Shown in pieces: positions 1 through 64,000 of a DNA stretch of 64,000 bases (position 1 is the first letter of the stretch; each line of letters opens with the position of its first letter). This stretch comes from Planctomycetota bacterium (GTDB lineage Bacteria; Planctomycetota; GCA-2746535). Where the stretch lies: the NCBI GenBank assembly GCA_002746535.1, contig NVWA01000019.1:1-64000 (forward strand). The letters are read 5' to 3'. The position numbers and the translations under genes are program-made. The notes below the pieces were generated by a model. The model was not told the DNA's origin and ran no database searches. It saw nothing but the letters and a program-made list of their open reading frames with translations.

Positions 1-37
1 TGAATAATTCAGAATTGTTTCAGCATTTGCATAAAAT

Positions 38-65
38 GTTGGCCATCGCCTAGGCTCACCCCAAC
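38..65. repeat. Imperfect inverted repeat (GTTGG...CCAAC arms around a GCCTAGGC palindrome), REP-like
   Basis: gttggccatcgcctaggctcaccccaac; GTTGG at 38-42, GCCTAGGC at 48-55, CCAAC at 61-65; no ORF covers it; looks less AT-rich than its surroundings. Confidence 0.35.
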
Positions 66-168
66 CTACGGCTGACGCCCATTTCAAGAGAATTGTTTCT
101 AATTCGTACAACCATTGCCACTATGTGGGCATCCAAGTCTTCTTAATAGTATTTGTTAATTTAATATG

Positions 169-191
169 GGCATACCACTAAGTGGCATGCC
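169..191 (-). terminator. Hairpin downstream of the minus-strand kelch-like gene, possible terminator
   Basis: ggcataccact-a-agtggcatgcc: 11-bp arms with one position that is G.U in minus-strand RNA; weak downstream U-tract. Confidence 0.35.
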
Positions 192-210
192 TACTATTAA
201 AAATGATCCT

Positions 211-1371
211 TTATTTTTTCCAGCGATAAGCCCAAACTTTATTTTTTGCTGAAATAAAAATATAAGCATTTTCAAGTGAACTGTAAGATAAACACCAGCT
301 TCTCATTGATCCAGGTTGCCCACCTTTAATATCTTTTGAATCCCATTTTTTAGTTCTTGGGTCAAAAACATAAAATTTATTATTTGTGGGGCCACCACCT
401 AATACTTTATTTTTGCTATCATAGTTAAATACGGGATAACCCTTTTTTTCTTCTGGAATTAATCCAATTTTTGTAAGTGTTGTTTTTTTCAAATCTTGTC
501 TATTTAAATTGATTGACCAAACTTGTCCTTTGCCAAAAGCATACATTTTTTTATCAGGTGGATAATAAACTACTGATCCTGAATAGGATGAGGCACCCTT
601 ATATTCTTTTTTGTCAGAATACCAACTAATGATTTTGACCGTTGTTTTAGTTTTCGGATCAAATGCCCAAATATGTTTTTGACTCATTCCAATTACTCTT
701 TTTGAAATAGGATCATATTCTGCAGATCCTCCATAACCTCCGAAATCTCCCATATTCTTTTTGTCGACCATTGACCATTTTTCTTTTTTGAAGTCGAAAA
801 TACCTACGGCACCTCCCGTGTAGCCTAGACCAGATGATTTGCCAGCACGTGATGGTCCTGTACCATGTCGTAACATTAAAAGCTCTTTTCGATCTACAGG
901 AACAATTAACAAATCATATGTGTGACGCCCGATGGGTCGTGGATAATTTCCAGTTTCGCCTGCTTTCCAAAATGCACGATCACTATTATCTTTGGTATAA
1001 AACTTATGAGGAGTTGGCGTGTACAACGATTTAAAATGTGGATTTAAAGTTTTGAATTCAAAGGCATAAATTGAATCTGTCCAAGTCGCTGAATGTCCAC
1101 CACCAAAAAGTAAAATACGATTATTATGTATGTCATAGGTCATGCCACTATAGTCGGTTACTTTTCCAGATTGAGGTTCGCCTTTTGGGATTTCCCATTT
1201 AAAGCTACCAAGATCAATAGCTGTATTATCAGCAAGTGCCACAAGTTTCGGGTTTGGTTTCATTTTTTTTTTATCTGCGCTTATTACATTGATAAAAATA
1301 CAACATGTTAAACCAACATAAAGTAAACTCAAAATAATAGATTTTTTAGTTATCATGTCTTTTCCTTTCAT
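211..1371 (-). CDS. Secreted kelch/beta-propeller-like protein
   Basis: N-terminal hydrophobic signal-like segment; repeated 'YDIHNNRILLFGGG', 'YYPPDKKMYAFGKGQVW', 'FDPRTKKW' blade-like motifs. Confidence 0.6.
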   Translation of the reverse strand: MKGKDMITKKSIILSLLYVGLTCCIFINVISADKKKMKPNPKLVALADNTAIDLGSFKWEIPKGEPQSGKVTDYSGMTYDIHNNRILLFGGGHSATWTDSIYAFEFKTLNPHFKSLYTPTPHKFYTKDNSDRAFWKAGETGNYPRPIGRHTYDLLIVPVDRKELLMLRHGTGPSRAGKSSGLGYTGGAVGIFDFKKEKWSMVDKKNMGDFGGYGGSAEYDPISKRVIGMSQKHIWAFDPKTKTTVKIISWYSDKKEYKGASSYSGSVVYYPPDKKMYAFGKGQVWSINLNRQDLKKTTLTKIGLIPEEKKGYPVFNYDSKNKVLGGGPTNNKFYVFDPRTKKWDSKDIKGGQPGSMRSWCLSYSSLENAYIFISAKNKVWAYRWKK

Positions 1372-1557
1372 GTGTTTAAAAGTTTAGTGTAAAAAGAAGA
1401 CGAAAATTATCGACAGAAAATAATTCGATGAGAAAATTTAATTGGTAAATAAATGGTCTAAAAAAATAGAGGCTAAGTTTGTTCTAGATTAAATACTAGA
1501 TGTTATTCTAGGTGAATAGTTTATGCTGAAAATGAAGATCGAGAAACGCTGTAAACT

Positions 1558-3798
1558 TCATTTCCAGTTTAAAGATTTAAATAAATTTGAGTATTGATCT
1601 GTCCAAAATTCGATGTCTTTATTTATTGTTGGTTTAGACCAACCTTTAGATTTTAACTTCGCAAATATATTCTTTGAAATAATAGTTTTCTTTGAAATAA
1701 TGATCCAAGAAGATGATGTATTCCACATCTCTTTTTTGTTTTTAAAGTTTGATTTACCTAATATATTTAAATTTAAATTATCTGCCAATGACGTAAGGAC
1801 AGGTTTTAAGTTTATATAAATGTTTGATATATGAAAAACAATGATGGCATTTTCACTTGATCTTTTTAAGTATAATTGAAGAGCTTCCTTGGTTACCAAA
1901 TGAACTGGTATTGAGTCACCGCTAAAAGCGTCCATTATGATCAGATCAAATTTTTCATTTATCATAGATTTAATTTTAATTCTTGCATCACCTTCAATGA
2001 TTTTGATAGTCGTTCCTCTTTCAGTAGCATTTTTTAGATAACTAAAATATTTATCGTTTTGCGCTATTTTAATTATTTGAGGATTGATTTCAAAAAAAGT
2101 ATATTTTTGATCTTTTGATCCATAAGCTGCAATGTTGCCGGAACCCAAACCTAATACGGCAATGTTTTGATAGTAGGTTTTATTTAAGGACATCATTAAT
2201 TCTCCAAAGGGACCTTTTTGATGAAAATAATAAATTGGAAAACTATTTTTTAAGGGAAGCATTGATTTTTGATTTACTAATTGACCACCGTGATTAATAG
2301 AACCGTGATAATAGTCATTTACAATAGAAGTTTGATTTTCATCATCAATAAATGTATTTTGACAAATTCTACTTATGCCAAAGTGATTTCTTTGCTGATA
2401 TAATATTGTATTTGATGTTTGATTGCATAAGAAATGAGAAGTCCAAATGAAAAAACATAATAACGATAGTACTTTTAAATTTTTAATATTAATTAAAGAT
2501 ATCGATATTGGTAAAATAACAGTGCACATATAACGAATTCTTTCCTGATAAATATCTAGGCTATTGAATATCATAATGATGATTATGGTGGCAACCGAGA
2601 TACAGATTGCCTGAATTAATATGCTTAAATGAGATAGTTTTAATTTGAATTTTGTTTTTGGAAAAAAGCGAACACCCATTAAGAATCCGCCAAATACTAA
2701 CAAAACGGGGAATTCAATTACATGGTTAAATAAGTTTGGTGCTATAAACGTAATGATGAATCCAGAAACGGTTGATCCAAAACTTATAATTAAGTAAAAG
2801 ATGGATAAATAATTTTTATGAGGTTTGTTCATAGATATTTTTGCATGTAATGCTGAAGCGATCAGAAAAAACCCGAAAATATGGAAGGACCACCAGAATG
2901 CATGTATAGAATGTACTAATAATAAAACTAAAATTATGATCATGCCTGGGATGTATAAATTAGGTAAAAAGGCGGTTAGCTTTGTTAACCTTTTGTCAAA
3001 AACTATCATGAATGAAATGAGATATAGACTTAATGGTAAAATCCATAAAAATGGAACTGCAGCGATATTGGTTGTTATGTGATTTGTAACAGAAAATAAT
3101 AACCCTGTCGATGTGAAGCTTAGAAGAAACCATAGAATAGCAGATCGTTTATTTGGAATTAATTTTTTTGGAATATCATTTTGTTTTGATTCCTCTTCAG
3201 ATGAAAGATGTGATTTTTGTCTAGAACGATGTATAAAAAGCAGGTAAATGATGTTGCCCACGGCCCAAAGGGTAAATAGTAAATACCATGTGGAAATAAT
3301 TAATTTTGATGGCAAATAAACTTCAATCAAGACTGGGAAAGAAAGTAAAATCATAAAAGAGGCTAAGTTACTAATGAAGTATAAATGGTAAACTTGACTT
3401 GAAGTCTCTGTTGTGATCTCTGAATACCATTTTTGTATCAGCACGCTACCAGTACATAATAGAAAGTAAGGCAGGCCAATTTTTTGTATCAAAATGATAA
3501 GAATATGATTCTGTAATAAGGTATCATTTTCATAGGGTTGTATAGTTAAACTAAATATCAGGCCGCTCAATAATAAAATCGTATGTATTATTCTTTGCCG
3601 GCGATAATTAAAATATTCAGACAATAAATGAGCATAAAGATAACCGAGAAACAGCACGGCTTGAAAAAAGAAAAGACAGTAATTCCAGACGATCGGGCTT
3701 CCACCGAGGGACGGAAGTAATAATTTGGCTATTGTTGGTTGAATTAAAAATATTAAACTTGAGCCAAGAAAGATTAATATGCTGGCTTGCAATTTCAA
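1558..3798 (-). CDS. Polytopic membrane protein with C-terminal spermidine synthase-like methyltransferase-fold domain
   Basis: Many TM segments in the first ~450 aa; C-terminal 'IAVLGLGSGNIAAYGSKDQKYTFFEINPQ...GDARIKIKS...FDLIIMDAFSGDSIPVHLVTKEAL'. Confidence 0.75.
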   Translation of the reverse strand: MKLQASILIFLGSSLIFLIQPTIAKLLLPSLGGSPIVWNYCLFFFQAVLFLGYLYAHLLSEYFNYRRQRIIHTILLLSGLIFSLTIQPYENDTLLQNHILIILIQKIGLPYFLLCTGSVLIQKWYSEITTETSSQVYHLYFISNLASFMILLSFPVLIEVYLPSKLIISTWYLLFTLWAVGNIIYLLFIHRSRQKSHLSSEEESKQNDIPKKLIPNKRSAILWFLLSFTSTGLLFSVTNHITTNIAAVPFLWILPLSLYLISFMIVFDKRLTKLTAFLPNLYIPGMIIILVLLLVHSIHAFWWSFHIFGFFLIASALHAKISMNKPHKNYLSIFYLIISFGSTVSGFIITFIAPNLFNHVIEFPVLLVFGGFLMGVRFFPKTKFKLKLSHLSILIQAICISVATIIIIMIFNSLDIYQERIRYMCTVILPISISLINIKNLKVLSLLCFFIWTSHFLCNQTSNTILYQQRNHFGISRICQNTFIDDENQTSIVNDYYHGSINHGGQLVNQKSMLPLKNSFPIYYFHQKGPFGELMMSLNKTYYQNIAVLGLGSGNIAAYGSKDQKYTFFEINPQIIKIAQNDKYFSYLKNATERGTTIKIIEGDARIKIKSMINEKFDLIIMDAFSGDSIPVHLVTKEALQLYLKRSSENAIIVFHISNIYINLKPVLTSLADNLNLNILGKSNFKNKKEMWNTSSSWIIISKKTIISKNIFAKLKSKGWSKPTINKDIEFWTDQYSNLFKSLNWK

Positions 3799-3873
3799 AT
3801 GAGATACCAGTTAATCAGTATTTTTTCAAATTGTTTAGCTTCAAACTCTTTTATAGTAATAAGCATGATTTAT

Positions 3874-5265
3874 TTATTTCTTTTTATTTAGTTCAAAATG
3901 TGAACCGGTAAGTTCAATGTAATCAAATACATTTTGTGCTATAGATTTTTTGAAAAACTTATGTGCCATTTTTTTATCATTTTTCGTGAGAGATCTTAAT
4001 CCAGCATAATAATAGGCTTCACACAATTGTTGTCGAGTTTTATAGTTTGACTTTGTTTTTGCGGAGTCAAAAAGTTGTTGGTCTGTTAAGACTCCACCAA
4101 AGTAACCCAAAAGTGGTAAAGGCCATATTTTCTTATCAGTATCATTAATTTTTTTATACCATTTTTTAAAATTTTCGGTTGTTGCTTCTGATTTTTTTCC
4201 TTCATTATGAAAATGGTTTAAATAAAACCATATGCATGAAAATAAGACGTGATTACTATTTATATTGGTTGATCTGATATCTTCATTTTCTGTAAGTCTA
4301 ACAATAGTTCCTTTAATTAACGTACTTACTTCCTTTAGTGCGACTTTCGGTTGTTTGAAGTAGTATCTGTTTAAAATATCAGTAATTGTGAAATCATTTT
4401 TATTCACTTTTAGGTCGAAAAATTTTTCTAATATTAGTTTTGCTTTTTTAGGCTGATTACTTCTTACATAAAACCAAGCTAAGGTACTGTGATATCTAGT
4501 TGTTTTTGAATTGGTTTTTATCAGATTGTTTATATTTTTTTCAGCTTTGTCATATTGTTTTGTATGTTCATATACAATTGATAATTTATTTAAAATATTG
4601 TCAGGGTATCGTGACGTAGGCAGAGCTTTTTCTAGATATATTTTTGCTTTGTTAAGTAAATTTCCTTCAATACAAATATTTGTAAGCCGAATAATATAAA
4701 ATTCTCTATTGAAGTTATCAATCTCGACAGTTTTTAAATACTTCTCATAAATTGATACGGCCTTTTCGTAATCCCCTAATTTGGAAAGAACCTCGCAATA
4801 TTGCATGTTGGCATCTTGAGAATTTGGGGAAAGTTTGAGAGCTCTAATACTAAATGCTAAAGCCTTTTCATAATTGCCTACCGTAACTTCGTGCTTACTC
4901 TCTTTAATTAAAGTTCTTGTTAAATCTTTATATTTTTTTTCTAATGTGAATACTATTAATTTAATTCTTTCTTGTATCTCAACATCTGTAATGATTTTTA
5001 AATTTTGATTTAAAATTTTAATTCTTTTCTGTATCGCAATTTCACCAACAGTTTTTATTTTTTGATTTGAAATATTTTTTATGGTGAGTGTATGGATTAA
5101 AAGTGTATTGGTGGCTTCTTCCCGAACTTTAAAATCATCATGGCCTAATTCTTTGATTAATTTGAGTATTTGCTCTTTTTGTTTATCTTTTTCTTCTGCA
5201 AAGCAACTTGTTGAAAATATTATGAACATAAAACTGATGAGAATAAATTTCATATGAGATTCCAA
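3874..5265 (-). CDS. Secreted TPR-repeat protein
   Basis: Signal peptide 'MKFILISFMFIIFSTSCFAEE'; TPR-like 'ALAFSIRALKLSPNSQDANMQYCEVLSKLGDYEKAVSIYEKYLK'. Confidence 0.65.
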   Translation of the reverse strand: MESHMKFILISFMFIIFSTSCFAEEKDKQKEQILKLIKELGHDDFKVREEATNTLLIHTLTIKNISNQKIKTVGEIAIQKRIKILNQNLKIITDVEIQERIKLIVFTLEKKYKDLTRTLIKESKHEVTVGNYEKALAFSIRALKLSPNSQDANMQYCEVLSKLGDYEKAVSIYEKYLKTVEIDNFNREFYIIRLTNICIEGNLLNKAKIYLEKALPTSRYPDNILNKLSIVYEHTKQYDKAEKNINNLIKTNSKTTRYHSTLAWFYVRSNQPKKAKLILEKFFDLKVNKNDFTITDILNRYYFKQPKVALKEVSTLIKGTIVRLTENEDIRSTNINSNHVLFSCIWFYLNHFHNEGKKSEATTENFKKWYKKINDTDKKIWPLPLLGYFGGVLTDQQLFDSAKTKSNYKTRQQLCEAYYYAGLRSLTKNDKKMAHKFFKKSIAQNVFDYIELTGSHFELNKKK

Positions 5266-5527
5266 TTTTTAAACTACCTTAATATTAATACGTCTGATTT
5301 CTGGATTGGTTAGAATTAGCATCCTGAAATAGTTAATAATTTTATTATAGTAATATGATGCTTCCAAGAAAGATATGGTAGCTATTAATTCTTTGATATT
5401 TTTTCGAATTCGTTTTTTAATTTAAGTTATTTTGATCTTATAATTAACGGGAAGGATAAATGGTGTACCGCTCATGAGGTCTTTCATTGTGTTTTGAGTA
5501 GAATCATTTTTGTATTTGAAGCAAAGG

Positions 5528-5559
5528 AGCTATTTAGTTTCATATTGAAACTAAATGCT
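5528..5559. terminator. Strong hairpin 3' of clpX
   Basis: Perfect 11-bp arms ATTTAGTTTCA (5532-5542) / TGAAACTAAAT (5546-5556) with TAT loop, extended by AGC/GCT around a 1-nt bulge; lies between the clpX stop and the next minus-strand gene. Confidence 0.45.
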
Positions 5560-5600
5560 AAGCAAACCCTTTTTAGGGGAGCATAATCGTGATTCGATTC

Positions 5601-6920
5601 TTAACTGGCTTTATTATTTTTTTTAGTTTTTGGCGACTTTGATTTTTCTGCTTTTTGTTTTTCTGGTTTTGGAATATCAAATGATTGCTCTTTGTATTTT
5701 ATAATATCTTCTTTTTTAAGTTTATATTCTTTCTTTTTACTTCCAGGAAGATTATAAACTATTTCAAGCATGAATTCTTCAAATATTGATCTAAGAGCTC
5801 TTGCGCCGCTACCTCTTTTTTTGGCTTCTTCAGCGATATATCTCAAGGCGCCATCATTAATTTCTAATTTTGCATTTTCTAATTCAAAGAGTTTTTGATA
5901 TTGTTTTGTAATCGCATTTTTTGGTTCTTTCAAAATACTAACTAGGGTATCTACAGACAAGGGGTGTAGTGCAGCCAATACAGGTAGTCTACCAACAAGT
6001 TCAGGAATCATTCCAAACTTTAGAATATCCTCTGTTTCAATATCATCCATTAATTTGCACTCTTGGTCGTATTCATCTAGCTGTTTTGAAGAGTCACTTT
6101 CAGAAGCGAATCCAATTACTTTTTGTCCTTTTCTTGCTTGAACTATATCGGCAATGCCTTCAAAAGCTCCACCGCAAATAAATAAAATCTGAGATGTATC
6201 TAATTGTATATATTGTTGTTCTGGATGTTTACGACCCCCTTGTGGTGGGATATTCGCAACGGTTCCTTCAATTAATTTTAAGAGTGCTTGCTGTACACCT
6301 TCACCAGAGACATCTCTTGTGATAGAAACGTTTTGAGTTTTTCTACCGATTTTATCTATTTCATCGATATAAATAATTCCTCTTTCGGCTTTTTCAACAT
6401 TGAAGTCTGCTGCTTGTAATAATTTTAATAATAAGTTTTCTACATCTTCACCAACATATCCTGCTTCAGTTAATGTCGTCGCGTCACCAATTGCAAAAGG
6501 AATATCTAAAATCTTCGCCATTGTTTTTGCTAATAATGTTTTTCCTGTTCCAGTAGGTCCGATAATTAAGATATTTGATTTTTCAATCTCAACTTCATCA
6601 TCAGATTTTTTAACGTGTAATTTTAACCTTTTGAAATGTGTATATACGGCAACTGAGAGTATTTTTTTTGCACGGTCTTGACCAATAATATAATTATCTA
6701 AATGCTTTTTAATTTGCTTAGGAGTTAAATTAAATTCAGTATCTGATGTTGAATGATCTTTAGATTCATCGGTACTTTCTTGATCTAATAGGGTTGAGCA
6801 TAATTCAACGCAATCATTACATATATAAACATTAGGATAACCGCTAATTAATCTATTAACGAGCTCTTGTGATTTACCACAAAATGAGCACCTTTTACCA
6901 TCTTGTTTTTTTTTGCTCAT
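5601..6920 (-). CDS. clpX: ATP-dependent Clp protease ATP-binding subunit ClpX
   Basis: N-terminal zinc finger '[11 protein letters not shown]...[10 protein letters not shown]'; Walker A 'GPTGTGKT'; '[10 protein letters not shown]'; '[19 protein letters not shown]'. Confidence 0.97.
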
Positions 6921-6925
6921 AATAA

Positions 6926-7510
6926 CTAGCCTTGTTCTTTTGAAAATACAGTGTCGATAATTCCATATTCTTTTGCTTGATCAGGAGACATGTAAAAATC
7001 TCTGTCAGTATCTTCAAGTATTTCTTCGGTGGTTACGCCAATGTGTTTAGCTAATATATTTGAGAGTACACCTTTTAGTCTACCAATCTCTGATGCTTGA
7101 ATGGTGATATCAGCAGCTGTTCCTTCAGCACCTCCCCAAGGTTGATGTAACATTATTCGACTACTTGGTAATGCTAATCTTTTTCCTTCAGTTCCTGCTG
7201 CAAGTAATACGGCACCCATGCTGGCGGCTTGGCCAATACAAACTGTTTGAATTTCGCAGTTAACTAATTGCATTGTGTCGTAAATTGCTAGGCCAGCAGT
7301 AACAGAACCACCAGGTGAATTAATGTAAAAACGAATTTCTTGGTCTGAACTTTCTTTTTCAAGTATTAGAAGCATACTGCAGACAACACTTGCAACGGTA
7401 TCGTCTATTCCAGAATCTAAAAAAATAATTCTATCTTGAAGTAATCGAGATGGTAAATCCCATTGTTTTTCACCACGACCCGTTCTTTCCCATATTGTTG
7501 GCATGTACAT
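6926..7510 (-). CDS. clpP: ATP-dependent Clp protease proteolytic subunit ClpP
   Basis: '[19 protein letters not shown]', catalytic '[10 protein letters not shown]', 'MLHQPWGG', '[20 protein letters not shown]'. Confidence 0.97.
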
Positions 7511-7523
7511 ATTTATACGACTC

Positions 7524-8843
7524 CTATTCTTCTAATTTTGCATTATCTGCGATTAATGTTAACAACTTATCGTTTCTAATCTCTATTTTCATGTTATCAA
7601 TTGCTTCTTTATTCAACATTTTTGCTAATTGTTGTGGAGGCATGCCATACATTTGGCTCATTTGCATTACTTGTTGAGATACTTCTTCTTGCGTAACATC
7701 TATTTTTTCTTTGATGGCCATCATTTCAAGAATTAGACCTTTTCTTAAATCTGACTTTATGGTTTCTTCATCTATTTCTTTTACTTCTTCGTCATCTTGT
7801 TTGTGTTCATGTTCATGATCGTGGTGTTCATGTTCCTCCTTCTCATCATGTTCATGATTGCAATTTTCATCATGTACATGGTGGCCAGGATTCTTTTTAC
7901 TTTCGAGGGATCGTTTTAATAATCTTTCAGGAAGTTCGAAATTTACTTTTTTTACATATTCTTCGAACATGTCCGTTTTTTGTTTGTTGAAAGCTTCTTG
8001 TTCAAACTGATTATTCAATTGTTCTTTGATTTTATCTCTTAAATCTTTCGCTGACTCTAAACCAAATTCCTTGGCTAGCTCATCCGATAATTCTGGTGAA
8101 TCGAAAGATTCAATTTTATCAATACTAACTTTTAAAGTTAGCTCTTTACCTCGATAATCTTCCAAATCGAAATGCTCATTTGATTTACCTTTTATTTCAA
8201 AGACATCACCAACTTTTTTACCTTGCAGACATTTTTTATCAGCTTCTTCTATATCAATTCCAGATATAACAATATCTTTCGCAGAAGTGGGTTGTTTTTC
8301 TATCGTTTTAATTTCGGCATCACTCTCGTTGACAATGGCAGAATATGTTGCCATATCTTCTTCATCTACAGATGATCCTTCTTTTTTTTCAACCAATTTA
8401 GCTTTACTTTTTAAAAGTTTATCAATCTCTTCTTGAACATCTTCATCTGAAGCGACTTTAATAACTTTTGTGTAGGATAAACCTTTGTAGTCTGGTAAAC
8501 CATCTTTTGGAAAAACACTTGTTTGAATTGTAAATTGGAACTCAGAACCCAGTTTAACATCGCCAAAATTTGGAATATCAATATCACCAACAGAATCTAA
8601 TTCATCTTGAACAATTTTATAGCCATCTTGAATTAAGTCCTGAGTTAAATCTTGAATGACTTGATCTTTATATCTGCGTTCAATTAATCTGCTAGGTACT
8701 TTTCCTTTTCGAAATCCTGGCATATCCATTTGTGGAGCAATAGATGCTAATTTATCTTTGTATTTTGCGCTAATTTCGTCTTTTGAAAATGTTATGCTAA
8801 TGTCTTTGGTTAATACCCCAACATCTGTAATAGTTTTTTCCAT
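7524..8843 (-). CDS. tig: Trigger factor with His-rich insertion
   Basis: 'MPGFRKGKVPSRLIERRYKDQV' ribosome-binding region; upstream of clpP-clpX on the same strand; C-terminal insert 'HHVHDENCNHEHDEKEEHEHHDHEHEH'. Confidence 0.93.
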   Translation of the reverse strand: MEKTITDVGVLTKDISITFSKDEISAKYKDKLASIAPQMDMPGFRKGKVPSRLIERRYKDQVIQDLTQDLIQDGYKIVQDELDSVGDIDIPNFGDVKLGSEFQFTIQTSVFPKDGLPDYKGLSYTKVIKVASDEDVQEEIDKLLKSKAKLVEKKEGSSVDEEDMATYSAIVNESDAEIKTIEKQPTSAKDIVISGIDIEEADKKCLQGKKVGDVFEIKGKSNEHFDLEDYRGKELTLKVSIDKIESFDSPELSDELAKEFGLESAKDLRDKIKEQLNNQFEQEAFNKQKTDMFEEYVKKVNFELPERLLKRSLESKKNPGHHVHDENCNHEHDEKEEHEHHDHEHEHKQDDEEVKEIDEETIKSDLRKGLILEMMAIKEKIDVTQEEVSQQVMQMSQMYGMPPQQLAKMLNKEAIDNMKIEIRNDKLLTLIADNAKLEE

Positions 8844-9068
8844 AATTATCCTGCTTTTGATTGTTGATTAAATGCATAAATTTAGCCGAGCAATTATAGT
8901 TAGGTCCCTCTTCTAGTCAAGGTTGACATAGTTCGAAATGAATATGAAATCCTTCAAATATTGTTAAAAATTTCATCATAAATCACGTTAGTTTGAAATT
9001 CAGAAAGGTTTTAGTATTTTATCCTATATTGTTACAATGGCTTTTTTGACGAACAATCCTAGGTAATT

Positions 9069-10211
9069 ATGAAGACAATTGACAAATATTTAACCGGCCA
9101 TTTTTTTCGTCCGTTTATTATTTCTATTGTTGTCTTCATAGGGCTATTTACCTTCATTGATTCAGCGGAAAAATTAAGGTCATTTCTTAGTTTCTCAAAT
9201 TCACATTCGAACGGTATCGTAATTATTGGCAAGTATATGCTGTCGAATGCTTTGTTCTATTTCATTTCATTTTTACCCATAATTTTAGCTTTAACTGCGG
9301 CAATGATTCATGTGAATTTGAATAAAACAGGTCAAATTATTGCTTTGTATTCTTTTGGTCTTCATCATGTGAGAATTTTTAGGTATCCCTTAATTTGGAC
9401 ATTCTTAATAGGGTTGATAGTACTACTTTTGAACTTTTTTATATTGCCAGATTTATATGTAAAAGCGGATCAATATAATAGAGTCATTAAGAACAGAGAG
9501 TTAATGAAGAAGGGCATTGTCTTCCAAGAGAATATTGATTTATTCCAATTAAAAAATGAAATTTTAAAAAATAAATCCATTCATAAAAAGGAAGAAAAAT
9601 CACTTTTACCAATTTATTCACAAGTAATGAATATACGAAATTTTAATAATGAAAGTATTGCTGAAGAATTAAATTTTACTAGATTAGATAACAGAGGAAA
9701 TGTTCGTCAACGAGGAGTGTTTACTTCCTGTAAGTTAGTCTCCGATTTTTGGAAATTAAACGATGGCGTCTTAATTGATTATTTACCTAATGGAGAAAAG
9801 TTTCGTGAAAAAAAATATGATGGTAAAAAATCATTTTTTTTAATTTCCTCCTATGACTTAACAGGATTAAATGCTTATTACTATTTATTCAAAAATCCTA
9901 AAAAAGTAAAAACATCTTCTCTATTTAAGTTCTATGGTTCATTAGAAAGTCGACAAGAATTATGGCGAAGATTCATGTTGCCTTTAAGATGCATTTGTAT
10001 TTTATTATGTGCCATTGGATTAAGCGTATTTTTTAATATTAAAAGAGTCTATTTTGGTTTTGCCATTTTAATAATGGTTGGTCTATTAGATTTAATTGGT
10101 TCAAATGTTTCCTATTTTCTTATTTCTCCAAAACACTATATTTTATCAGCAGTTTTTGGCCCCATTTTTCTGTTTTTGGTAGGGAAATATACTCTAAAAC
10201 CGGTGCGTTAA
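9069..10211 (+). CDS. LptF/LptG-family (YjgP/YjgQ) permease
   Basis: 'KTIDKYLTGHFFRPFIISIVVFIGLF' N-terminus, TM layout and C-terminal TM block 'RRFMLPLRCICILLCAIGLSVFF'. Confidence 0.8.
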   Translation: MKTIDKYLTGHFFRPFIISIVVFIGLFTFIDSAEKLRSFLSFSNSHSNGIVIIGKYMLSNALFYFISFLPIILALTAAMIHVNLNKTGQIIALYSFGLHHVRIFRYPLIWTFLIGLIVLLLNFFILPDLYVKADQYNRVIKNRELMKKGIVFQENIDLFQLKNEILKNKSIHKKEEKSLLPIYSQVMNIRNFNNESIAEELNFTRLDNRGNVRQRGVFTSCKLVSDFWKLNDGVLIDYLPNGEKFREKKYDGKKSFFLISSYDLTGLNAYYYLFKNPKKVKTSSLFKFYGSLESRQELWRRFMLPLRCICILLCAIGLSVFFNIKRVYFGFAILIMVGLLDLIGSNVSYFLISPKHYILSAVFGPIFLFLVGKYTLKPVR

Positions 10212-10378
10212 TAAATTCGTGCTTAATTAAGATATAATTATTGATACTTAGTTGATAAAGATGGTAATGATGATTTAGCTTAGGCCACACTTTAAGCAGC
10301 TCACCATGCTAAGATGAAAACAAGAATAGTATGAAACCAAAGAATAAATGTATGATTTTTTTAAAATTAGAAATGGGC

Positions 10379-10410
10379 ATGTTCCCATACTTCGGAGGAA
10401 CATTTTTTTC
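10379..10410 (+). terminator. Rho-independent-like terminator
   Basis: ATGTTCC (10379-10385) ... GGAACAT (10397-10403) followed by a T-run; downstream of the LptF/G-like gene. Confidence 0.5.
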
Positions 10411-10431
10411 TTGAAAACTCTAACAGTATAG

Positions 10432-10447
10432 AATCACATATGTGATT
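10432..10447. promoter_or_regulatory. Perfect 16-bp palindrome AATCACATATGTGATT, operator-like
   Basis: Exact self-reverse-complement in the intergenic region 5' of the ORF at 10570. Confidence 0.35.
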
Positions 10448-10569
10448 TATTTTAGAATTAATTATTAACAAAGCATATTGTTTGAATCATAGATCGAATT
10501 AGAAAGTTATAACATCTCGATGATTTAGAATGTTTGAGTATAATTCATTGTTTTTTGATCTAGGAAGTC

Positions 10570-11184
10570 ATGATTAAATGCTCAAATTGTAGCCAAGAAT
10601 TTGATGAAAGTGACGTTATAGAATTAAAAGGTCACTTTATCTGTACTGAATGTAAACCTGTCTTTTTGCAAAAAATTGAAGAAGGTGTAGCGCATTTGGG
10701 AGGAGAATGGTTCCAAGATAAAAATAAATTTTTAGTAACAATCCACGACTCTGTATTGCCACAGAGATGCATCAAATGTAATTCTACCGAAATTTACAAA
10801 ACTCAAAAATTAAAAAAAACTCATATTAACCCATTCTATATTTTATTAATTTTTATTCATTTCCTGATCCTTTTAGTTGTATATTTTGTTGTGCGGAAAA
10901 AGGTTAAAGTTGAAATCAGCCTTTGCATAATGCATTACAAAAAAAAGATGATGTATCTGTATATTTTATGGCTTTTATTTTTTCTTACTATTGGATCAGG
11001 TTTTTTTGCGATTCAGTATGAAATCAAATATGTTGGATTCTTGGCAGGCTTCTTTTTGTTACTTACACTAATATTTTATTTTTTAGTGGCAGGCTTTATA
11101 AGTGTGAAAAAATGGACAAAGACTCATGTCTGGTATCGAGGGTTTTCAAAATCATTTTTGTCTAATCTTGCAGAATGGAAATGA
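10570..11184 (+). CDS. Zinc-ribbon membrane protein of unknown function
   Basis: 'IKCSNCSQEF...FICTECKP' and 'PQRCIKCNSTE' CxxC pairs; two hydrophobic regions. Confidence 0.55.
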   Translation: MIKCSNCSQEFDESDVIELKGHFICTECKPVFLQKIEEGVAHLGGEWFQDKNKFLVTIHDSVLPQRCIKCNSTEIYKTQKLKKTHINPFYILLIFIHFLILLVVYFVVRKKVKVEISLCIMHYKKKMMYLYILWLLFFLTIGSGFFAIQYEIKYVGFLAGFFLLLTLIFYFLVAGFISVKKWTKTHVWYRGFSKSFLSNLAEWK

Positions 11185-11348
11185 TTAAAATAAAGCAGAT
11201 TATAAATCTTGTAATAGAATAATGATATATCATTGTCATGAATGATTTTTATATTAGAAGATAGATGTTTTGTTATTCCATGGTATTTTATTAGAACTAT
11301 CGTAGGGGTGAACCTTGTGTTTGCCCTTTTTGCCAACGGTTATTGCAC

Positions 11349-12542
11349 TTATTTGATAGAAGTTTTCGATTTTGATTTTTGAATATTTTTATAGCAGATC
11401 TTCATTGTTTTGAGCATATAGGCTGTAACTAATACTTCATCTCCTTCTAGCCACATATCCTCTTTAGTGTTTTTGAACCCACCATCTTTTCTTTGTTTTG
11501 AAATAATCACATCTATCATTTCTTTGGCCCAGTAATGAATGTTCCCATCATCTGTAAAAATTTTTTCTTGACCATAGGCATCTAGGGCTTTTGCCATTGT
11601 GACATAATAATAATATAAACCTTTTTGACCTAGATTTACATTGTTGGTTAAATTAAAATTTTTAGAAACCCATTCCATTGCGCCTTTAACTCTAGGGTCA
11701 TCTTTTCCTAAATCCGCATATATCATGCTTAAGATTCCAGCATATGTCATTAATCCATATCCGCGGTATCGTTTTTGTCCATTTTCTGTGTATTCACCAG
11801 CTTTGGAATTGCCGGGCCGATAAATAAAACTTTTATCATTGGAAGCCCATGCTTTTTTATTTGTCTCACTGTTGTTTTGACAAAGTTCGATAAATTTAAT
11901 CGCTTTCTTTTTAGTTTCTTCATCTAATTCACCTGCGGTTTTTAAGCTTTCTAGACTTGCGGTGGTATTACTCAGATCAGCTTTGGAGCTATCAGTATTG
12001 TATCCAAATCCGCCGGCATAATCTTGCCCTGTTAATTGGCTTGATTTCACGAAATTGGCCGCCTTTTTTATATCTTGAGCATACAAGTCAGGATTCGATT
12101 TGCTCATTGTCATTATTGCCAGATTTGTGCAGTAATTGGCCATGTTTAAAAATTTAGAATTGTAAAACCCGCCATCCGGTTGCTTGCATCTAAAAACTGC
12201 TTTCATTCCTTTTTTATAAAATGCTTGATTCAATAATTCAGGGTCTTTTTCAGTTAAAAAAGCATCTAGTACTAAACAAGTTATCGCAGGTTGGGGGGCT
12301 AAGATTCCTTTACAAAAATATCCATCACTTTCTTGAAACCCTATTAAAAAGTGTTCACTCTTTTTAATAGCTATTAAATGGGGGTCTGTCAACTCAGTTT
12401 TGAATTTACCAATATCATTTCTTTTAGAGTGCCCAATGCTAATTTTCATATCTAAAATAAAAAAAATCGAAATTCCTATTGCTGCAATTAGAACTACTGA
12501 AATGAGAATTTTTTTAAGCATATTATGATTTACCTTAAACAT
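11349..12542 (-). CDS. Prenyltransferase/squalene-oxidase-repeat (alpha/alpha toroid) protein, membrane anchored
   Basis: N-terminal TM; repeats 'FLIGFQESDGYFCKG', 'AVFRCKQPDGGFYNS', 'DLSNTTASLESLKTAG', 'IISKQRKDGGFKN'. Confidence 0.75.
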   Translation of the reverse strand: MFKVNHNMLKKILISVVLIAAIGISIFFILDMKISIGHSKRNDIGKFKTELTDPHLIAIKKSEHFLIGFQESDGYFCKGILAPQPAITCLVLDAFLTEKDPELLNQAFYKKGMKAVFRCKQPDGGFYNSKFLNMANYCTNLAIMTMSKSNPDLYAQDIKKAANFVKSSQLTGQDYAGGFGYNTDSSKADLSNTTASLESLKTAGELDEETKKKAIKFIELCQNNSETNKKAWASNDKSFIYRPGNSKAGEYTENGQKRYRGYGLMTYAGILSMIYADLGKDDPRVKGAMEWVSKNFNLTNNVNLGQKGLYYYYVTMAKALDAYGQEKIFTDDGNIHYWAKEMIDVIISKQRKDGGFKNTKEDMWLEGDEVLVTAYMLKTMKICYKNIQKSKSKTSIK

Positions 12543-12713
12543 AGATTTTGTTATTAATATGGCATGGTAACAATCGAATTAGATTTTGGAAAGTTCTGTG
12601 ATATTCGTCAATGCAAAGAAAGGGCTAAATTTAGTTAAAAATTGACTTTTAGGGGTCAAAACATAGTATTATCCGCTTTTTTTTAACAATATTTAAGAAG
12701 TTATATCACCATT

Positions 12714-13208
12714 ATGGCAGTTGTATTTTTAGGGCTAGGTTCAAATTTAGGTGACCGAGAAGGTTATTTAAATTTTGCTGTGACAAAATTGGAAACAGAA
12801 AAGAGAATTAGTATTCTTGACGTTTCATGTATTTTAGAAACACCTCCATTAATTGGTGGCCCTGCGCAAGGTCCTTACCTGAATATTGTATTATCTATCG
12901 ATACAGATTTATCACCTGAAGAACTTTTACATAAAATACAAGCCGTAGAAAATGAAGGTGATCGAGTTCGTAATATAAAGTGGGGACCTCGTACGATTGA
13001 TGTCGATATTTTATTATATGACAATGAAATTATTAAGTCCGAATATTTAGAGATTCCACATAACGAAATGATGAATCGTGATTTTGTTTTAATTCCGTTA
13101 GTTGAAATTTTCCCAGAAGGTAAACATCCAATATCAGGGATTTTTTTTAAAAATGCATTGGATAAATTAGTTATTAAAAGTAAAGAAAAGGTTATCGAAT
13201 TTATATGA
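12714..13208 (+). CDS. folK: 2-amino-4-hydroxy-6-hydroxymethyldihydropteridine diphosphokinase
   Basis: 'VFLGLGSNLGDREGYL', 'ETPPLIGGPAQGPYLN', 'KWGPRTIDVDILLYD', 'IPHNEMMNRDFVLIPLVEI'. Confidence 0.95.
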   Translation: MAVVFLGLGSNLGDREGYLNFAVTKLETEKRISILDVSCILETPPLIGGPAQGPYLNIVLSIDTDLSPEELLHKIQAVENEGDRVRNIKWGPRTIDVDILLYDNEIIKSEYLEIPHNEMMNRDFVLIPLVEIFPEGKHPISGIFFKNALDKLVIKSKEKVIEFI

Positions 13209-14056
13209 TTATATGTGAAACCATTGCTGATGTTCGTCAAAAGATTTCTGAATTCAAAAGAAAAGGAAAAAGAATAGGGTTTGTACCAACCATGGGTAAT
13301 CTCCATGAAGGGCACTTATCTTTAATTAGTGCTAGCAAAGAAGAATGTGATATTACCATTGTTAGTGTTTTTGTAAATCCTACTCAGTTTTCATCCGGAG
13401 AAGGGTTTGAAAAATACCCACGTACACTTGAGTCAGATCAAGAAAAATTAAAGGATTTAAAAATTGATATTTTATTTTTGCCTGACGAAAATCAGATGTA
13501 TGGTTCTTCATCACAAACATTAGTTCTTGTTGGTGGTACAATTAGTAATTCTTTAGAAGGATGTTCAAGACCCGAACATTTTAATGGAGTCACATTAATT
13601 GTTACAAAGTTGTTCAATATTATTGCTCCAGATGTGGCATTTTTTGGCCAAAAAGACGCGCAGCAAGCAAGAATAATTTATCAGTTCGTAAAGGATTTAT
13701 CAATTCAGGTTGTATTAAAAGTTTTGCCAATTGTGCGTGAATCTGATGGGCTAGCAATGAGTTCGCGGAACACCCTTTTAAGTAAAGAAAATCGAGCTAT
13801 AGCTCCTTCTATGTATGAGGGAATGCTTGAAGGTGCTAAAGCTATAAGAGATGGTGAAACAGACCCAATGCAGGTACTTGCAATTATTACAGAACATTTG
13901 ATTTGTTTTAAAGAGATTGAAATTGATTATGTTGCCATTATTGATCCGGTTACTTTTGAGGAAGTTGAGGAGATAAATAAAGATGTTCTTATCATTGGTG
14001 CGATCTTTTTGGATAATATTCGTTTGATAGATAATTATTATGTTGATAGAAATTAA
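13205..14056 (+). CDS. panC: Pantoate--beta-alanine ligase
   Basis: 'GFVPTMGNLHEGHLSLI', 'VSVFVNPTQF', 'FFGQKDAQQARII', 'DGLAMSSRNTLLS'; ATGA overlap with folK. Confidence 0.96.
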   Translation: MIICETIADVRQKISEFKRKGKRIGFVPTMGNLHEGHLSLISASKEECDITIVSVFVNPTQFSSGEGFEKYPRTLESDQEKLKDLKIDILFLPDENQMYGSSSQTLVLVGGTISNSLEGCSRPEHFNGVTLIVTKLFNIIAPDVAFFGQKDAQQARIIYQFVKDLSIQVVLKVLPIVRESDGLAMSSRNTLLSKENRAIAPSMYEGMLEGAKAIRDGETDPMQVLAIITEHLICFKEIEIDYVAIIDPVTFEEVEEINKDVLIIGAIFLDNIRLIDNYYVDRN

Positions 14057-14073
14057 TTTTTAAAAGGTAATTT

Positions 14074-16515
14074 GTGGAAGATGAAGACTTATCCTTTTTA
14101 GAGGATGACTTTGAGGTACTTGATAAACTTGGCAAAGGCGGTATGGGCCAGGTTTTTAAAGCCAGACAAAAGTCACTTGATCGTTTGGTTGCCATTAAAA
14201 TTTTACCTAAAGATCTTTGTAAAAATAAAGAATTTGTTGGTAGGTTCAAAAGAGAGGCTCGTTTAGCAGGAAAATTTTATCATCCAAATGCAATTCAAGT
14301 TTATGATATTGGTGATCATAAAGGCCAACTCTATTACATCATGGAATACGTACGAGGTGGAAGTTTAAAAGACAAACTCAACCGTGATGGTCGTCTCGAT
14401 CAAATGTTTGTATTACAAGTTATAAAAGAAGTTTTGGCAGTTTTAAAAGAAGCCGAATCTATGAATATTGTTCACAGGGATATTAAACCTGACAACATTA
14501 TGTTAACATTGGAAAATGTTGTAAAGTTAGCTGATTTAGGATTGGCTCGAGAAATAGATGATGATTCCGGATTAACCCAACAGAAAATTGCCATCGGCAC
14601 TCCTCATTATATGGCTCCTGAGCAAGCACAAGGGAAGGCAGTAGATGTTAGAGCCGATCAATATGCATTAGGGGTGACGGCATTTCATTTATTGACAGGT
14701 AAGCCACCATACACTGGTAAAAATAATATGGAGATATTGGTTCAACACGTAAAAGCTGATATGCCAAAGCCCAGCTCATTTTGGCCAAATATTTCTCCTC
14801 ATCTAGATAAACTAGTTATAAAGATGACGGAAAAAGATCCTAAGAAAAGATTTCAAACTATTGACGAAGCTTTAAAAGCAGTTGAAAAAGTTTCAAAAGC
14901 TATGGATGGAAACCCATCTAAAGTAGTACGCAGAAATGATAAAATGGGTGGTGGTTCATCTGTAAGAACTCGTGCATCTGTTGTTGAAAGACGTAAAGAA
15001 AAAAACTCCTCAATTGGTCTCATCGTCCTATTGGTTGTGTTGTTGGTAGGCGTTTTATCATTTGTGATCCTTAACGATGACACCAATACTGAAGTAAGTT
15101 TTAATTATGATGAGAAGAAGACCTTTATTGATAAATATATGGGAGATGATAAATATCAAAAAGCCTTAAATGAAATAAATTTAATAATATCTAAGTGTTC
15201 TGGTCAACAAAAAATGGTATTGAAAAAAATTAAAGATGTTGCTGAAACAAAACTGGTCAAGTTAAAAGTAGAAGAAATTATGATAGTTTCGAAAGAATCT
15301 GTTGAAGAGTGCGAAGCTAGAGTTAAAAAATTACATAAATTACTTAAGCGATATGGTGGTAATTCTCAAGCAGCAAAAAAAGCAATTGCGACTTTAAATT
15401 CTACGATAACTTCCTTGAAAGAAGAGGCGCTCGTTCGGAATAATAAAGAGAAGGATCAGTTTAGGGATGAACAACTAAACAAATTATCAGTAACTGTAAG
15501 TAACTTATTAGAAAAACATAAATATCAAAAAGCTTTAGATGGAATAAAAATTTGGAGAGAGCAATATTTGGATAACACAGGGAAGTCAGATACGCTTATT
15601 GAAACTGTTCATGCTGTTGAAAAATCTTATTTTGAAGAAGTATATAAAAATTCTAACCGTTTCTTAGAAAATGAAAAATTTGATGAGGCTATCGATCAGA
15701 TTAAAAATTATATTAAAGTTTCAAACACCAAGAAATTTAGAAATAAAGCCAACTCTTTTATCTCTTTAGTTAATTCTAAACAGAAAAAATTACTTGCTGG
15801 GAATAGAAAGAAGCAAGATGTTTTGTTTAACAAGTGTAAATATGAATTGTTTGGATTATTAAAAATTGGAGCGGTTACTGCTGCTGAAGGAAAATATAAA
15901 AGTTACACATCAAAGGTAAAATTTAGTAAAGAAAGAGATCGCTTTTTTATCACTATTTTAAAAAATTATAAATTCGTTTTAAATAGAATAAATGATGGCT
16001 TGAATGGGATTTATAAAGAAAAACTTTATTTAGAAAAAATAGGCAAGAAAAATATTCAGGGCTTAATTATTAAAGTTGAAGGCGGAGTAATTCACTACCT
16101 ATATTTAAAAAATAATGTGACACTCGAATCATTAAATATTGGGTGGGCAACGACACTTACAGATATTGCCTATCGTATTGTTAGTGCAAAAAACCCAGAA
16201 AGAGCATTGCAAATATGTTCATATGCATATGTTAATGGTGACTTTGAAGGTGCTGACCGATTATTGAGTAGTTGTAGTAAAAAAGATAAAGTCTTTTTTA
16301 ATTTTCTTCAGCCAAATGTTAGAGAAGATTATTTGGACTGGTTGGATTTACATTTTGATACTATCATCGATAAAGTAACTAATTTGGCTGCACGTAAGAA
16401 GAAAAAACTGGCCAAAATAATTTTAGAAAAATTAAGAAAAAGATATTCTCACACAGAAATTTACATAGATAGAAAAGAAGAAGTTGATGACGTTTTTACA
16501 GAATTAGAAGAATAG
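14074..16515 (+). CDS. Serine/threonine protein kinase with TM segment and long C-terminal region; GTG start
   Basis: 'LGKGGMGQVFKA', 'VAIKIL', 'IVHRDIKPDNIML', 'LADLGLA', 'GTPHYMAPEQAQG'; TM 'SSIGLIVLLVVLLVGVLSFVIL'. Confidence 0.93.
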   Translation: MEDEDLSFLEDDFEVLDKLGKGGMGQVFKARQKSLDRLVAIKILPKDLCKNKEFVGRFKREARLAGKFYHPNAIQVYDIGDHKGQLYYIMEYVRGGSLKDKLNRDGRLDQMFVLQVIKEVLAVLKEAESMNIVHRDIKPDNIMLTLENVVKLADLGLAREIDDDSGLTQQKIAIGTPHYMAPEQAQGKAVDVRADQYALGVTAFHLLTGKPPYTGKNNMEILVQHVKADMPKPSSFWPNISPHLDKLVIKMTEKDPKKRFQTIDEALKAVEKVSKAMDGNPSKVVRRNDKMGGGSSVRTRASVVERRKEKNSSIGLIVLLVVLLVGVLSFVILNDDTNTEVSFNYDEKKTFIDKYMGDDKYQKALNEINLIISKCSGQQKMVLKKIKDVAETKLVKLKVEEIMIVSKESVEECEARVKKLHKLLKRYGGNSQAAKKAIATLNSTITSLKEEALVRNNKEKDQFRDEQLNKLSVTVSNLLEKHKYQKALDGIKIWREQYLDNTGKSDTLIETVHAVEKSYFEEVYKNSNRFLENEKFDEAIDQIKNYIKVSNTKKFRNKANSFISLVNSKQKKLLAGNRKKQDVLFNKCKYELFGLLKIGAVTAAEGKYKSYTSKVKFSKERDRFFITILKNYKFVLNRINDGLNGIYKEKLYLEKIGKKNIQGLIIKVEGGVIHYLYLKNNVTLESLNIGWATTLTDIAYRIVSAKNPERALQICSYAYVNGDFEGADRLLSSCSKKDKVFFNFLQPNVREDYLDWLDLHFDTIIDKVTNLAARKKKKLAKIILEKLRKRYSHTEIYIDRKEEVDDVFTELEE

Positions 16516-16521
16516 TCGATC

Positions 16522-17658
16522 GTGCGTAAAAAAATAATAGCAGCAGTAAAGAGAGTCGTTATTAAAATAGGAACATCCACCGTTATTGATAGTAATGGTC
16601 ATATAAATAAAATTTTTCTTAAAAACTTTGCTTTATCAATCCAAAAATTAAAGAAAAAAAATATAGAAGTTTGTATTGTCAGTTCAGGCGCCATTGGAGC
16701 TGGCATGGAAGTGTTAGATCTAAAAAAAAAACCAAATAAAATTCCTTACGTACAAGCTTTAGCTTCAATCGGCCAAATTGAAGTTATAAGTGGATTTCGA
16801 GATATTTTTGCTGAGTTTGATTTGTCGATTGGTCAAATTCTTATTACACATGAAGTCTTAAATGATCGAACGAGATATTTAAATACACGAAACACAATAA
16901 ATGCTCTCTTTGAACTTAATTGTATTCCTGTAATCAATGAGAATGATACCGTTAGTATTGAAGAGTTGACTTTTGGGGATAATGATAAATTAGCTTCATT
17001 AGTAACCAATTTAATTGAAGCTGACTTGTTAATACTATTATCTGATATTGACGGTTTAATGACTGCTGACCCTAAAATTGATCCTAATGCGGTTTTAATT
17101 AAAGAGGTTACAGAAACTACTCCAGAAATATTAAATTTAGCTGGACCTTCAAAATCTGAAACTGGTAAAGGAGGATTAGCAACAAAGTTAGTTGCCGCAA
17201 ACATAGTCAATTCTTGTGGGGAAGCGATGATTATTGCGAACAGCAAAATTGAAAATGTTATCGATAAAATTATGAATGGTGAGGAATTAGGAACTTTTTT
17301 TCATCCAAATTCAAAAAACTTACAAAGTCGTAAAAGGTGGTTGGCTTTTAATTTAAGTGAAAGAGGTTCAATCGAAATAGATGATGGAGCTGTCAAAGCA
17401 TTGGAGAAAAACGGTAAAAGTCTTTTGCCAGCTGGGATTCTAAATGTAAAGGGTGATTTTGAAATAAATGATCTTGTATTAATTATAGATGAAGAAGGTA
17501 AAGTAATTGGAAAAGGCCTTTCTAATTATTCATTTGAAGATGTTAATAAAATTAAAGGTCTGCAGACAAAAGAAATAGAGTCAGTATTGGGTCGTCATAT
17601 CTATGATTCAGTGATTCACAGAGACCATATGGTATTAATAAAAGAAGGGCCAAATTGA
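16522..17658 (+). CDS. proB: Glutamate 5-kinase; GTG start
   Basis: 'VVIKIGTSTVID', 'CIVSSGAIGAGME', 'PVINENDTVSIEEL.FGDNDKLASLV', C-terminal PUA-like segment. Confidence 0.95.
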   Translation: MRKKIIAAVKRVVIKIGTSTVIDSNGHINKIFLKNFALSIQKLKKKNIEVCIVSSGAIGAGMEVLDLKKKPNKIPYVQALASIGQIEVISGFRDIFAEFDLSIGQILITHEVLNDRTRYLNTRNTINALFELNCIPVINENDTVSIEELTFGDNDKLASLVTNLIEADLLILLSDIDGLMTADPKIDPNAVLIKEVTETTPEILNLAGPSKSETGKGGLATKLVAANIVNSCGEAMIIANSKIENVIDKIMNGEELGTFFHPNSKNLQSRKRWLAFNLSERGSIEIDDGAVKALEKNGKSLLPAGILNVKGDFEINDLVLIIDEEGKVIGKGLSNYSFEDVNKIKGLQTKEIESVLGRHIYDSVIHRDHMVLIKEGPN

Positions 17659-18842
17659 TGAAGGTGAGAGGTATTGAATTTGTTGACCTATTTCGTTCAG
17701 GTGGTTCTAGTATTGGATTGAAGGATAGTGGTAAGCCAGATTTAGGTATTATTTTATGTGAAGATAACATTATTGGTACTGGTGTATTTACAACTAACAA
17801 AGTACGAGCTGCTCCGGTTAAAATCTGTGAAGAGCATTTAAAAATAAATTCAAAAATTAAGGCTGTAGTTGTAAATTCTGGAAATGCAAATGCATGCACC
17901 GGAGACGAGGGCTATCAAAATGCTATTCGAATGTGTTCTTTGGTTGCTGATAAATTAAAATGTAATATTAATGAAGTGTTAGTATGTTCTACCGGAATAA
18001 TTGGTGAACAACTTGATATGCTAAAAATAGAAAAAGGAATTCCAGATTTAATTGAGGTAATAAAAACCTCATCTCCTTTAGAATCTTTTACTAATGCAAT
18101 ATTAACGACTGATTTGGTAATCAAAGTATCCGAATCTGAATTTTCTATAAAAGACAAAAAATATAAAATTGGTGGATGCACCAAAGGTTCTGGAATGATT
18201 CATCCGAATATGGCAACAATGCTAGGTTTCATTGTTACCGATTTCCATTTGCCAAAAAATGAAATCAATAAAATATTAAAATGGTGTGTAGATAGAAGTT
18301 TTAATTGTTTATCTGTTGATGGCGATACTTCTACAAATGATTCCGTCATTTTACTGTCACCAGAAAACAATGAAATTTCTGCGAATGACATTGCTATATT
18401 TAAGGAGCACTTATTAGTTGTTTGTAAAGATTTAGCTAAGCAAATTGCAATTGACGGTGAAGGTGCAAAACATTTAATTAAAATCAATGTAAGAGGTGCT
18501 CTTAATTTTGCCGAAGCTAAAAATGTGGCAAATTCTGTTGGGAAATCCCCTTTAGTTAAGACTGCATTTGCAGGAGAAGATCCCAATTGGGGCAGAATCC
18601 TTTGTGCAATTGGTTATTCAGGTGAAAATATTGATGAATCTAAAATAAGTATAAGTCTAGAAGGTGTGGAAGTATATAACGGTAAACCACTAGATTTTGA
18701 TTATGATTTAGTGACCAAGAAATTGCAAAATAAAGAAATTGATTTGTCGATTTATTTAAATAATGGTCAAGAATCCATTGAATTTTATACCTGTGACCTA
18801 ACTCATGGTTATATAGAAATAAATGCCGATTATCATACCTAG
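17658..18842 (+). CDS. argJ: Bifunctional glutamate N-acetyltransferase/amino-acid acetyltransferase ArgJ
   Basis: 'AVVVNSGNANACTG', 'KGSGMIHPNMATMLGFI' autoprocessing motif, 'VKTAFAGEDPNWGRIL'; ATG at 17658 (track starts at upstream TTG 17655). Confidence 0.95.
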   Translation: MKVRGIEFVDLFRSGGSSIGLKDSGKPDLGIILCEDNIIGTGVFTTNKVRAAPVKICEEHLKINSKIKAVVVNSGNANACTGDEGYQNAIRMCSLVADKLKCNINEVLVCSTGIIGEQLDMLKIEKGIPDLIEVIKTSSPLESFTNAILTTDLVIKVSESEFSIKDKKYKIGGCTKGSGMIHPNMATMLGFIVTDFHLPKNEINKILKWCVDRSFNCLSVDGDTSTNDSVILLSPENNEISANDIAIFKEHLLVVCKDLAKQIAIDGEGAKHLIKINVRGALNFAEAKNVANSVGKSPLVKTAFAGEDPNWGRILCAIGYSGENIDESKISISLEGVEVYNGKPLDFDYDLVTKKLQNKEIDLSIYLNNGQESIEFYTCDLTHGYIEINADYHT

Positions 18843-18868
18843 TAAATTATAAAAAATTTAGGTAATTT

Positions 18869-20563
18869 ATGCGTATTATATTATTGATTTCAATGTTACT
18901 TTATTTCCCTAATGTGATATTTTCACATCCGAATATTGAGGTCCTTACTAAAAATCATAAAAAAACTTGTAAAGTAAGCCTTAGAATTTTTATAAAAGAT
19001 ATGATGTTGATTGGTGAGAATTGTCGTCTTGTTATCACTAATAAAGAATTAAAAGGAAAAAATAAAACGTATGAACAATATATTCAATCTGGAGATTATA
19101 TAAGAATTCCAAAAGGAATTTGGGACTTTCGCCTTTATTATAAATTTGGTTATTCTGAATATAAAGCTACTTTAATTTTAAAGAAAAGAAAGCATCAAGT
19201 TAAAATAAATATTGATTCATGGATTCAAATGGATGGTAGTGGCCATTTGGTAGGAAACTTAAATATCGATGAAAAAATAAATTTAGGAAAAACCGAGACA
19301 TTTGCTAGAAGATATTTAGCAGAAAGATTTGATTTTTTTGGATTACCTGTAAAAGGAAGCTTCTCTGAGAAGGATAAATCGTTTTTAGTGAATTGGCTTA
19401 TTGATAAGCCATATTCAGGCCGTGTATGGTATGCCACTCGATTACCATTTATTATTAATAAAAATAATTCGACAGATTTTAATTTTGAAGTATTGATGAA
19501 GCTTGATCCTTCCAAAGTTATGAGCTTTTATTATCACCCAAGCGATAATAGATTAGAAGATTCATTTGTAGTGAAAAATATAAACGAAATTTTTAAATCA
19601 GTGTTTAAAAATAAGCAATATTACTATCCCTATTTGGCAACAAGTCTTGTTCTAGATACGTTAGCTGGTATGAAGTATACCGGATTGGATATAGATATTT
19701 CGAGTGATATGGATTTGGAAATTTGGTTTTGTTTGTTGAATTTAGGTTACCAAATACCTGCCATATGCACTAATGTTCATGGAGTTAAAAACAACTCTAA
19801 GGTATTCAACTTTATGCAGTTAAAAAAAAGTGCTAATATTGCAGATAAGTTTGAAGCCATTCGAAATGGTGAATTAATTATGAGTACTGGCCCTGCGATG
19901 ACTGTGAAAATAGATAATGTGATTTCGGGTGGCTCTTTAGTAGCAAACAATAGTAAACATAAATTAGTGATTAAACTTCGCACAGATCCAAATGAATGGG
20001 ATCTCATTAAATCCGTAGAAGTAATTAGAAATGGAAAAGTTATCAAAAGCTTTTATCCAAAAACAGATCAGAATTTATTTCTAGCTCAACTTTCGCCCGT
20101 TTTTGAAGAAGATTATGCATGGTATGTAATTCGGGGAAAAACAAAAAGTGGCAAAATCATTATTAGTAATCCAATTTATTTTTTACCTTTAGGATATGTT
20201 AAGCCTAAACCATTAGTTGCTGTAATTAAAATTAAAGCGATCGATATAAAAGGTGTAGAGCTTGTAAAAAGTAAAATTACAGTCATGAATGGAAAGAAAA
20301 AGATTTTGGAAAAGTATACAAATGAAGGTTCACTTGACTTGTATGTTCCTATTACTGCGACAATAAAAATTGAAAAAAGTGGCTATTTGTCAGAAACAAT
20401 TAAAGTGGCTAAGTTATTAAATTTAGATGTTTTTCTTTTAAAACTATCTACAGTAATTGATGGCGGTAGTAGTGCTCTTGCAAACAAAAAGACCTATGAA
20501 GAGTTTAAAGCGAAATGTCAATCCTCTATTTATTATGCAGAGTTAAAAAAAATAGAAGAGTAA
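18869..20563 (+). CDS. Secreted CehA/McbA (PHP-like)-type protein, metal site apparently degenerate
   Basis: Signal peptide; 'AIRNGELIMSTGPAMTVKIDNVISGG...VEVIRNGKVIKSF' resembles the C-terminal part of CehA/McbA-like proteins; no N-terminal HxH motif seen. Confidence 0.4.
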   Translation: MRIILLISMLLYFPNVIFSHPNIEVLTKNHKKTCKVSLRIFIKDMMLIGENCRLVITNKELKGKNKTYEQYIQSGDYIRIPKGIWDFRLYYKFGYSEYKATLILKKRKHQVKINIDSWIQMDGSGHLVGNLNIDEKINLGKTETFARRYLAERFDFFGLPVKGSFSEKDKSFLVNWLIDKPYSGRVWYATRLPFIINKNNSTDFNFEVLMKLDPSKVMSFYYHPSDNRLEDSFVVKNINEIFKSVFKNKQYYYPYLATSLVLDTLAGMKYTGLDIDISSDMDLEIWFCLLNLGYQIPAICTNVHGVKNNSKVFNFMQLKKSANIADKFEAIRNGELIMSTGPAMTVKIDNVISGGSLVANNSKHKLVIKLRTDPNEWDLIKSVEVIRNGKVIKSFYPKTDQNLFLAQLSPVFEEDYAWYVIRGKTKSGKIIISNPIYFLPLGYVKPKPLVAVIKIKAIDIKGVELVKSKITVMNGKKKILEKYTNEGSLDLYVPITATIKIEKSGYLSETIKVAKLLNLDVFLLKLSTVIDGGSSALANKKTYEEFKAKCQSSIYYAELKKIEE

Positions 20564-20927
20564 TATTTTAAGATTAATTAATTTCGCTTTTAAAATTTTT
20601 GCAAAACCCTATTAAATTTATTAATCCCAATACTTTTTTAGGGCAGTAATTATATAAATAATCCAGATCTAGTTTCCCTGAATTTAGATTATCATTTATG
20701 AATTGCTTTATGGCCGTCAAAACCTATATAAGTTAATCTAGTCATTAGAGCATATGAATTCATTTTAAATGCTGAATCGAGAATCAAATGGTATCCGCCT
20801 TATTTAGGGACTCTGACGTTTTTGTTCTTCTATTGCCTCTTGAGGTGACGGGAAAGGTGATTGGCTAAATCCGAATTTAATTTCATCACTTTCTAATTTA
20901 AAAAATAATTTGCTGATATAAATTAGA

Positions 20928-22256
20928 TTATTGAATATTGATAACTTCCATCTTGAAAATTAGAGTGGCATGAGGTTTTATATTGGGTGCTTTCCCACCA
21001 GTACTATATGCTAATTCGCTCGGTATGTACACTTCCCAAAGATCACCTTTTTTCATAAGTTTTAAAATTTCTTGCCAACCTTTTATTACTCTATTGGTGA
21101 ACCCAATTTTTATTGTTTGATTTCGTTTATAAGAGCTATCAAATACCTTATCATTTATTACACGTCCTTCATAATGAATCTCAATTTTTTGTCCTTTAGA
21201 AAACACACTTCCAGTTCCTTTTTTAATAATTTTATATTGAAGGCCACTAGGTAGGGTGATAACATCCTTTTTACTTTTATTTGCTTTTAAAAATAAATAA
21301 TCTTCCGTTTTTGAAATATCAAGAACTTCTATTTTATAAATTATTGTTGAATATGGGCTTATTTTTAAGTCTTTAGTGTCTGAGCCATTGTATGCCAGGT
21401 TGGATGGGATGTATATTTCCCAAGAACTTCCTACGCTCATCAGCATCAATGACTCTCGTAATCCTTTAAACATGGAATCATTAAAATGAACATAATAGGG
21501 TGTTTTAGATTTATAGGTATTATTGATTTCATGACCATTGATTAAATGACTTCTATAATTAAGTTTGGCAATTGTTCCTTTGTCAAAGCGAATTCCATTT
21601 CCTTTTTTAATTATTATATATTGCAAACCACTTGAAGTTGTAACTACATCTTTTATTTTTGAATTTTCAGACAAAAATAATTTTTGTTCTTTTTTCACTT
21701 CTTCATTTATAATATTAGTCTTTATTTTTGCTAGTTGTTCGACTTGAACGAAAATTGCATCTTGTGTGATTTTATTGATATTTAATGTTCTATTATATTT
21801 AACATGTAAAACTCCTTGAATAAATGCTTTTGCATTTACAGGAAGAGGCCCTGTAGAAAAATGAGTTGCATCCTGTATTCCTTGAAAATATGAAAGTTTA
21901 TCAACATCTTTTTGATCAGGCGGTCGTTTTTCTGTAGAAGCTAATCTGAAATTTTTTCTTACGTTGATCAATTCTTTAGAGTCAATTTCCAGTTGTTTAT
22001 CAGCTACCCTAGCTTTAAATCCTTCAATTACTTCATCGAGGTTAATGGTGAGGAATTTATGATTTATATGTTTTGTGGCTGATTGAAATCCAGAAAAAAT
22101 ACTCCCAAAATAGATCAGCTCTTTTTCTGTAAAAGCCTTTATTTCTTTATTTGGTAATTGAATGGGCAATAATTTTATTTTATTTGAATCATCAGAACAT
22201 ATTTTAGAAGAAAATAAGATAATAATTACTAATGTAATAATGATGGTGTTTTTCAT
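20928..22256 (-). CDS. Secreted FKBP-type peptidyl-prolyl isomerase with two FKBP domains
   Basis: Signal peptide; two units 'LPSGLQYKIIKKGTG...IEIHYEGRVINDKVFDSSYKR...VIKGWQEIL...PSELAYSTGGKAPNIKPHATLIFKMEVINI' and a diverged copy upstream. Confidence 0.88.
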   Translation of the reverse strand: MKNTIIITLVIIILFSSKICSDDSNKIKLLPIQLPNKEIKAFTEKELIYFGSIFSGFQSATKHINHKFLTINLDEVIEGFKARVADKQLEIDSKELINVRKNFRLASTEKRPPDQKDVDKLSYFQGIQDATHFSTGPLPVNAKAFIQGVLHVKYNRTLNINKITQDAIFVQVEQLAKIKTNIINEEVKKEQKLFLSENSKIKDVVTTSSGLQYIIIKKGNGIRFDKGTIAKLNYRSHLINGHEINNTYKSKTPYYVHFNDSMFKGLRESLMLMSVGSSWEIYIPSNLAYNGSDTKDLKISPYSTIIYKIEVLDISKTEDYLFLKANKSKKDVITLPSGLQYKIIKKGTGSVFSKGQKIEIHYEGRVINDKVFDSSYKRNQTIKIGFTNRVIKGWQEILKLMKKGDLWEVYIPSELAYSTGGKAPNIKPHATLIFKMEVINIQ

Positions 22257-22365
22257 TATAATACCTTTATGTTTAGTAAAATGATTTCGATAGAATTACA
22301 CTTTACAAATTAAGATTGTCAAAGAAAATTATTATTTATTAAAATGTAACAAGATTTGATCTAAT

Positions 22366-23244
22366 ATGAAATTAACTGAGTTAATTGGAAACACGCCTCT
22401 AGTAAAATTAAATAAATTATGTGAAAATCAAAATATTAATTTTTATGTTAAACTTGAGGGGGATAATCCCGGAGGCAGTGTTAAGGATCGTGCCGCTTAT
22501 TATATGATTAAAGGTGCCTTAGAAAGAGGAGAAATAAATTCAGAAATGAAAATTATAGAACCAACTTCAGGGAATACCGGAATTGCATTGGCTATGATAG
22601 CACGATTATATGATTTAAATATTGAACTTGTGATGCCAGAAAATGCTACTCGAGAACGCGTTTTAACTATGCAAGCTTATGGTGCAAAAGTCATTTTGAC
22701 TTCAAAAGAAAGCTCAATGGAAGGAGCTATCGATTACGCCAGAGAAAAGGTAGCTGGAGGGGGTTATATAATGCTGAATCAATTTGGTAATCCTGATAAT
22801 CCAAAAGCCCATTATGAAGGTACTGGACCAGAAATTTGGAAAGATACAAATGGTGAGATCACACATTTTATTTCTTCTATGGGTACAACCGGAACCATCA
22901 TGGGCGTCTCAAAATATTTAAAAGAACAAAATGATCAAATACAAATAGTTGGTGTACAACCTCAAGAAGGTGCAAAGATTCCTGGGATTAGAAGGTGGCC
23001 TGAAGAATACTTGCCAACTATTTTTGATAAAGAAAGAGTTGATCAAATTATCGATGTCCAACAAGAAGAATCTGAAGATATTACAAGAAGGCTGTGTAAA
23101 GAGGAAGGAATCTTTTGTGGAATGAGTGCTGGTGGCAGTGTTTGTGCGGGATTAAAACTAAGCAAAGAAGTTGATGAAGGTACTTTTGTATGTATTATCC
23201 CAGATCGAGGTGATCGCTATTTGTCATCAGACCTTTTTGGATAA
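22366..23244 (+). CDS. cysM: PLP-dependent cysteine synthase, CysM/CysK family
   Basis: 'ELIGNTPLVKLNKL', 'KLEGDNPGGSVKDRAAYYMI', 'EPTSGNTGIALAMIA', 'GTTGTIMGVSKYL', 'GMSAGGSV', 'PDRGDRYLS'. Confidence 0.9.
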   Translation: MKLTELIGNTPLVKLNKLCENQNINFYVKLEGDNPGGSVKDRAAYYMIKGALERGEINSEMKIIEPTSGNTGIALAMIARLYDLNIELVMPENATRERVLTMQAYGAKVILTSKESSMEGAIDYAREKVAGGGYIMLNQFGNPDNPKAHYEGTGPEIWKDTNGEITHFISSMGTTGTIMGVSKYLKEQNDQIQIVGVQPQEGAKIPGIRRWPEEYLPTIFDKERVDQIIDVQQEESEDITRRLCKEEGIFCGMSAGGSVCAGLKLSKEVDEGTFVCIIPDRGDRYLSSDLFG

Positions 23245-23285
23245 TCGTAAAGTTATCATCTCTATTAAAGAGGGAGATTCATGGA

Positions 23286-23594
23286 ATGAGAGAAGAATTA
23301 AATAATATAAAAGATGAATTGAGTCAAAAGAAGGCTCAGATTTTTGATGTTCGAGAAGAAGACGAATGGGATGAAGGCCATTTAAAGGAAGCTCATTTCG
23401 TACCTTTAAGTGATTTGAGAGTAGGTGTTGAGCCTGATGATAAAAACTTAAATATTAAAACTTATTTATATTGTCGCAGTGGACAAAGAGTTCATATGGC
23501 TAAGCCATTGTTAGAGGAAATGGGTTTCGAGAATATTGTAGCGTTGAATGAAGGCTTTATTGAACTTGCAGATAATGGTTTTGAGGTTGAGTAA
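23286..23594 (+). CDS. Rhodanese-like domain protein
   Basis: 'IFDVREEDEWDEGHLKEAHFVPLSDL', active-site loop 'YLYCRSGQRV'. Confidence 0.9.
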   Translation: MREELNNIKDELSQKKAQIFDVREEDEWDEGHLKEAHFVPLSDLRVGVEPDDKNLNIKTYLYCRSGQRVHMAKPLLEEMGFENIVALNEGFIELADNGFEVE

Positions 23595-24005
23595 GTGAAA
23601 GTGCATTTGAAAAAAATTGGAAATTGTAAATTTGAATGTTTAAACGAAGATGGTCAAAAAGTAATTATGGATGGGCCTCCTTCTATTGGAGGTAATAACG
23701 AAGGCGTTCGACCTATGGAAATGGTATTAATGGGCTTAGCAGGATGTAGCGCCGTAGATGTTATACATATTTTAAATCAAGGTAAGATTCAACTTAAAGA
23801 TTTAATTGTGGATGTTATTGGGGATAGAGTTGATGGTATACCTTCTGTCTTTAATAAAATTCATTTAAATTTTAAAGCTGAAGGTGACTTCCCTGTGAAA
23901 AAACTTGAAAGAGCAGTGAGTCTTTCTATGGAAAAATATTGCTCTGTTGCAAAAATGTTGGAGAGTTCTGTAGAAATTACTTTTGAAAGTTCATTAAATA
24001 ATTAA
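23595..24005 (+). CDS. OsmC-family protein; GTG start
   Basis: 'GVRPMEMVLMGLAGCSAVDVIHILNQGK', 'LERAVSLSMEKYCSVAKML'. Confidence 0.88.
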   Translation: MKVHLKKIGNCKFECLNEDGQKVIMDGPPSIGGNNEGVRPMEMVLMGLAGCSAVDVIHILNQGKIQLKDLIVDVIGDRVDGIPSVFNKIHLNFKAEGDFPVKKLERAVSLSMEKYCSVAKMLESSVEITFESSLNN

Positions 24006-24029
24006 ATACATTAATTTATCAGATGGTCC

Positions 24030-24680
24030 TTATTTCTTTGGAACAGCCTTTCCGGCAACATTTTTCATGTAGTCTTCATAATCTTCATTTTGTTTAGCTT
24101 CTTCGGCAGATGGTTTAACTAAATTAAACATTTTGCTGTAGACTAATTTTCCATTACAGAAAAGTTCTTTTTTCCATTTTCCAGTCTGCATTAATTGGTG
24201 TTCTTTCTTACTGAAGGTTGTTACTAAGTGGTATTTACGTCTGATTTTAGGTAAATGATAAACTTGCTTTAATTGTGTGGCCTTTTTACCTTCTACAGTA
24301 ATTTCCTTTGGTAATGTATCGACGATTTCAACGGTGACTTTTTCACCTAATGGTAGATTATCTAATGTTACATAGAAACCAAAATGATAACCGTCTATTA
24401 CAGGAATATCGGTCGCTTCTTGAGGTGGAGAACGATGCCACTTTTGAGCCCACACGGGTTTTCCTGAAGAAGTATATGTCATTATATAGCGTTTACCTTT
24501 TGCTTTTTTCTTTAGAATTCCTGCTGTTATTTTAATGATTTGAGCTTCTGAGCCCTTATCTGATTTCACAGTAATAGGTGAAAATATTTTGATTTCTTCG
24601 TTTTCATTAGAAAAACAAATGGAAACACTTAGCACTGATAAGGTGATTGATAGAATTAAAACTTTCATGAAAATACTCAC
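24030..24680 (-). CDS. Hypothetical secreted protein
   Basis: Signal peptide 'MKVLILSITLSVLSVSICFSNE'; intact 216-aa ORF convergent with the OsmC gene. Confidence 0.45.
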   Translation of the reverse strand: MSIFMKVLILSITLSVLSVSICFSNENEEIKIFSPITVKSDKGSEAQIIKITAGILKKKAKGKRYIMTYTSSGKPVWAQKWHRSPPQEATDIPVIDGYHFGFYVTLDNLPLGEKVTVEIVDTLPKEITVEGKKATQLKQVYHLPKIRRKYHLVTTFSKKEHQLMQTGKWKKELFCNGKLVYSKMFNLVKPSAEEAKQNEDYEDYMKNVAGKAVPKK

Positions 24681-25080
24681 TTATAAATAAGATTTAAAAA
24701 ATTCTAAATGAACTGAATATAACATTAAATTTCGGCATTTTAGCGAAATACTTTAGTCTATTTGGCTTTATATATCACTCTATTTTGAATTTTGATTTTA
24801 ATTAATTTGCTGAATTACAGAGCTGATTTAATTATTTAATTCAATATTAAATTAATTTCCTGAAATTTGAAAGTAGAATATAAACTTTAACTATTGTACT
24901 GCCTTGTCAATTAGATAGTTACCTTTTATAATTAGCAATATGAAAATTATATATATGATATATTACATTAGCCAATATTTATTATATTTTTAAGATACAA
25001 AATCTAAAAATTTAGAAAATTTATCACTTTTCTGGATTATATATACGTTACAAACCATAACTACTAATTGAGAAAAAAGC

Positions 25081-28000
25081 ATGTTTAAAATCTATCTGTT
25101 AGCTTTATTTTTAATTTCATTTGATGTCCATAATATTTTTGGCCAGCAGATTCAAATACTGACTAATAACAAAAAAAAGGAACTAATTTCAGGTGCAACC
25201 ATTGAAAGAAGTTCTGAAGCAAATGCCTATTTAGAACGTGCAAAAACATTTATTAAAGCAGAAAAGTATCAAGATGCTGTTTTATTGTTAAAGACAACCG
25301 TAGAAAAATATGGAAACACTTTGACTAGTTCTAATGAAGAATTGTATTTACCTTTAAGTGAACATATTCACAAAATGATTTTAGAGTTGCCACAAGAAGG
25401 TCGTGATCTTTATTTTGTGGAAGTAGATAGTATAGCTGGTAGTTTGTTTTATGAAGCCAAGAGGACCAATAGTAGTCAGCTATTTAAAAAAGTAATTTCC
25501 AAATATTATTTAAGTAATCATGGTGACGATGCTTGTTATTATTACGGGCTATATCTATTAGATAAAGGGGATATCTATAGCGCTAAAGATTATCTTGAAT
25601 TAGCTTTAAATCATCCTCTTAGGTCTTTTTCTGCTTCAAGAATTAAGTTATGTCTTAGCTACATATATGGAGTGTTAAATAAAAAACAAAAACATAAATC
25701 CTTTGCCAATGAAGTCCGAAAAATTGATTTCCTTTTGTCTCAATTGAATAAAGTTGAAAATGTATTACGAGTAAAAAATACCAATAGTTTGTTTGATTTG
25801 TTTGCTGAAAATTCAAATGGGACAAACATTGAAACACTTCAAATTAATTTTGAATTTGGCAATCAACAGTTGTGGGCTCCGGTATATAGTCATTTCAATG
25901 ATTTTAATCATAAACCTGGTCGTACAACTTATAGATCATCTAGAAATTCAGTTCCTATTAGTAGCAAGAGTAGGGCTAAGAATCGTAAAAAATTTGTAAA
26001 GTTATGGAAAAAGAATCGATGGTATCCTACTCGCAATTTAGTTGTTCACGGCAATTCTGTATTATTTAGAGAAAACGATAAACTTTCAAAATTTAAATTA
26101 GACACACAGGAATTAGAATGGGAGATTGATTTTAGTCCTACTGGATCATCTAATTCTTCAGGAAGTTATTCTTCTTATAGTCATTACGGCAATCAACATA
26201 GAAAAATGCCTAATTCAGCATCTGAAATTAAATTATTTTCGAACCAGACAGGCAGCTTAATGAAGGTTGTGGGAAATTCCGCATACATCTTAGTTGGACA
26301 CAGTAAAACTGGGAAAATGATTAGTATGTCAGCAATGAGATTTTCAAGAAGAAATTCAAAAAAACAGGATGTAGGAAATAAGATATATCAAATTGATTTG
26401 AAAACTGGAAAACGAAAATGGGCAATCGGGCAGTTTGATTCTGCAGAGAAAGAGTTTTATAATGTCATATTTTTAAATTTACCAATTCAAACGCCTTATG
26501 GTTTATTCTTAACATATATAAAGAAAAATGAACTATATGGAGTGATGGTTGACAAAAAAAAGAAAATTATTTGGAAGAAATATTTATGTTCTTACAAAAA
26601 TGGACCTGCATTGCTTTTGGATACGACAAGTATTGCTTATGGAGAGGAGGCATTATTTATTGGAGTCGATTTTGGGGTATTAGTTAAAATCAAAGCAAAT
26701 GATGGCCGTTATTGTTGGATTAAAAGATACGGAACTATTTCCTCAGGAACAAAAAGAAACTATTACTACATGCCAACAGTGAAGCCGGGAGCTGAAGATA
26801 ACCAAATTATTTATAATAATGGTCGTGTCATTATTATCCCTTCGGATTCAAAAAAGATATATTTTTACGATAGTCGATCAGGCAAAGAAGTAGCTGTTAT
26901 ATCAGATGATTTTTTAGATTTTAGAAGATACTTAATCGGTCATGATTCCTTCGGCATTATCATGGGAGGTGAAAAAGGAATTAAAAAATACGATATCAAT
27001 AGTGGTGAATTATTGTGGAAATCTCAAATTGCGGAATCTTATGGTAGAGGACAATTATCAAAAAATAGGATCTACTTTTCTTCTAAAGATTCTGTATATC
27101 AAATTGATGCAATAAATGGCAAAAAAATAACAAAAATATCTATTCCATTAGATGATATCAATGACTGCATTGGAAATTTACATTTATCCAATGACAATTT
27201 AATTATTTCTCATTTGAATGGTTTTTTTAGTGTTAGCAATATTTCTATTTTAATTGAAAGATTAACCAAAAAATTGGAAAAGGAGCCTAATGCAGATAAT
27301 TATTTTAAAAGAGGCCTCTTATATCAGAAATTTAATCAGGAGAAGTTGGCCTTTAAAGATTTTGAAAATGCCCTTTCCTTAACGGATAAAAAATCTGAAA
27401 TTTATAAAAAGAGTTCAGCGAGTTTATTTAATATTTTCAAAGAAGTTACCTCAAAAAGTGGGAATGCAAGTGACCTTCTGCCTATCATAGAACAACTATT
27501 GGATGATCCTAAATATAAATTAGTAATTCAATACTGGAAAGGTGTGGTTTCATACAATAAAAAAGAATACACGAAATCACTCGATTTATTTTTAATTGTA
27601 TTTAAGCACAAAGCTAAAAATAACGAAATGCTTATTTCTATAAATAACAAAAATGTTAAGCCATGGGTAATTTCGCTTTCAAAGATTAGTTCTCTTATAA
27701 AGGTTAATAAAAAATTCGAGTCAAAATTTATTGAATCTATCACTACAAATAATGATTCTAATGCTATTGGTACTGATAAAATATTATTAGCCCTAAGTGT
27801 ATTGAAAAGTAAAAATTTTAGTGAATGGGCCATGAAGAAGCTTCATTTAAATAAATCCTTTAAAAGTGCTCAAAATCAATCAATATTTAATCGATTAATT
27901 AATCATCAAAATAAATTAATTTCAAATTCAGCATTGTACTGGATGTTTAAAAGTAAAATCGCTATAGAATCATATTGGGAAGCAAAGAAAATATATGAAC

Positions 28001-29466
28001 AATTGAAATTGAAAAATTCAAATACACAAATTTTCACTTCAAGTAAATATGAAGTGCTATCAGATTTACTTAAAAAGTATAAGAACAAATTTGATTCCTT
28101 GGAGAACAAATATAAGCCAGGTACCAACTCAATTACTGACCCTCCGCTTGAACCAATATGGTCATCAAAAGATATTTCTCCAGGTAACAAATCTTATGTT
28201 GGATTGGGCATAGAAAAAAGAACTGAATATTTAGAGAACCATATTATGCTATTTGACAAGGATGAGCATCAGGTTTATTGTGCTGATCTTTATAAAGGTA
28301 AGATAAAATGGAGATTTAATGTCGACAAAAAATTAAATGAAATGTATTTTACTCACTACAAAAAGGCACATAATCTAAGGCAAAATAATCTAGCAATCTA
28401 TAAAGACCCTGTTTTCTTCTGGGGAATTGATCTGATTTCTGGGAAAAGGCTTTGGAAAGTAAAGCATAATGAGGCTGGTCTAAAAGGAATTAGTTCAAGT
28501 GTTTTTGTAAGTGTTTTATTTGATAAAGCAATCGTCAGGAGTTTGATTAATGGCAAAATCCTGTGGATAATTAATGTAGATCCAGATATTTCGAAAAATA
28601 TTTTTGTGAGTGAAAAAACGATAGCGTTTATGTCAGATAATCATTCAAAACTGTTGATAGTTGACCAGTTATTTGGTAATGAAATAAAGACAGTCGAGAT
28701 TGATAATATGCATAATAGTAATTCGATTCATTTAATGGGAAATTATTTATATTATCAAAATAATAATTCAAAAAGTGTATGCCTGGATCTTACTTCTGGA
28801 AAAGAATTATGGAAAAAATCATTTGGCTTTTATTATTATGGCCGCAATGGCTCCTTTTATGATTTAAAAAAGGGGCGTTTTTTAATTTTAGGATCAAGTA
28901 AAAAATTATATTGTATTGATAAATTAACGGGCAAGAAAATCTGGTCTAAAAAAATAGCAAATAATAATGATAGAAACTTTAGTATTTATCCTGTTAAAGG
29001 TAGCGATATATTATTAACTAGGATTATCTCAGGTTCTAGAAATAAAGAATCTACTGTAACCTTAAAGGAGCTTGACTTAAATACAGGTGAAGAGGTTTCT
29101 AGTATTCAAAGAAAAATACCTCAAAATAAGATTTGGCAATTGCAAAGAAAAGGACTTCATAGAATGGCTGTAAATGGTGAAGTATTTCCGATCGAAAAGG
29201 AAGATAAAAATGGAAATAAAAAAATAACCTTTATTAGAAAAAGAGATGGAAATATAGTAAAAAAATATTTTATTGATTTAAAGAGACATTCTTCATTTAG
29301 TGGATTTTTCTTTAAGGGGATTATGTTTTTTGCAAATAAAAATTCAAATTCAAATATTTTTATTGAAGCTTATTCAAATAAAAAGTTTATTTCAAATAAA
29401 CTTAGTTTTATGAAACAGATGAAAATATTATTTAGAGAAAGTGGAAAAGATGCTTCTAAAAATTAG
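25081..29466 (+). CDS. Secreted PQQ-like beta-propeller and TPR protein, 1461 aa
   Basis: Signal peptide; N-terminal TPR-like region; quinoprotein blades 'YQIDLKTGKRKWAIGQF', 'YDINSGELLWKSQI', 'YCADLYKGKIKWRF', 'WGIDLISGKRLWKV', 'VCLDLTSGKELWKKSF', 'YCIDKLTGKKIWSKKI'. Confidence 0.85.
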   Translation: MFKIYLLALFLISFDVHNIFGQQIQILTNNKKKELISGATIERSSEANAYLERAKTFIKAEKYQDAVLLLKTTVEKYGNTLTSSNEELYLPLSEHIHKMILELPQEGRDLYFVEVDSIAGSLFYEAKRTNSSQLFKKVISKYYLSNHGDDACYYYGLYLLDKGDIYSAKDYLELALNHPLRSFSASRIKLCLSYIYGVLNKKQKHKSFANEVRKIDFLLSQLNKVENVLRVKNTNSLFDLFAENSNGTNIETLQINFEFGNQQLWAPVYSHFNDFNHKPGRTTYRSSRNSVPISSKSRAKNRKKFVKLWKKNRWYPTRNLVVHGNSVLFRENDKLSKFKLDTQELEWEIDFSPTGSSNSSGSYSSYSHYGNQHRKMPNSASEIKLFSNQTGSLMKVVGNSAYILVGHSKTGKMISMSAMRFSRRNSKKQDVGNKIYQIDLKTGKRKWAIGQFDSAEKEFYNVIFLNLPIQTPYGLFLTYIKKNELYGVMVDKKKKIIWKKYLCSYKNGPALLLDTTSIAYGEEALFIGVDFGVLVKIKANDGRYCWIKRYGTISSGTKRNYYYMPTVKPGAEDNQIIYNNGRVIIIPSDSKKIYFYDSRSGKEVAVISDDFLDFRRYLIGHDSFGIIMGGEKGIKKYDINSGELLWKSQIAESYGRGQLSKNRIYFSSKDSVYQIDAINGKKITKISIPLDDINDCIGNLHLSNDNLIISHLNGFFSVSNISILIERLTKKLEKEPNADNYFKRGLLYQKFNQEKLAFKDFENALSLTDKKSEIYKKSSASLFNIFKEVTSKSGNASDLLPIIEQLLDDPKYKLVIQYWKGVVSYNKKEYTKSLDLFLIVFKHKAKNNEMLISINNKNVKPWVISLSKISSLIKVNKKFESKFIESITTNNDSNAIGTDKILLALSVLKSKNFSEWAMKKLHLNKSFKSAQNQSIFNRLINHQNKLISNSALYWMFKSKIAIESYWEAKKIYEQLKLKNSNTQIFTSSKYEVLSDLLKKYKNKFDSLENKYKPGTNSITDPPLEPIWSSKDISPGNKSYVGLGIEKRTEYLENHIMLFDKDEHQVYCADLYKGKIKWRFNVDKKLNEMYFTHYKKAHNLRQNNLAIYKDPVFFWGIDLISGKRLWKVKHNEAGLKGISSSVFVSVLFDKAIVRSLINGKILWIINVDPDISKNIFVSEKTIAFMSDNHSKLLIVDQLFGNEIKTVEIDNMHNSNSIHLMGNYLYYQNNNSKSVCLDLTSGKELWKKSFGFYYYGRNGSFYDLKKGRFLILGSSKKLYCIDKLTGKKIWSKKIANNNDRNFSIYPVKGSDILLTRIISGSRNKESTVTLKELDLNTGEEVSSIQRKIPQNKIWQLQRKGLHRMAVNGEVFPIEKEDKNGNKKITFIRKRDGNIVKKYFIDLKRHSSFSGFFFKGIMFFANKNSNSNIFIEAYSNKKFISNKLSFMKQMKILFRESGKDASKN

Positions 29467-30490
29467 CCTTACAATAGTAATTTGTTTTAATTGTTTTCTA
29501 CTGTGTCATGGGGATGAGATACAACTGCGTCCCAAATTTATAACAAAAGAAGTAGAGACTACTATAGATAAAGCCTTAGCATATTTGGTGAAAAACCAAG
29601 CAAGAAGTGGGCTTTGGTACGCTAATGGTCGGTCAGGTGGATACCCTTGTGCTATGACATCTTTGGCTGGTCTCGCTTTGCTTGCTTCAGGTAATACACC
29701 TTTAGAAGGTAAATATGCCATTAATGTTCAGAGAGCCGTGCAATATGTATTATCTTGTACTAATGAAAGTGGGTTGATTTCCAACATGTCTCAGGAGCAA
29801 AGATCTATGTATGGCCATGGTTTTGCAATGATGTTTTTAGGGCAAGTATATGGAATGGGCACAGATGATGCTACTCAACGTCGCATTCGCAAAGTACTTA
29901 AAAAAGCTATCAAGTTAACGGCTAAAAGTCAATCTTCTGAAGGGGGCTGGTTATATGAGCCAGATTCAAATGGAGATGAGGGATCAGTAACAATAACTCA
30001 AATACAAGGTTTACGCTCATGTCGCAATGCTGGATTTAAAGTTCCTAAAAAAGTTATAACGAGAGCTTGTGAATATATTTCAAAATGTTCAAATAGTGAT
30101 GGCGGTATTGCCTATAGTCTTGGAAGCAGAGGGGCCAGTAGACCTGCAATTACTGCAGCAGCTGTTGCCACTTTATATAACGCTGGTAAATATGATAACA
30201 AAGTGGCTGTCAAAGCATTAGATTTTTTATTGAAAACACATAATTTTGATAGTAAACGCCTTAAAGGTGGTCATGCTTTTTACATGATGATGTATTTATC
30301 TCAAGCAATGTATTTCAGTCACAAAAAAAATTGGGCTAGATATTTCCCCAATATAAGAGATGCATTAGTTAAAGCTCAAAATACTGAAGGTAGTTGGAAT
30401 GGCGATTACGTTGGTAGGGTTTATGGAACGAGTATAGGATTGTTAGTATTACAATTACCCTATAGTTATTTGCCACTTTTTCAAAGATAA
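29450..30490 (+). CDS. Secreted prenyltransferase/squalene-oxidase-repeat protein
   Basis: Signal peptide; 'ALAYLVKNQARSGLWYANG', 'LTAKSQSSEGGWLYEPDSNGDEGSVTITQIQGLRSC', 'ALVKAQNTEGSWNGDYVGRVYGTSIGLLVLQ'; ATG 29450 overlaps the upstream gene (track uses GTG 29441). Confidence 0.8.
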   Translation: MLLKISLTIVICFNCFLLCHGDEIQLRPKFITKEVETTIDKALAYLVKNQARSGLWYANGRSGGYPCAMTSLAGLALLASGNTPLEGKYAINVQRAVQYVLSCTNESGLISNMSQEQRSMYGHGFAMMFLGQVYGMGTDDATQRRIRKVLKKAIKLTAKSQSSEGGWLYEPDSNGDEGSVTITQIQGLRSCRNAGFKVPKKVITRACEYISKCSNSDGGIAYSLGSRGASRPAITAAAVATLYNAGKYDNKVAVKALDFLLKTHNFDSKRLKGGHAFYMMMYLSQAMYFSHKKNWARYFPNIRDALVKAQNTEGSWNGDYVGRVYGTSIGLLVLQLPYSYLPLFQR

Positions 30491-30499
30491 AGAGATTCA

Positions 30500-32683
30500 A
30501 TGGGATTCAGTTTATTAAATAGTATTTTTGCCTACGGGCTTTTTGCCGTCAGTATACCGATCATAATTCATTTTTTGTTTAAGAGGCAATTTAAAACAAT
30601 TAAATGGGCAGCAATACATTACTTACAAGAAGCAGAAAAACGAGTTAGAAAACGATTGAGGCTCATTGAGTTATTCCTATTGATGCTTCGTTGTTTAGCC
30701 ATCATCCTTTTTATTTTACTATTTGGTCGATTAATTCTTGATCAATCAGGTAACATTAGTAAGTCGTTTGGAGGGAAAGCCTCATTTTATTATTTTGTAA
30801 TTGATAATTCACCCAGCATGAAAGCAAATGATGGATTTGGGAACCCTTTAAGTAGGATAAAAAAGGAAGCTATTGCTTTTATCAAAAATGAGTGTGATAA
30901 AAATCAAGAAAATTTCTTGACGATTATTCTTTCATCAAATCCGAAAGCACCCATTCTTAAAAAAATATTATTAAGTTTAGATAATTTAGAAGTTATCAAA
31001 AAAAGTATTTCTGATATTGAAACTAAAGATCAATCTTTAAAAATAGATGAATTATTTAATATTGTGCAAAATAATATTAATAAAAAGAAGAGTGAGTTTA
31101 ATCAGTTCATATATTTATTTTCAGATTTTAGAGACAGCGATTGGCTTGCTAGTGGCTCGAAAAAAATTAATAAATCTATAGCATCATTTGCAGGTAATAG
31201 TAATAAATTAATTCTCATTGATGCTGGAAAAGCTGTTTATAATAATGTTAGTATTTCTAATGTTACCTTAAATGAGAAAAGGATTATTGTAAATGTGCCA
31301 ATAAAATTTGAAGTTGAGATTAAAAATTTATCATCAACTGTAAAAAGTGACATCATTGTTGATATGAGTGTCAATGATTCCATTCCAATGAAAAAATCAA
31401 TTCCTTCATTAAGCGTTGGCGAAACCAAACATGTCATCTTTTCTTACTCATTTAATAAGGTAGGCAATTATGAAATTAAATATGAAATTGATGATGATGA
31501 TTTTAATTCTGATAATCAAAGATATTACTCTGTAGAAGTGAAGCAGGGCAACAAAATTTTAATTATCGATGGTAGCACTTCTCAAGACATCACAAATTCA
31601 GAGTCATACTTTATAAAAACGGCAATAACACCTCCTGGTGAAATGAATTCTGGTCACCAAATAATTGTTAAATCAGAAAGCGAATTTAACTCAACTTCGT
31701 TAAATAATTACGAAGTTATTTATTTGTGTAATTTATATAGGTTATCTCAAGAGAAAATAAATGAAATTGAAGATTGGGTTAATGAAGGCGGTAGTTTAAT
31801 ATTTACATTAGGTGATCAGATTGATGATAACTTTTACAATGATTATTTGTTTAAAGATGGCGGTGGAATTTTACCGGCAAAATTAAATAGTATTGAACAA
31901 TTAAAAGAGGGCGAGTTTTCTAATTTTGTAGATTTAGATTTTAATCATCCAATGTTTTCAATTTTTAATCAAGAAGCTAGTAAAATAATTTTGAATACAA
32001 GATTTTACCGTTGGTGGAATGTTGAAGTTAAAAATAAAATAAATACTAATATTTTGGGATATTTTCAAAATGATTCAAAGACGCCAGCTTTTATAGAAAA
32101 AACAATTGGTCGAGGAAAAGTATTTTTATATACATCTACAATTGATGATGATTGGAATTCATGGCCAACCGAGCTTAGTTATATTGTTACTCATCTAGAG
32201 TTAGTGAGATATTGTTTGTTAGATAAGAGTAATGAAAATGTAATTACGACCGGTGATCCAATTATTTTAAATACACCGACAACTATTTACAAGCCTAATG
32301 CAGGTATTAAATTACCTAATGTGGACTCTTTTGAATCAATTAAGTCCGTTGCTGGGCACAATAATAATGAATATTCTTTCAAATGGTTGAATACCCAAAT
32401 GGCGGGTTTTTATAAATTTCAATTAAACTCTTATAAAGGCGAGATAGTTAACAAAAGCTATTCTGCGAATATTGATAAAAAGGAAAGTTTGTTAGAGCAG
32501 GGTAAGTTAAAAAGTTCATTAAACAATTCTAAGATTAATAATTTATCATTTATATCTCTCGAGGAATTTAAAGATTCTGATGAAAAAGTTATTGTCGAGT
32601 TTTGGAAAATTATTTGCATCATACTTGTTACAGTATTGCTACTGGAATCCATAGTTGCATGGTATTTTGGAGGTAAAAGATAG
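30500..32683 (+). CDS. BatA-like membrane protein with VWA domain
   Basis: N-terminal double TM 'SLLNSIFAYGLFAVSIPIIIHFLFKRQFKTIKWAAIHYLQEAEKRVRKRLRLIELFLLMLRCLAIILFILLF'; MIDAS 'VIDNSPSMK'. Confidence 0.85.
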   Translation: MGFSLLNSIFAYGLFAVSIPIIIHFLFKRQFKTIKWAAIHYLQEAEKRVRKRLRLIELFLLMLRCLAIILFILLFGRLILDQSGNISKSFGGKASFYYFVIDNSPSMKANDGFGNPLSRIKKEAIAFIKNECDKNQENFLTIILSSNPKAPILKKILLSLDNLEVIKKSISDIETKDQSLKIDELFNIVQNNINKKKSEFNQFIYLFSDFRDSDWLASGSKKINKSIASFAGNSNKLILIDAGKAVYNNVSISNVTLNEKRIIVNVPIKFEVEIKNLSSTVKSDIIVDMSVNDSIPMKKSIPSLSVGETKHVIFSYSFNKVGNYEIKYEIDDDDFNSDNQRYYSVEVKQGNKILIIDGSTSQDITNSESYFIKTAITPPGEMNSGHQIIVKSESEFNSTSLNNYEVIYLCNLYRLSQEKINEIEDWVNEGGSLIFTLGDQIDDNFYNDYLFKDGGGILPAKLNSIEQLKEGEFSNFVDLDFNHPMFSIFNQEASKIILNTRFYRWWNVEVKNKINTNILGYFQNDSKTPAFIEKTIGRGKVFLYTSTIDDDWNSWPTELSYIVTHLELVRYCLLDKSNENVITTGDPIILNTPTTIYKPNAGIKLPNVDSFESIKSVAGHNNNEYSFKWLNTQMAGFYKFQLNSYKGEIVNKSYSANIDKKESLLEQGKLKSSLNNSKINNLSFISLEEFKDSDEKVIVEFWKIICIILVTVLLLESIVAWYFGGKR

Positions 32684-35109
32684 TGATAATCTGGTTGATA
32701 AAGACATTTGGTATTGATGAAAAGAAAATACCTGTAGATTCTGAAACATATTTGGTTTTTAATAATGCGCCGACATCTTGGTTAGTATTTGTGTACTTGA
32801 TAATAATTTTGGCTAGTGTGATATTCATTTGGAAAATATATAGTAATGAACATACTGTATGTAGCCTTAAAAAAAGAAGGATTCTTGCACTTACACGTAT
32901 AGTTATTTTACTTATTCTTAGTATTGTTTTTTTAGATCCTTCCATCGGTATTAGAATTAAAAAATTAATTGAACCGCATATTTTGGTGTTGGTTGATAAT
33001 TCTGCTTCTATGAAATTGAATGATTTCTATATTCAAAAAGATGCTAAAGAAGGAGTGAAAGGCTATTTAAATAAAGGCAATCTGAATGGTGTCAGATTAG
33101 ACATTTTAAAGAAAGCCTTAGGGGACTATGAACTCGATAAAAATTTAAAGGAAAAAGGAATCGTAAGTTATTACCAGATAGATCGAGAAGTTAAAACCAG
33201 TAAAAACGAGAATGGTTTAAAAGGCCTTGTTCAAGGAATCAAGGGGACGGGGTTGTTTTCAGATATTACAGGTGGCGTGCGAAATGCTATTTCTCAACAT
33301 AAAGGCAAAACTATTTCTGGTATTGTATTAATGACCGATGGGCAAGTAAATGGTGGTAGGCCTTTAGACGAGTTAACCAAATATTTACAAGATAAAAATG
33401 TTCCTGCATATGTAGTAGGATTAGGCAGTCCTTATAAAGCTAAAAATGTAAAAATTAATGATTTGTGGATTCCCACTAAAATTTTTAAAGGTGATCCCTT
33501 TCAAGTGCAAATAAGAATTAATGCAAAAGAGGTCACTAATGAAGCACTAACAGTTGAATTATATGAAATCCCTGTATTGAAAGATGGTAAGTTAAATGAA
33601 GAGAATAAATCTTTTATAAAGAAAAAAGAGATTGTTTGGAATGGTGGATTAGTCGAACAAAAAATTGTATTCAATCATACTGCAGAAAAAGAAGGAAAGT
33701 ACGCATATCGAGTTGTAATACCTAAATTAGAATATGAGTCAGTAGTAGAAGATAATATCAAGCAGAACATCACAGAGATTATTTCAAAAAAAGCTAAATT
33801 ATTGTTAATCTCAGGAGTAAGTTCATGGGAATATAGATTAGTAAAGACTCTTTTTGAACGAGATAAAACGATAGACCTATCTTGCTGGTTGCAATCCATG
33901 GATTTAAATATGGTTCAAGAAGGGAATATTCCTATAACTTCATTGCCTGATACAGAAGAGGATTTATTTAAATATGATGTAATAGTTTTATTAGACCCAA
34001 ACCCAATAGATTTTGATGAAAAATGGTTTGATATATTGGAAAAATTTATTGATAAAAATAAGGGCGGTGTTTTGTTTAATGCTGGTCCAAAATATTCTAT
34101 TCAAATGTTGAACTTGTATGCGACAGCTAATTTGAAAAAGATTTTACCAGTTAAGTTTTCGAAATATCAACGTGAACACACGGACTTTTTAAAAGTAACT
34201 TTTGGAAGGTTATGGCCAATGAAGTTAACAAATGATGGTCGTGGCCACTTTATAAGCCAGTACTACAAAGAGGTTTTAAAGAATGAAGAGGTTTGGCAAA
34301 AGTTGCCCGGAATTTATTGGAGTTTCCCTGCTATTGAAGCAAAACCAGGAGCGAAGATATTAATTGAGCATAGTAATCCTCGTTTAATTATTAAAGAGAA
34401 TAAAAGACCATTGTTAATTGCAGGTCAATATGGAAGTGGTCGAACTCTTTATAAAGGTTTTACAAGTACATGGAGATGGAAAAGGCTTGGCGAAAAGTAT
34501 TTTGACCAATTTTGGGTGAAAGCGGTTAGATATTTATTGGAAGGTAAATTAGGTAAAGGTAATAAATATGGCTCCTTGTATACCGTTAAAGAAATGTATT
34601 ATCAAGGAGATATGATTCAGGTAAATGCACAATTGTTTGATGAGTTTTTGCAACCGTTAAAAGTACCGACTGTAAAGGCAGAATTATTTCAAGGTTCCAA
34701 TAAAGTTCAGGAGGTAAAATTAAAGCAAATCCCAAATCGAATAGGTTATTATGAAGCAGAATTTCCAGCCAGACTGACAGGTGAAATAGAACTTAAAGTT
34801 GATAATTTAGTGTTGGAAGCAAAGGGTAAAAAACTAACCCATCAATTCAAAATTGAAATGCCACTTTTTGAATATGATAATCCGGAGATGAATAAATTAG
34901 GACTAACCAATTTAGTGACATCTACCAAAGGAAAATTTTATAATCCAATTGATCTTAACAATATTGGCCAGGATTTTCCAAACCGAAAAGAAATAATTAT
35001 GATTAATAAAAAACCAATTCAATTGTGGGACAATATGAGACTATTAATTTTCTTGCTTGTTTTAATAAGTTTTGAATGGTTTTATCGTAAAAAGAATAAG
35101 TTACTGTGA
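32683..35109 (+). CDS. VWA-domain membrane protein with glutamine amidotransferase-like region; GTG start
   Basis: Two N-terminal TMs; MIDAS 'LVLVDNSASMK', 'ISGIVLMTDGQVNGG'; 'KLLLISGVSSWEYRLVKTLFERD' region; C-terminal TM. Confidence 0.8.
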   Translation: MIIWLIKTFGIDEKKIPVDSETYLVFNNAPTSWLVFVYLIIILASVIFIWKIYSNEHTVCSLKKRRILALTRIVILLILSIVFLDPSIGIRIKKLIEPHILVLVDNSASMKLNDFYIQKDAKEGVKGYLNKGNLNGVRLDILKKALGDYELDKNLKEKGIVSYYQIDREVKTSKNENGLKGLVQGIKGTGLFSDITGGVRNAISQHKGKTISGIVLMTDGQVNGGRPLDELTKYLQDKNVPAYVVGLGSPYKAKNVKINDLWIPTKIFKGDPFQVQIRINAKEVTNEALTVELYEIPVLKDGKLNEENKSFIKKKEIVWNGGLVEQKIVFNHTAEKEGKYAYRVVIPKLEYESVVEDNIKQNITEIISKKAKLLLISGVSSWEYRLVKTLFERDKTIDLSCWLQSMDLNMVQEGNIPITSLPDTEEDLFKYDVIVLLDPNPIDFDEKWFDILEKFIDKNKGGVLFNAGPKYSIQMLNLYATANLKKILPVKFSKYQREHTDFLKVTFGRLWPMKLTNDGRGHFISQYYKEVLKNEEVWQKLPGIYWSFPAIEAKPGAKILIEHSNPRLIIKENKRPLLIAGQYGSGRTLYKGFTSTWRWKRLGEKYFDQFWVKAVRYLLEGKLGKGNKYGSLYTVKEMYYQGDMIQVNAQLFDEFLQPLKVPTVKAELFQGSNKVQEVKLKQIPNRIGYYEAEFPARLTGEIELKVDNLVLEAKGKKLTHQFKIEMPLFEYDNPEMNKLGLTNLVTSTKGKFYNPIDLNNIGQDFPNRKEIIMINKKPIQLWDNMRLLIFLLVLISFEWFYRKKNKLL

Positions 35110-35119
35110 TGGATAAAAA

Positions 35120-37255
35120 ATGAGCAATTTGGATATTTCTATTATTAAAAAAAGCTTAATGAAGATTAGAGCTTCTATCAGATCTTGGAATCTTATTACT
35201 TCTATAAGTTATTTTATTGTAGCCGTGTCGGTTGTTATTTTTATTAGCTTATTTGTAGATCGTGTATTTAGAATGGATTATGGACAGCGTCTCTTTTTTT
35301 TAATTTCAGGCGCGATATTTTTAATGTTTATTTTTTTCAAAAAAGTAATTCTACCTATGTATATTAAGATTACTGATGAACAAATTTGTCAAGCAATTGA
35401 AAAACGTACTCCTGAATTATCTAATAAATTAGTCTCTGGTTATCAATTTGCACTCATGAATAACCCTGAAGTATATGGATACTCTAATCAATTAGTTAAT
35501 GAATCTATAAATGAAGCCATCTCTGCTGTTAATCGTTTTGAAATAAAAAAAATATTTGATTCTAAATTATATTATAAAATGCTAATGGGTGGTTTTGCCG
35601 GTATATCCTTAATATCATTATTTTTGTTTTATTTTCCAAAAGAATTTAAAATTTGGACATCTCGAAATATTTATTTATCAGAAGTACAATGGCCAAGGCA
35701 GACAATATTAAAGATTCATGGTGTTAAAAATAATTCTATGGAATTGCCAATGCACGATGATTTAAATATTAGTGTCGAAGCAAATACCAATGGGGTTATA
35801 CCGGATTTAATTGAGCTGAAGTTGAATAGGAATGGATTAATAACCTACCATCAGCTATATAAAGCTAATAATAATGAATACCGATATCAAATAAGTCATT
35901 TAAAGGATAATGTCAAATTCCAAGTTAAAGGAGGCGATGACGTCTCGAATTGGATCGATGTTAAACTTATCGAACGACCTGTTATCGAAGATCTAAAGTT
36001 ATTTTATGTGCCGCCTGAATACACTGGAATTAAAAACAAAAACTTAGTGGTTGGTCAATCTTTATATCAAATTATTGCTGGAAGTGAATTTTTCATAAGT
36101 GGCAATTGTTCAAAAAATCTAAGCGTCGTTGAGCTCCATGCTAATGGATCATTGGTTAAAAAAATAGAGAAAATAAATAGTAAGAAGTTTTTAGTTGATC
36201 TAAATAAAGATGATTTAAAAACGGGTGTTTATGAAATTAAATTAATTGATCAGAGTGGAACATCAAATTATAAAGCGATTTTATTTAATACAGAGGTTTT
36301 AAAAGATAACCCTCCTGTAATTGATTTTAAGATTCCTGTGATAGGTAATTCCATAACTAAGCAGGCAAGAATACCTATAAAGTGGACTGTTACTGATGAC
36401 TTTGGTATTAAAGAAATAGGTCTGAGTATGAGAATGCTAAATCAGAAAGAGGAAGAAGCGAACCTATATATCGATGAAATACTAAAAAACGAGGATAAAT
36501 CTAAAAAATCTTTTTCAAATAAAGAGTTGCTTAAATTAGGTGATTACAAAATGGATATTGGCCACCAACTTATAATCACTATGACTGGTAATGATTTTAA
36601 TATATTAAATAATTCACAAGGGAAGTCTCCTATATTTAAATATCAATTAATTAGTGTTGAAGCATTGAGAAAAGAATTATTTGAAAGAGAACAAGAGCTG
36701 AGAGCTGATATTGTAAGGCAAAAGAAAGAAGAAGAATCAATTTATATTGAGACAGTCAGACTTATGGAAACGTTGAACACAAGGAAAAGTTTTAATATAA
36801 AAGATATAGCTCAAATCAGAAAAATTGAGAAAAAACAAAAATTAATGGGAAATAAAAATCTGTTTGTTGTGAAGATGTTTAATCAAATTTTAACGGCAAC
36901 AAAAATTAATTTATTAGATGATGATGAATTAGATAATTCAAACAGAATCAAAAATAAAATTACAAAACCTCTCTTAAATATTACAGAGAACTTAATACCT
37001 GCTGTAATTCTCAAATTTAAATTTGTGAGCATAAAAAATGATTACGAAACTAATTTAAACAAATTATTAGTTGTCAAAAGAAACCAAGATAAAATTATTA
37101 AGGTTTATGAATCTATATTAAAAAATATGAGTAAATGGGAAGGTTATTACGAGACAGTAAGTTTATTAAAAGAAATAATAAAAGAGCAGAAAAAATTACA
37201 AGAATTAACTGAAAAAAGTAGAAAAGATAACATTAAAGGAGTCTTTGATGAATAA
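35120..37255 (+). CDS. DUF4175-like membrane protein
   Basis: Two N-terminal TMs, position next to BatA/VWA genes, long extracytoplasmic beta-rich region 'LKDNPPVIDFKIPVIGNSITKQARIPIKWTVTDDFGIKEIGL'. Confidence 0.5.
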   Translation: MSNLDISIIKKSLMKIRASIRSWNLITSISYFIVAVSVVIFISLFVDRVFRMDYGQRLFFLISGAIFLMFIFFKKVILPMYIKITDEQICQAIEKRTPELSNKLVSGYQFALMNNPEVYGYSNQLVNESINEAISAVNRFEIKKIFDSKLYYKMLMGGFAGISLISLFLFYFPKEFKIWTSRNIYLSEVQWPRQTILKIHGVKNNSMELPMHDDLNISVEANTNGVIPDLIELKLNRNGLITYHQLYKANNNEYRYQISHLKDNVKFQVKGGDDVSNWIDVKLIERPVIEDLKLFYVPPEYTGIKNKNLVVGQSLYQIIAGSEFFISGNCSKNLSVVELHANGSLVKKIEKINSKKFLVDLNKDDLKTGVYEIKLIDQSGTSNYKAILFNTEVLKDNPPVIDFKIPVIGNSITKQARIPIKWTVTDDFGIKEIGLSMRMLNQKEEEANLYIDEILKNEDKSKKSFSNKELLKLGDYKMDIGHQLIITMTGNDFNILNNSQGKSPIFKYQLISVEALRKELFEREQELRADIVRQKKEEESIYIETVRLMETLNTRKSFNIKDIAQIRKIEKKQKLMGNKNLFVVKMFNQILTATKINLLDDDELDNSNRIKNKITKPLLNITENLIPAVILKFKFVSIKNDYETNLNKLLVVKRNQDKIIKVYESILKNMSKWEGYYETVSLLKEIIKEQKKLQELTEKSRKDNIKGVFDE

Positions 37256-39230
37256 ATTATTTTTAGTCATATTTATTATAAATTTATTAATATCGATTTC
37301 ATTATTATCTGATGAAAAAATTAATAAAGATGAACTCAAATCTTCATTGGTCATTCAGCAAGAAAATATAAAAAAATTAATACTTTCATTGGATGAAAAG
37401 TTGGTTCGTTTGGCAAATAAGCTCAAAGAAAAAGAGCCCGAAAATGCAGCTTTATTATTGTTAGCATACAAAAAGTCGAAAGAATCATTGATAAGTCTAC
37501 AGGTTGATCAGAATATTGATCTTCTCAAGAATGATGAGTTACAGGAATCAATCACTGCTCAGAAAAAAATTCTTGATAATTTATTTAAAGTAATGAGTGC
37601 TTTAACTGATGAAGATATTTCTGTAAAAGAAGAAATTAAAAGGTTAGAAAAATTAAAAAAGAAAATCAATAGACTTATTAAAGAAGAAAAAAAGCTCATT
37701 AGAGAAAGTAGTAAAATTGAAAACAAAGAAAAGGCAACTAAGGACCTAAGTGAGGAAATAGAAAAATTAGAAGATGTAATTAAAAAGAGTGAGAAGATTC
37801 TTGATAAAACAGTAAAAAACAGATTGAAAGGCATTCAAAGTCTAACTGATATTGCAAAAGGTCTTGAGAATATTCAAAACAAGGTGTCTAAAATTCATTC
37901 CAAAATTGAAGGCTCGCCTATCTCAAGTAAAAAAGAAAAGAAAGAAGAATTATTCAAAGAAGATAAAAAAACAAAAAAAGAAGATAAGACTAGTGAACCT
38001 GGTGCAAGTGAGTTAAAGAGTGCTTTTAAATCATTGAAAAAGGCGGAGTCTGAAATTATTAATGGTAGACCATTTTCAAGCGAAGGTGATCAGAAAAAAG
38101 CTATAGCGTCATTGAAAAAGGCCTTGTCGAAATTAAAAAAGGAAAAGGATAGAATTGTTGCTCTACCAAAAGATTACCCTGATGAATTGGCTGAGAAACA
38201 AGATAAATCATTAGAAGATTTAAAGAAAATAAGTGGCGATGATAAAAATAATAAATTGCCTGAAGAAAATAAAAATGAAGACTCATCTGAAAATGACAAA
38301 GGTGAACAATCAAAAGGTGAATCTAAAAAGAAGGATGATCAATCAGGAAAAAAAGGGGAAAATTCAGGTGAAAAAGGTGCAAGTAGTGGAGAGTCTGATA
38401 ATAATTCAGACAAGAAGCCAGAAGAAAAAAAGCCACAATCACCTATGGAAAAAACTCAAAAATTCATGCAAGAAGCTTCCAAAAATTTAAGAAAAAAGAA
38501 TATAGCAAAAGCCAAAGAAGAACAGAAGAAGGCATTAAAGGAATTGGAAAAAATTAAAGAAGAAATTGATAAAACTCTTGCCCAATTAAGAGATGAAGAA
38601 AAAGAAGAGAAGTTAGCTAAATTGGAATCACGATTTATAGAAATATTGAATAGGCAAAAAATATTACTTAGCAATACAGTAAAGTTAAATAAATTGAAAA
38701 AAGCATCTGGATGGACCAGATTGGAAAAAATAAAAGTTCAGGAATTAAGCTTAGAAGAAATTGATATTAAAGAGCTTGTAGTAAAAACAGAAGATTTATT
38801 GTTGGAAGATGCATCAACGGTTGTTTTCCCAGATGTCGTTAATCTTTTGAAAGAAGATATGATTGAAATAGCTGGTTTTTTAAAAGAAGGAAATGTTGAT
38901 GAGCTAACTATCATTTTGGAAAAGGAAACGATAAAAACTTTGGATGAGTTAATTGAGGCTTTACAGAAAGCTCAAAAAGATTTAGAGAAAGATAAAGAAT
39001 CTAAAGAGGGGCAACCTAATAATGGTAACTCTGGGAATACCCAATTGGTTTCAAAATCTTCGGAGTTAAAGTTACTGCAAAAAATGCAATTAAGAGTCAA
39101 TAGAATGACAGAGTTTTTCAACAAGAATGAAATAAGCGATGCTTCACGTAAGAAAAAAGAAGTAAAAAGAATATTTAAAAAACAGAAACATGTTTTGAAT
39201 ATTACAATAAAAATGAATGAAAGAAGGTGA
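37248..39230 (+). CDS. Secreted Lys/Glu-rich coiled-coil protein
   Basis: Signal peptide; long heptad-like K/E/L segments; low-complexity 'KKDDQSGKKGENSGEKGASSGESDNNSDKKPEEKKPQ'; ATG 37248 overlaps the previous gene. Confidence 0.6.
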   Translation: MNKLFLVIFIINLLISISLLSDEKINKDELKSSLVIQQENIKKLILSLDEKLVRLANKLKEKEPENAALLLLAYKKSKESLISLQVDQNIDLLKNDELQESITAQKKILDNLFKVMSALTDEDISVKEEIKRLEKLKKKINRLIKEEKKLIRESSKIENKEKATKDLSEEIEKLEDVIKKSEKILDKTVKNRLKGIQSLTDIAKGLENIQNKVSKIHSKIEGSPISSKKEKKEELFKEDKKTKKEDKTSEPGASELKSAFKSLKKAESEIINGRPFSSEGDQKKAIASLKKALSKLKKEKDRIVALPKDYPDELAEKQDKSLEDLKKISGDDKNNKLPEENKNEDSSENDKGEQSKGESKKKDDQSGKKGENSGEKGASSGESDNNSDKKPEEKKPQSPMEKTQKFMQEASKNLRKKNIAKAKEEQKKALKELEKIKEEIDKTLAQLRDEEKEEKLAKLESRFIEILNRQKILLSNTVKLNKLKKASGWTRLEKIKVQELSLEEIDIKELVVKTEDLLLEDASTVVFPDVVNLLKEDMIEIAGFLKEGNVDELTIILEKETIKTLDELIEALQKAQKDLEKDKESKEGQPNNGNSGNTQLVSKSSELKLLQKMQLRVNRMTEFFNKNEISDASRKKKEVKRIFKKQKHVLNITIKMNERR

Positions 39231-39233
39231 TGC

Positions 39234-41288
39234 ATGAAAAGATTATTTTTTTCGGTAGTCATAATATATTTAGCTTGTCAATTTAGTTTTGCCCAAGAGA
39301 AAGCAAAAACGAATTTTAATTTTGAGACTAATAAGCTAAGTGATGGTGATAATTATGATATTTACCTACCAGTAAAATTACCTAAAAATGAAAAACTACC
39401 TTTGTATTTTATTTTTTCCTATAGAGATGAAGGGCAAATGTTGGTTGAGCCCCTCCAGGATTTAGTCTCAGATTCAAAGATAGGTTTAGTTCATTTGAAG
39501 AATTTAAATAGCATTATGAGTATAGGAAAATTAAGGGCCAAATTCACTCTGACTGTACTGGATATACATCAAAAGTATTCTTTTCATCATCAACGAATAT
39601 ATTTTGGAGGATTAAAATCAGGGGCTATTATCGCAATGGCTGTTGCCAAATGGAGTAGAGATGCGGTAAAGGGTTTGTTGCTTGTCGATGGCTGCCATAT
39701 TCCTATTGAGGGGCATCCTGTAGTGATCTCTGATATCTATTCCTTTGGTCGAAAAGAAGGTAGGGGATTACGAACTTTAACAAATTTACAAAAACGTTTA
39801 AAGAGTTATGACGTTAAGTTTATTATTAACAAATTTGAAAGTGAGGGTGAAGTCCCTAGTAAGATTGAATTATCTAAATCATTTATTTGGTTTGATAAAG
39901 AATGGTTTCGATATGCTGATGATCTGACTTCTTATGGGCGATTGCAACGAAGACGAATTGCTCTAGCGGAATATAAGAAGATATCTAAATTAAAAAGCAA
40001 AAAGAAATTTGATATTATATATAATAAATTTGAAATATTCTTAGAAGACTTTGGCAATTCAAGTGAGCCCACGGTGCTGTCTTTACTAAAAAAAGCAAAT
40101 AAGAAACTTAATTCTTATGCAACTAAACCTGATGTAGTTGCCCTTCTTAATTATCGAAAAGTAACATCATTGATGAAAGATTTAACTAAAAACTATGAAA
40201 ATATTTCAAGCACAATAAATCAATTAAAAGAAATAAGCACACTCTACCCTAATACGTTAGCATCACAAAAATCTATTAAGGGCATTAGCTATTGGGAAAC
40301 ATATATGAAGGAACGTAAAATATATGTAAAGATGAGATCAAATGAAGAAGTGGTGAAGGGATATTTAAGTTTTATAGAAAAAGAAATTAAAAATGAACAA
40401 AATAAAAAACTGATTCAAAAAGTATATTTAAATGCTCAGCAGTCTAAAGAATTATCAGAGTTTATTCCAAATAGTATGATGTTAATAGATGAATCATATC
40501 AAAGAGGAATGATTGCATTTGGATTGAATAAGATGAATACAGCAAAAAAATATTTTTCGAATATTACTAATGAGCAGAATAATTATTTACAAGCATATCG
40601 CGAATATTATTTAGCCCGAATTCATGTTATAAAAGGTAATTATGAAGAAGCTGAAATAAAATTAGAAATGCTCTTAAAAGGTAATGTCAAGTTTACAACT
40701 CACAAAGAAGATATTTTCTTTCTACTCGCAATTAGTTTGTTTAAACAGTTTAAAAGAAATGAGGCCGAAGCATTATTTAATGAGTTCATGAAGAGGTTTC
40801 CTGACGCTCCAGAAAGAATGGTTGTGGGTGCATCTCAAATGGTTAATAGAATTAGGGCTTATGAAGAAGGTTCACTCTCAGATGTAGAAGAGCGCATGGA
40901 TTATTCAAAAAGAAAAATTAGATTATCAGATATGGGTGAGGATAGTATCAAGAACCAAAAAAAGATTGTGGAGATTCTCGCTAAATTAATAAAAGAGGCC
41001 GAACAACAAGAGCAAGATCAGAGAGATAGAAATAGACAAAATCAATCAGGTAATGGTCAATCTCCATCTAATCCAAGTCAACCTGCTGAAGAATCATCAG
41101 CACCAGAAGGTAAGACAAAAATTGGTGATTTGAAAAAATTTAGTAGGGGGAAAAGAAGTGAGATGTGGGGTAAAGCTCGAAAGAAAGAGAGAGAAAAGGT
41201 ATTGAATAATTTAAAAGAAAAGTTTCCAGAAAGATACCGCCAATTAATAGAGCAATATTTTAAAGGTCTGCAAAAAGATGAAGAGTAA
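39234..41288 (+). CDS. Secreted alpha/beta-hydrolase-like and TPR protein
   Basis: Signal peptide; 'YDIYLPVKLPKNEKLPLYFIFSYRDEG...RIYFGGLKSGAIIAMAVAKW...VKGLLLVDGCH'; TPR-like 'AYREYYLARIHVIKGNYEEAEIKLEMLLKG'; Q/N/S-rich linker and basic C-terminal segment. Confidence 0.6.
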   Translation: MKRLFFSVVIIYLACQFSFAQEKAKTNFNFETNKLSDGDNYDIYLPVKLPKNEKLPLYFIFSYRDEGQMLVEPLQDLVSDSKIGLVHLKNLNSIMSIGKLRAKFTLTVLDIHQKYSFHHQRIYFGGLKSGAIIAMAVAKWSRDAVKGLLLVDGCHIPIEGHPVVISDIYSFGRKEGRGLRTLTNLQKRLKSYDVKFIINKFESEGEVPSKIELSKSFIWFDKEWFRYADDLTSYGRLQRRRIALAEYKKISKLKSKKKFDIIYNKFEIFLEDFGNSSEPTVLSLLKKANKKLNSYATKPDVVALLNYRKVTSLMKDLTKNYENISSTINQLKEISTLYPNTLASQKSIKGISYWETYMKERKIYVKMRSNEEVVKGYLSFIEKEIKNEQNKKLIQKVYLNAQQSKELSEFIPNSMMLIDESYQRGMIAFGLNKMNTAKKYFSNITNEQNNYLQAYREYYLARIHVIKGNYEEAEIKLEMLLKGNVKFTTHKEDIFFLLAISLFKQFKRNEAEALFNEFMKRFPDAPERMVVGASQMVNRIRAYEEGSLSDVEERMDYSKRKIRLSDMGEDSIKNQKKIVEILAKLIKEAEQQEQDQRDRNRQNQSGNGQSPSNPSQPAEESSAPEGKTKIGDLKKFSRGKRSEMWGKARKKEREKVLNNLKEKFPERYRQLIEQYFKGLQKDEE

Positions 41289-42498
41289 AAAGATCACTTT
41301 AATTTGTACCAATTTATTATTTGCTTTTATTTTTTTGACAAAAAGTGTGTTGGCCGATGATCTGAGCTATAAAATATTAACTATTGATGGTAAGGAATTA
41401 GCTGCTAAAAAACTTGTGATAAAGCCAGATAAGTTGATGTATGATTCAAAAGCTATTAATAAAAATCAGATTTCAAGTATATCGGTTATTAATGGCAATT
41501 GCACTTATGCTAGTAAAGGAATAAATCTAGATTTTAGTAAGCCTTCAATGAAAGTAACTTTAGATTTGGTTGACGGTTCTCACTTTGATAATATTGAATT
41601 AATATTTGATAAAAAACAATACCAATTCTCTCTGCATGATAACAAGATAAATCTACATGATACTTCTGTAAGAAGTTTAATCTTGAAGCCAGAAAAAATT
41701 AAATCTATCAAAGATTGGAATGAATTTTTAAAAGAACCTAATTTACGAAAAGATAAACTGTTTATTAGTAAAAAAGATTCGCATGTAGCTATTGATGGAA
41801 TCTTCATGCGATTTGATTTTAACAATCAAAAAGTTGTATTTCTATGGGACAATAAAGAAAGGCTCGTTTCGATCGACAAAGTTATAGGTATCTTGCTAAG
41901 TTCTAAATTGGTAAAAAAGAAGGAGGCTTTAATATTCCATAATTCAATTATTTATGGAGAAGAAATAATTCTAGATAAAGCCACTATTACGATTAAATTT
42001 TTAGAAAATCAAAAAATTACGCTTGCATCCGAATGTATCAAAAAGATTTCACTTACTATTGTTGAAACAGAATATTTATCAAATTTAAAACCGACTACGG
42101 TTGAATCTGCTAATATTTTAATTGAGAATGTTAAGGGATTTCAAAATGATAAAAGTATATGGAATAACACACTAAGCATCGGTAAAAAGACCTTCAAGAG
42201 AGGGATAGGGGTTCATTCTAAAAGTATTCTTAAATACACAATTCCAGCAAATGCACGTAAATTTCAAACCTATGTTGGAATTGATGGTGAAGTTAAAAAT
42301 TTTGGTGGATGCATATTTAAAATATTAGTTGATGGGAATGAAGAATTTGTTAGAGAAGTTAATTCGAAGAATAAAGAAATAAAAGTTAATTTAAATGTAG
42401 AGAATAAAAAAGAGCTAACGCTAATTGTGTTGCCTGGTAAAAATCTTGATATTGGTGATCATGGTACCTGGGGTGATGCTAAGTTTATATTAAAATGA
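41278..42498 (+). CDS. Secreted NPCBM/NEW2-domain protein
   Basis: 'WNNTLSIGKKTFKRGIGVHSKSILKYTIPANARKFQTYVGIDGEVKNFGGCIFKILVDG...GTWGDAKFIL'. Confidence 0.75.
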   Translation: MKSKKITLICTNLLFAFIFLTKSVLADDLSYKILTIDGKELAAKKLVIKPDKLMYDSKAINKNQISSISVINGNCTYASKGINLDFSKPSMKVTLDLVDGSHFDNIELIFDKKQYQFSLHDNKINLHDTSVRSLILKPEKIKSIKDWNEFLKEPNLRKDKLFISKKDSHVAIDGIFMRFDFNNQKVVFLWDNKERLVSIDKVIGILLSSKLVKKKEALIFHNSIIYGEEIILDKATITIKFLENQKITLASECIKKISLTIVETEYLSNLKPTTVESANILIENVKGFQNDKSIWNNTLSIGKKTFKRGIGVHSKSILKYTIPANARKFQTYVGIDGEVKNFGGCIFKILVDGNEEFVREVNSKNKEIKVNLNVENKKELTLIVLPGKNLDIGDHGTWGDAKFILK

Positions 42499-42516
42499 TT
42501 AAATAAGGAGATTAAA

Positions 42517-43578
42517 ATGAGTGATGCTGCCTATAAAGAAGAGCCATTAGACCAGAATGATTTAGAAGCCATTGTGGAATTAAAAGGTGCATATGAAAAA
42601 GTTGCTGCAGAAATCGGAAAAGTTATTGTGGGTCAGAATGATGTGATTCATCAATTGATGGTTTCGATTTTTTCAAAAGGGCATTGTATATTAGAAGGAG
42701 TGCCGGGTTTAGCTAAAACACTTTTGATTAGCACTATTGCCGATACTTTGCATTTATCATTTAATAGAATTCAATTTACCCCTGATTTAATGCCTACGGA
42801 TATTACTGGTACAGAAATTGTACAAGAAGATAAAAGCACAGGAGAAAGAATTTTTCGATTTATAAATGGACCTGTTTTTGCGAATATTATTCTAGCAGAT
42901 GAAATTAACAGAACTCCACCTAAAACCCAATCTGCCTTATTAGAAGCTATGCAAGAAAAACAAGTAACAGTTGGTGGTAAGCAATATAAACTACCAGATC
43001 CCTTTTTTGTATTAGCAACTCAAAATCCTATTGAGCAAGAAGGAACCTATCCTTTGCCTGAAGCCCAACAAGATAGATTTATGTTTAAAATATATGTGCG
43101 ATATCCGTCATTTGAAGAAGAATTTGATATTGCTCAATCCACGACTACTAATTATGTACCAGAAGTATCACCTGTATTGTCGTTAGAAGAGATTGAAAAA
43201 TATCAAAAATTAGTTCGGAAAATTCCTGTTGCACCAAACGTAATTAAATATGCTTTAAAAATAGTTAGAGCAACCAGAATTGAAGAGACTGAATTTGATT
43301 TTATCAAAGAATGGCTTAGTTGGGGTGCCGGACCAAGAGCTGTCCAGAATTTATTATTAGGTGCTAAAACCGAAGCAGCTATAGATGGTAGAAATGCTGC
43401 AACTATAGATGATATTAAAAAGGTTGTCCATCCAGTACTTAGACACAGAATTATTACTAATTTTAATGCTGAATCTGAAGGGATATCAACAGATGATGTG
43501 ATAGATAAGATTTTACAAAGTGTTTCTGAGCACAGTGAAGATAGTTTACCTCAATCAGCAAAAAATGCATTGGTATAA
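42517..43578 (+). CDS. MoxR-family AAA+ ATPase
   Basis: '[10 protein letters not shown]', '[13 protein letters not shown]', '[34 protein letters not shown]', '[25 protein letters not shown]'. Confidence 0.96.
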
Positions 43579-43600
43579 ATAAAAGAGGCATTGGAGACAA

Positions 43601-44515
43601 ATGGATACTCAACAACTAAATAAAATTTTAAAACCTGATGTTTTTAACAAAGTTTCCAACTTAGAGGTTAGGGCGCGAAAAATTGTTGAGGGTTATTTAA
43701 ATGGAATTCATAGGAGTCCTTATTTAGGTAATTCTGTTGAATTCGCAAGTCACCGGGAATATGTTCCGGGTGATAATATTAAAAATTTAGATTGGAAAGT
43801 TTGGGCTCGATCTGATAAATTATTTATCAAGCAATATGAGAATGAAACAAATTTGGCATGTAATATCATTCTTGATGTTAGTAAATCAATGGATTATGGA
43901 CTAGAAAGTGATGGTATAAATAAATTAGAAACAGCGTGTACTATTGCGGCAACTTTTGCTTATTTAATGCGACGACAAGCGGATGCGGTTGGTTTAACTG
44001 CATTTGACCGAAAGATTAGAGTTAATTTAAAACCGAGTTCGCATCCTAGCCATATGAAGTTAATTTTTCATGAATTAGCTGGCTTACAGCCGGATGACAA
44101 AACTGAGATTCATACACCTTTACACCAGTTAGCAGAACTAATTCATAAAAAAGGCTTAGTCGTTTTAATTTCTGATCTATTTGTGAATATAGAATCTTTA
44201 AACAGCACACTAAAACACTTTAAATATTTTGGACAAGACGTGATTGTATTTCAAGTACTTCATAGTGATGAAATAGAATTTCCTTTCAAAGATAACATTC
44301 TTTTTAAAGGCATGGAAACGTCTGTAGAAATTCAAGCAGATGCATTATCTCTTAAAAAAGAATATATTAAAGTAGTTCAGGAGACGAATCAAAAAATCAA
44401 AAAAACTTGTTCGAAGCACGATTGTGATCACGTATTGGTTTCTACTTCTGATTCTCTAGCAACTGTTTTAAGTAGCTATTTGAATTTTAGGCAAAAATTG
44501 AGGAGCAAGAGGTAG
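43601..44515 (+). CDS. DUF58-domain protein
   Basis: 'SVEFASHREYVPGDNIKNLDWKVWARSDKLFIKQYENETNLACNIILDVSKSMDYG'. Confidence 0.93.
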   Translation: MDTQQLNKILKPDVFNKVSNLEVRARKIVEGYLNGIHRSPYLGNSVEFASHREYVPGDNIKNLDWKVWARSDKLFIKQYENETNLACNIILDVSKSMDYGLESDGINKLETACTIAATFAYLMRRQADAVGLTAFDRKIRVNLKPSSHPSHMKLIFHELAGLQPDDKTEIHTPLHQLAELIHKKGLVVLISDLFVNIESLNSTLKHFKYFGQDVIVFQVLHSDEIEFPFKDNILFKGMETSVEIQADALSLKKEYIKVVQETNQKIKKTCSKHDCDHVLVSTSDSLATVLSSYLNFRQKLRSKR

Positions 44516-46272
44516 TGAGCTATCATTCAATTAAATCTTACATTTTTTATATTTTAATAAGTTTATTTATCATCCCTATTGGAACTATTGAAGCTGATGA
44601 CTCCGAAGAAATACTAAAAAAAGTCAAAGAGTTTGAGAATAATCGAATAAAAGTTATAGAAAAAATTTCTCCAAGCGTTGTATGTATTTTTGGGAAAAAT
44701 CCCGGCGGCGGCGGTTCAGGAGTATTATTTAACATAAATGGATATTTAATAACAAACTTTCATGTTGTCCAAGGTGTTGGTCTAGAAGGTTTGGGTGGAA
44801 TATCAGATGGGAAAATGTATCCGATGGAAGTGTTGGGTATTGACCCTGGAGGCGATTTAGCAATTGCTAAATTAAGTAAGAAAAATAAATTTACAAGTGC
44901 CAAGCTGGGTGACTCTAATCAGGTTATGGTGGGTGATTTATGTATGGCCTTAGGAAACCCCTTTTTATTAGCTGAGGATTATACTCCAACAGTCACTCAT
45001 GGCGTTGTTAGTGGTATTAAACGATATCAAGAAGGACAAGGTCGACTGCTCGTTTATGGTAACTGTATTCAAATCGATTCTAGTATTAATCCAGGCAATT
45101 CAGGAGGCCCTTTATTCAATGATGCAGGGGAAGTGATTGGCATAAATGGTAGAGGTTCATTTGAGGAAAGAGGTCGTGTAAATGTAGGCCTTGGATATGC
45201 GATTTCTATGGAGCAAATCTTAAACTTTATTCCTGATTTATTATCAACAAAAATTTGTCAGCATGCAACATTAGATGCTGTTTTTGCTGATAGAAAAGAT
45301 GGCGTCAGATGTGTTCGTTTAAATTTAGATTCAGAAATTAGCAGATTAGGTCTTAGTTTAGGTGATACCATTCTTGAATTGGATCACATAAAAATTAATA
45401 CTGCAAACGAATATACCAATTTAATTACAACTTATCCAGCTAATTGGCCAGTTCATGTGAAGTTTAAAACCGATAAGAAAATCAAAGACGTTTATTTAAG
45501 ATTAAAAACATTGCCCTATCAGGTGGTCAAGCGAACCAGTCCTCCAACGGGTAAAAAGAAAATTAAAAAACCTGCAAATGTTTGGGGTAAACCAGGTATT
45601 ATTAGAGATAAAAAAATAAATTCTCGCGAATGTAAACGAATACTTTCTGATTTTAAAAAATTAATTAACCCAGAAGGGGTTAAAATAAAAAGTTTAAAAG
45701 CTCAGTTTGATATCACATTTGATAATAAAATTGTGCAAGAAGTTGAAGTAGAGTTTATTAATATCCAAAAACAGATAGTTTCAATAAAAAAAATTGGTGT
45801 AGATAAAAAAGAATCTTTTGAAATAAATTTCATAAAAAATAGTGGTATAAATCTTGAGGATAAAAGTGAACTTGATGAAGACCAAATACGTTATGTGATT
45901 GATCAAATAGAATCCTTATTTCAATATTATCTTCTATTGCAGGAGCCAGAAAAAAAATTTAAAAACTTTGCTTTAGTAGGTGGTGATAAAGCAAATGGCA
46001 AAAGAGCATACAAATTAAGAATAGGCCTAAATGATAAGCAGGATTGGTTGATTTGGATTAATATTGTTGATGAGAATATAAATTTTATTCCTAATATTTT
46101 GAAATTAGCTGCAACTGTAAAAGATGAAAGCACATCATATGGGAATACCCTTAATGATTTTAAATTATTTCAAAAGATAAGTTTTCCTACCTCTATCTAT
46201 ACTGTCAAAGGTTTGGAAGAAAAAGTAATACGTAAAATAAAAATTAAATCTTTAACTCTAGTAAAAGAATAA
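44515..46272 (+). CDS. HtrA/trypsin-like serine protease with PDZ-like region, triad intact; GTG start
   Basis: 'YLITNFHVVQG' (His), 'GGDLAIAKLSK' (Asp), 'INPGNSGGPLFN' (Ser); PDZ-like 'SRLGLSLGDTILELDHIKINT'. Confidence 0.9.
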   Translation: MSYHSIKSYIFYILISLFIIPIGTIEADDSEEILKKVKEFENNRIKVIEKISPSVVCIFGKNPGGGGSGVLFNINGYLITNFHVVQGVGLEGLGGISDGKMYPMEVLGIDPGGDLAIAKLSKKNKFTSAKLGDSNQVMVGDLCMALGNPFLLAEDYTPTVTHGVVSGIKRYQEGQGRLLVYGNCIQIDSSINPGNSGGPLFNDAGEVIGINGRGSFEERGRVNVGLGYAISMEQILNFIPDLLSTKICQHATLDAVFADRKDGVRCVRLNLDSEISRLGLSLGDTILELDHIKINTANEYTNLITTYPANWPVHVKFKTDKKIKDVYLRLKTLPYQVVKRTSPPTGKKKIKKPANVWGKPGIIRDKKINSRECKRILSDFKKLINPEGVKIKSLKAQFDITFDNKIVQEVEVEFINIQKQIVSIKKIGVDKKESFEINFIKNSGINLEDKSELDEDQIRYVIDQIESLFQYYLLLQEPEKKFKNFALVGGDKANGKRAYKLRIGLNDKQDWLIWINIVDENINFIPNILKLAATVKDESTSYGNTLNDFKLFQKISFPTSIYTVKGLEEKVIRKIKIKSLTLVKE

Positions 46273-46274
46273 TT

Positions 46275-47294
46275 ATGTACCCAAGTAAGAAGATAATTTT
46301 ACTGACATTAATTGTATTTTTTTATGTGACTTTGATTTCTCATGGTAAAGAAAAGAATAATTTATTTAGTAAGGTTTTTAATGAATCAGAAGCGAAGTGT
46401 GTCAAGGTCTATGGTGGAACTTTAGGCACTGAACATGGTTATGCAGCGGGAATGATAATATCGCCTGATGGACATATTATAACGGCCTTAGGCATGTTTT
46501 TAAGTAGTAAAAAATTGCGTGTCGTATTAAATACGGGTGATGTTTTTTATGCAAAGGTTATTAGAAGAGACCGGGCATTGCAAGTGGCTCTTTTGAAAAT
46601 TGCTTTTAAGACACCGAATTATTTTAATCTAAAGAATTCTGTTGTTGCTAAGCCCAGTGAATGGGCATTAGCTATTGGAAATCCATTTAAAGTCGCTGAT
46701 GGAAAAGAAAAGCTCTCATTAAACTTAGGTGTTGTGACAATGATAACTAAGCTCGAAGTTAAAAGAAGAGCCCAGGATGTGATATACAATGCTGAAGCAA
46801 TTTTGATTGATTCTATTACTGGAAATCCCGGTTCGCAAGGGGGAGCATTGGTTACAATAAATGGAAATGTCTTAGGTATGATTGGTAAAGTATTAGAGTA
46901 CAAAGGTACTAATACAAGAATAAATTATGCTGTACCTGGAAAACTATTACAAGATTTCTTTGATGGAAAAATTAAAAAAGCAAATAATAAATTAACGGTC
47001 TACATCGGGATTCAATTATTCTCTATTAGCGGAAGAAAAGCACCTGCCTTTATTGATAGGGTCGATATAGGTTCTCCAGCATTTTTATCTGGATTAAAAA
47101 AAGATGACTTGATCGTTTCTATCGGAGATATAAAAATAGCCACTTGTTTGGATTATGATAAAGCCATTAAAGAATTAAGTAAAGGCGTAAAAGTTCAGGT
47201 TCTAATTAGAAGAAAAGATAATTTTTATAAATTGTCGTTAGTGCCATCAGAAATCAAAATTGAAGAAGAGGAAGAAGATGAAGACTTTGACTAG
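46275..47294 (+). CDS. HtrA-like pseudoprotease with PDZ domain
   Basis: 'HIITALGMFL' (His lost), 'RALQVALLKI' (Asp lost), 'TGNPGSQGGALV' (Ser lost); PDZ 'AFLSGLKKDDLIVSIGDIKIAT'. Confidence 0.8.
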   Translation: MYPSKKIILLTLIVFFYVTLISHGKEKNNLFSKVFNESEAKCVKVYGGTLGTEHGYAAGMIISPDGHIITALGMFLSSKKLRVVLNTGDVFYAKVIRRDRALQVALLKIAFKTPNYFNLKNSVVAKPSEWALAIGNPFKVADGKEKLSLNLGVVTMITKLEVKRRAQDVIYNAEAILIDSITGNPGSQGGALVTINGNVLGMIGKVLEYKGTNTRINYAVPGKLLQDFFDGKIKKANNKLTVYIGIQLFSISGRKAPAFIDRVDIGSPAFLSGLKKDDLIVSIGDIKIATCLDYDKAIKELSKGVKVQVLIRRKDNFYKLSLVPSEIKIEEEEEDEDFD

Positions 47295-48384
47295 ATTATT
47301 TGTATTTCTTATTTTTTTGAATTTTATTCAATTTTCGAGTGTCAATTCAAATGATTACGAAGGTATGATTTTATTACCAAAAGTAATCCAGAAAATTGCA
47401 AAAAATCTTCGTCCATCTATTGTTACTATTGAAGGTTTTGGAGGTTTGTTAGATTCTTCAATTAGAGGAGATGGCAAATTTAAAAAACGAGTACGTGGGT
47501 TTAGTAAGCCGGGTGAAGGTCCAACAACAGGAGTGATTATAAGTGAAGATGGTTACATAATTACAAGTACATTTAATTTTATCCGTGAACCAAAGATAAT
47601 TACTGTTACTTTAAACAATGGTAAAAAGTTTAATGCGAAATTATTAGGTAAAGATAATACTAGAAAAATATGTGTTTTAAAGATAGCGGTTGGCAATGAA
47701 AAGTTAAAGGTTCCTGAATTTATTACTGGAAAGAAAACTAAAGTTGGTCAATGGTCAGTGTCTATTGGACTTGGTTATGGTGGAGATAAAGCTGCCATTT
47801 CTGTTGGCTTAATAAGTGGAAAAAATAGAGTATTTGGAAAAGCAATTCAAACTGATGCTAATATTAGCCCTGCCAATTATGGTGGGCCATTAGTAAATGT
47901 AGATGGCAAAATTATAGGAATATGTACACCATTATCTCCTATGGGTCAAGATGCGTTTGCTGGATTTGAATGGTATGATAGCGGAATAGGATTTGTAATC
48001 CCAATAGCAGATTGCGGTGACATTATTGATCGCTTAAAAAATAAAATAGATGTTAACTTTGGAAAATTAGGAATTCATGTGACTATTGATAAAAAATTCC
48101 CAAAGAAGGTTATGGTAGATCTTGTCATGCCAGATTCTCCCGCCGAAAAAGCGGGTTTAAAAAGTGGTGATTTAATTCAAAAAATTAACTCTCATGAGAT
48201 TGAATACTTAAATGGCATGAAAAAAATATTAGGTAGGTTTGAGTCTGGGTCAAAAATTGTTATGGATGTTAAAAGGAATAATAAGTCGTTACAGTTGAAG
48301 ATAATTTTGGGTAGTGGTAAAGATCTATTGATTCTTCCCAAGGAAAAAATCATTGACAAAAAAATTAAAAAAAAGAAACATTAA
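47278..48384 (+). CDS. HtrA-like pseudoprotease with PDZ domain
   Basis: 'YIITSTFNFI' (His lost), 'TRKICVLKI' (Asp lost), 'NISPANYGGPLV' (Ser lost); PDZ 'PAEKAGLKSGDLIQKINSHEIEY'; ATG 47278 gives a clean signal peptide (track starts at TTG 47260). Confidence 0.8.
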   Translation: MKTLTRLFVFLIFLNFIQFSSVNSNDYEGMILLPKVIQKIAKNLRPSIVTIEGFGGLLDSSIRGDGKFKKRVRGFSKPGEGPTTGVIISEDGYIITSTFNFIREPKIITVTLNNGKKFNAKLLGKDNTRKICVLKIAVGNEKLKVPEFITGKKTKVGQWSVSIGLGYGGDKAAISVGLISGKNRVFGKAIQTDANISPANYGGPLVNVDGKIIGICTPLSPMGQDAFAGFEWYDSGIGFVIPIADCGDIIDRLKNKIDVNFGKLGIHVTIDKKFPKKVMVDLVMPDSPAEKAGLKSGDLIQKINSHEIEYLNGMKKILGRFESGSKIVMDVKRNNKSLQLKIILGSGKDLLILPKEKIIDKKIKKKKH

Positions 48385-48424
48385 ATTTAGATTTAAGAGC
48401 ATCAGTAATCACAATTTTTTCTAA

Positions 48425-49786
48425 TTGGAAAAACATTTGAAAAGAGTCCTTATTCTAGTTTATATATCCCTTGTCTTGTTATCTTCAATTCAATCAAAAG
48501 ATTCTAAAGAATGGAGAAAGTTTAAAAAAGAATTCTTAGCAAAAATTAATAATGAAAATGTTAATATTTGTAAGTCTGCCATAAAAGACCTTGAACCTTA
48601 TGAGACCCTTGCTGCTGCAAAATTGGCAATTCTTTTTTTTAAACGCAAAGAATATGATATTTATGAATTAGCCTATCCACTATTGAGAAAGTTCAACAAA
48701 TCTGAAAAAATAGGATTGTGGATACTAAAGAAAGGTATGCCGCATATTAGAGACCCCTTAGCCAAAGCTTATGTGATTAATTCTTTGGGCGCTTATAAAT
48801 TTGAATCGATTGCTAATGCCTTAGAGAAATTTTTAATTAAGTCTAAAAGAGTTGAATTAATAATACCCTTTATGGAAACCTTAGGTGAGCTACATTTTGA
48901 ATCAAGTATTCCTGTTTTAATAAAAAAGAGAAGTTCATCCTTTTATAAAGTTCATTATGGATTTCGTAAAACTCTTTTTGAAACATTATTTAAATATGAA
49001 ACAAAAGAAGTCGTTACTTTTTTTATAAAAGTTTTATTTGAAAATGAAGGGATTATTGCAGATCAAATCACACAATATTTAACATCAATAACTGGAGCCA
49101 CTAAAGGTAGCTCTAAAAAATGGAAAGAATGGTTGGCTGCTAATAAGGATAAATTTCAGTTAAAGAAGATTACAAAAGAGAGTCGTGAAGCAATATTAGG
49201 CCGTAGCTGGAAAAATGATACAGAAATTACTTACCATGATATCCCTATTAACGGAAAGCGTGTAGTTTTTGTTATTGATACTTCTGGAAGCATGAATACA
49301 AAAGCAGGTTCAGATGTTACTAGAATGGCACAAGCCAAGGAAGAGTTGAAATTCGCCGTCATGCAATTGTCCAAAGATTTTATGTATGAAATCATAGATT
49401 TTAGCGGCTCTGGTAGACCATGGTTTAAAAGATTAATTAAATCACATAAAAATTCCTTTAAATTATTTTCAAATAAATTACGTAAACTAACTGCAAATGG
49501 TGGCACAAATTCTTATGATGCCCTAAGTAAAGCTTTCGAAACTAGTTTGACGACAGAAGTTATTTTTTTCCTTTCAGATGGGGCTCCATCTGTAGGTGAA
49601 TTTATTAGAAAGGATGATATTCTGAGGGAGATTAGATTGTTAAATCGTTTTAGAAAAATAACTATTCATACCATTAGTTTTGCTCGAAAACCAAAAAATA
49701 GAAATGCCGATAAAAAAGATGATAAAAAAGAAGTGTTTATGGAAGCTTTGGCCCATCAAAATGACGGCCAACATAAATACAAATAA
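48425..49786 (+). CDS. HEAT-like and VWA-domain protein, secreted; TTG start
   Basis: Signal peptide; helical repeats; 'VVFVIDTSGSMNT' MIDAS, 'NGGTNSYDALSKAF', 'VIFFLSDGAPSVG'. Confidence 0.82.
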   Translation: MEKHLKRVLILVYISLVLLSSIQSKDSKEWRKFKKEFLAKINNENVNICKSAIKDLEPYETLAAAKLAILFFKRKEYDIYELAYPLLRKFNKSEKIGLWILKKGMPHIRDPLAKAYVINSLGAYKFESIANALEKFLIKSKRVELIIPFMETLGELHFESSIPVLIKKRSSSFYKVHYGFRKTLFETLFKYETKEVVTFFIKVLFENEGIIADQITQYLTSITGATKGSSKKWKEWLAANKDKFQLKKITKESREAILGRSWKNDTEITYHDIPINGKRVVFVIDTSGSMNTKAGSDVTRMAQAKEELKFAVMQLSKDFMYEIIDFSGSGRPWFKRLIKSHKNSFKLFSNKLRKLTANGGTNSYDALSKAFETSLTTEVIFFLSDGAPSVGEFIRKDDILREIRLLNRFRKITIHTISFARKPKNRNADKKDDKKEVFMEALAHQNDGQHKYK

Positions 49787-49836
49787 ATAGTCGACTTATA
49801 TAATGTAAAGTTTGAATTATTATTTATGAGAATGAT

Positions 49837-50133
49837 ATGTTGTCTAATAAATATATTTTAGGGTTCATAGTACTAATATCAATAATCGCTGTTTTAACCC
49901 TTGGATACGGAGCGGTTTCTAATATTACTCGGATCGGTCTTGATGAGGAATATTCGAATAAAAATTTGCTTGTAGCTGGGATTATAAAAATTCTAATAGG
50001 ATTTATTTTTATTATGCCTTTAGTCGAAAGCCTAGAGACAATATTTAAAAAGGATAAAAAAGCTCGTTTGTTTATGATGATTCCTGGCTTTGTTGCAGTA
50101 CCAATTATGATTTTCGTTTTAATTTACTTCTAA
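49837..50133 (+). CDS. Small membrane protein of unknown function
   Basis: Three hydrophobic segments in a 98-aa ORF. Confidence 0.45.
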   Translation: MLSNKYILGFIVLISIIAVLTLGYGAVSNITRIGLDEEYSNKNLLVAGIIKILIGFIFIMPLVESLETIFKKDKKARLFMMIPGFVAVPIMIFVLIYF

Positions 50134-50835
50134 TTCATCAAACTTGTTTTGAACTTTAAGAGCCTCAGCAAACACATCATTCATTTGCTCAAGGGGTTTT
50201 ACATCAAACTTTCTTAAAATATCTAGTGCCCAAACTTGATGGCCTAATGCATTCAAATGCATATTATCAAACATTAATTCTCTGTAGGATTCTTCGCTAT
50301 AATTTCTGTAGTTAACCCATCTTGGTGTATGATTGAAGACCGTAACTTGATGTTCCTCAGCTACTTCAACTATCCCGTTCATATAATTATAAAAATTATT
50401 TACGTGTTTTTCTTTACCTTCTTTAATCATATTTGAATTATCTATGGCATAGTAGGTTTGCAAAATTGGTTCGCAATTTTCTAAAGCTCTAGTTTTAATA
50501 ATTAATTGCCGTAGATTATCTTTGAATTGATCGAGACTAATGTTTTTCTCAGGATTTGAATCATTCCCTCCAACAGTAATAAAAACAGTAAAGGGTTTAA
50601 AAAGAGAAATATCTTCTTCAAATCTATCAAGGACTTGATTGCTTGTTTGCCCAGATATCCCTGTATTTATGGATACATGAAGTCTACCAAACCACCATCG
50701 AAATCCTAGATCTAGCCAATCAAACCAACTGTTTGCATTTTCAATATTTAAAGATTTTTCTGTATTTGAAGATCCTGTTGCAACAATCCTTACTGTTCTC
50801 AAAGATTCTTCCATCTTCTTTTTTAAACGCTTCAT
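50119..50835 (-). CDS. SGNH/GDSL-type hydrolase
   Basis: 'RIVATGSSNTEK' block I, 'VFITVGGNDSN' block III, 'DNMHLNALGHQVWA' block V. Confidence 0.75.
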   Translation of the reverse strand: MKRLKKKMEESLRTVRIVATGSSNTEKSLNIENANSWFDWLDLGFRWWFGRLHVSINTGISGQTSNQVLDRFEEDISLFKPFTVFITVGGNDSNPEKNISLDQFKDNLRQLIIKTRALENCEPILQTYYAIDNSNMIKEGKEKHVNNFYNYMNGIVEVAEEHQVTVFNHTPRWVNYRNYSEESYRELMFDNMHLNALGHQVWALDILRKFDVKPLEQMNDVFAEALKVQNKFDELEVN

Positions 50836-50917
50836 TTAATTCCTGTTTTGAAATTGTGCGAAAGTTGCTTTTGAAACAATTAGAATAATTTAGTTGTGAA
50901 ATGTAAAATGATTCTAA

Positions 50918-51736
50918 TCAAGTATATGATTCGTCATCAGTTGGGAAGTTATTTCCTCGAACATCTTTTACATAGTTTGTCGCGGCATCTCTTATTCTTG
51001 ACGCAAGTTGATCATATTTGCGAACAAACCTAGGATTGAAGTTTTCTAATAATCCTAACATATCATGTGATACTAATATTTGACCATCACAATGTTTGCC
51101 GGCTCCTATTCCAATTGTCGGTATGCTAATCATGTTAGTAATTTGTTTGGCAAGTTCACATGGAATTTTTTCAAGTACAATGGCAAATGCTCCAGCTTTT
51201 TCTAATGCTTGTGCACCTTTAATAATTTGAGCCGCTTCATCGGGAGTAACTCCTCTAGGTTTATATCCACCAAACTGGTGAATTGATTGGGGTGTTAATC
51301 CCAAATGTCCCATTACCGGAATTCCAGCTTCACTAATTTCTTCAACTGCTTTTGCAACTCTTACTCCACCTTCTATTTTAATTCCACCAGCTAAGGTTTC
51401 TTTCATAATTCTGCCAGCATTTCTGAATGCTTCTTCTACACTAACTTGGTAACTCATAAATGGCATATCAACAATTACCATTGAACGACTTACTCCTTTG
51501 ACTACAGATTTTGCATGATAAATTAATTCATCAACTGTAACAGGTAGTGTAGTTTCATTGCCTTGGTAGACCATGGAAACACTATCGCCGACGAGAAGAA
51601 GATCTATATCTGCCGCATCAAATAGACTGGCAAAGAGGAAGTCATAGGCCGTTAAACAGGCTATTTTTCGGCCTTTGCCCTTCATCTCTATGATAGAACG
51701 TTTGGTGACTTTTGAAAGTCCGTTGTTTTCATTCAT
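50918..51736 (-). CDS. panB: 3-methyl-2-oxobutanoate hydroxymethyltransferase
   Basis: 'KIACLTAYDFLFASLFDAADIDLLLVGDSVSMV', 'VMGHLGLTPQSIHQFGGYKPRG', 'IPTIGIGAGKHCDGQILVSHDMLGL'. Confidence 0.96.
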   Translation of the reverse strand: MNENNGLSKVTKRSIIEMKGKGRKIACLTAYDFLFASLFDAADIDLLLVGDSVSMVYQGNETTLPVTVDELIYHAKSVVKGVSRSMVIVDMPFMSYQVSVEEAFRNAGRIMKETLAGGIKIEGGVRVAKAVEEISEAGIPVMGHLGLTPQSIHQFGGYKPRGVTPDEAAQIIKGAQALEKAGAFAIVLEKIPCELAKQITNMISIPTIGIGAGKHCDGQILVSHDMLGLLENFNPRFVRKYDQLASRIRDAATNYVKDVRGNNFPTDDESYT

Positions 51737-51744
51737 ATGCGCGT

Positions 51745-52806
51745 CTACTCAAAATCTGGTAGCATGATGGTTTCTCCAGACATGTCTCCATCATTTTGCA
51801 TTTCTTGTTCAGTTTCGCCTAAACCGACTTCAAAGCAATCTACTCCTCTTGTTTGTAAAGTAGAATTCGAATAAATATCATATTCAGTAACACTTGTTTG
51901 AATCAAAGTCGTATTGCTTACTGTAGTATCTATTAAATACCATTCTCCATTTAATAGAATTTCTAAGCAAACAAAATTTTTATGTCGATCTTGCTGACCT
52001 ACAAATCTTAACAAATTAGATTGAATATTAAGTCTCTCGCAAATAGCTTGTGTCATTAAAATTCTTTTGCTATTTAATATTTTTCGTGCATCTCCCTTTT
52101 TCTCAGTTGCTTCAATGATTTCCGCAATTGCATCTATTGAATTTCTTGGGGTCGCATAAGGAGTTGTCTCTAAAGCAGCAATAATTTTATTGATTAAATG
52201 AGTAGGGTGCATAATTGCTTTTTTAAAGCTGGATGTTGTCGCGGAACTTCTTTGTTTTTCTTTTAAATCGATGACGACATCTTTGGCTAAACTTGCTACA
52301 TATTTACGTGAATCAATAAAGCTTCTTAATTTTTTTCTAGTTTCTTCGTGTTCTGGTTTTTTAGCTTCTTCATAATCTTTTAAAATACTGGTTGCAGACC
52401 GTGTTTTAAAAAGCATGTTGAATGATTCTCTCCAAACGGTATTTCTACCCATTTGGTTTTCACTACTGAGAATAGCTTGGCTTTCAAGCATTAGTCTGTG
52501 TTCGCCTCTATGATAAATAAATTTGCTTTCATTTGATATTTTAAAATCATGATTTGTTAATAATCGATCTAATTCAGCCTTTTTTTCATTTAAATAAAAT
52601 GGCGGAATTAAAAGTACAAAAGGGCCCATTACCAAAAGCTCATCTGTATATAAAGCGGCAGACCATTTGCCAAATACAATATTATCAATTTCACTATCAT
52701 GAAGAGATTGGCAGATATTATTTAATTTATTAAGACCAGTTAAGAACGTGGCCTTTTTTGAGAATTGTGTTTCTGATTGAGGTTTCATTTTGTCTTCTTT
52801 TTTCAT
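51745..52806 (-). CDS. Transglutaminase-like-fold protein, catalytic residues apparently lost
   Basis: 'KKGDARKILNSKRILMTQAICERLNIQSNLLRFVGQQDRHKNFVCLEILLNGEWYLIDTTV' resembles a transglutaminase core lacking Cys and His. Confidence 0.4.
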   Translation of the reverse strand: MKKEDKMKPQSETQFSKKATFLTGLNKLNNICQSLHDSEIDNIVFGKWSAALYTDELLVMGPFVLLIPPFYLNEKKAELDRLLTNHDFKISNESKFIYHRGEHRLMLESQAILSSENQMGRNTVWRESFNMLFKTRSATSILKDYEEAKKPEHEETRKKLRSFIDSRKYVASLAKDVVIDLKEKQRSSATTSSFKKAIMHPTHLINKIIAALETTPYATPRNSIDAIAEIIEATEKKGDARKILNSKRILMTQAICERLNIQSNLLRFVGQQDRHKNFVCLEILLNGEWYLIDTTVSNTTLIQTSVTEYDIYSNSTLQTRGVDCFEVGLGETEQEMQNDGDMSGETIMLPDFE

Positions 52807-52876
52807 ATTTTCACTTTGGCAATTATAATAAACTTTTTGCCGAAATCAAAGAGCAGAGATAATATAGAGGATCGAA

Positions 52877-53836
52877 TTACGATTCACCTTTTTTGTTCAT
52901 GATAGTATCCATTGTAAACACTACAATAAAGCCTGCTAAAGCTAATCCGATACAAATATAAAAGCTAGAGTCCATTTCTGGCAAGTAAATTGAGCCTTTT
53001 TGGAATGTCCATGGCCACAAACATTTCAAGGCGCCTAACATTAAGCCTGTAATGCAAGCAATTGTAGATTGGTGATAATTTTCCAAGCAAAAAGATAGTA
53101 TTCGTGAAAATATCGTAATTCCAACTAAGCACCCTGATGCAAATACTACTAAAATGAGGAGGCTGGTTGAAAAATTTTCAGGAATTTTTAATGTAGTCAA
53201 AAGGATAGTTAATGTAGCAACTGCTTTTAAAATGACGGAATAAACTCCTAGAACTTTAAGTAAAAATGAACCGCTTAAGCCCGGTAAAATCATAGCTGTT
53301 ATGGCAATAATTCCACAAAGGAAAATGAATAAAAAAGAGATATCGCTTGGTGAAGTGCTGACACCATGTGAGCTTGAAGATCCTGTGATAAAATAGGCCA
53401 TCACAGCCATTACAATTAAAAGAATAGTATCTTTACTAAACCAATTCTTAATATCCTTTGCAACGATTAAGATTGAAGCTGTCATTAAGCCTAGAAATAA
53501 GGCGTGGGTTTCTTTTGGATATAATTCAAGACAATGAACAATTGCTTTTGATAAAGTTAAAAAAGCTAAAAAAATTCCAGTTAATAGAACGCCTATAAAT
53601 TTATAATGAATTGTTTCGAATGCTTCTTTGAATTTAAATTTAAAAATTAACGAAATAGTGTTTTGGTTAATAGATTTTATAGCATTAATAAAATTTGAAT
53701 AAATCCCTGTAATATAGGCTACTGTACCTCCAGATACTCCTGGAACAATATCAGCTGATCCCATCATAAACCCTTTAATTAATAAGGAGAGAGCTTCTCT
53801 TTTAGTGCTAGGTCCGGGAGTTTCTTCTGGTGACAA
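52877..53836 (-). CDS. DUF368-family membrane protein
   Basis: 'GFMMGSADIVPGVSGGTVAYITGIY', 'GIIAITAMILPGLSGSFLLKVLGVY'. Confidence 0.88.
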   Translation of the reverse strand: MSPEETPGPSTKREALSLLIKGFMMGSADIVPGVSGGTVAYITGIYSNFINAIKSINQNTISLIFKFKFKEAFETIHYKFIGVLLTGIFLAFLTLSKAIVHCLELYPKETHALFLGLMTASILIVAKDIKNWFSKDTILLIVMAVMAYFITGSSSSHGVSTSPSDISFLFIFLCGIIAITAMILPGLSGSFLLKVLGVYSVILKAVATLTILLTTLKIPENFSTSLLILVVFASGCLVGITIFSRILSFCLENYHQSTIACITGLMLGALKCLWPWTFQKGSIYLPEMDSSFYICIGLALAGFIVVFTMDTIMNKKGES

Positions 53837-54017
53837 GTACTTAATTTCCAGTCTTTCAATTTCGATTTAGTGTCTTTTTCATTTGGACAATTTTAAATCA
53901 ATATATGTCTTTTATCTATAAAATACTACTTCATTTTATTTATCTATTGTAAATTTATGCTAAGATCTCCGGCCATTTTAGAATAATTCTAAGTAAAATA
54001 TTTCGGAAGTTTAAGAC

Positions 54018-55358
54018 GTGATTCAGTCGGTTGCCGCTAATTTAAAAGATAATCGAGTTCATTTAATAACCTATGGTTGCCAAATGAATAAATCGGATTC
54101 TGAAGATGTGATTAATCTATTATTAGATGATGGTTTTGAAGTTACAGAAAATATAGATGATGCTGGCATAGTAATTTTTAATACATGTACCGTTAGAGAT
54201 AAAGCCGAGCAAAGAGTAATTTCTAATATCGGCCATTTGGCCAAGAGAAATAAGAACAATAAAAATTTTATAATTGGCATGATGGGTTGTGTTGCTCAAC
54301 GAGATGGCGAAAGAATATTAAAAAAAGTCGAACAGTTAAGTTTTTGTGTGGGTACAAGACAATTTCCAAAAATTCCAAGCATAATAAAAGAAGTCCGTTC
54401 AACGAAACGTAAGGTTTGTAATCTTGAAGAAAATGAAGAAGTAATCATTGAAAAAAATAGTATCAAAAGAGAAAAACCTTATCAAGGTTGGATAACAGTC
54501 ACTAGGGGTTGTAGCAAATATTGCAGTTATTGTATTGTTCCTGCAGTTAGAGGTCATGAAGTATCAATTAAGCCAAATGATATTGAAGATCAAGTAAAAA
54601 GAATAGTTGATGATGGTGTTACTGAAGTAACGCTGCTAGGACAGATTGTTGAAAGATATGGAAAAGATTTATCCACACCTGTTTCTTTGGCAGAACTGTT
54701 AACTCGATTAGATAAAATAAATGGATTGAAGCGTTTGAGATTTATTACTTCATATCCCAAAGATTTTACCGAAGAATTATTATACGCTATGAAAGAATTG
54801 CCCAAAGTGTGCGAGCATCTTCATATGCCCATACAACATGGTAATGACGAAATGTTAAAGCAAATGAATAGGGGTTATACACGACAAGAATATCTCGAAT
54901 TGGTCAAGAAGGCTTATGAAATAATGCCTAATTTAAATTTATTATCAGATTTTATTTGTGGATTTCCTGGAGAAACAGAAGAGCAACATTTAATGTCAGA
55001 ATCCGTTATCAGTGAAGCAGATTTTCAATCATCTTATGTTTTTGCGTATTCTCCTCGACCAGGTACTCAATCTGATAAGTGGGAGGATAAAATTCCTGAA
55101 GAATTAAAAAAGGAAAGAGTTCGCAAACTGTTGAAGATTCAAAATGAAGTTTCATTAAAAAGAAATTTATTAAAAATTGATACGGTTGATGAAGTATTGG
55201 TAGAACGATATGATGAGAAAAAGAATAACTGGTTAGGCCGAAACAGAGGTAATCAGATTGTTGTTTTTCATGCGGAACGAAAAGAATTAGTTGGTCAATA
55301 CCTCAATGTGAAAATCAGGGAAGTAACAAATTTAACTTTAATCGGCGATCTTGTTTAA
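54018..55358 (+). CDS. miaB: tRNA-2-methylthio-N6-dimethylallyladenosine synthase MiaB; GTG start
   Basis: 'ITYGCQMNKSDSE', 'FNTCTVRDKAEQRV', radical SAM 'RGCSKYCSYCIVPAVRGHEVS', 'HMPIQHGNDEMLKQMNRGYTR', 'DFICGFPGETEEQH', C-terminal TRAM-like. Confidence 0.94.
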   Translation: MIQSVAANLKDNRVHLITYGCQMNKSDSEDVINLLLDDGFEVTENIDDAGIVIFNTCTVRDKAEQRVISNIGHLAKRNKNNKNFIIGMMGCVAQRDGERILKKVEQLSFCVGTRQFPKIPSIIKEVRSTKRKVCNLEENEEVIIEKNSIKREKPYQGWITVTRGCSKYCSYCIVPAVRGHEVSIKPNDIEDQVKRIVDDGVTEVTLLGQIVERYGKDLSTPVSLAELLTRLDKINGLKRLRFITSYPKDFTEELLYAMKELPKVCEHLHMPIQHGNDEMLKQMNRGYTRQEYLELVKKAYEIMPNLNLLSDFICGFPGETEEQHLMSESVISEADFQSSYVFAYSPRPGTQSDKWEDKIPEELKKERVRKLLKIQNEVSLKRNLLKIDTVDEVLVERYDEKKNNWLGRNRGNQIVVFHAERKELVGQYLNVKIREVTNLTLIGDLV

Positions 55359-55370
55359 AAAGGAAAGAAT

Positions 55371-56261
55371 ATGAGTAATGAAGCTGTTATTTCAACAAAT
55401 TTAACAAATTTAACAAAACTGAGTACGGGTAAAGTTAGAGACATGTATGATTTGGGTGAAAACCTGCTGATAGTTACAACTGATAGAATATCAGCTTTTG
55501 ACGTTATCATGCCCAATGGTATCCCTGATAAGGGAAAAGTATTAAACCGAATTAGTTGCTTCTGGTTTGATTTATTAAAAGATCATTGTGAGAACCATTT
55601 GATCAGTACAGATGTTACCCAGATAGAAGAGCTCACAGACCAAGAAAAAGAAATGTTAACTGACAGAAGTATGATTGTTAAAAAAGCGAAAGTATTTCCA
55701 ATAGAGTGTGTTGCTCGTGGTTATATTGTTGGGTCGGGTTGGAAAGATTATCAGCGAACCGGAGCTATTTGTGGCCATGAATTACCTGAAGGATTGCGCA
55801 TTTCTGAAAAGTTACCTAATACAATTTTTACCCCTGCTACTAAAGCCGAAGAAGGTCATGATGAAAATGTGACGATAGAACAAGCCGGTGAAATTATTGG
55901 TGAGGAAAACATTAAAAAATTAGAGAAGATTACGATTGATATGTATCTAAGTGCTTCTGAGTATGCTCAAAGTAAAGGTATTATGATTGCAGATACTAAA
56001 TTTGAATTCGGTATTCATGATGGAAAGATTATTATTATCGATGAAGTCTTAAGTCCGGATTCATCTAGATTCTGGCCTGCGGATAAATATGAAGTTGGTG
56101 TTGCTCAAGATTCATTTGATAAACAATATGTTCGAGATTATTTAGAAGGTTGTGAGTGGGATAAAACACCACCGGCACCACTATTGCCAGAAAATGTTAT
56201 TGCTAGAACACGTGAAAAGTATATCCAAGCATATGAATTGTTAACGGGACAAAAATTTTAA
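55371..56261 (+). CDS. purC: Phosphoribosylaminoimidazole-succinocarboxamide synthase
   Basis: 'GKVRDMYDLGENLLIVTTDRISAFDVIMPNGIPDKGKVL', 'ECVARGYIVGSGWKDYQRTG', 'DEVLSPDSSRFWP'. Confidence 0.97.
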   Translation: MSNEAVISTNLTNLTKLSTGKVRDMYDLGENLLIVTTDRISAFDVIMPNGIPDKGKVLNRISCFWFDLLKDHCENHLISTDVTQIEELTDQEKEMLTDRSMIVKKAKVFPIECVARGYIVGSGWKDYQRTGAICGHELPEGLRISEKLPNTIFTPATKAEEGHDENVTIEQAGEIIGEENIKKLEKITIDMYLSASEYAQSKGIMIADTKFEFGIHDGKIIIIDEVLSPDSSRFWPADKYEVGVAQDSFDKQYVRDYLEGCEWDKTPPAPLLPENVIARTREKYIQAYELLTGQKF

Positions 56262-56284
56262 TTAAGAATTATTTAGGAAATAAA

Positions 56285-56788
56285 ATGAAAAAAGTTGGTA
56301 TTGTAATGGGTAGTGATTCAGATTTTTCTTTTTTAGAAGATACTGTTAAAACATTAAAAAAATTCGGAATTCCATATGATGCGTCTGTAATTTCTGCTCA
56401 TAGAAACCCAGATAAATTACATGATTGGGCTGCTTCGTTGTTGTCAGAAGGTTATGGTGTTCTTATTGCCGCAGCTGGTGGGGCAGCACATTTGCCTGGT
56501 GTTTTGGCTGCACAAACGCCATTGCCAGTAATTGGTGTGCCGGTTCCAAATGGTCCTTTGAATGGTGTCGATGCCTTATATAGTATATGTCAAATGCCAG
56601 CAGGTATTCCTGTTGCTACAGTAGGTGTTGGTTTGGGTGGTGCTGTAAATGCCGCCGTTCTTGCAGCAAAAATATTAGCTGTAAATGATGAAGACCTTAT
56701 GAATAAAGTAATAGAATATAAAAATGAATTAAAAGTAAAGAATGATTTGAAGAATGATTCTTTGCAGGAAAAATTAAAGAACCTTTAA
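56285..56788 (+). CDS. purE: 5-(carboxyamino)imidazole ribonucleotide mutase
   Basis: 'VGIVMGSDSDFSFLED', 'SAHRNPDKLHDWA', 'AAAGGAAHLPGVLAAQTPLPVIGVPV'. Confidence 0.97.
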   Translation: MKKVGIVMGSDSDFSFLEDTVKTLKKFGIPYDASVISAHRNPDKLHDWAASLLSEGYGVLIAAAGGAAHLPGVLAAQTPLPVIGVPVPNGPLNGVDALYSICQMPAGIPVATVGVGLGGAVNAAVLAAKILAVNDEDLMNKVIEYKNELKVKNDLKNDSLQEKLKNL

Positions 56789-56791
56789 TTG

Positions 56792-56828
56792 TTAATAGCC
56801 GGATATTATTTTAATTGAAGGCTATTAA
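56792..56828. repeat. 9-bp inverted repeat between convergent genes
   Basis: TTAATAGCC (56792-56800) / GGCTATTAA (56820-56828), 19-nt spacer, overlapping the 3' end of the minus-strand ORF. Confidence 0.3.
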
Positions 56829-57405
56829 AAAACCTAGCAACGTTCTTGTTGTTATTTACCTTATTTTCTTCTGATGCTATTACTGCAACAATAATAAATT
56901 CGCCTCTCCAATAGTAAACCCTACACCACATGTATTGATCACCTTTAATTTTTAATTCACTACATAAGTATTCATCTCTTTGTAAGTAATCTTTATATAT
57001 CACCTTAGCTTTGGAATCCTTTATATTAGCAATTTTTAATAATTTCGTTATGTCCATTGTGTTGATAATTTTAAATTTCTTCTTTTGTGAATAGAATAAA
57101 GATAAGTATGGATAAGGCTGTTCTCGCTGAAAAATAATAAATTTGACACCATCTTCCATTGAGATATGTTCGAAATTATAATCACCACTGGAGCCAATCT
57201 TATTTTTTTTTGGATTTTCAGGAAAATCAATTTCAAATGGTATTGCCGGTTTGCTTGAATAGAAATCGGCAATTATGGCAACAGCTATTGCTGCGACTAT
57301 AAAAAGAGGGATTGCTATGGCAAGGAATATTGAGAGGTAGTTTCTAGGAGTATAATATTCATACTCGTATTCATCCTCATCATCTTCTTTTTTGTTCTTT
57401 ACCAT
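56806..57405 (-). CDS. Hypothetical single-TM protein
   Basis: Acidic N-terminus, then TM 'YLSIFLAIAIPLFIVAAIAVAIIADF'. Confidence 0.45.
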   Translation of the reverse strand: MVKNKKEDDEDEYEYEYYTPRNYLSIFLAIAIPLFIVAAIAVAIIADFYSSKPAIPFEIDFPENPKKNKIGSSGDYNFEHISMEDGVKFIIFQREQPYPYLSLFYSQKKKFKIINTMDITKLLKIANIKDSKAKVIYKDYLQRDEYLCSELKIKGDQYMWCRVYYWRGEFIIVAVIASEENKVNNNKNVARFFNSLQLK

Positions 57406-57422
57406 TTACTAAATAATAGTCC

Positions 57423-58670
57423 TTATTTTTTGCCACAACATTGTTTGAATTTTTTGCCGCTACCACATGGGCAAGGGGAGTTTCTTTTGGGTGCCTCTTG
57501 TTCCTTCCCAAGCACTTTATAGTCTGAAAGAGGTCTGCCATTTTTATAGCAATAAGCAATTTTATCTAATGTTGGTAATGTGTGCTTATAAAGTGTTTTG
57601 TAGGATGCACATAGATAATTATCGCCCCACAATTTAGTTTCTGTATCTATGTACCTGTCTTTTGGACAACCTCCATAGCAAAATTTTAAATATTCACATT
57701 CTTGACAATCCTTTGGAAGAGTGGTTAGTTTATCCATGCCAAACTTTTTTTGAAATTCACCGTCAATTACTTCTGTAAAACTAGAATTGTTTACATTGCC
57801 GATTAAATGTTCTTCGTCAACAAAGTGGTCACATGAATATAAATCGCCGTTGTGTTCTATGGCAAGACAGTTACCGCAGGTTTGTGAATGAACACATAAT
57901 GATGTGGGCTGACCGAGTAGAATTCCAAGAAGCATATCGAAATGTTGTACTGAAATTTTTCCATAATCTTCTTTTTCTAACCAACGATCGAAAACACCAT
58001 TTAGAAAATTTCCAAATTGTTCTTTACCTGTAGAGAATTCCAAAACGCCTTTTCTCTCTTCATCAAATACAACAATTGGAATAAACTGAAGGTAAGTTGA
58101 CCCAATATCTGTTAAAAAATCATAAACTTCTATGGGGTAATCTCCATTGTTTTCTTGAATCACAGTTAGCGTATTAAATTCAACATTATTATTTTTTAAA
58201 TGTTCTAAGCCCTCTAATACTTTGTGAAAAGTTGGCTCTCTATTTTTACTTAATCTATATTTATCATGCATTTCTTGAGGGCCATCAATACTTAACCCAA
58301 TTAAAAAATTATTGTCACTTAAAAATTTACCCCATTCATCATTAATTAAAGTTGCATTCGTTTGTAATGCATTTGAAATTTCCATGCTTGGACGTTTATA
58401 TTTTTCCTGAATTTTTATAGCTTTCCTGAAAAAATTAACTCCCATTAATGTTGGTTCACCACCTTGCCAACCAAAATTTACTTCTTGAGTTCCGTAGGGT
58501 TGTGATTCAATATATTGTTTGATGTAATTATCTAAGGTTTCATCATTCATTTTAAATTGATTATTTTTTGGATAAAGCTCTTCTTTTTCAAGATAAAAAC
58601 AATAATCACAATCAAGATTACATATCGCACCTGTAGGTTTAGCTAATATATGGAATGGTTTGCTTGTCAT
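57423..58670 (-). CDS. Radical SAM/SPASM protein of the anaerobic sulfatase-maturase (anSME/AslB) type with C-terminal SEC-C motif
   Basis: 'KPTGAICNLDCDYCFYLEKEELYP', 'VNFGWQGGEPTLMG', SPASM cysteines 'CVHSQTCGNCLAIEHNGDLYSCDHFV...CQECEYLKFCYGGCPKDR', tail 'NSPCPCGSGKKFKQCCGKK'. Confidence 0.9.
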   Translation of the reverse strand: MTSKPFHILAKPTGAICNLDCDYCFYLEKEELYPKNNQFKMNDETLDNYIKQYIESQPYGTQEVNFGWQGGEPTLMGVNFFRKAIKIQEKYKRPSMEISNALQTNATLINDEWGKFLSDNNFLIGLSIDGPQEMHDKYRLSKNREPTFHKVLEGLEHLKNNNVEFNTLTVIQENNGDYPIEVYDFLTDIGSTYLQFIPIVVFDEERKGVLEFSTGKEQFGNFLNGVFDRWLEKEDYGKISVQHFDMLLGILLGQPTSLCVHSQTCGNCLAIEHNGDLYSCDHFVDEEHLIGNVNNSSFTEVIDGEFQKKFGMDKLTTLPKDCQECEYLKFCYGGCPKDRYIDTETKLWGDNYLCASYKTLYKHTLPTLDKIAYCYKNGRPLSDYKVLGKEQEAPKRNSPCPCGSGKKFKQCCGKK

Positions 58671-58840
58671 AATAAACTCTTCAAAAATTAAATAAGTATT
58701 CTGTTTCAGCGAATCACCAATTATACTAATTGTGCAGTAATCATAAATAAAATTATGGGATATTTATAGCAACCATAAGTGATATTATGTGTATACTGGT
58801 CAATAAAAAAAGAGTAAATAATTAATATATAGGTGTTCAA

Positions 58841-59623
58841 ATGGCATTTTTGGAATGTAAATTTTTTTCAGATGTGTTAGGTTTGTCAACAGCATTTAAT
58901 GTCATATATCCTGAAAAAGTAGAAAAACAAATTGGATTGGTAAGCAATAATTCGATTGGAGACGTACCAGTACTATATTTGTTACATGGTGCTAGTGATG
59001 ATCATACCGTTTGGGCCAGACGAACATCCATTGAGCGATACGTTGCCAATAAGAATTTATGCGTTGTGATGCCAAACGCTGATTTGAGCTATTATACAGA
59101 TATGAAAAATGGGAGAAATTATTTTAAATATATATGTGAAGAACTTCCAGAGACAATCAAACAAACTTTTAATATATCTAATAGAAAAAGCGATACCTTT
59201 ATTGCTGGTTTATCTATGGGCGGTTATGGCGCCTTTAAAGCAGCTTTAACATACCCAGATAAGTATTGTGCAGCTGCAAGCTTATCAGGTGTCGTCGATA
59301 TTGTTGATCAAATAAATAAATGGGATGAAGATCGAATCAAAATCTTGGAAAATATTTTTGGTGATATGAATAAAATTCAAGGGTCTAAAAATGATTTATA
59401 TACTTTGCTTGATCGTGTACCCAATGTTAAATCTTTAAAATTATTCCAGTGTTGCGGTCTTGATGATTTTCTGTATGAAGGAAATATAAAGTTTAAAGGT
59501 ATTGTAGAAAAATTAAAATTAGATTTCCATTTTGAGGATGGACCAGGAAATCATGAGTGGGGGTATTGGGATACGATGATACAGAAAGTAATTGATTGGT
59601 TACCCATATCAAAAGATATTTAA
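58841..59623 (+). CDS. Esterase-family alpha/beta hydrolase (S-formylglutathione hydrolase/esterase D-like)
   Basis: 'VPVLYLLHGASDDHTVWARRTSIERY', nucleophile elbow 'IAGLSMGGYGAFKAAL', 'GNHEWGYWD'. Confidence 0.85.
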   Translation: MAFLECKFFSDVLGLSTAFNVIYPEKVEKQIGLVSNNSIGDVPVLYLLHGASDDHTVWARRTSIERYVANKNLCVVMPNADLSYYTDMKNGRNYFKYICEELPETIKQTFNISNRKSDTFIAGLSMGGYGAFKAALTYPDKYCAAASLSGVVDIVDQINKWDEDRIKILENIFGDMNKIQGSKNDLYTLLDRVPNVKSLKLFQCCGLDDFLYEGNIKFKGIVEKLKLDFHFEDGPGNHEWGYWDTMIQKVIDWLPISKDI

Positions 59624-59637
59624 TTTATATTGTTCTT

Positions 59638-60108
59638 CTATTTTTTTTCACGTAATTTTTGAAAAAATTCAGACAACAAAGAACCGCATTCCATTTCAAG
59701 AACTTTATCAATGATCTCAACTTTGTGATTCCATTTTGGATATTGAGGAATATTTAAATGGGAGGTGCAGGCGCCTCCTTTTATATCTTCGGCACCGTAA
59801 ACTAACTTTGGAATCCGAGACAATACCAAGGCTCCTGCACACATTGGGCAGGGCTCTAATGTAACATACAGAGTCGTATCTATTAATCGCCAGCTTTCTA
59901 AAGCAGAAGAGGCTTGGGTGATTGCAATCATTTCGGCATGAGCTGTGGGGTCTTTTAGTGCTTCTCTTTGGTTGTGAGCGCGGGCAATAATTTCATTTTT
60001 ATGAACAATTATACAACCTATTGGTACTTCATCCTCAGCTAAAGCTTTTCGAGCTTCTCTGATAGCTTCGCGCATATAATATGAATGATCTTTATTTTTA
60101 GGAAACAT
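59638..60108 (-). CDS. tadA: tRNA-adenosine deaminase TadA-like
   Basis: 'PTAHAEMIAI', 'LYVTLEPCPMCAGALVLSRI'; N-terminal 'MREAIREARKALAEDEVPIGCIIV'. Confidence 0.9.
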   Translation of the reverse strand: MFPKNKDHSYYMREAIREARKALAEDEVPIGCIIVHKNEIIARAHNQREALKDPTAHAEMIAITQASSALESWRLIDTTLYVTLEPCPMCAGALVLSRIPKLVYGAEDIKGGACTSHLNIPQYPKWNHKVEIIDKVLEMECGSLLSEFFQKLREKK

Positions 60109-60913
60109 GGCAGCCCTGATAATTAAAATGAGATTTTATTATAGTACAATTAGCAATTTTATTCAGAAGATTCAACTCTTCAGTTTTGATTTCATCTATA
60201 AGGGTGAATAGTGTACTACCGCTTCCAGACATGAATATTTCGTTTTGAATTATTTGAGATACTTGGTCTTTTATTTCATATATTTCGGGGAAAAGTTTTA
60301 GAGAAATTTCTTCTAAATGATTATTTTTATCTGATGGTGAAAATTCATAAGCCTTGAATATTTTTTCTGTGGGCACATGTATTTTTGGTAGTATTAGTAT
60401 TATATTTTGTGTCTTATTTTGATTGTTGATTTCTTTAATATTTTCTCCACGTCCTGTACATATGCATTGACCTCCGAAAAGAAAAAATGCCGTATCAGAA
60501 CCAAGTTTAATTGCTAAATCATAAAGTTCTTCTCTATTTAAAGGCGAATCGAAAAACACATTTAAGCCTTTTAATGTTGCCACGGCATTTGAAGAGCCGC
60601 CGCCTAAACCGCTACCACATGGAATATTTTTTATTAATTTAATCTGGATTGTATTCTTTAATTTTGTAGATTTTGTTTTATCTAGAAATAAGTCGGTTGC
60701 TTTATTAATTAAATTGTCTTTTGGGTTGCCAGGTATGGGTATGCCTTCACAATTTAGTTGATATTGACCATTTGATTTAGATATGGTTAGTACGTCTTTT
60801 AAAGATATCTCCTGCATAATGGTTTCAATCTCATGAAAACCATCATGTCTTTTACCAATAATTTTTAATTTTAAATTAATTTTTGCAGGAGACGAAATTT
60901 CGAACATACGCAA
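60098..60913 (-). CDS. ispE: 4-diphosphocytidyl-2-C-methyl-D-erythritol kinase
   Basis: 'SPAKINLKLKIIGKRHDGFHEIETIM', 'IPCGSGLGGGSSNAVATL', 'LGSDTAFFLFGG', 'MSGSGSTLFTL'. Confidence 0.95.
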   Translation of the reverse strand: MRMFEISSPAKINLKLKIIGKRHDGFHEIETIMQEISLKDVLTISKSNGQYQLNCEGIPIPGNPKDNLINKATDLFLDKTKSTKLKNTIQIKLIKNIPCGSGLGGGSSNAVATLKGLNVFFDSPLNREELYDLAIKLGSDTAFFLFGGQCICTGRGENIKEINNQNKTQNIILILPKIHVPTEKIFKAYEFSPSDKNNHLEEISLKLFPEIYEIKDQVSQIIQNEIFMSGSGSTLFTLIDEIKTEELNLLNKIANCTIIKSHFNYQGCHVS

Positions 60914-60918
60914 TTACT

Positions 60919-61971
60919 CTAAAGTAGCATATCCCAACCAAATGTGATTGAAAAATAAATTTGACCGTAAGGATTATCAAATTTTGAAGCAGATTTTTTA
61001 TTATAGATAAGTGGAATTTCACCAGCAAGAAAATTTGAGTTTGCCCATCCTCCTATTGTTATGGCAGTATTGTTAAAGACAAAAAAATGAAATGCAATAT
61101 CTAGTTTATTGGAATTTTTTTCATTGCTTCCGGCAAAATTGTTATCATTAAAATCTCTATTGTAATAGCCGTGTTGAAATTCTAATGTTGCTAAACACCA
61201 TTCAGCTGCTTGATAAAATAATCCGAAACCTGCCTTATATGACCATTCATCATATGCGAAGTCATCTTTTAATTTTTGAAATTGCCCAATTTGTAAACTG
61301 GTCTGAAATTCAGAATCAACCATAGTTAAGCTGAATTTATGAAATGAATAAATTAAAAGATTATCCGTTACTATTTTTCCAAAATGAATTCCTACATAAT
61401 AATTTTGATCATTTAATCCGCCAACAGTTAATGATTCTGGTGGAGAAAACGATTGTTGAATTTCAATGTCACCTAAAGTAAAGGTGATTGCATTTATATC
61501 ACCAGTTATATTATTTGCTATGTGGGTATCTGCTCCAAATGAAAAGGAAATCGCAGGTAAATTTTCAAATTCGGATAATGCTAAAACTTTTAATTCGAAT
61601 CCGTAATGTTGAATTTCAGCTTCTGATTTTCCTATCTCTATTAGATTCACTCCAAAAGTTAATTTGGTTGCAAAACGTTTAGAGATGCCAAAATTGATAG
61701 TCGTGTCATATGATTGCCAATCTCCAAAGTCACTAAATTGTGTTAAATCAATGCTGGCAGATTCCGCAATATCTTGTTTAAAATTAAAGACATCAATTTG
61801 GTCGTTGATTGCACCCGCTTTAAAACTGAGTTCAACTTGGCCTTTTTCTAAGATATGAGCAAGCTCAAAATCTTTTATCAATTGTAAATAAAAAGAATCT
61901 TGTGCTTTCAAATAGATATTTTGCATTAGAAATATTAAGAATATTCCAATGATTTTTGATTTGAGTTTCAT
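60919..61971 (-). CDS. Hypothetical secreted or outer-membrane beta-rich protein
   Basis: Signal peptide 'MKLKSKIIGIFLIFLMQNIYLKAQ'; alternating beta pattern; terminal 'GQIYFSITFGWDMLL'. Confidence 0.45.
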   Translation of the reverse strand: MKLKSKIIGIFLIFLMQNIYLKAQDSFYLQLIKDFELAHILEKGQVELSFKAGAINDQIDVFNFKQDIAESASIDLTQFSDFGDWQSYDTTINFGISKRFATKLTFGVNLIEIGKSEAEIQHYGFELKVLALSEFENLPAISFSFGADTHIANNITGDINAITFTLGDIEIQQSFSPPESLTVGGLNDQNYYVGIHFGKIVTDNLLIYSFHKFSLTMVDSEFQTSLQIGQFQKLKDDFAYDEWSYKAGFGLFYQAAEWCLATLEFQHGYYNRDFNDNNFAGSNEKNSNKLDIAFHFFVFNNTAITIGGWANSNFLAGEIPLIYNKKSASKFDNPYGQIYFSITFGWDMLL

Positions 61972-62287
61972 TGAGGTCTATTTAATTAAGTCGAGTTTTA
62001 AAAAGGGATACCATAGTACAAAAAGAATTTAATTGTCAAAATGTTAAGACATAAATTGTAACCTTTTTGGCTATACATGGTTTGTGTCATTAAAATGGCT
62101 TTTAATTTGCTCATTATGTTCATGGAAAAGGTGTATTAAGAAGGAATTATGGGCAATATGATGCTAATTTTCATTAAGTTCATTTATTTTACTCTTAAAA
62201 ATAGGATTAAATGTGTAAAATATTCAGGTACTAGTGAGCAATTTTTACACACTTTTGTTAAATTATCTTGAAAGGATCGAACCCATT

Positions 62288-63127
62288 ATGAACAGTAAAT
62301 TTGCTTTAATAATAGCGATAATATTAGGTGCCTTTAGTGCTATTGCGATCAAAAACTACATTAATAATATCGAGAAAAAAGTAGCCGCACCAAAAAAACA
62401 GCAATCTTTTTTAGTTGCTAAAATGACACTAAAACCCGGACAAAGAATTAAAGCCAGTGATCTGGATGTTCACGAAATGCCAAGAGAATTTTTCGACAGA
62501 AAAAATATGATGACGAGGGAAGATTCTACAGCTGTAATTGGCCAAACAATTTATTACGAAGTTAAAAAAGGTTCTATCATATTGAGAGCACATTTCAAAC
62601 CAGCTGGCACAGGTGTCGGATCAGGTAGTATCATCAAAAGAAAATCAGGAGTAATTTCATTAGGTCCAGGTGAAAGGGCTATCTCATTAAAAGTAGATGG
62701 TTTAACCGGTGTAGCAATGTTATTAAAACCAAGTGAATTTGTCGACATATACTGGACAGGTGGTGCAGATGCAGAGTCTGCAAAATTACTAGGACTGAAG
62801 CCATCTTCAAGTGGTGGAGGAAGTGATAAAGTTTCATTTTTACTTTTATCGGATGTACAAGTCTTAGCATTGGATAATCGTACTCATTTAACACCTCGGC
62901 AATTTGGAAATAGAATTGTCCAGCCTAAAGCTAATTACAGTTCAATTACTGTAAGATGTCGTTCTTATGAAGAAGCCAAGTTATTAATTCAGGCTCAAGT
63001 ATCAGGAAGATTAACAATGGCTAAAAAAGGAAATGACCATAATGTAGTTGATGATGATACCGCATTAAATGTGCCTAAAATGATTATGCTGTCTCGTAAA
63101 GCTAACAATATTAGAAGTAAGCATTAG
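62288..63127 (+). CDS. cpaB: Flp pilus assembly protein CpaB-like
   Basis: N-terminal TM 'FALIIAIILGAFSAIAIKNYI'; SAF-like 'VAKMTLKPGQRIKASDLDVHEMP'; 'GERAISLKVDGLTGVAMLLKPSEFVDIYWTG'; ATG 62288 preferred over the track start 62234. Confidence 0.82.
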   Translation: MNSKFALIIAIILGAFSAIAIKNYINNIEKKVAAPKKQQSFLVAKMTLKPGQRIKASDLDVHEMPREFFDRKNMMTREDSTAVIGQTIYYEVKKGSIILRAHFKPAGTGVGSGSIIKRKSGVISLGPGERAISLKVDGLTGVAMLLKPSEFVDIYWTGGADAESAKLLGLKPSSSGGGSDKVSFLLLSDVQVLALDNRTHLTPRQFGNRIVQPKANYSSITVRCRSYEEAKLLIQAQVSGRLTMAKKGNDHNVVDDDTALNVPKMIMLSRKANNIRSKH

Positions 63128-63139
63128 GAGTCTGATTAT

Positions 63140-64000
63140 ATGGCTTACATTTTAGTTAAAGAAAATGGTTCTGAGCAAAAAGTAGATATTACCGGAAACA
63201 TATCTATTGGAAAAAAATCCGATAATAATATTGTGTTGAAGGAAATCACATCATCAAGGCGCCATTGTAATATAATTTCAAGTAATAATTCATTTGCACT
63301 AGAAGATTTGGGTAGTCGCAATGGTACATTTCTTAATGGTCGAAAAATTGGCACCAGAGAGATTCTGAAAAATGGTGATATTATCCAGATTGGTAAATGT
63401 TATATCAAGTTTCTCAATGTAAAAAATAATGGTGCAGCTGAAATTGTTCCTGAAAGAGATTCACAATTAAAAACTATTGTTGAATCTAAGGATGCGAAAA
63501 GCCAAAAACCAAAAGAATTATCACCGCAACAGGTTGCCGCAGCAAAAAAACATTTAGAGCTTAAAAAGGTTCTTCATGAAAAGTTGCTCGATAAGTTAGA
63601 TTTGAAAAAAATGGGCGGTGATGTTTCTGATGAACAATTAAGAAAGCAAACAGCAGCTGCCCTAGAAGAATTAATTCGAACGGAAAATATTGTCCCGCCC
63701 ACAGTAAATAAAAAAGGTTTAATAAAAGAAATCACGGATGAATCCGTAGGCCTTGGCCCTCTCGAAGATTTATTGGCTGATGACGATATAGATGAAATTA
63801 TGGTCAATAATTTTGATCTGATTTATGTTGAAAAAAAGGGTAAAATTGAAATTACAGATAAATGGTTTACCAGTAATGAGCAAGTTATACAAGCGATTAG
63901 ACGAATCATCGCTCCTTTAGGTAGAAGGATTGATGAAACATCACCTTTAGTTGATGCCCGTTTAAAAGATGGTAGTCGGGTCAACGCAATTATTAGTCCC
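63140..64000 (+). CDS. cpaF: FHA-domain/CpaF (type II/IV secretion ATPase) fusion, 3' truncated by window
   Basis: Open frame from ATG 63140 to the window end, absent from the ORF track: FHA 'ISIGKKSDNNIVLKEITSSRRHCNI...LEDLGSRNGTFLNGRKIG', then CpaF N-terminus 'LGPLEDLLADDDIDEIMVNNFDLIYVEKKGKIE...IRRIIAPLGRRIDETSPLVDARLKDGSRVNAIISP'. Confidence 0.88.
   Translation, partial: MAYILVKENGSEQKVDITGNISIGKKSDNNIVLKEITSSRRHCNIISSNNSFALEDLGSRNGTFLNGRKIGTREILKNGDIIQIGKCYIKFLNVKNNGAAEIVPERDSQLKTIVESKDAKSQKPKELSPQQVAAAKKHLELKKVLHEKLLDKLDLKKMGGDVSDEQLRKQTAAALEELIRTENIVPPTVNKKGLIKEITDESVGLGPLEDLLADDDIDEIMVNNFDLIYVEKKGKIEITDKWFTSNEQVIQAIRRIIAPLGRRIDETSPLVDARLKDGSRVNAIISP

Follow-up and report, generated by a model that had tools for sequence, protein, structure and literature searches.

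HtrA paralogues usually homotrimerise, with adjacent subunits activating one another; Arabidopsis Deg5 and Deg8 act together, and ClpP/ClpR and similar proteases form mixed rings in which some subunits are active and others inactive. The trimer is the functional unit of HtrA proteases (PMC3640471), and in DegS the L3-loop residue Arg178 contacts the LD' loop of the adjacent subunit, which leads to the activation cluster (PMC11642142). Because all three subunits of an HtrA homotrimer are identical, the effect of one subunit on its neighbour is hard to discern. An HtrA with a pseudoprotease partner is already known: in magnetotactic bacteria the active HtrA MamE and a degenerate HtrA paralogue, MamO, are encoded together, and MamO, though dead, is needed for MamE proteolysis (PMC4794232).

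The window analysed here -- the whole stretch of 64,000 nucleotides from a planctomycete contig -- contains three neighbouring HtrA-like genes on the forward strand, one active (P1) followed by two dead (P2 and P3). The trio fits the MamO type in that a degenerate HtrA paralogue accompanies an active one, and MamE/MamO is the closest described case. That system differs in having one dead partner, not two, in being confined to magnetosome islands, in the lack of a detected physical interaction, and in the TauE-like transporter domain and metal-binding site of MamO (PMC4794232). No transporter domain of this kind was found in P2 or P3, both of which fall outside the MamO family (NF040961, cut-off 800); the window proteins match that family only weakly, at 31-51 bits (35 for P2 and 31 for P3). 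With DegP, DegQ and DegS (MEROPS S1C) the trio shares the trypsin-like plus PDZ architecture, but those are homotrimers with three identical active sites, and no window protein reaches the curated cut-off of a DegP/DegQ/DegS-type subfamily in NCBIfam; TIGR02037, with a cut-off of 416.2, is matched at 174.6 bits by P1, 110.9 by P2 and 174.9 by P3. Deg5/Deg8 likewise are distinct HtrA paralogues in one compartment (PMC3640471), but both have the full triad (the structures are of Ser-to-Ala mutants) and there are no dead subunits, while ClpP/ClpR, with inactive paralogues inside a mixed ring, have an unrelated protease fold, depend on ATP and form larger rings. No description of the trio was found in the literature searched, which left most subscription papers and all bioRxiv preprints outside its scope. 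A survey of microbial PDZ proteins reports their expansion in planctomycetes, and the words "inactive" and "catalytic" are absent from its text (PMC6411480). A new type of HtrA quaternary structure is a real possibility.

The initial annotation, made from the sequence alone, had described the three genes at these coordinates, and all three products match Trypsin_2 above the Pfam gathering cut-off of 27.6 bits (P1 at 95, P2 at 55 and P3 at 67 bits). P1 (44515-46272, 585 aa, GTG start) begins on a base shared with the stop codon of the preceding DUF58 gene, and has a signal-like N-terminus and a trypsin-like domain at aa 67-210. Its triad is intact, as had been read, and consists of His83 (44761-44763), Asp114 (44854-44856) and Ser196 in the motif NPGNSGG (45100-45102); the HDS triad is present in 42/42 P1 orthologues, and GRVN motifs are also conserved. 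Arg170 of the L3 loop (45022-45024), at the position of DegS Arg178, is Arg in 40 of 41 orthologues. PDZ domains score above the Pfam cut-off in P2 and P3; for P1, Pfam detects none in the window protein, and in its orthologues the match is weak and below the cut-off.

P2 (46275-47294, 339 aa; trypsin-like domain aa 58-202, PDZ aa 243-316) follows P1 after a gap of 2 nt. Gly73 (46491-46493), Gln103 (46581-46583) and Gln188 (46836-46838) occupy the sites of the catalytic His, Asp and Ser, respectively. The NPGxxGG motif is conserved, and the Ser position is never Ser among 43 orthologues (A 15, Q 11, Y 6, P 5, F 2, G 2, D 1, E 1). P3, also a trypsin-like domain plus PDZ, extends over 47278-48384 (368 aa) from an internal ATG at 47278, and from this start it overlaps P2 by exactly the 17 nt originally given; its longest frame opens at an alternative start, TTG at 47260 (374 aa), from which its residues are numbered here. 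The 2-nt gap between P1 and P2 and the overlap of P2 and P3 are what coupled expression would predict. In P3 the catalytic sites hold Phe105 (47572-47574) for His, Lys136 (47665-47667) for Asp and Tyr207 (47878-47880) for Ser. The His position is aromatic or Leu in all 46 orthologues (F 35, W 6, Y 4, L 1), with no His at the aligned column, and Tyr replaces Ser in 46/46. Position 193 is non-Gly in the P3 orthologues (A/V/S/I/N/T/M/L), as it is in MamO, and a WYDSGIGF motif is conserved.

All six substitutions agree with the first reading and were confirmed by aligning family profiles to solved DegP and DegQ structures, with best E-values of 1e-52 for P2 and 6e-65 for P3 and no gaps around the triad sites. 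A first MAFFT alignment had placed Asn in the His column of P3; this was a gap artefact, with P3 shifted by one, and the His-to-Phe reading is taken to be correct because the profile alignment to solved DegP-like proteases is ungapped there. A displaced triad was sought in P2 and P3 and none was found, nor did a residue check of the orthologues reveal any relative with the gene order of the window (class I) and an intact P2 or P3 triad. AlphaFold2 models of P2 and P3, built on a three-row alignment of the window proteins only, were poor (pLDDT 47 and 34).

Each protein was searched in 294 sampled genomes of the phylum, among which the window's genome is the only one from its order. P3 has orthologues in 46 genomes, which belong to 17 families; P2 is present in 45 of these, and P1 in all 46 and in one other (G006), 47 in all, so that P1 is present in every genome with P2 or P3. 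The one genome without a detected P2 (G190) is explained by a contig end, and G006, the only genome with P1 and no class I P3, has dead partners of its own (L109). In a first look at gene order, for which 60 loci were examined, the order P1-P2-P3 was found in nearly all class I loci read; the active-dead-dead synteny of the window is thus a conserved one. Five further HtrA domains in the genome of the window lie elsewhere, each on its own, and chance is excluded as the source of the arrangement by its conservation across the phylum. Clustering is not essential, since in genus g77 the trio genes are unlinked yet all kept: on the single contig of G104 they lie at 4.06, 3.73 and 6.61 Mb, and in G086 they are again in separate places. 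Judged by its orthologues, the trio is ancient and phylum-wide. Its absence outside the phylum has not been shown; a plasmid search gave only ~30-34% identity among the matches listed, which where annotated were DegQ-like or trypsin-like peptidases.

A second arrangement (class II), mostly dead-dead-active, was recognised from the next-best P1-like matches at 30 loci in 19 families; examples, by triad state, are [TED]-[FDS]-[HDS] and [RHF]-[WDA]-[HDS]. The count is no census, since these loci were picked via their P1-like member, and several of the P1-like matches had nothing dead beside them; part of these lie at contig ends (L140, L142 and L156), the others being L159, L175 and L176. Both classes are present in genomes G043, G036 and G019 and in members of family f18, and G064 has class I together with part of a class II cluster, at the end of a contig. 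In the tree, the active genes of both classes form one group (97), and P3 is joined by the second dead gene of class II (96), also when the triad columns are masked. With those columns masked and long branches removed, the lineage labels jointly require no more than the minimum number of changes. The likelihood rises when the first dead gene of class II is joined to P2, and this placement is not rejected (p-AU 0.63). Phylogeny thus links the class II trios to the same three paralogue lineages as class I, and in the simplest history a common ancestor of many families already had one active and two dead paralogues, which have been co-inherited since. The class II P3-like proteins have lost the general-base His, but Asp is frequently retained, and Ser in some cases (FDS, YDS, WDS), which makes "fully dead" less certain for this class; their triad state looks like an intermediate stage.

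Members of the trio also occur fused. P1 and P2 are joined in frame at four loci (L077 and L078 in family f84, L097 in f35 and L106 in f39), representing three lineages; most of their relatives in the tree have the genes unfused. Fusions of the two dead domains occur at L139, L152, L153, L160, L169 and L170, with a further case, L146, seen only in part, while the second dead domain is joined to the active one, the P3+P1 pair, at L172. A further candidate, L173, was rejected because its long frame passes through the middle gene out of frame. With P1+P2, P2+P3 and P3+P1 fusions all found, every pair of the trio exists somewhere as a single polypeptide, and in total the fused trios always have one active and two dead domains. 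The co-occurrence and fusion statistics carry no correction for relatedness.

The recurrence of the set across families, and the fusion of every pair somewhere, make a three-part protease with one working site probable. Because HtrA works as a trimer, a 1:1:1 heterotrimer is the best explanation, and the reading that we favour, with reasonable though far from complete confidence, is an exported HtrA assembly of the three paralogues, most likely of that stoichiometry, in which P1 provides the sole active site and P2 and P3 serve in regulation or substrate handling. P2 and P3, whose trypsin-PDZ folds are kept, would stand where an ordinary HtrA homotrimer has further copies of the same subunit, and P1 alone would cut. 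P3 is probably a trans-activator: it has an L3 Arg (Arg190, 47827-47829, aligned with the DegP-type L3 Arg) that is invariant in 46/46 orthologues and that would reach the activation cluster of the neighbour, while its own active site, filled by Tyr and an aromatic residue, could not cut. It is this retention, by a protein that cannot cut, of the residue that activates a neighbour that suggests a mixed trimer. P2 would probably contribute its PDZ and a peptide-binding surface, handling substrate or signal. The subunit roles and the stoichiometry are inferred only. In a wider form, to which we lean by a narrower measure, these genes represent a family of HtrA proteases that is ancient, phylum-wide and obligately heterotrimeric, exists in two genomic classes and has only one active site to a ring; in it, two separately evolving pseudo-subunits, one a trans-activator with the L3 Arg and the other a receptor of substrate or signal, have replaced the self-activation of the homotrimer by a division of labour.

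The initial annotation had also suggested that the pseudoproteases might be subunits of a hetero-oligomer with the active protease; the indirect support for this is strong, in the fusions of all three pairs and a near-perfect co-occurrence, but physical contact has not been shown and remains an inference. Three proteins of a single pathway, or homotrimers that merely cooperate, could likewise be fused and retained together, and P2 has lost the L3 Arg in most orthologues (it is present in 10/43), which speaks against the mixed trimer. P2 and P3 could instead act on P1 as modulators, or bring substrates to it, with no stable mixed trimer, each forming its own homotrimer as a PDZ chaperone or scaffold and meeting P1 transiently. 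Homotrimers are after all usual among HtrA paralogues, and P1, P2 and P3 each have their own conserved set of residues, such as WYDSGIGF in P3 and GRVN in P1. MamO, too, activates MamE-dependent proteolysis with no physical interaction detected (PMC4794232). Fusions of all three pairs and a fixed composition of one active and two dead members across families would be less expected of such partners, as would the retention of a trans-acting L3 Arg in a P3 unable to cut, so that we consider transient association unlikely, though it is the most serious competitor of the mixed trimer.

Upstream of the trio (30500-44515, same strand) lies a run of genes for BatA-like, vWA, DUF4175-like, coiled-coil, TPR, NPCBM, MoxR AAA+ and DUF58 proteins. 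The stretch from vWA to NPCBM is also found upstream of the trio in most class I relatives, and matches to the DUF58 neighbour include Phycisphaerae in which the same genes recur as a PrenylSQ-MoxR-DUF58-BatA-vWA-DUF4175-coil set. Another vWA protein is encoded downstream (48425-49786, +); no relative was seen to have it linked to the trio. The many vWA, TPR and NPCBM genes of this operon, and the metal binding gained by MamO (PMC4794232), would suit P2 and P3 that have been repurposed away from P1 proteolysis, for metal, peptide or cell-surface binding, and that stay with P1 because the operon serves one pathway. This is quite improbable: the class II trios appear to be of the same three lineages, and no MoxR/vWA operon genes were detected around the class II loci screened (L109-L122), an indication that P2 and P3 are tied to P1 and not to that operon. 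Any link of the trio to the neighbouring MoxR-DUF58-vWA genes is inferred only.

Trypsin-like peptidases also occur in predicted MoxR-vWA-centric conflict systems (PMC7159879), and the trio might be such a defence module. Class I does not show the variable effectors and patchy distribution by which those systems are recognised: it is present in 16/16 sampled f24 genomes and 7/7 f18 genomes (in one case the contig ends before P2), the pattern of a core function, and its triads and several of its loops show high conservation and no diversification. Very little credence is left for a role in conflict.

Purifying selection on the dead copies is strong and comparable to that on P1. In close pairs, the only ones relied on since dS was saturated in more distant ones, the protease parts of P2 and P3 have dN/dS values of 0.02-0.22 and that of P1 0.02-0.15, and the constraint therefore covers the dead protease domains and not the PDZ alone. 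A whole-gene value of ~0.9 for P2 in the L075/L092 pair came from over-called 5' ends; on the protease part alone it is 0.22. That P2 and P3 are merely decaying duplicates of P1, for which the loss of catalytic residues is the sole argument, is refuted by these ratios, by the Tyr of P3 in 46/46 orthologues and by retention across 17 families, and hardly any room remains for it. The low ratios, far below 1, bear out the selected retention that had been proposed from the sequence, and the interpretation of P2 and P3 as genes kept for non-catalytic roles is supported.

The jobs that coincide in each subunit of a homotrimer are apparently separated in the trio, where one subunit cuts and two do not, a division that many families of the phylum share and that both gene arrangements keep. 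The mixed trimer, if it exists, would be a natural system for studying trans-activation subunit by subunit, and a bacterial HtrA case of the rule by which inactive paralogues become regulatory subunits in protease rings. Many planctomycete proteins that are likely annotated as "trypsin-like peptidase" cannot be proteases.

Beyond its trypsin-like domain, P1 has a weak PDZ-like region at about aa 240-335 and, from about aa 355, a conserved C-terminal domain of unknown fold. No relative of this domain with a solved structure was found; by eye only, it has a LolA-like appearance.

The C-terminal domain of the active HtrA-type protease P1 (AA 355-585, window positions 45577-46272) is kept among the P1 orthologues of class I loci, those normally ordered P1-P2-P3, which in the alignment are 12-23% identical to the window protein. 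No solved relative was found for it; judged by eye, it appears LolA-like.

In the window, the MoxR and DUF58 genes (42517-44515) sit between the NPCBM gene and P1, unlike in Phycisphaerae loci L057 and L062, where they are located ahead of BatA; the gene immediately 5' of P1 in most class I relatives is NPCBM or TPR. The gene run to which the P1-P3 trio belongs opens with a 1461-AA protein (25081-29466) containing what look like TPR and PQQ-type beta-propeller repeats, though no domain scan was made. The protein encoded at 20928-22256 on the minus strand apparently has two FKBP-type repeats, as seen by eye in its translation.

Orthologues of the pseudoprotease P3 in families f24, f68 and f49 (L067-L071, L073, L082-L096) are about 640-690 AA long, with a second PDZ-like region and an additional C-terminal extension, both of which are lacking in the window P3. 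In class II loci, which are mostly ordered dead-dead-active, the P3-like middle genes of L144, L145, L148, L167 and L114 are missing only the catalytic His (FDS, YDS or WDS at the His/Asp/Ser positions); these are possibly intermediates on the way to catalytic loss.
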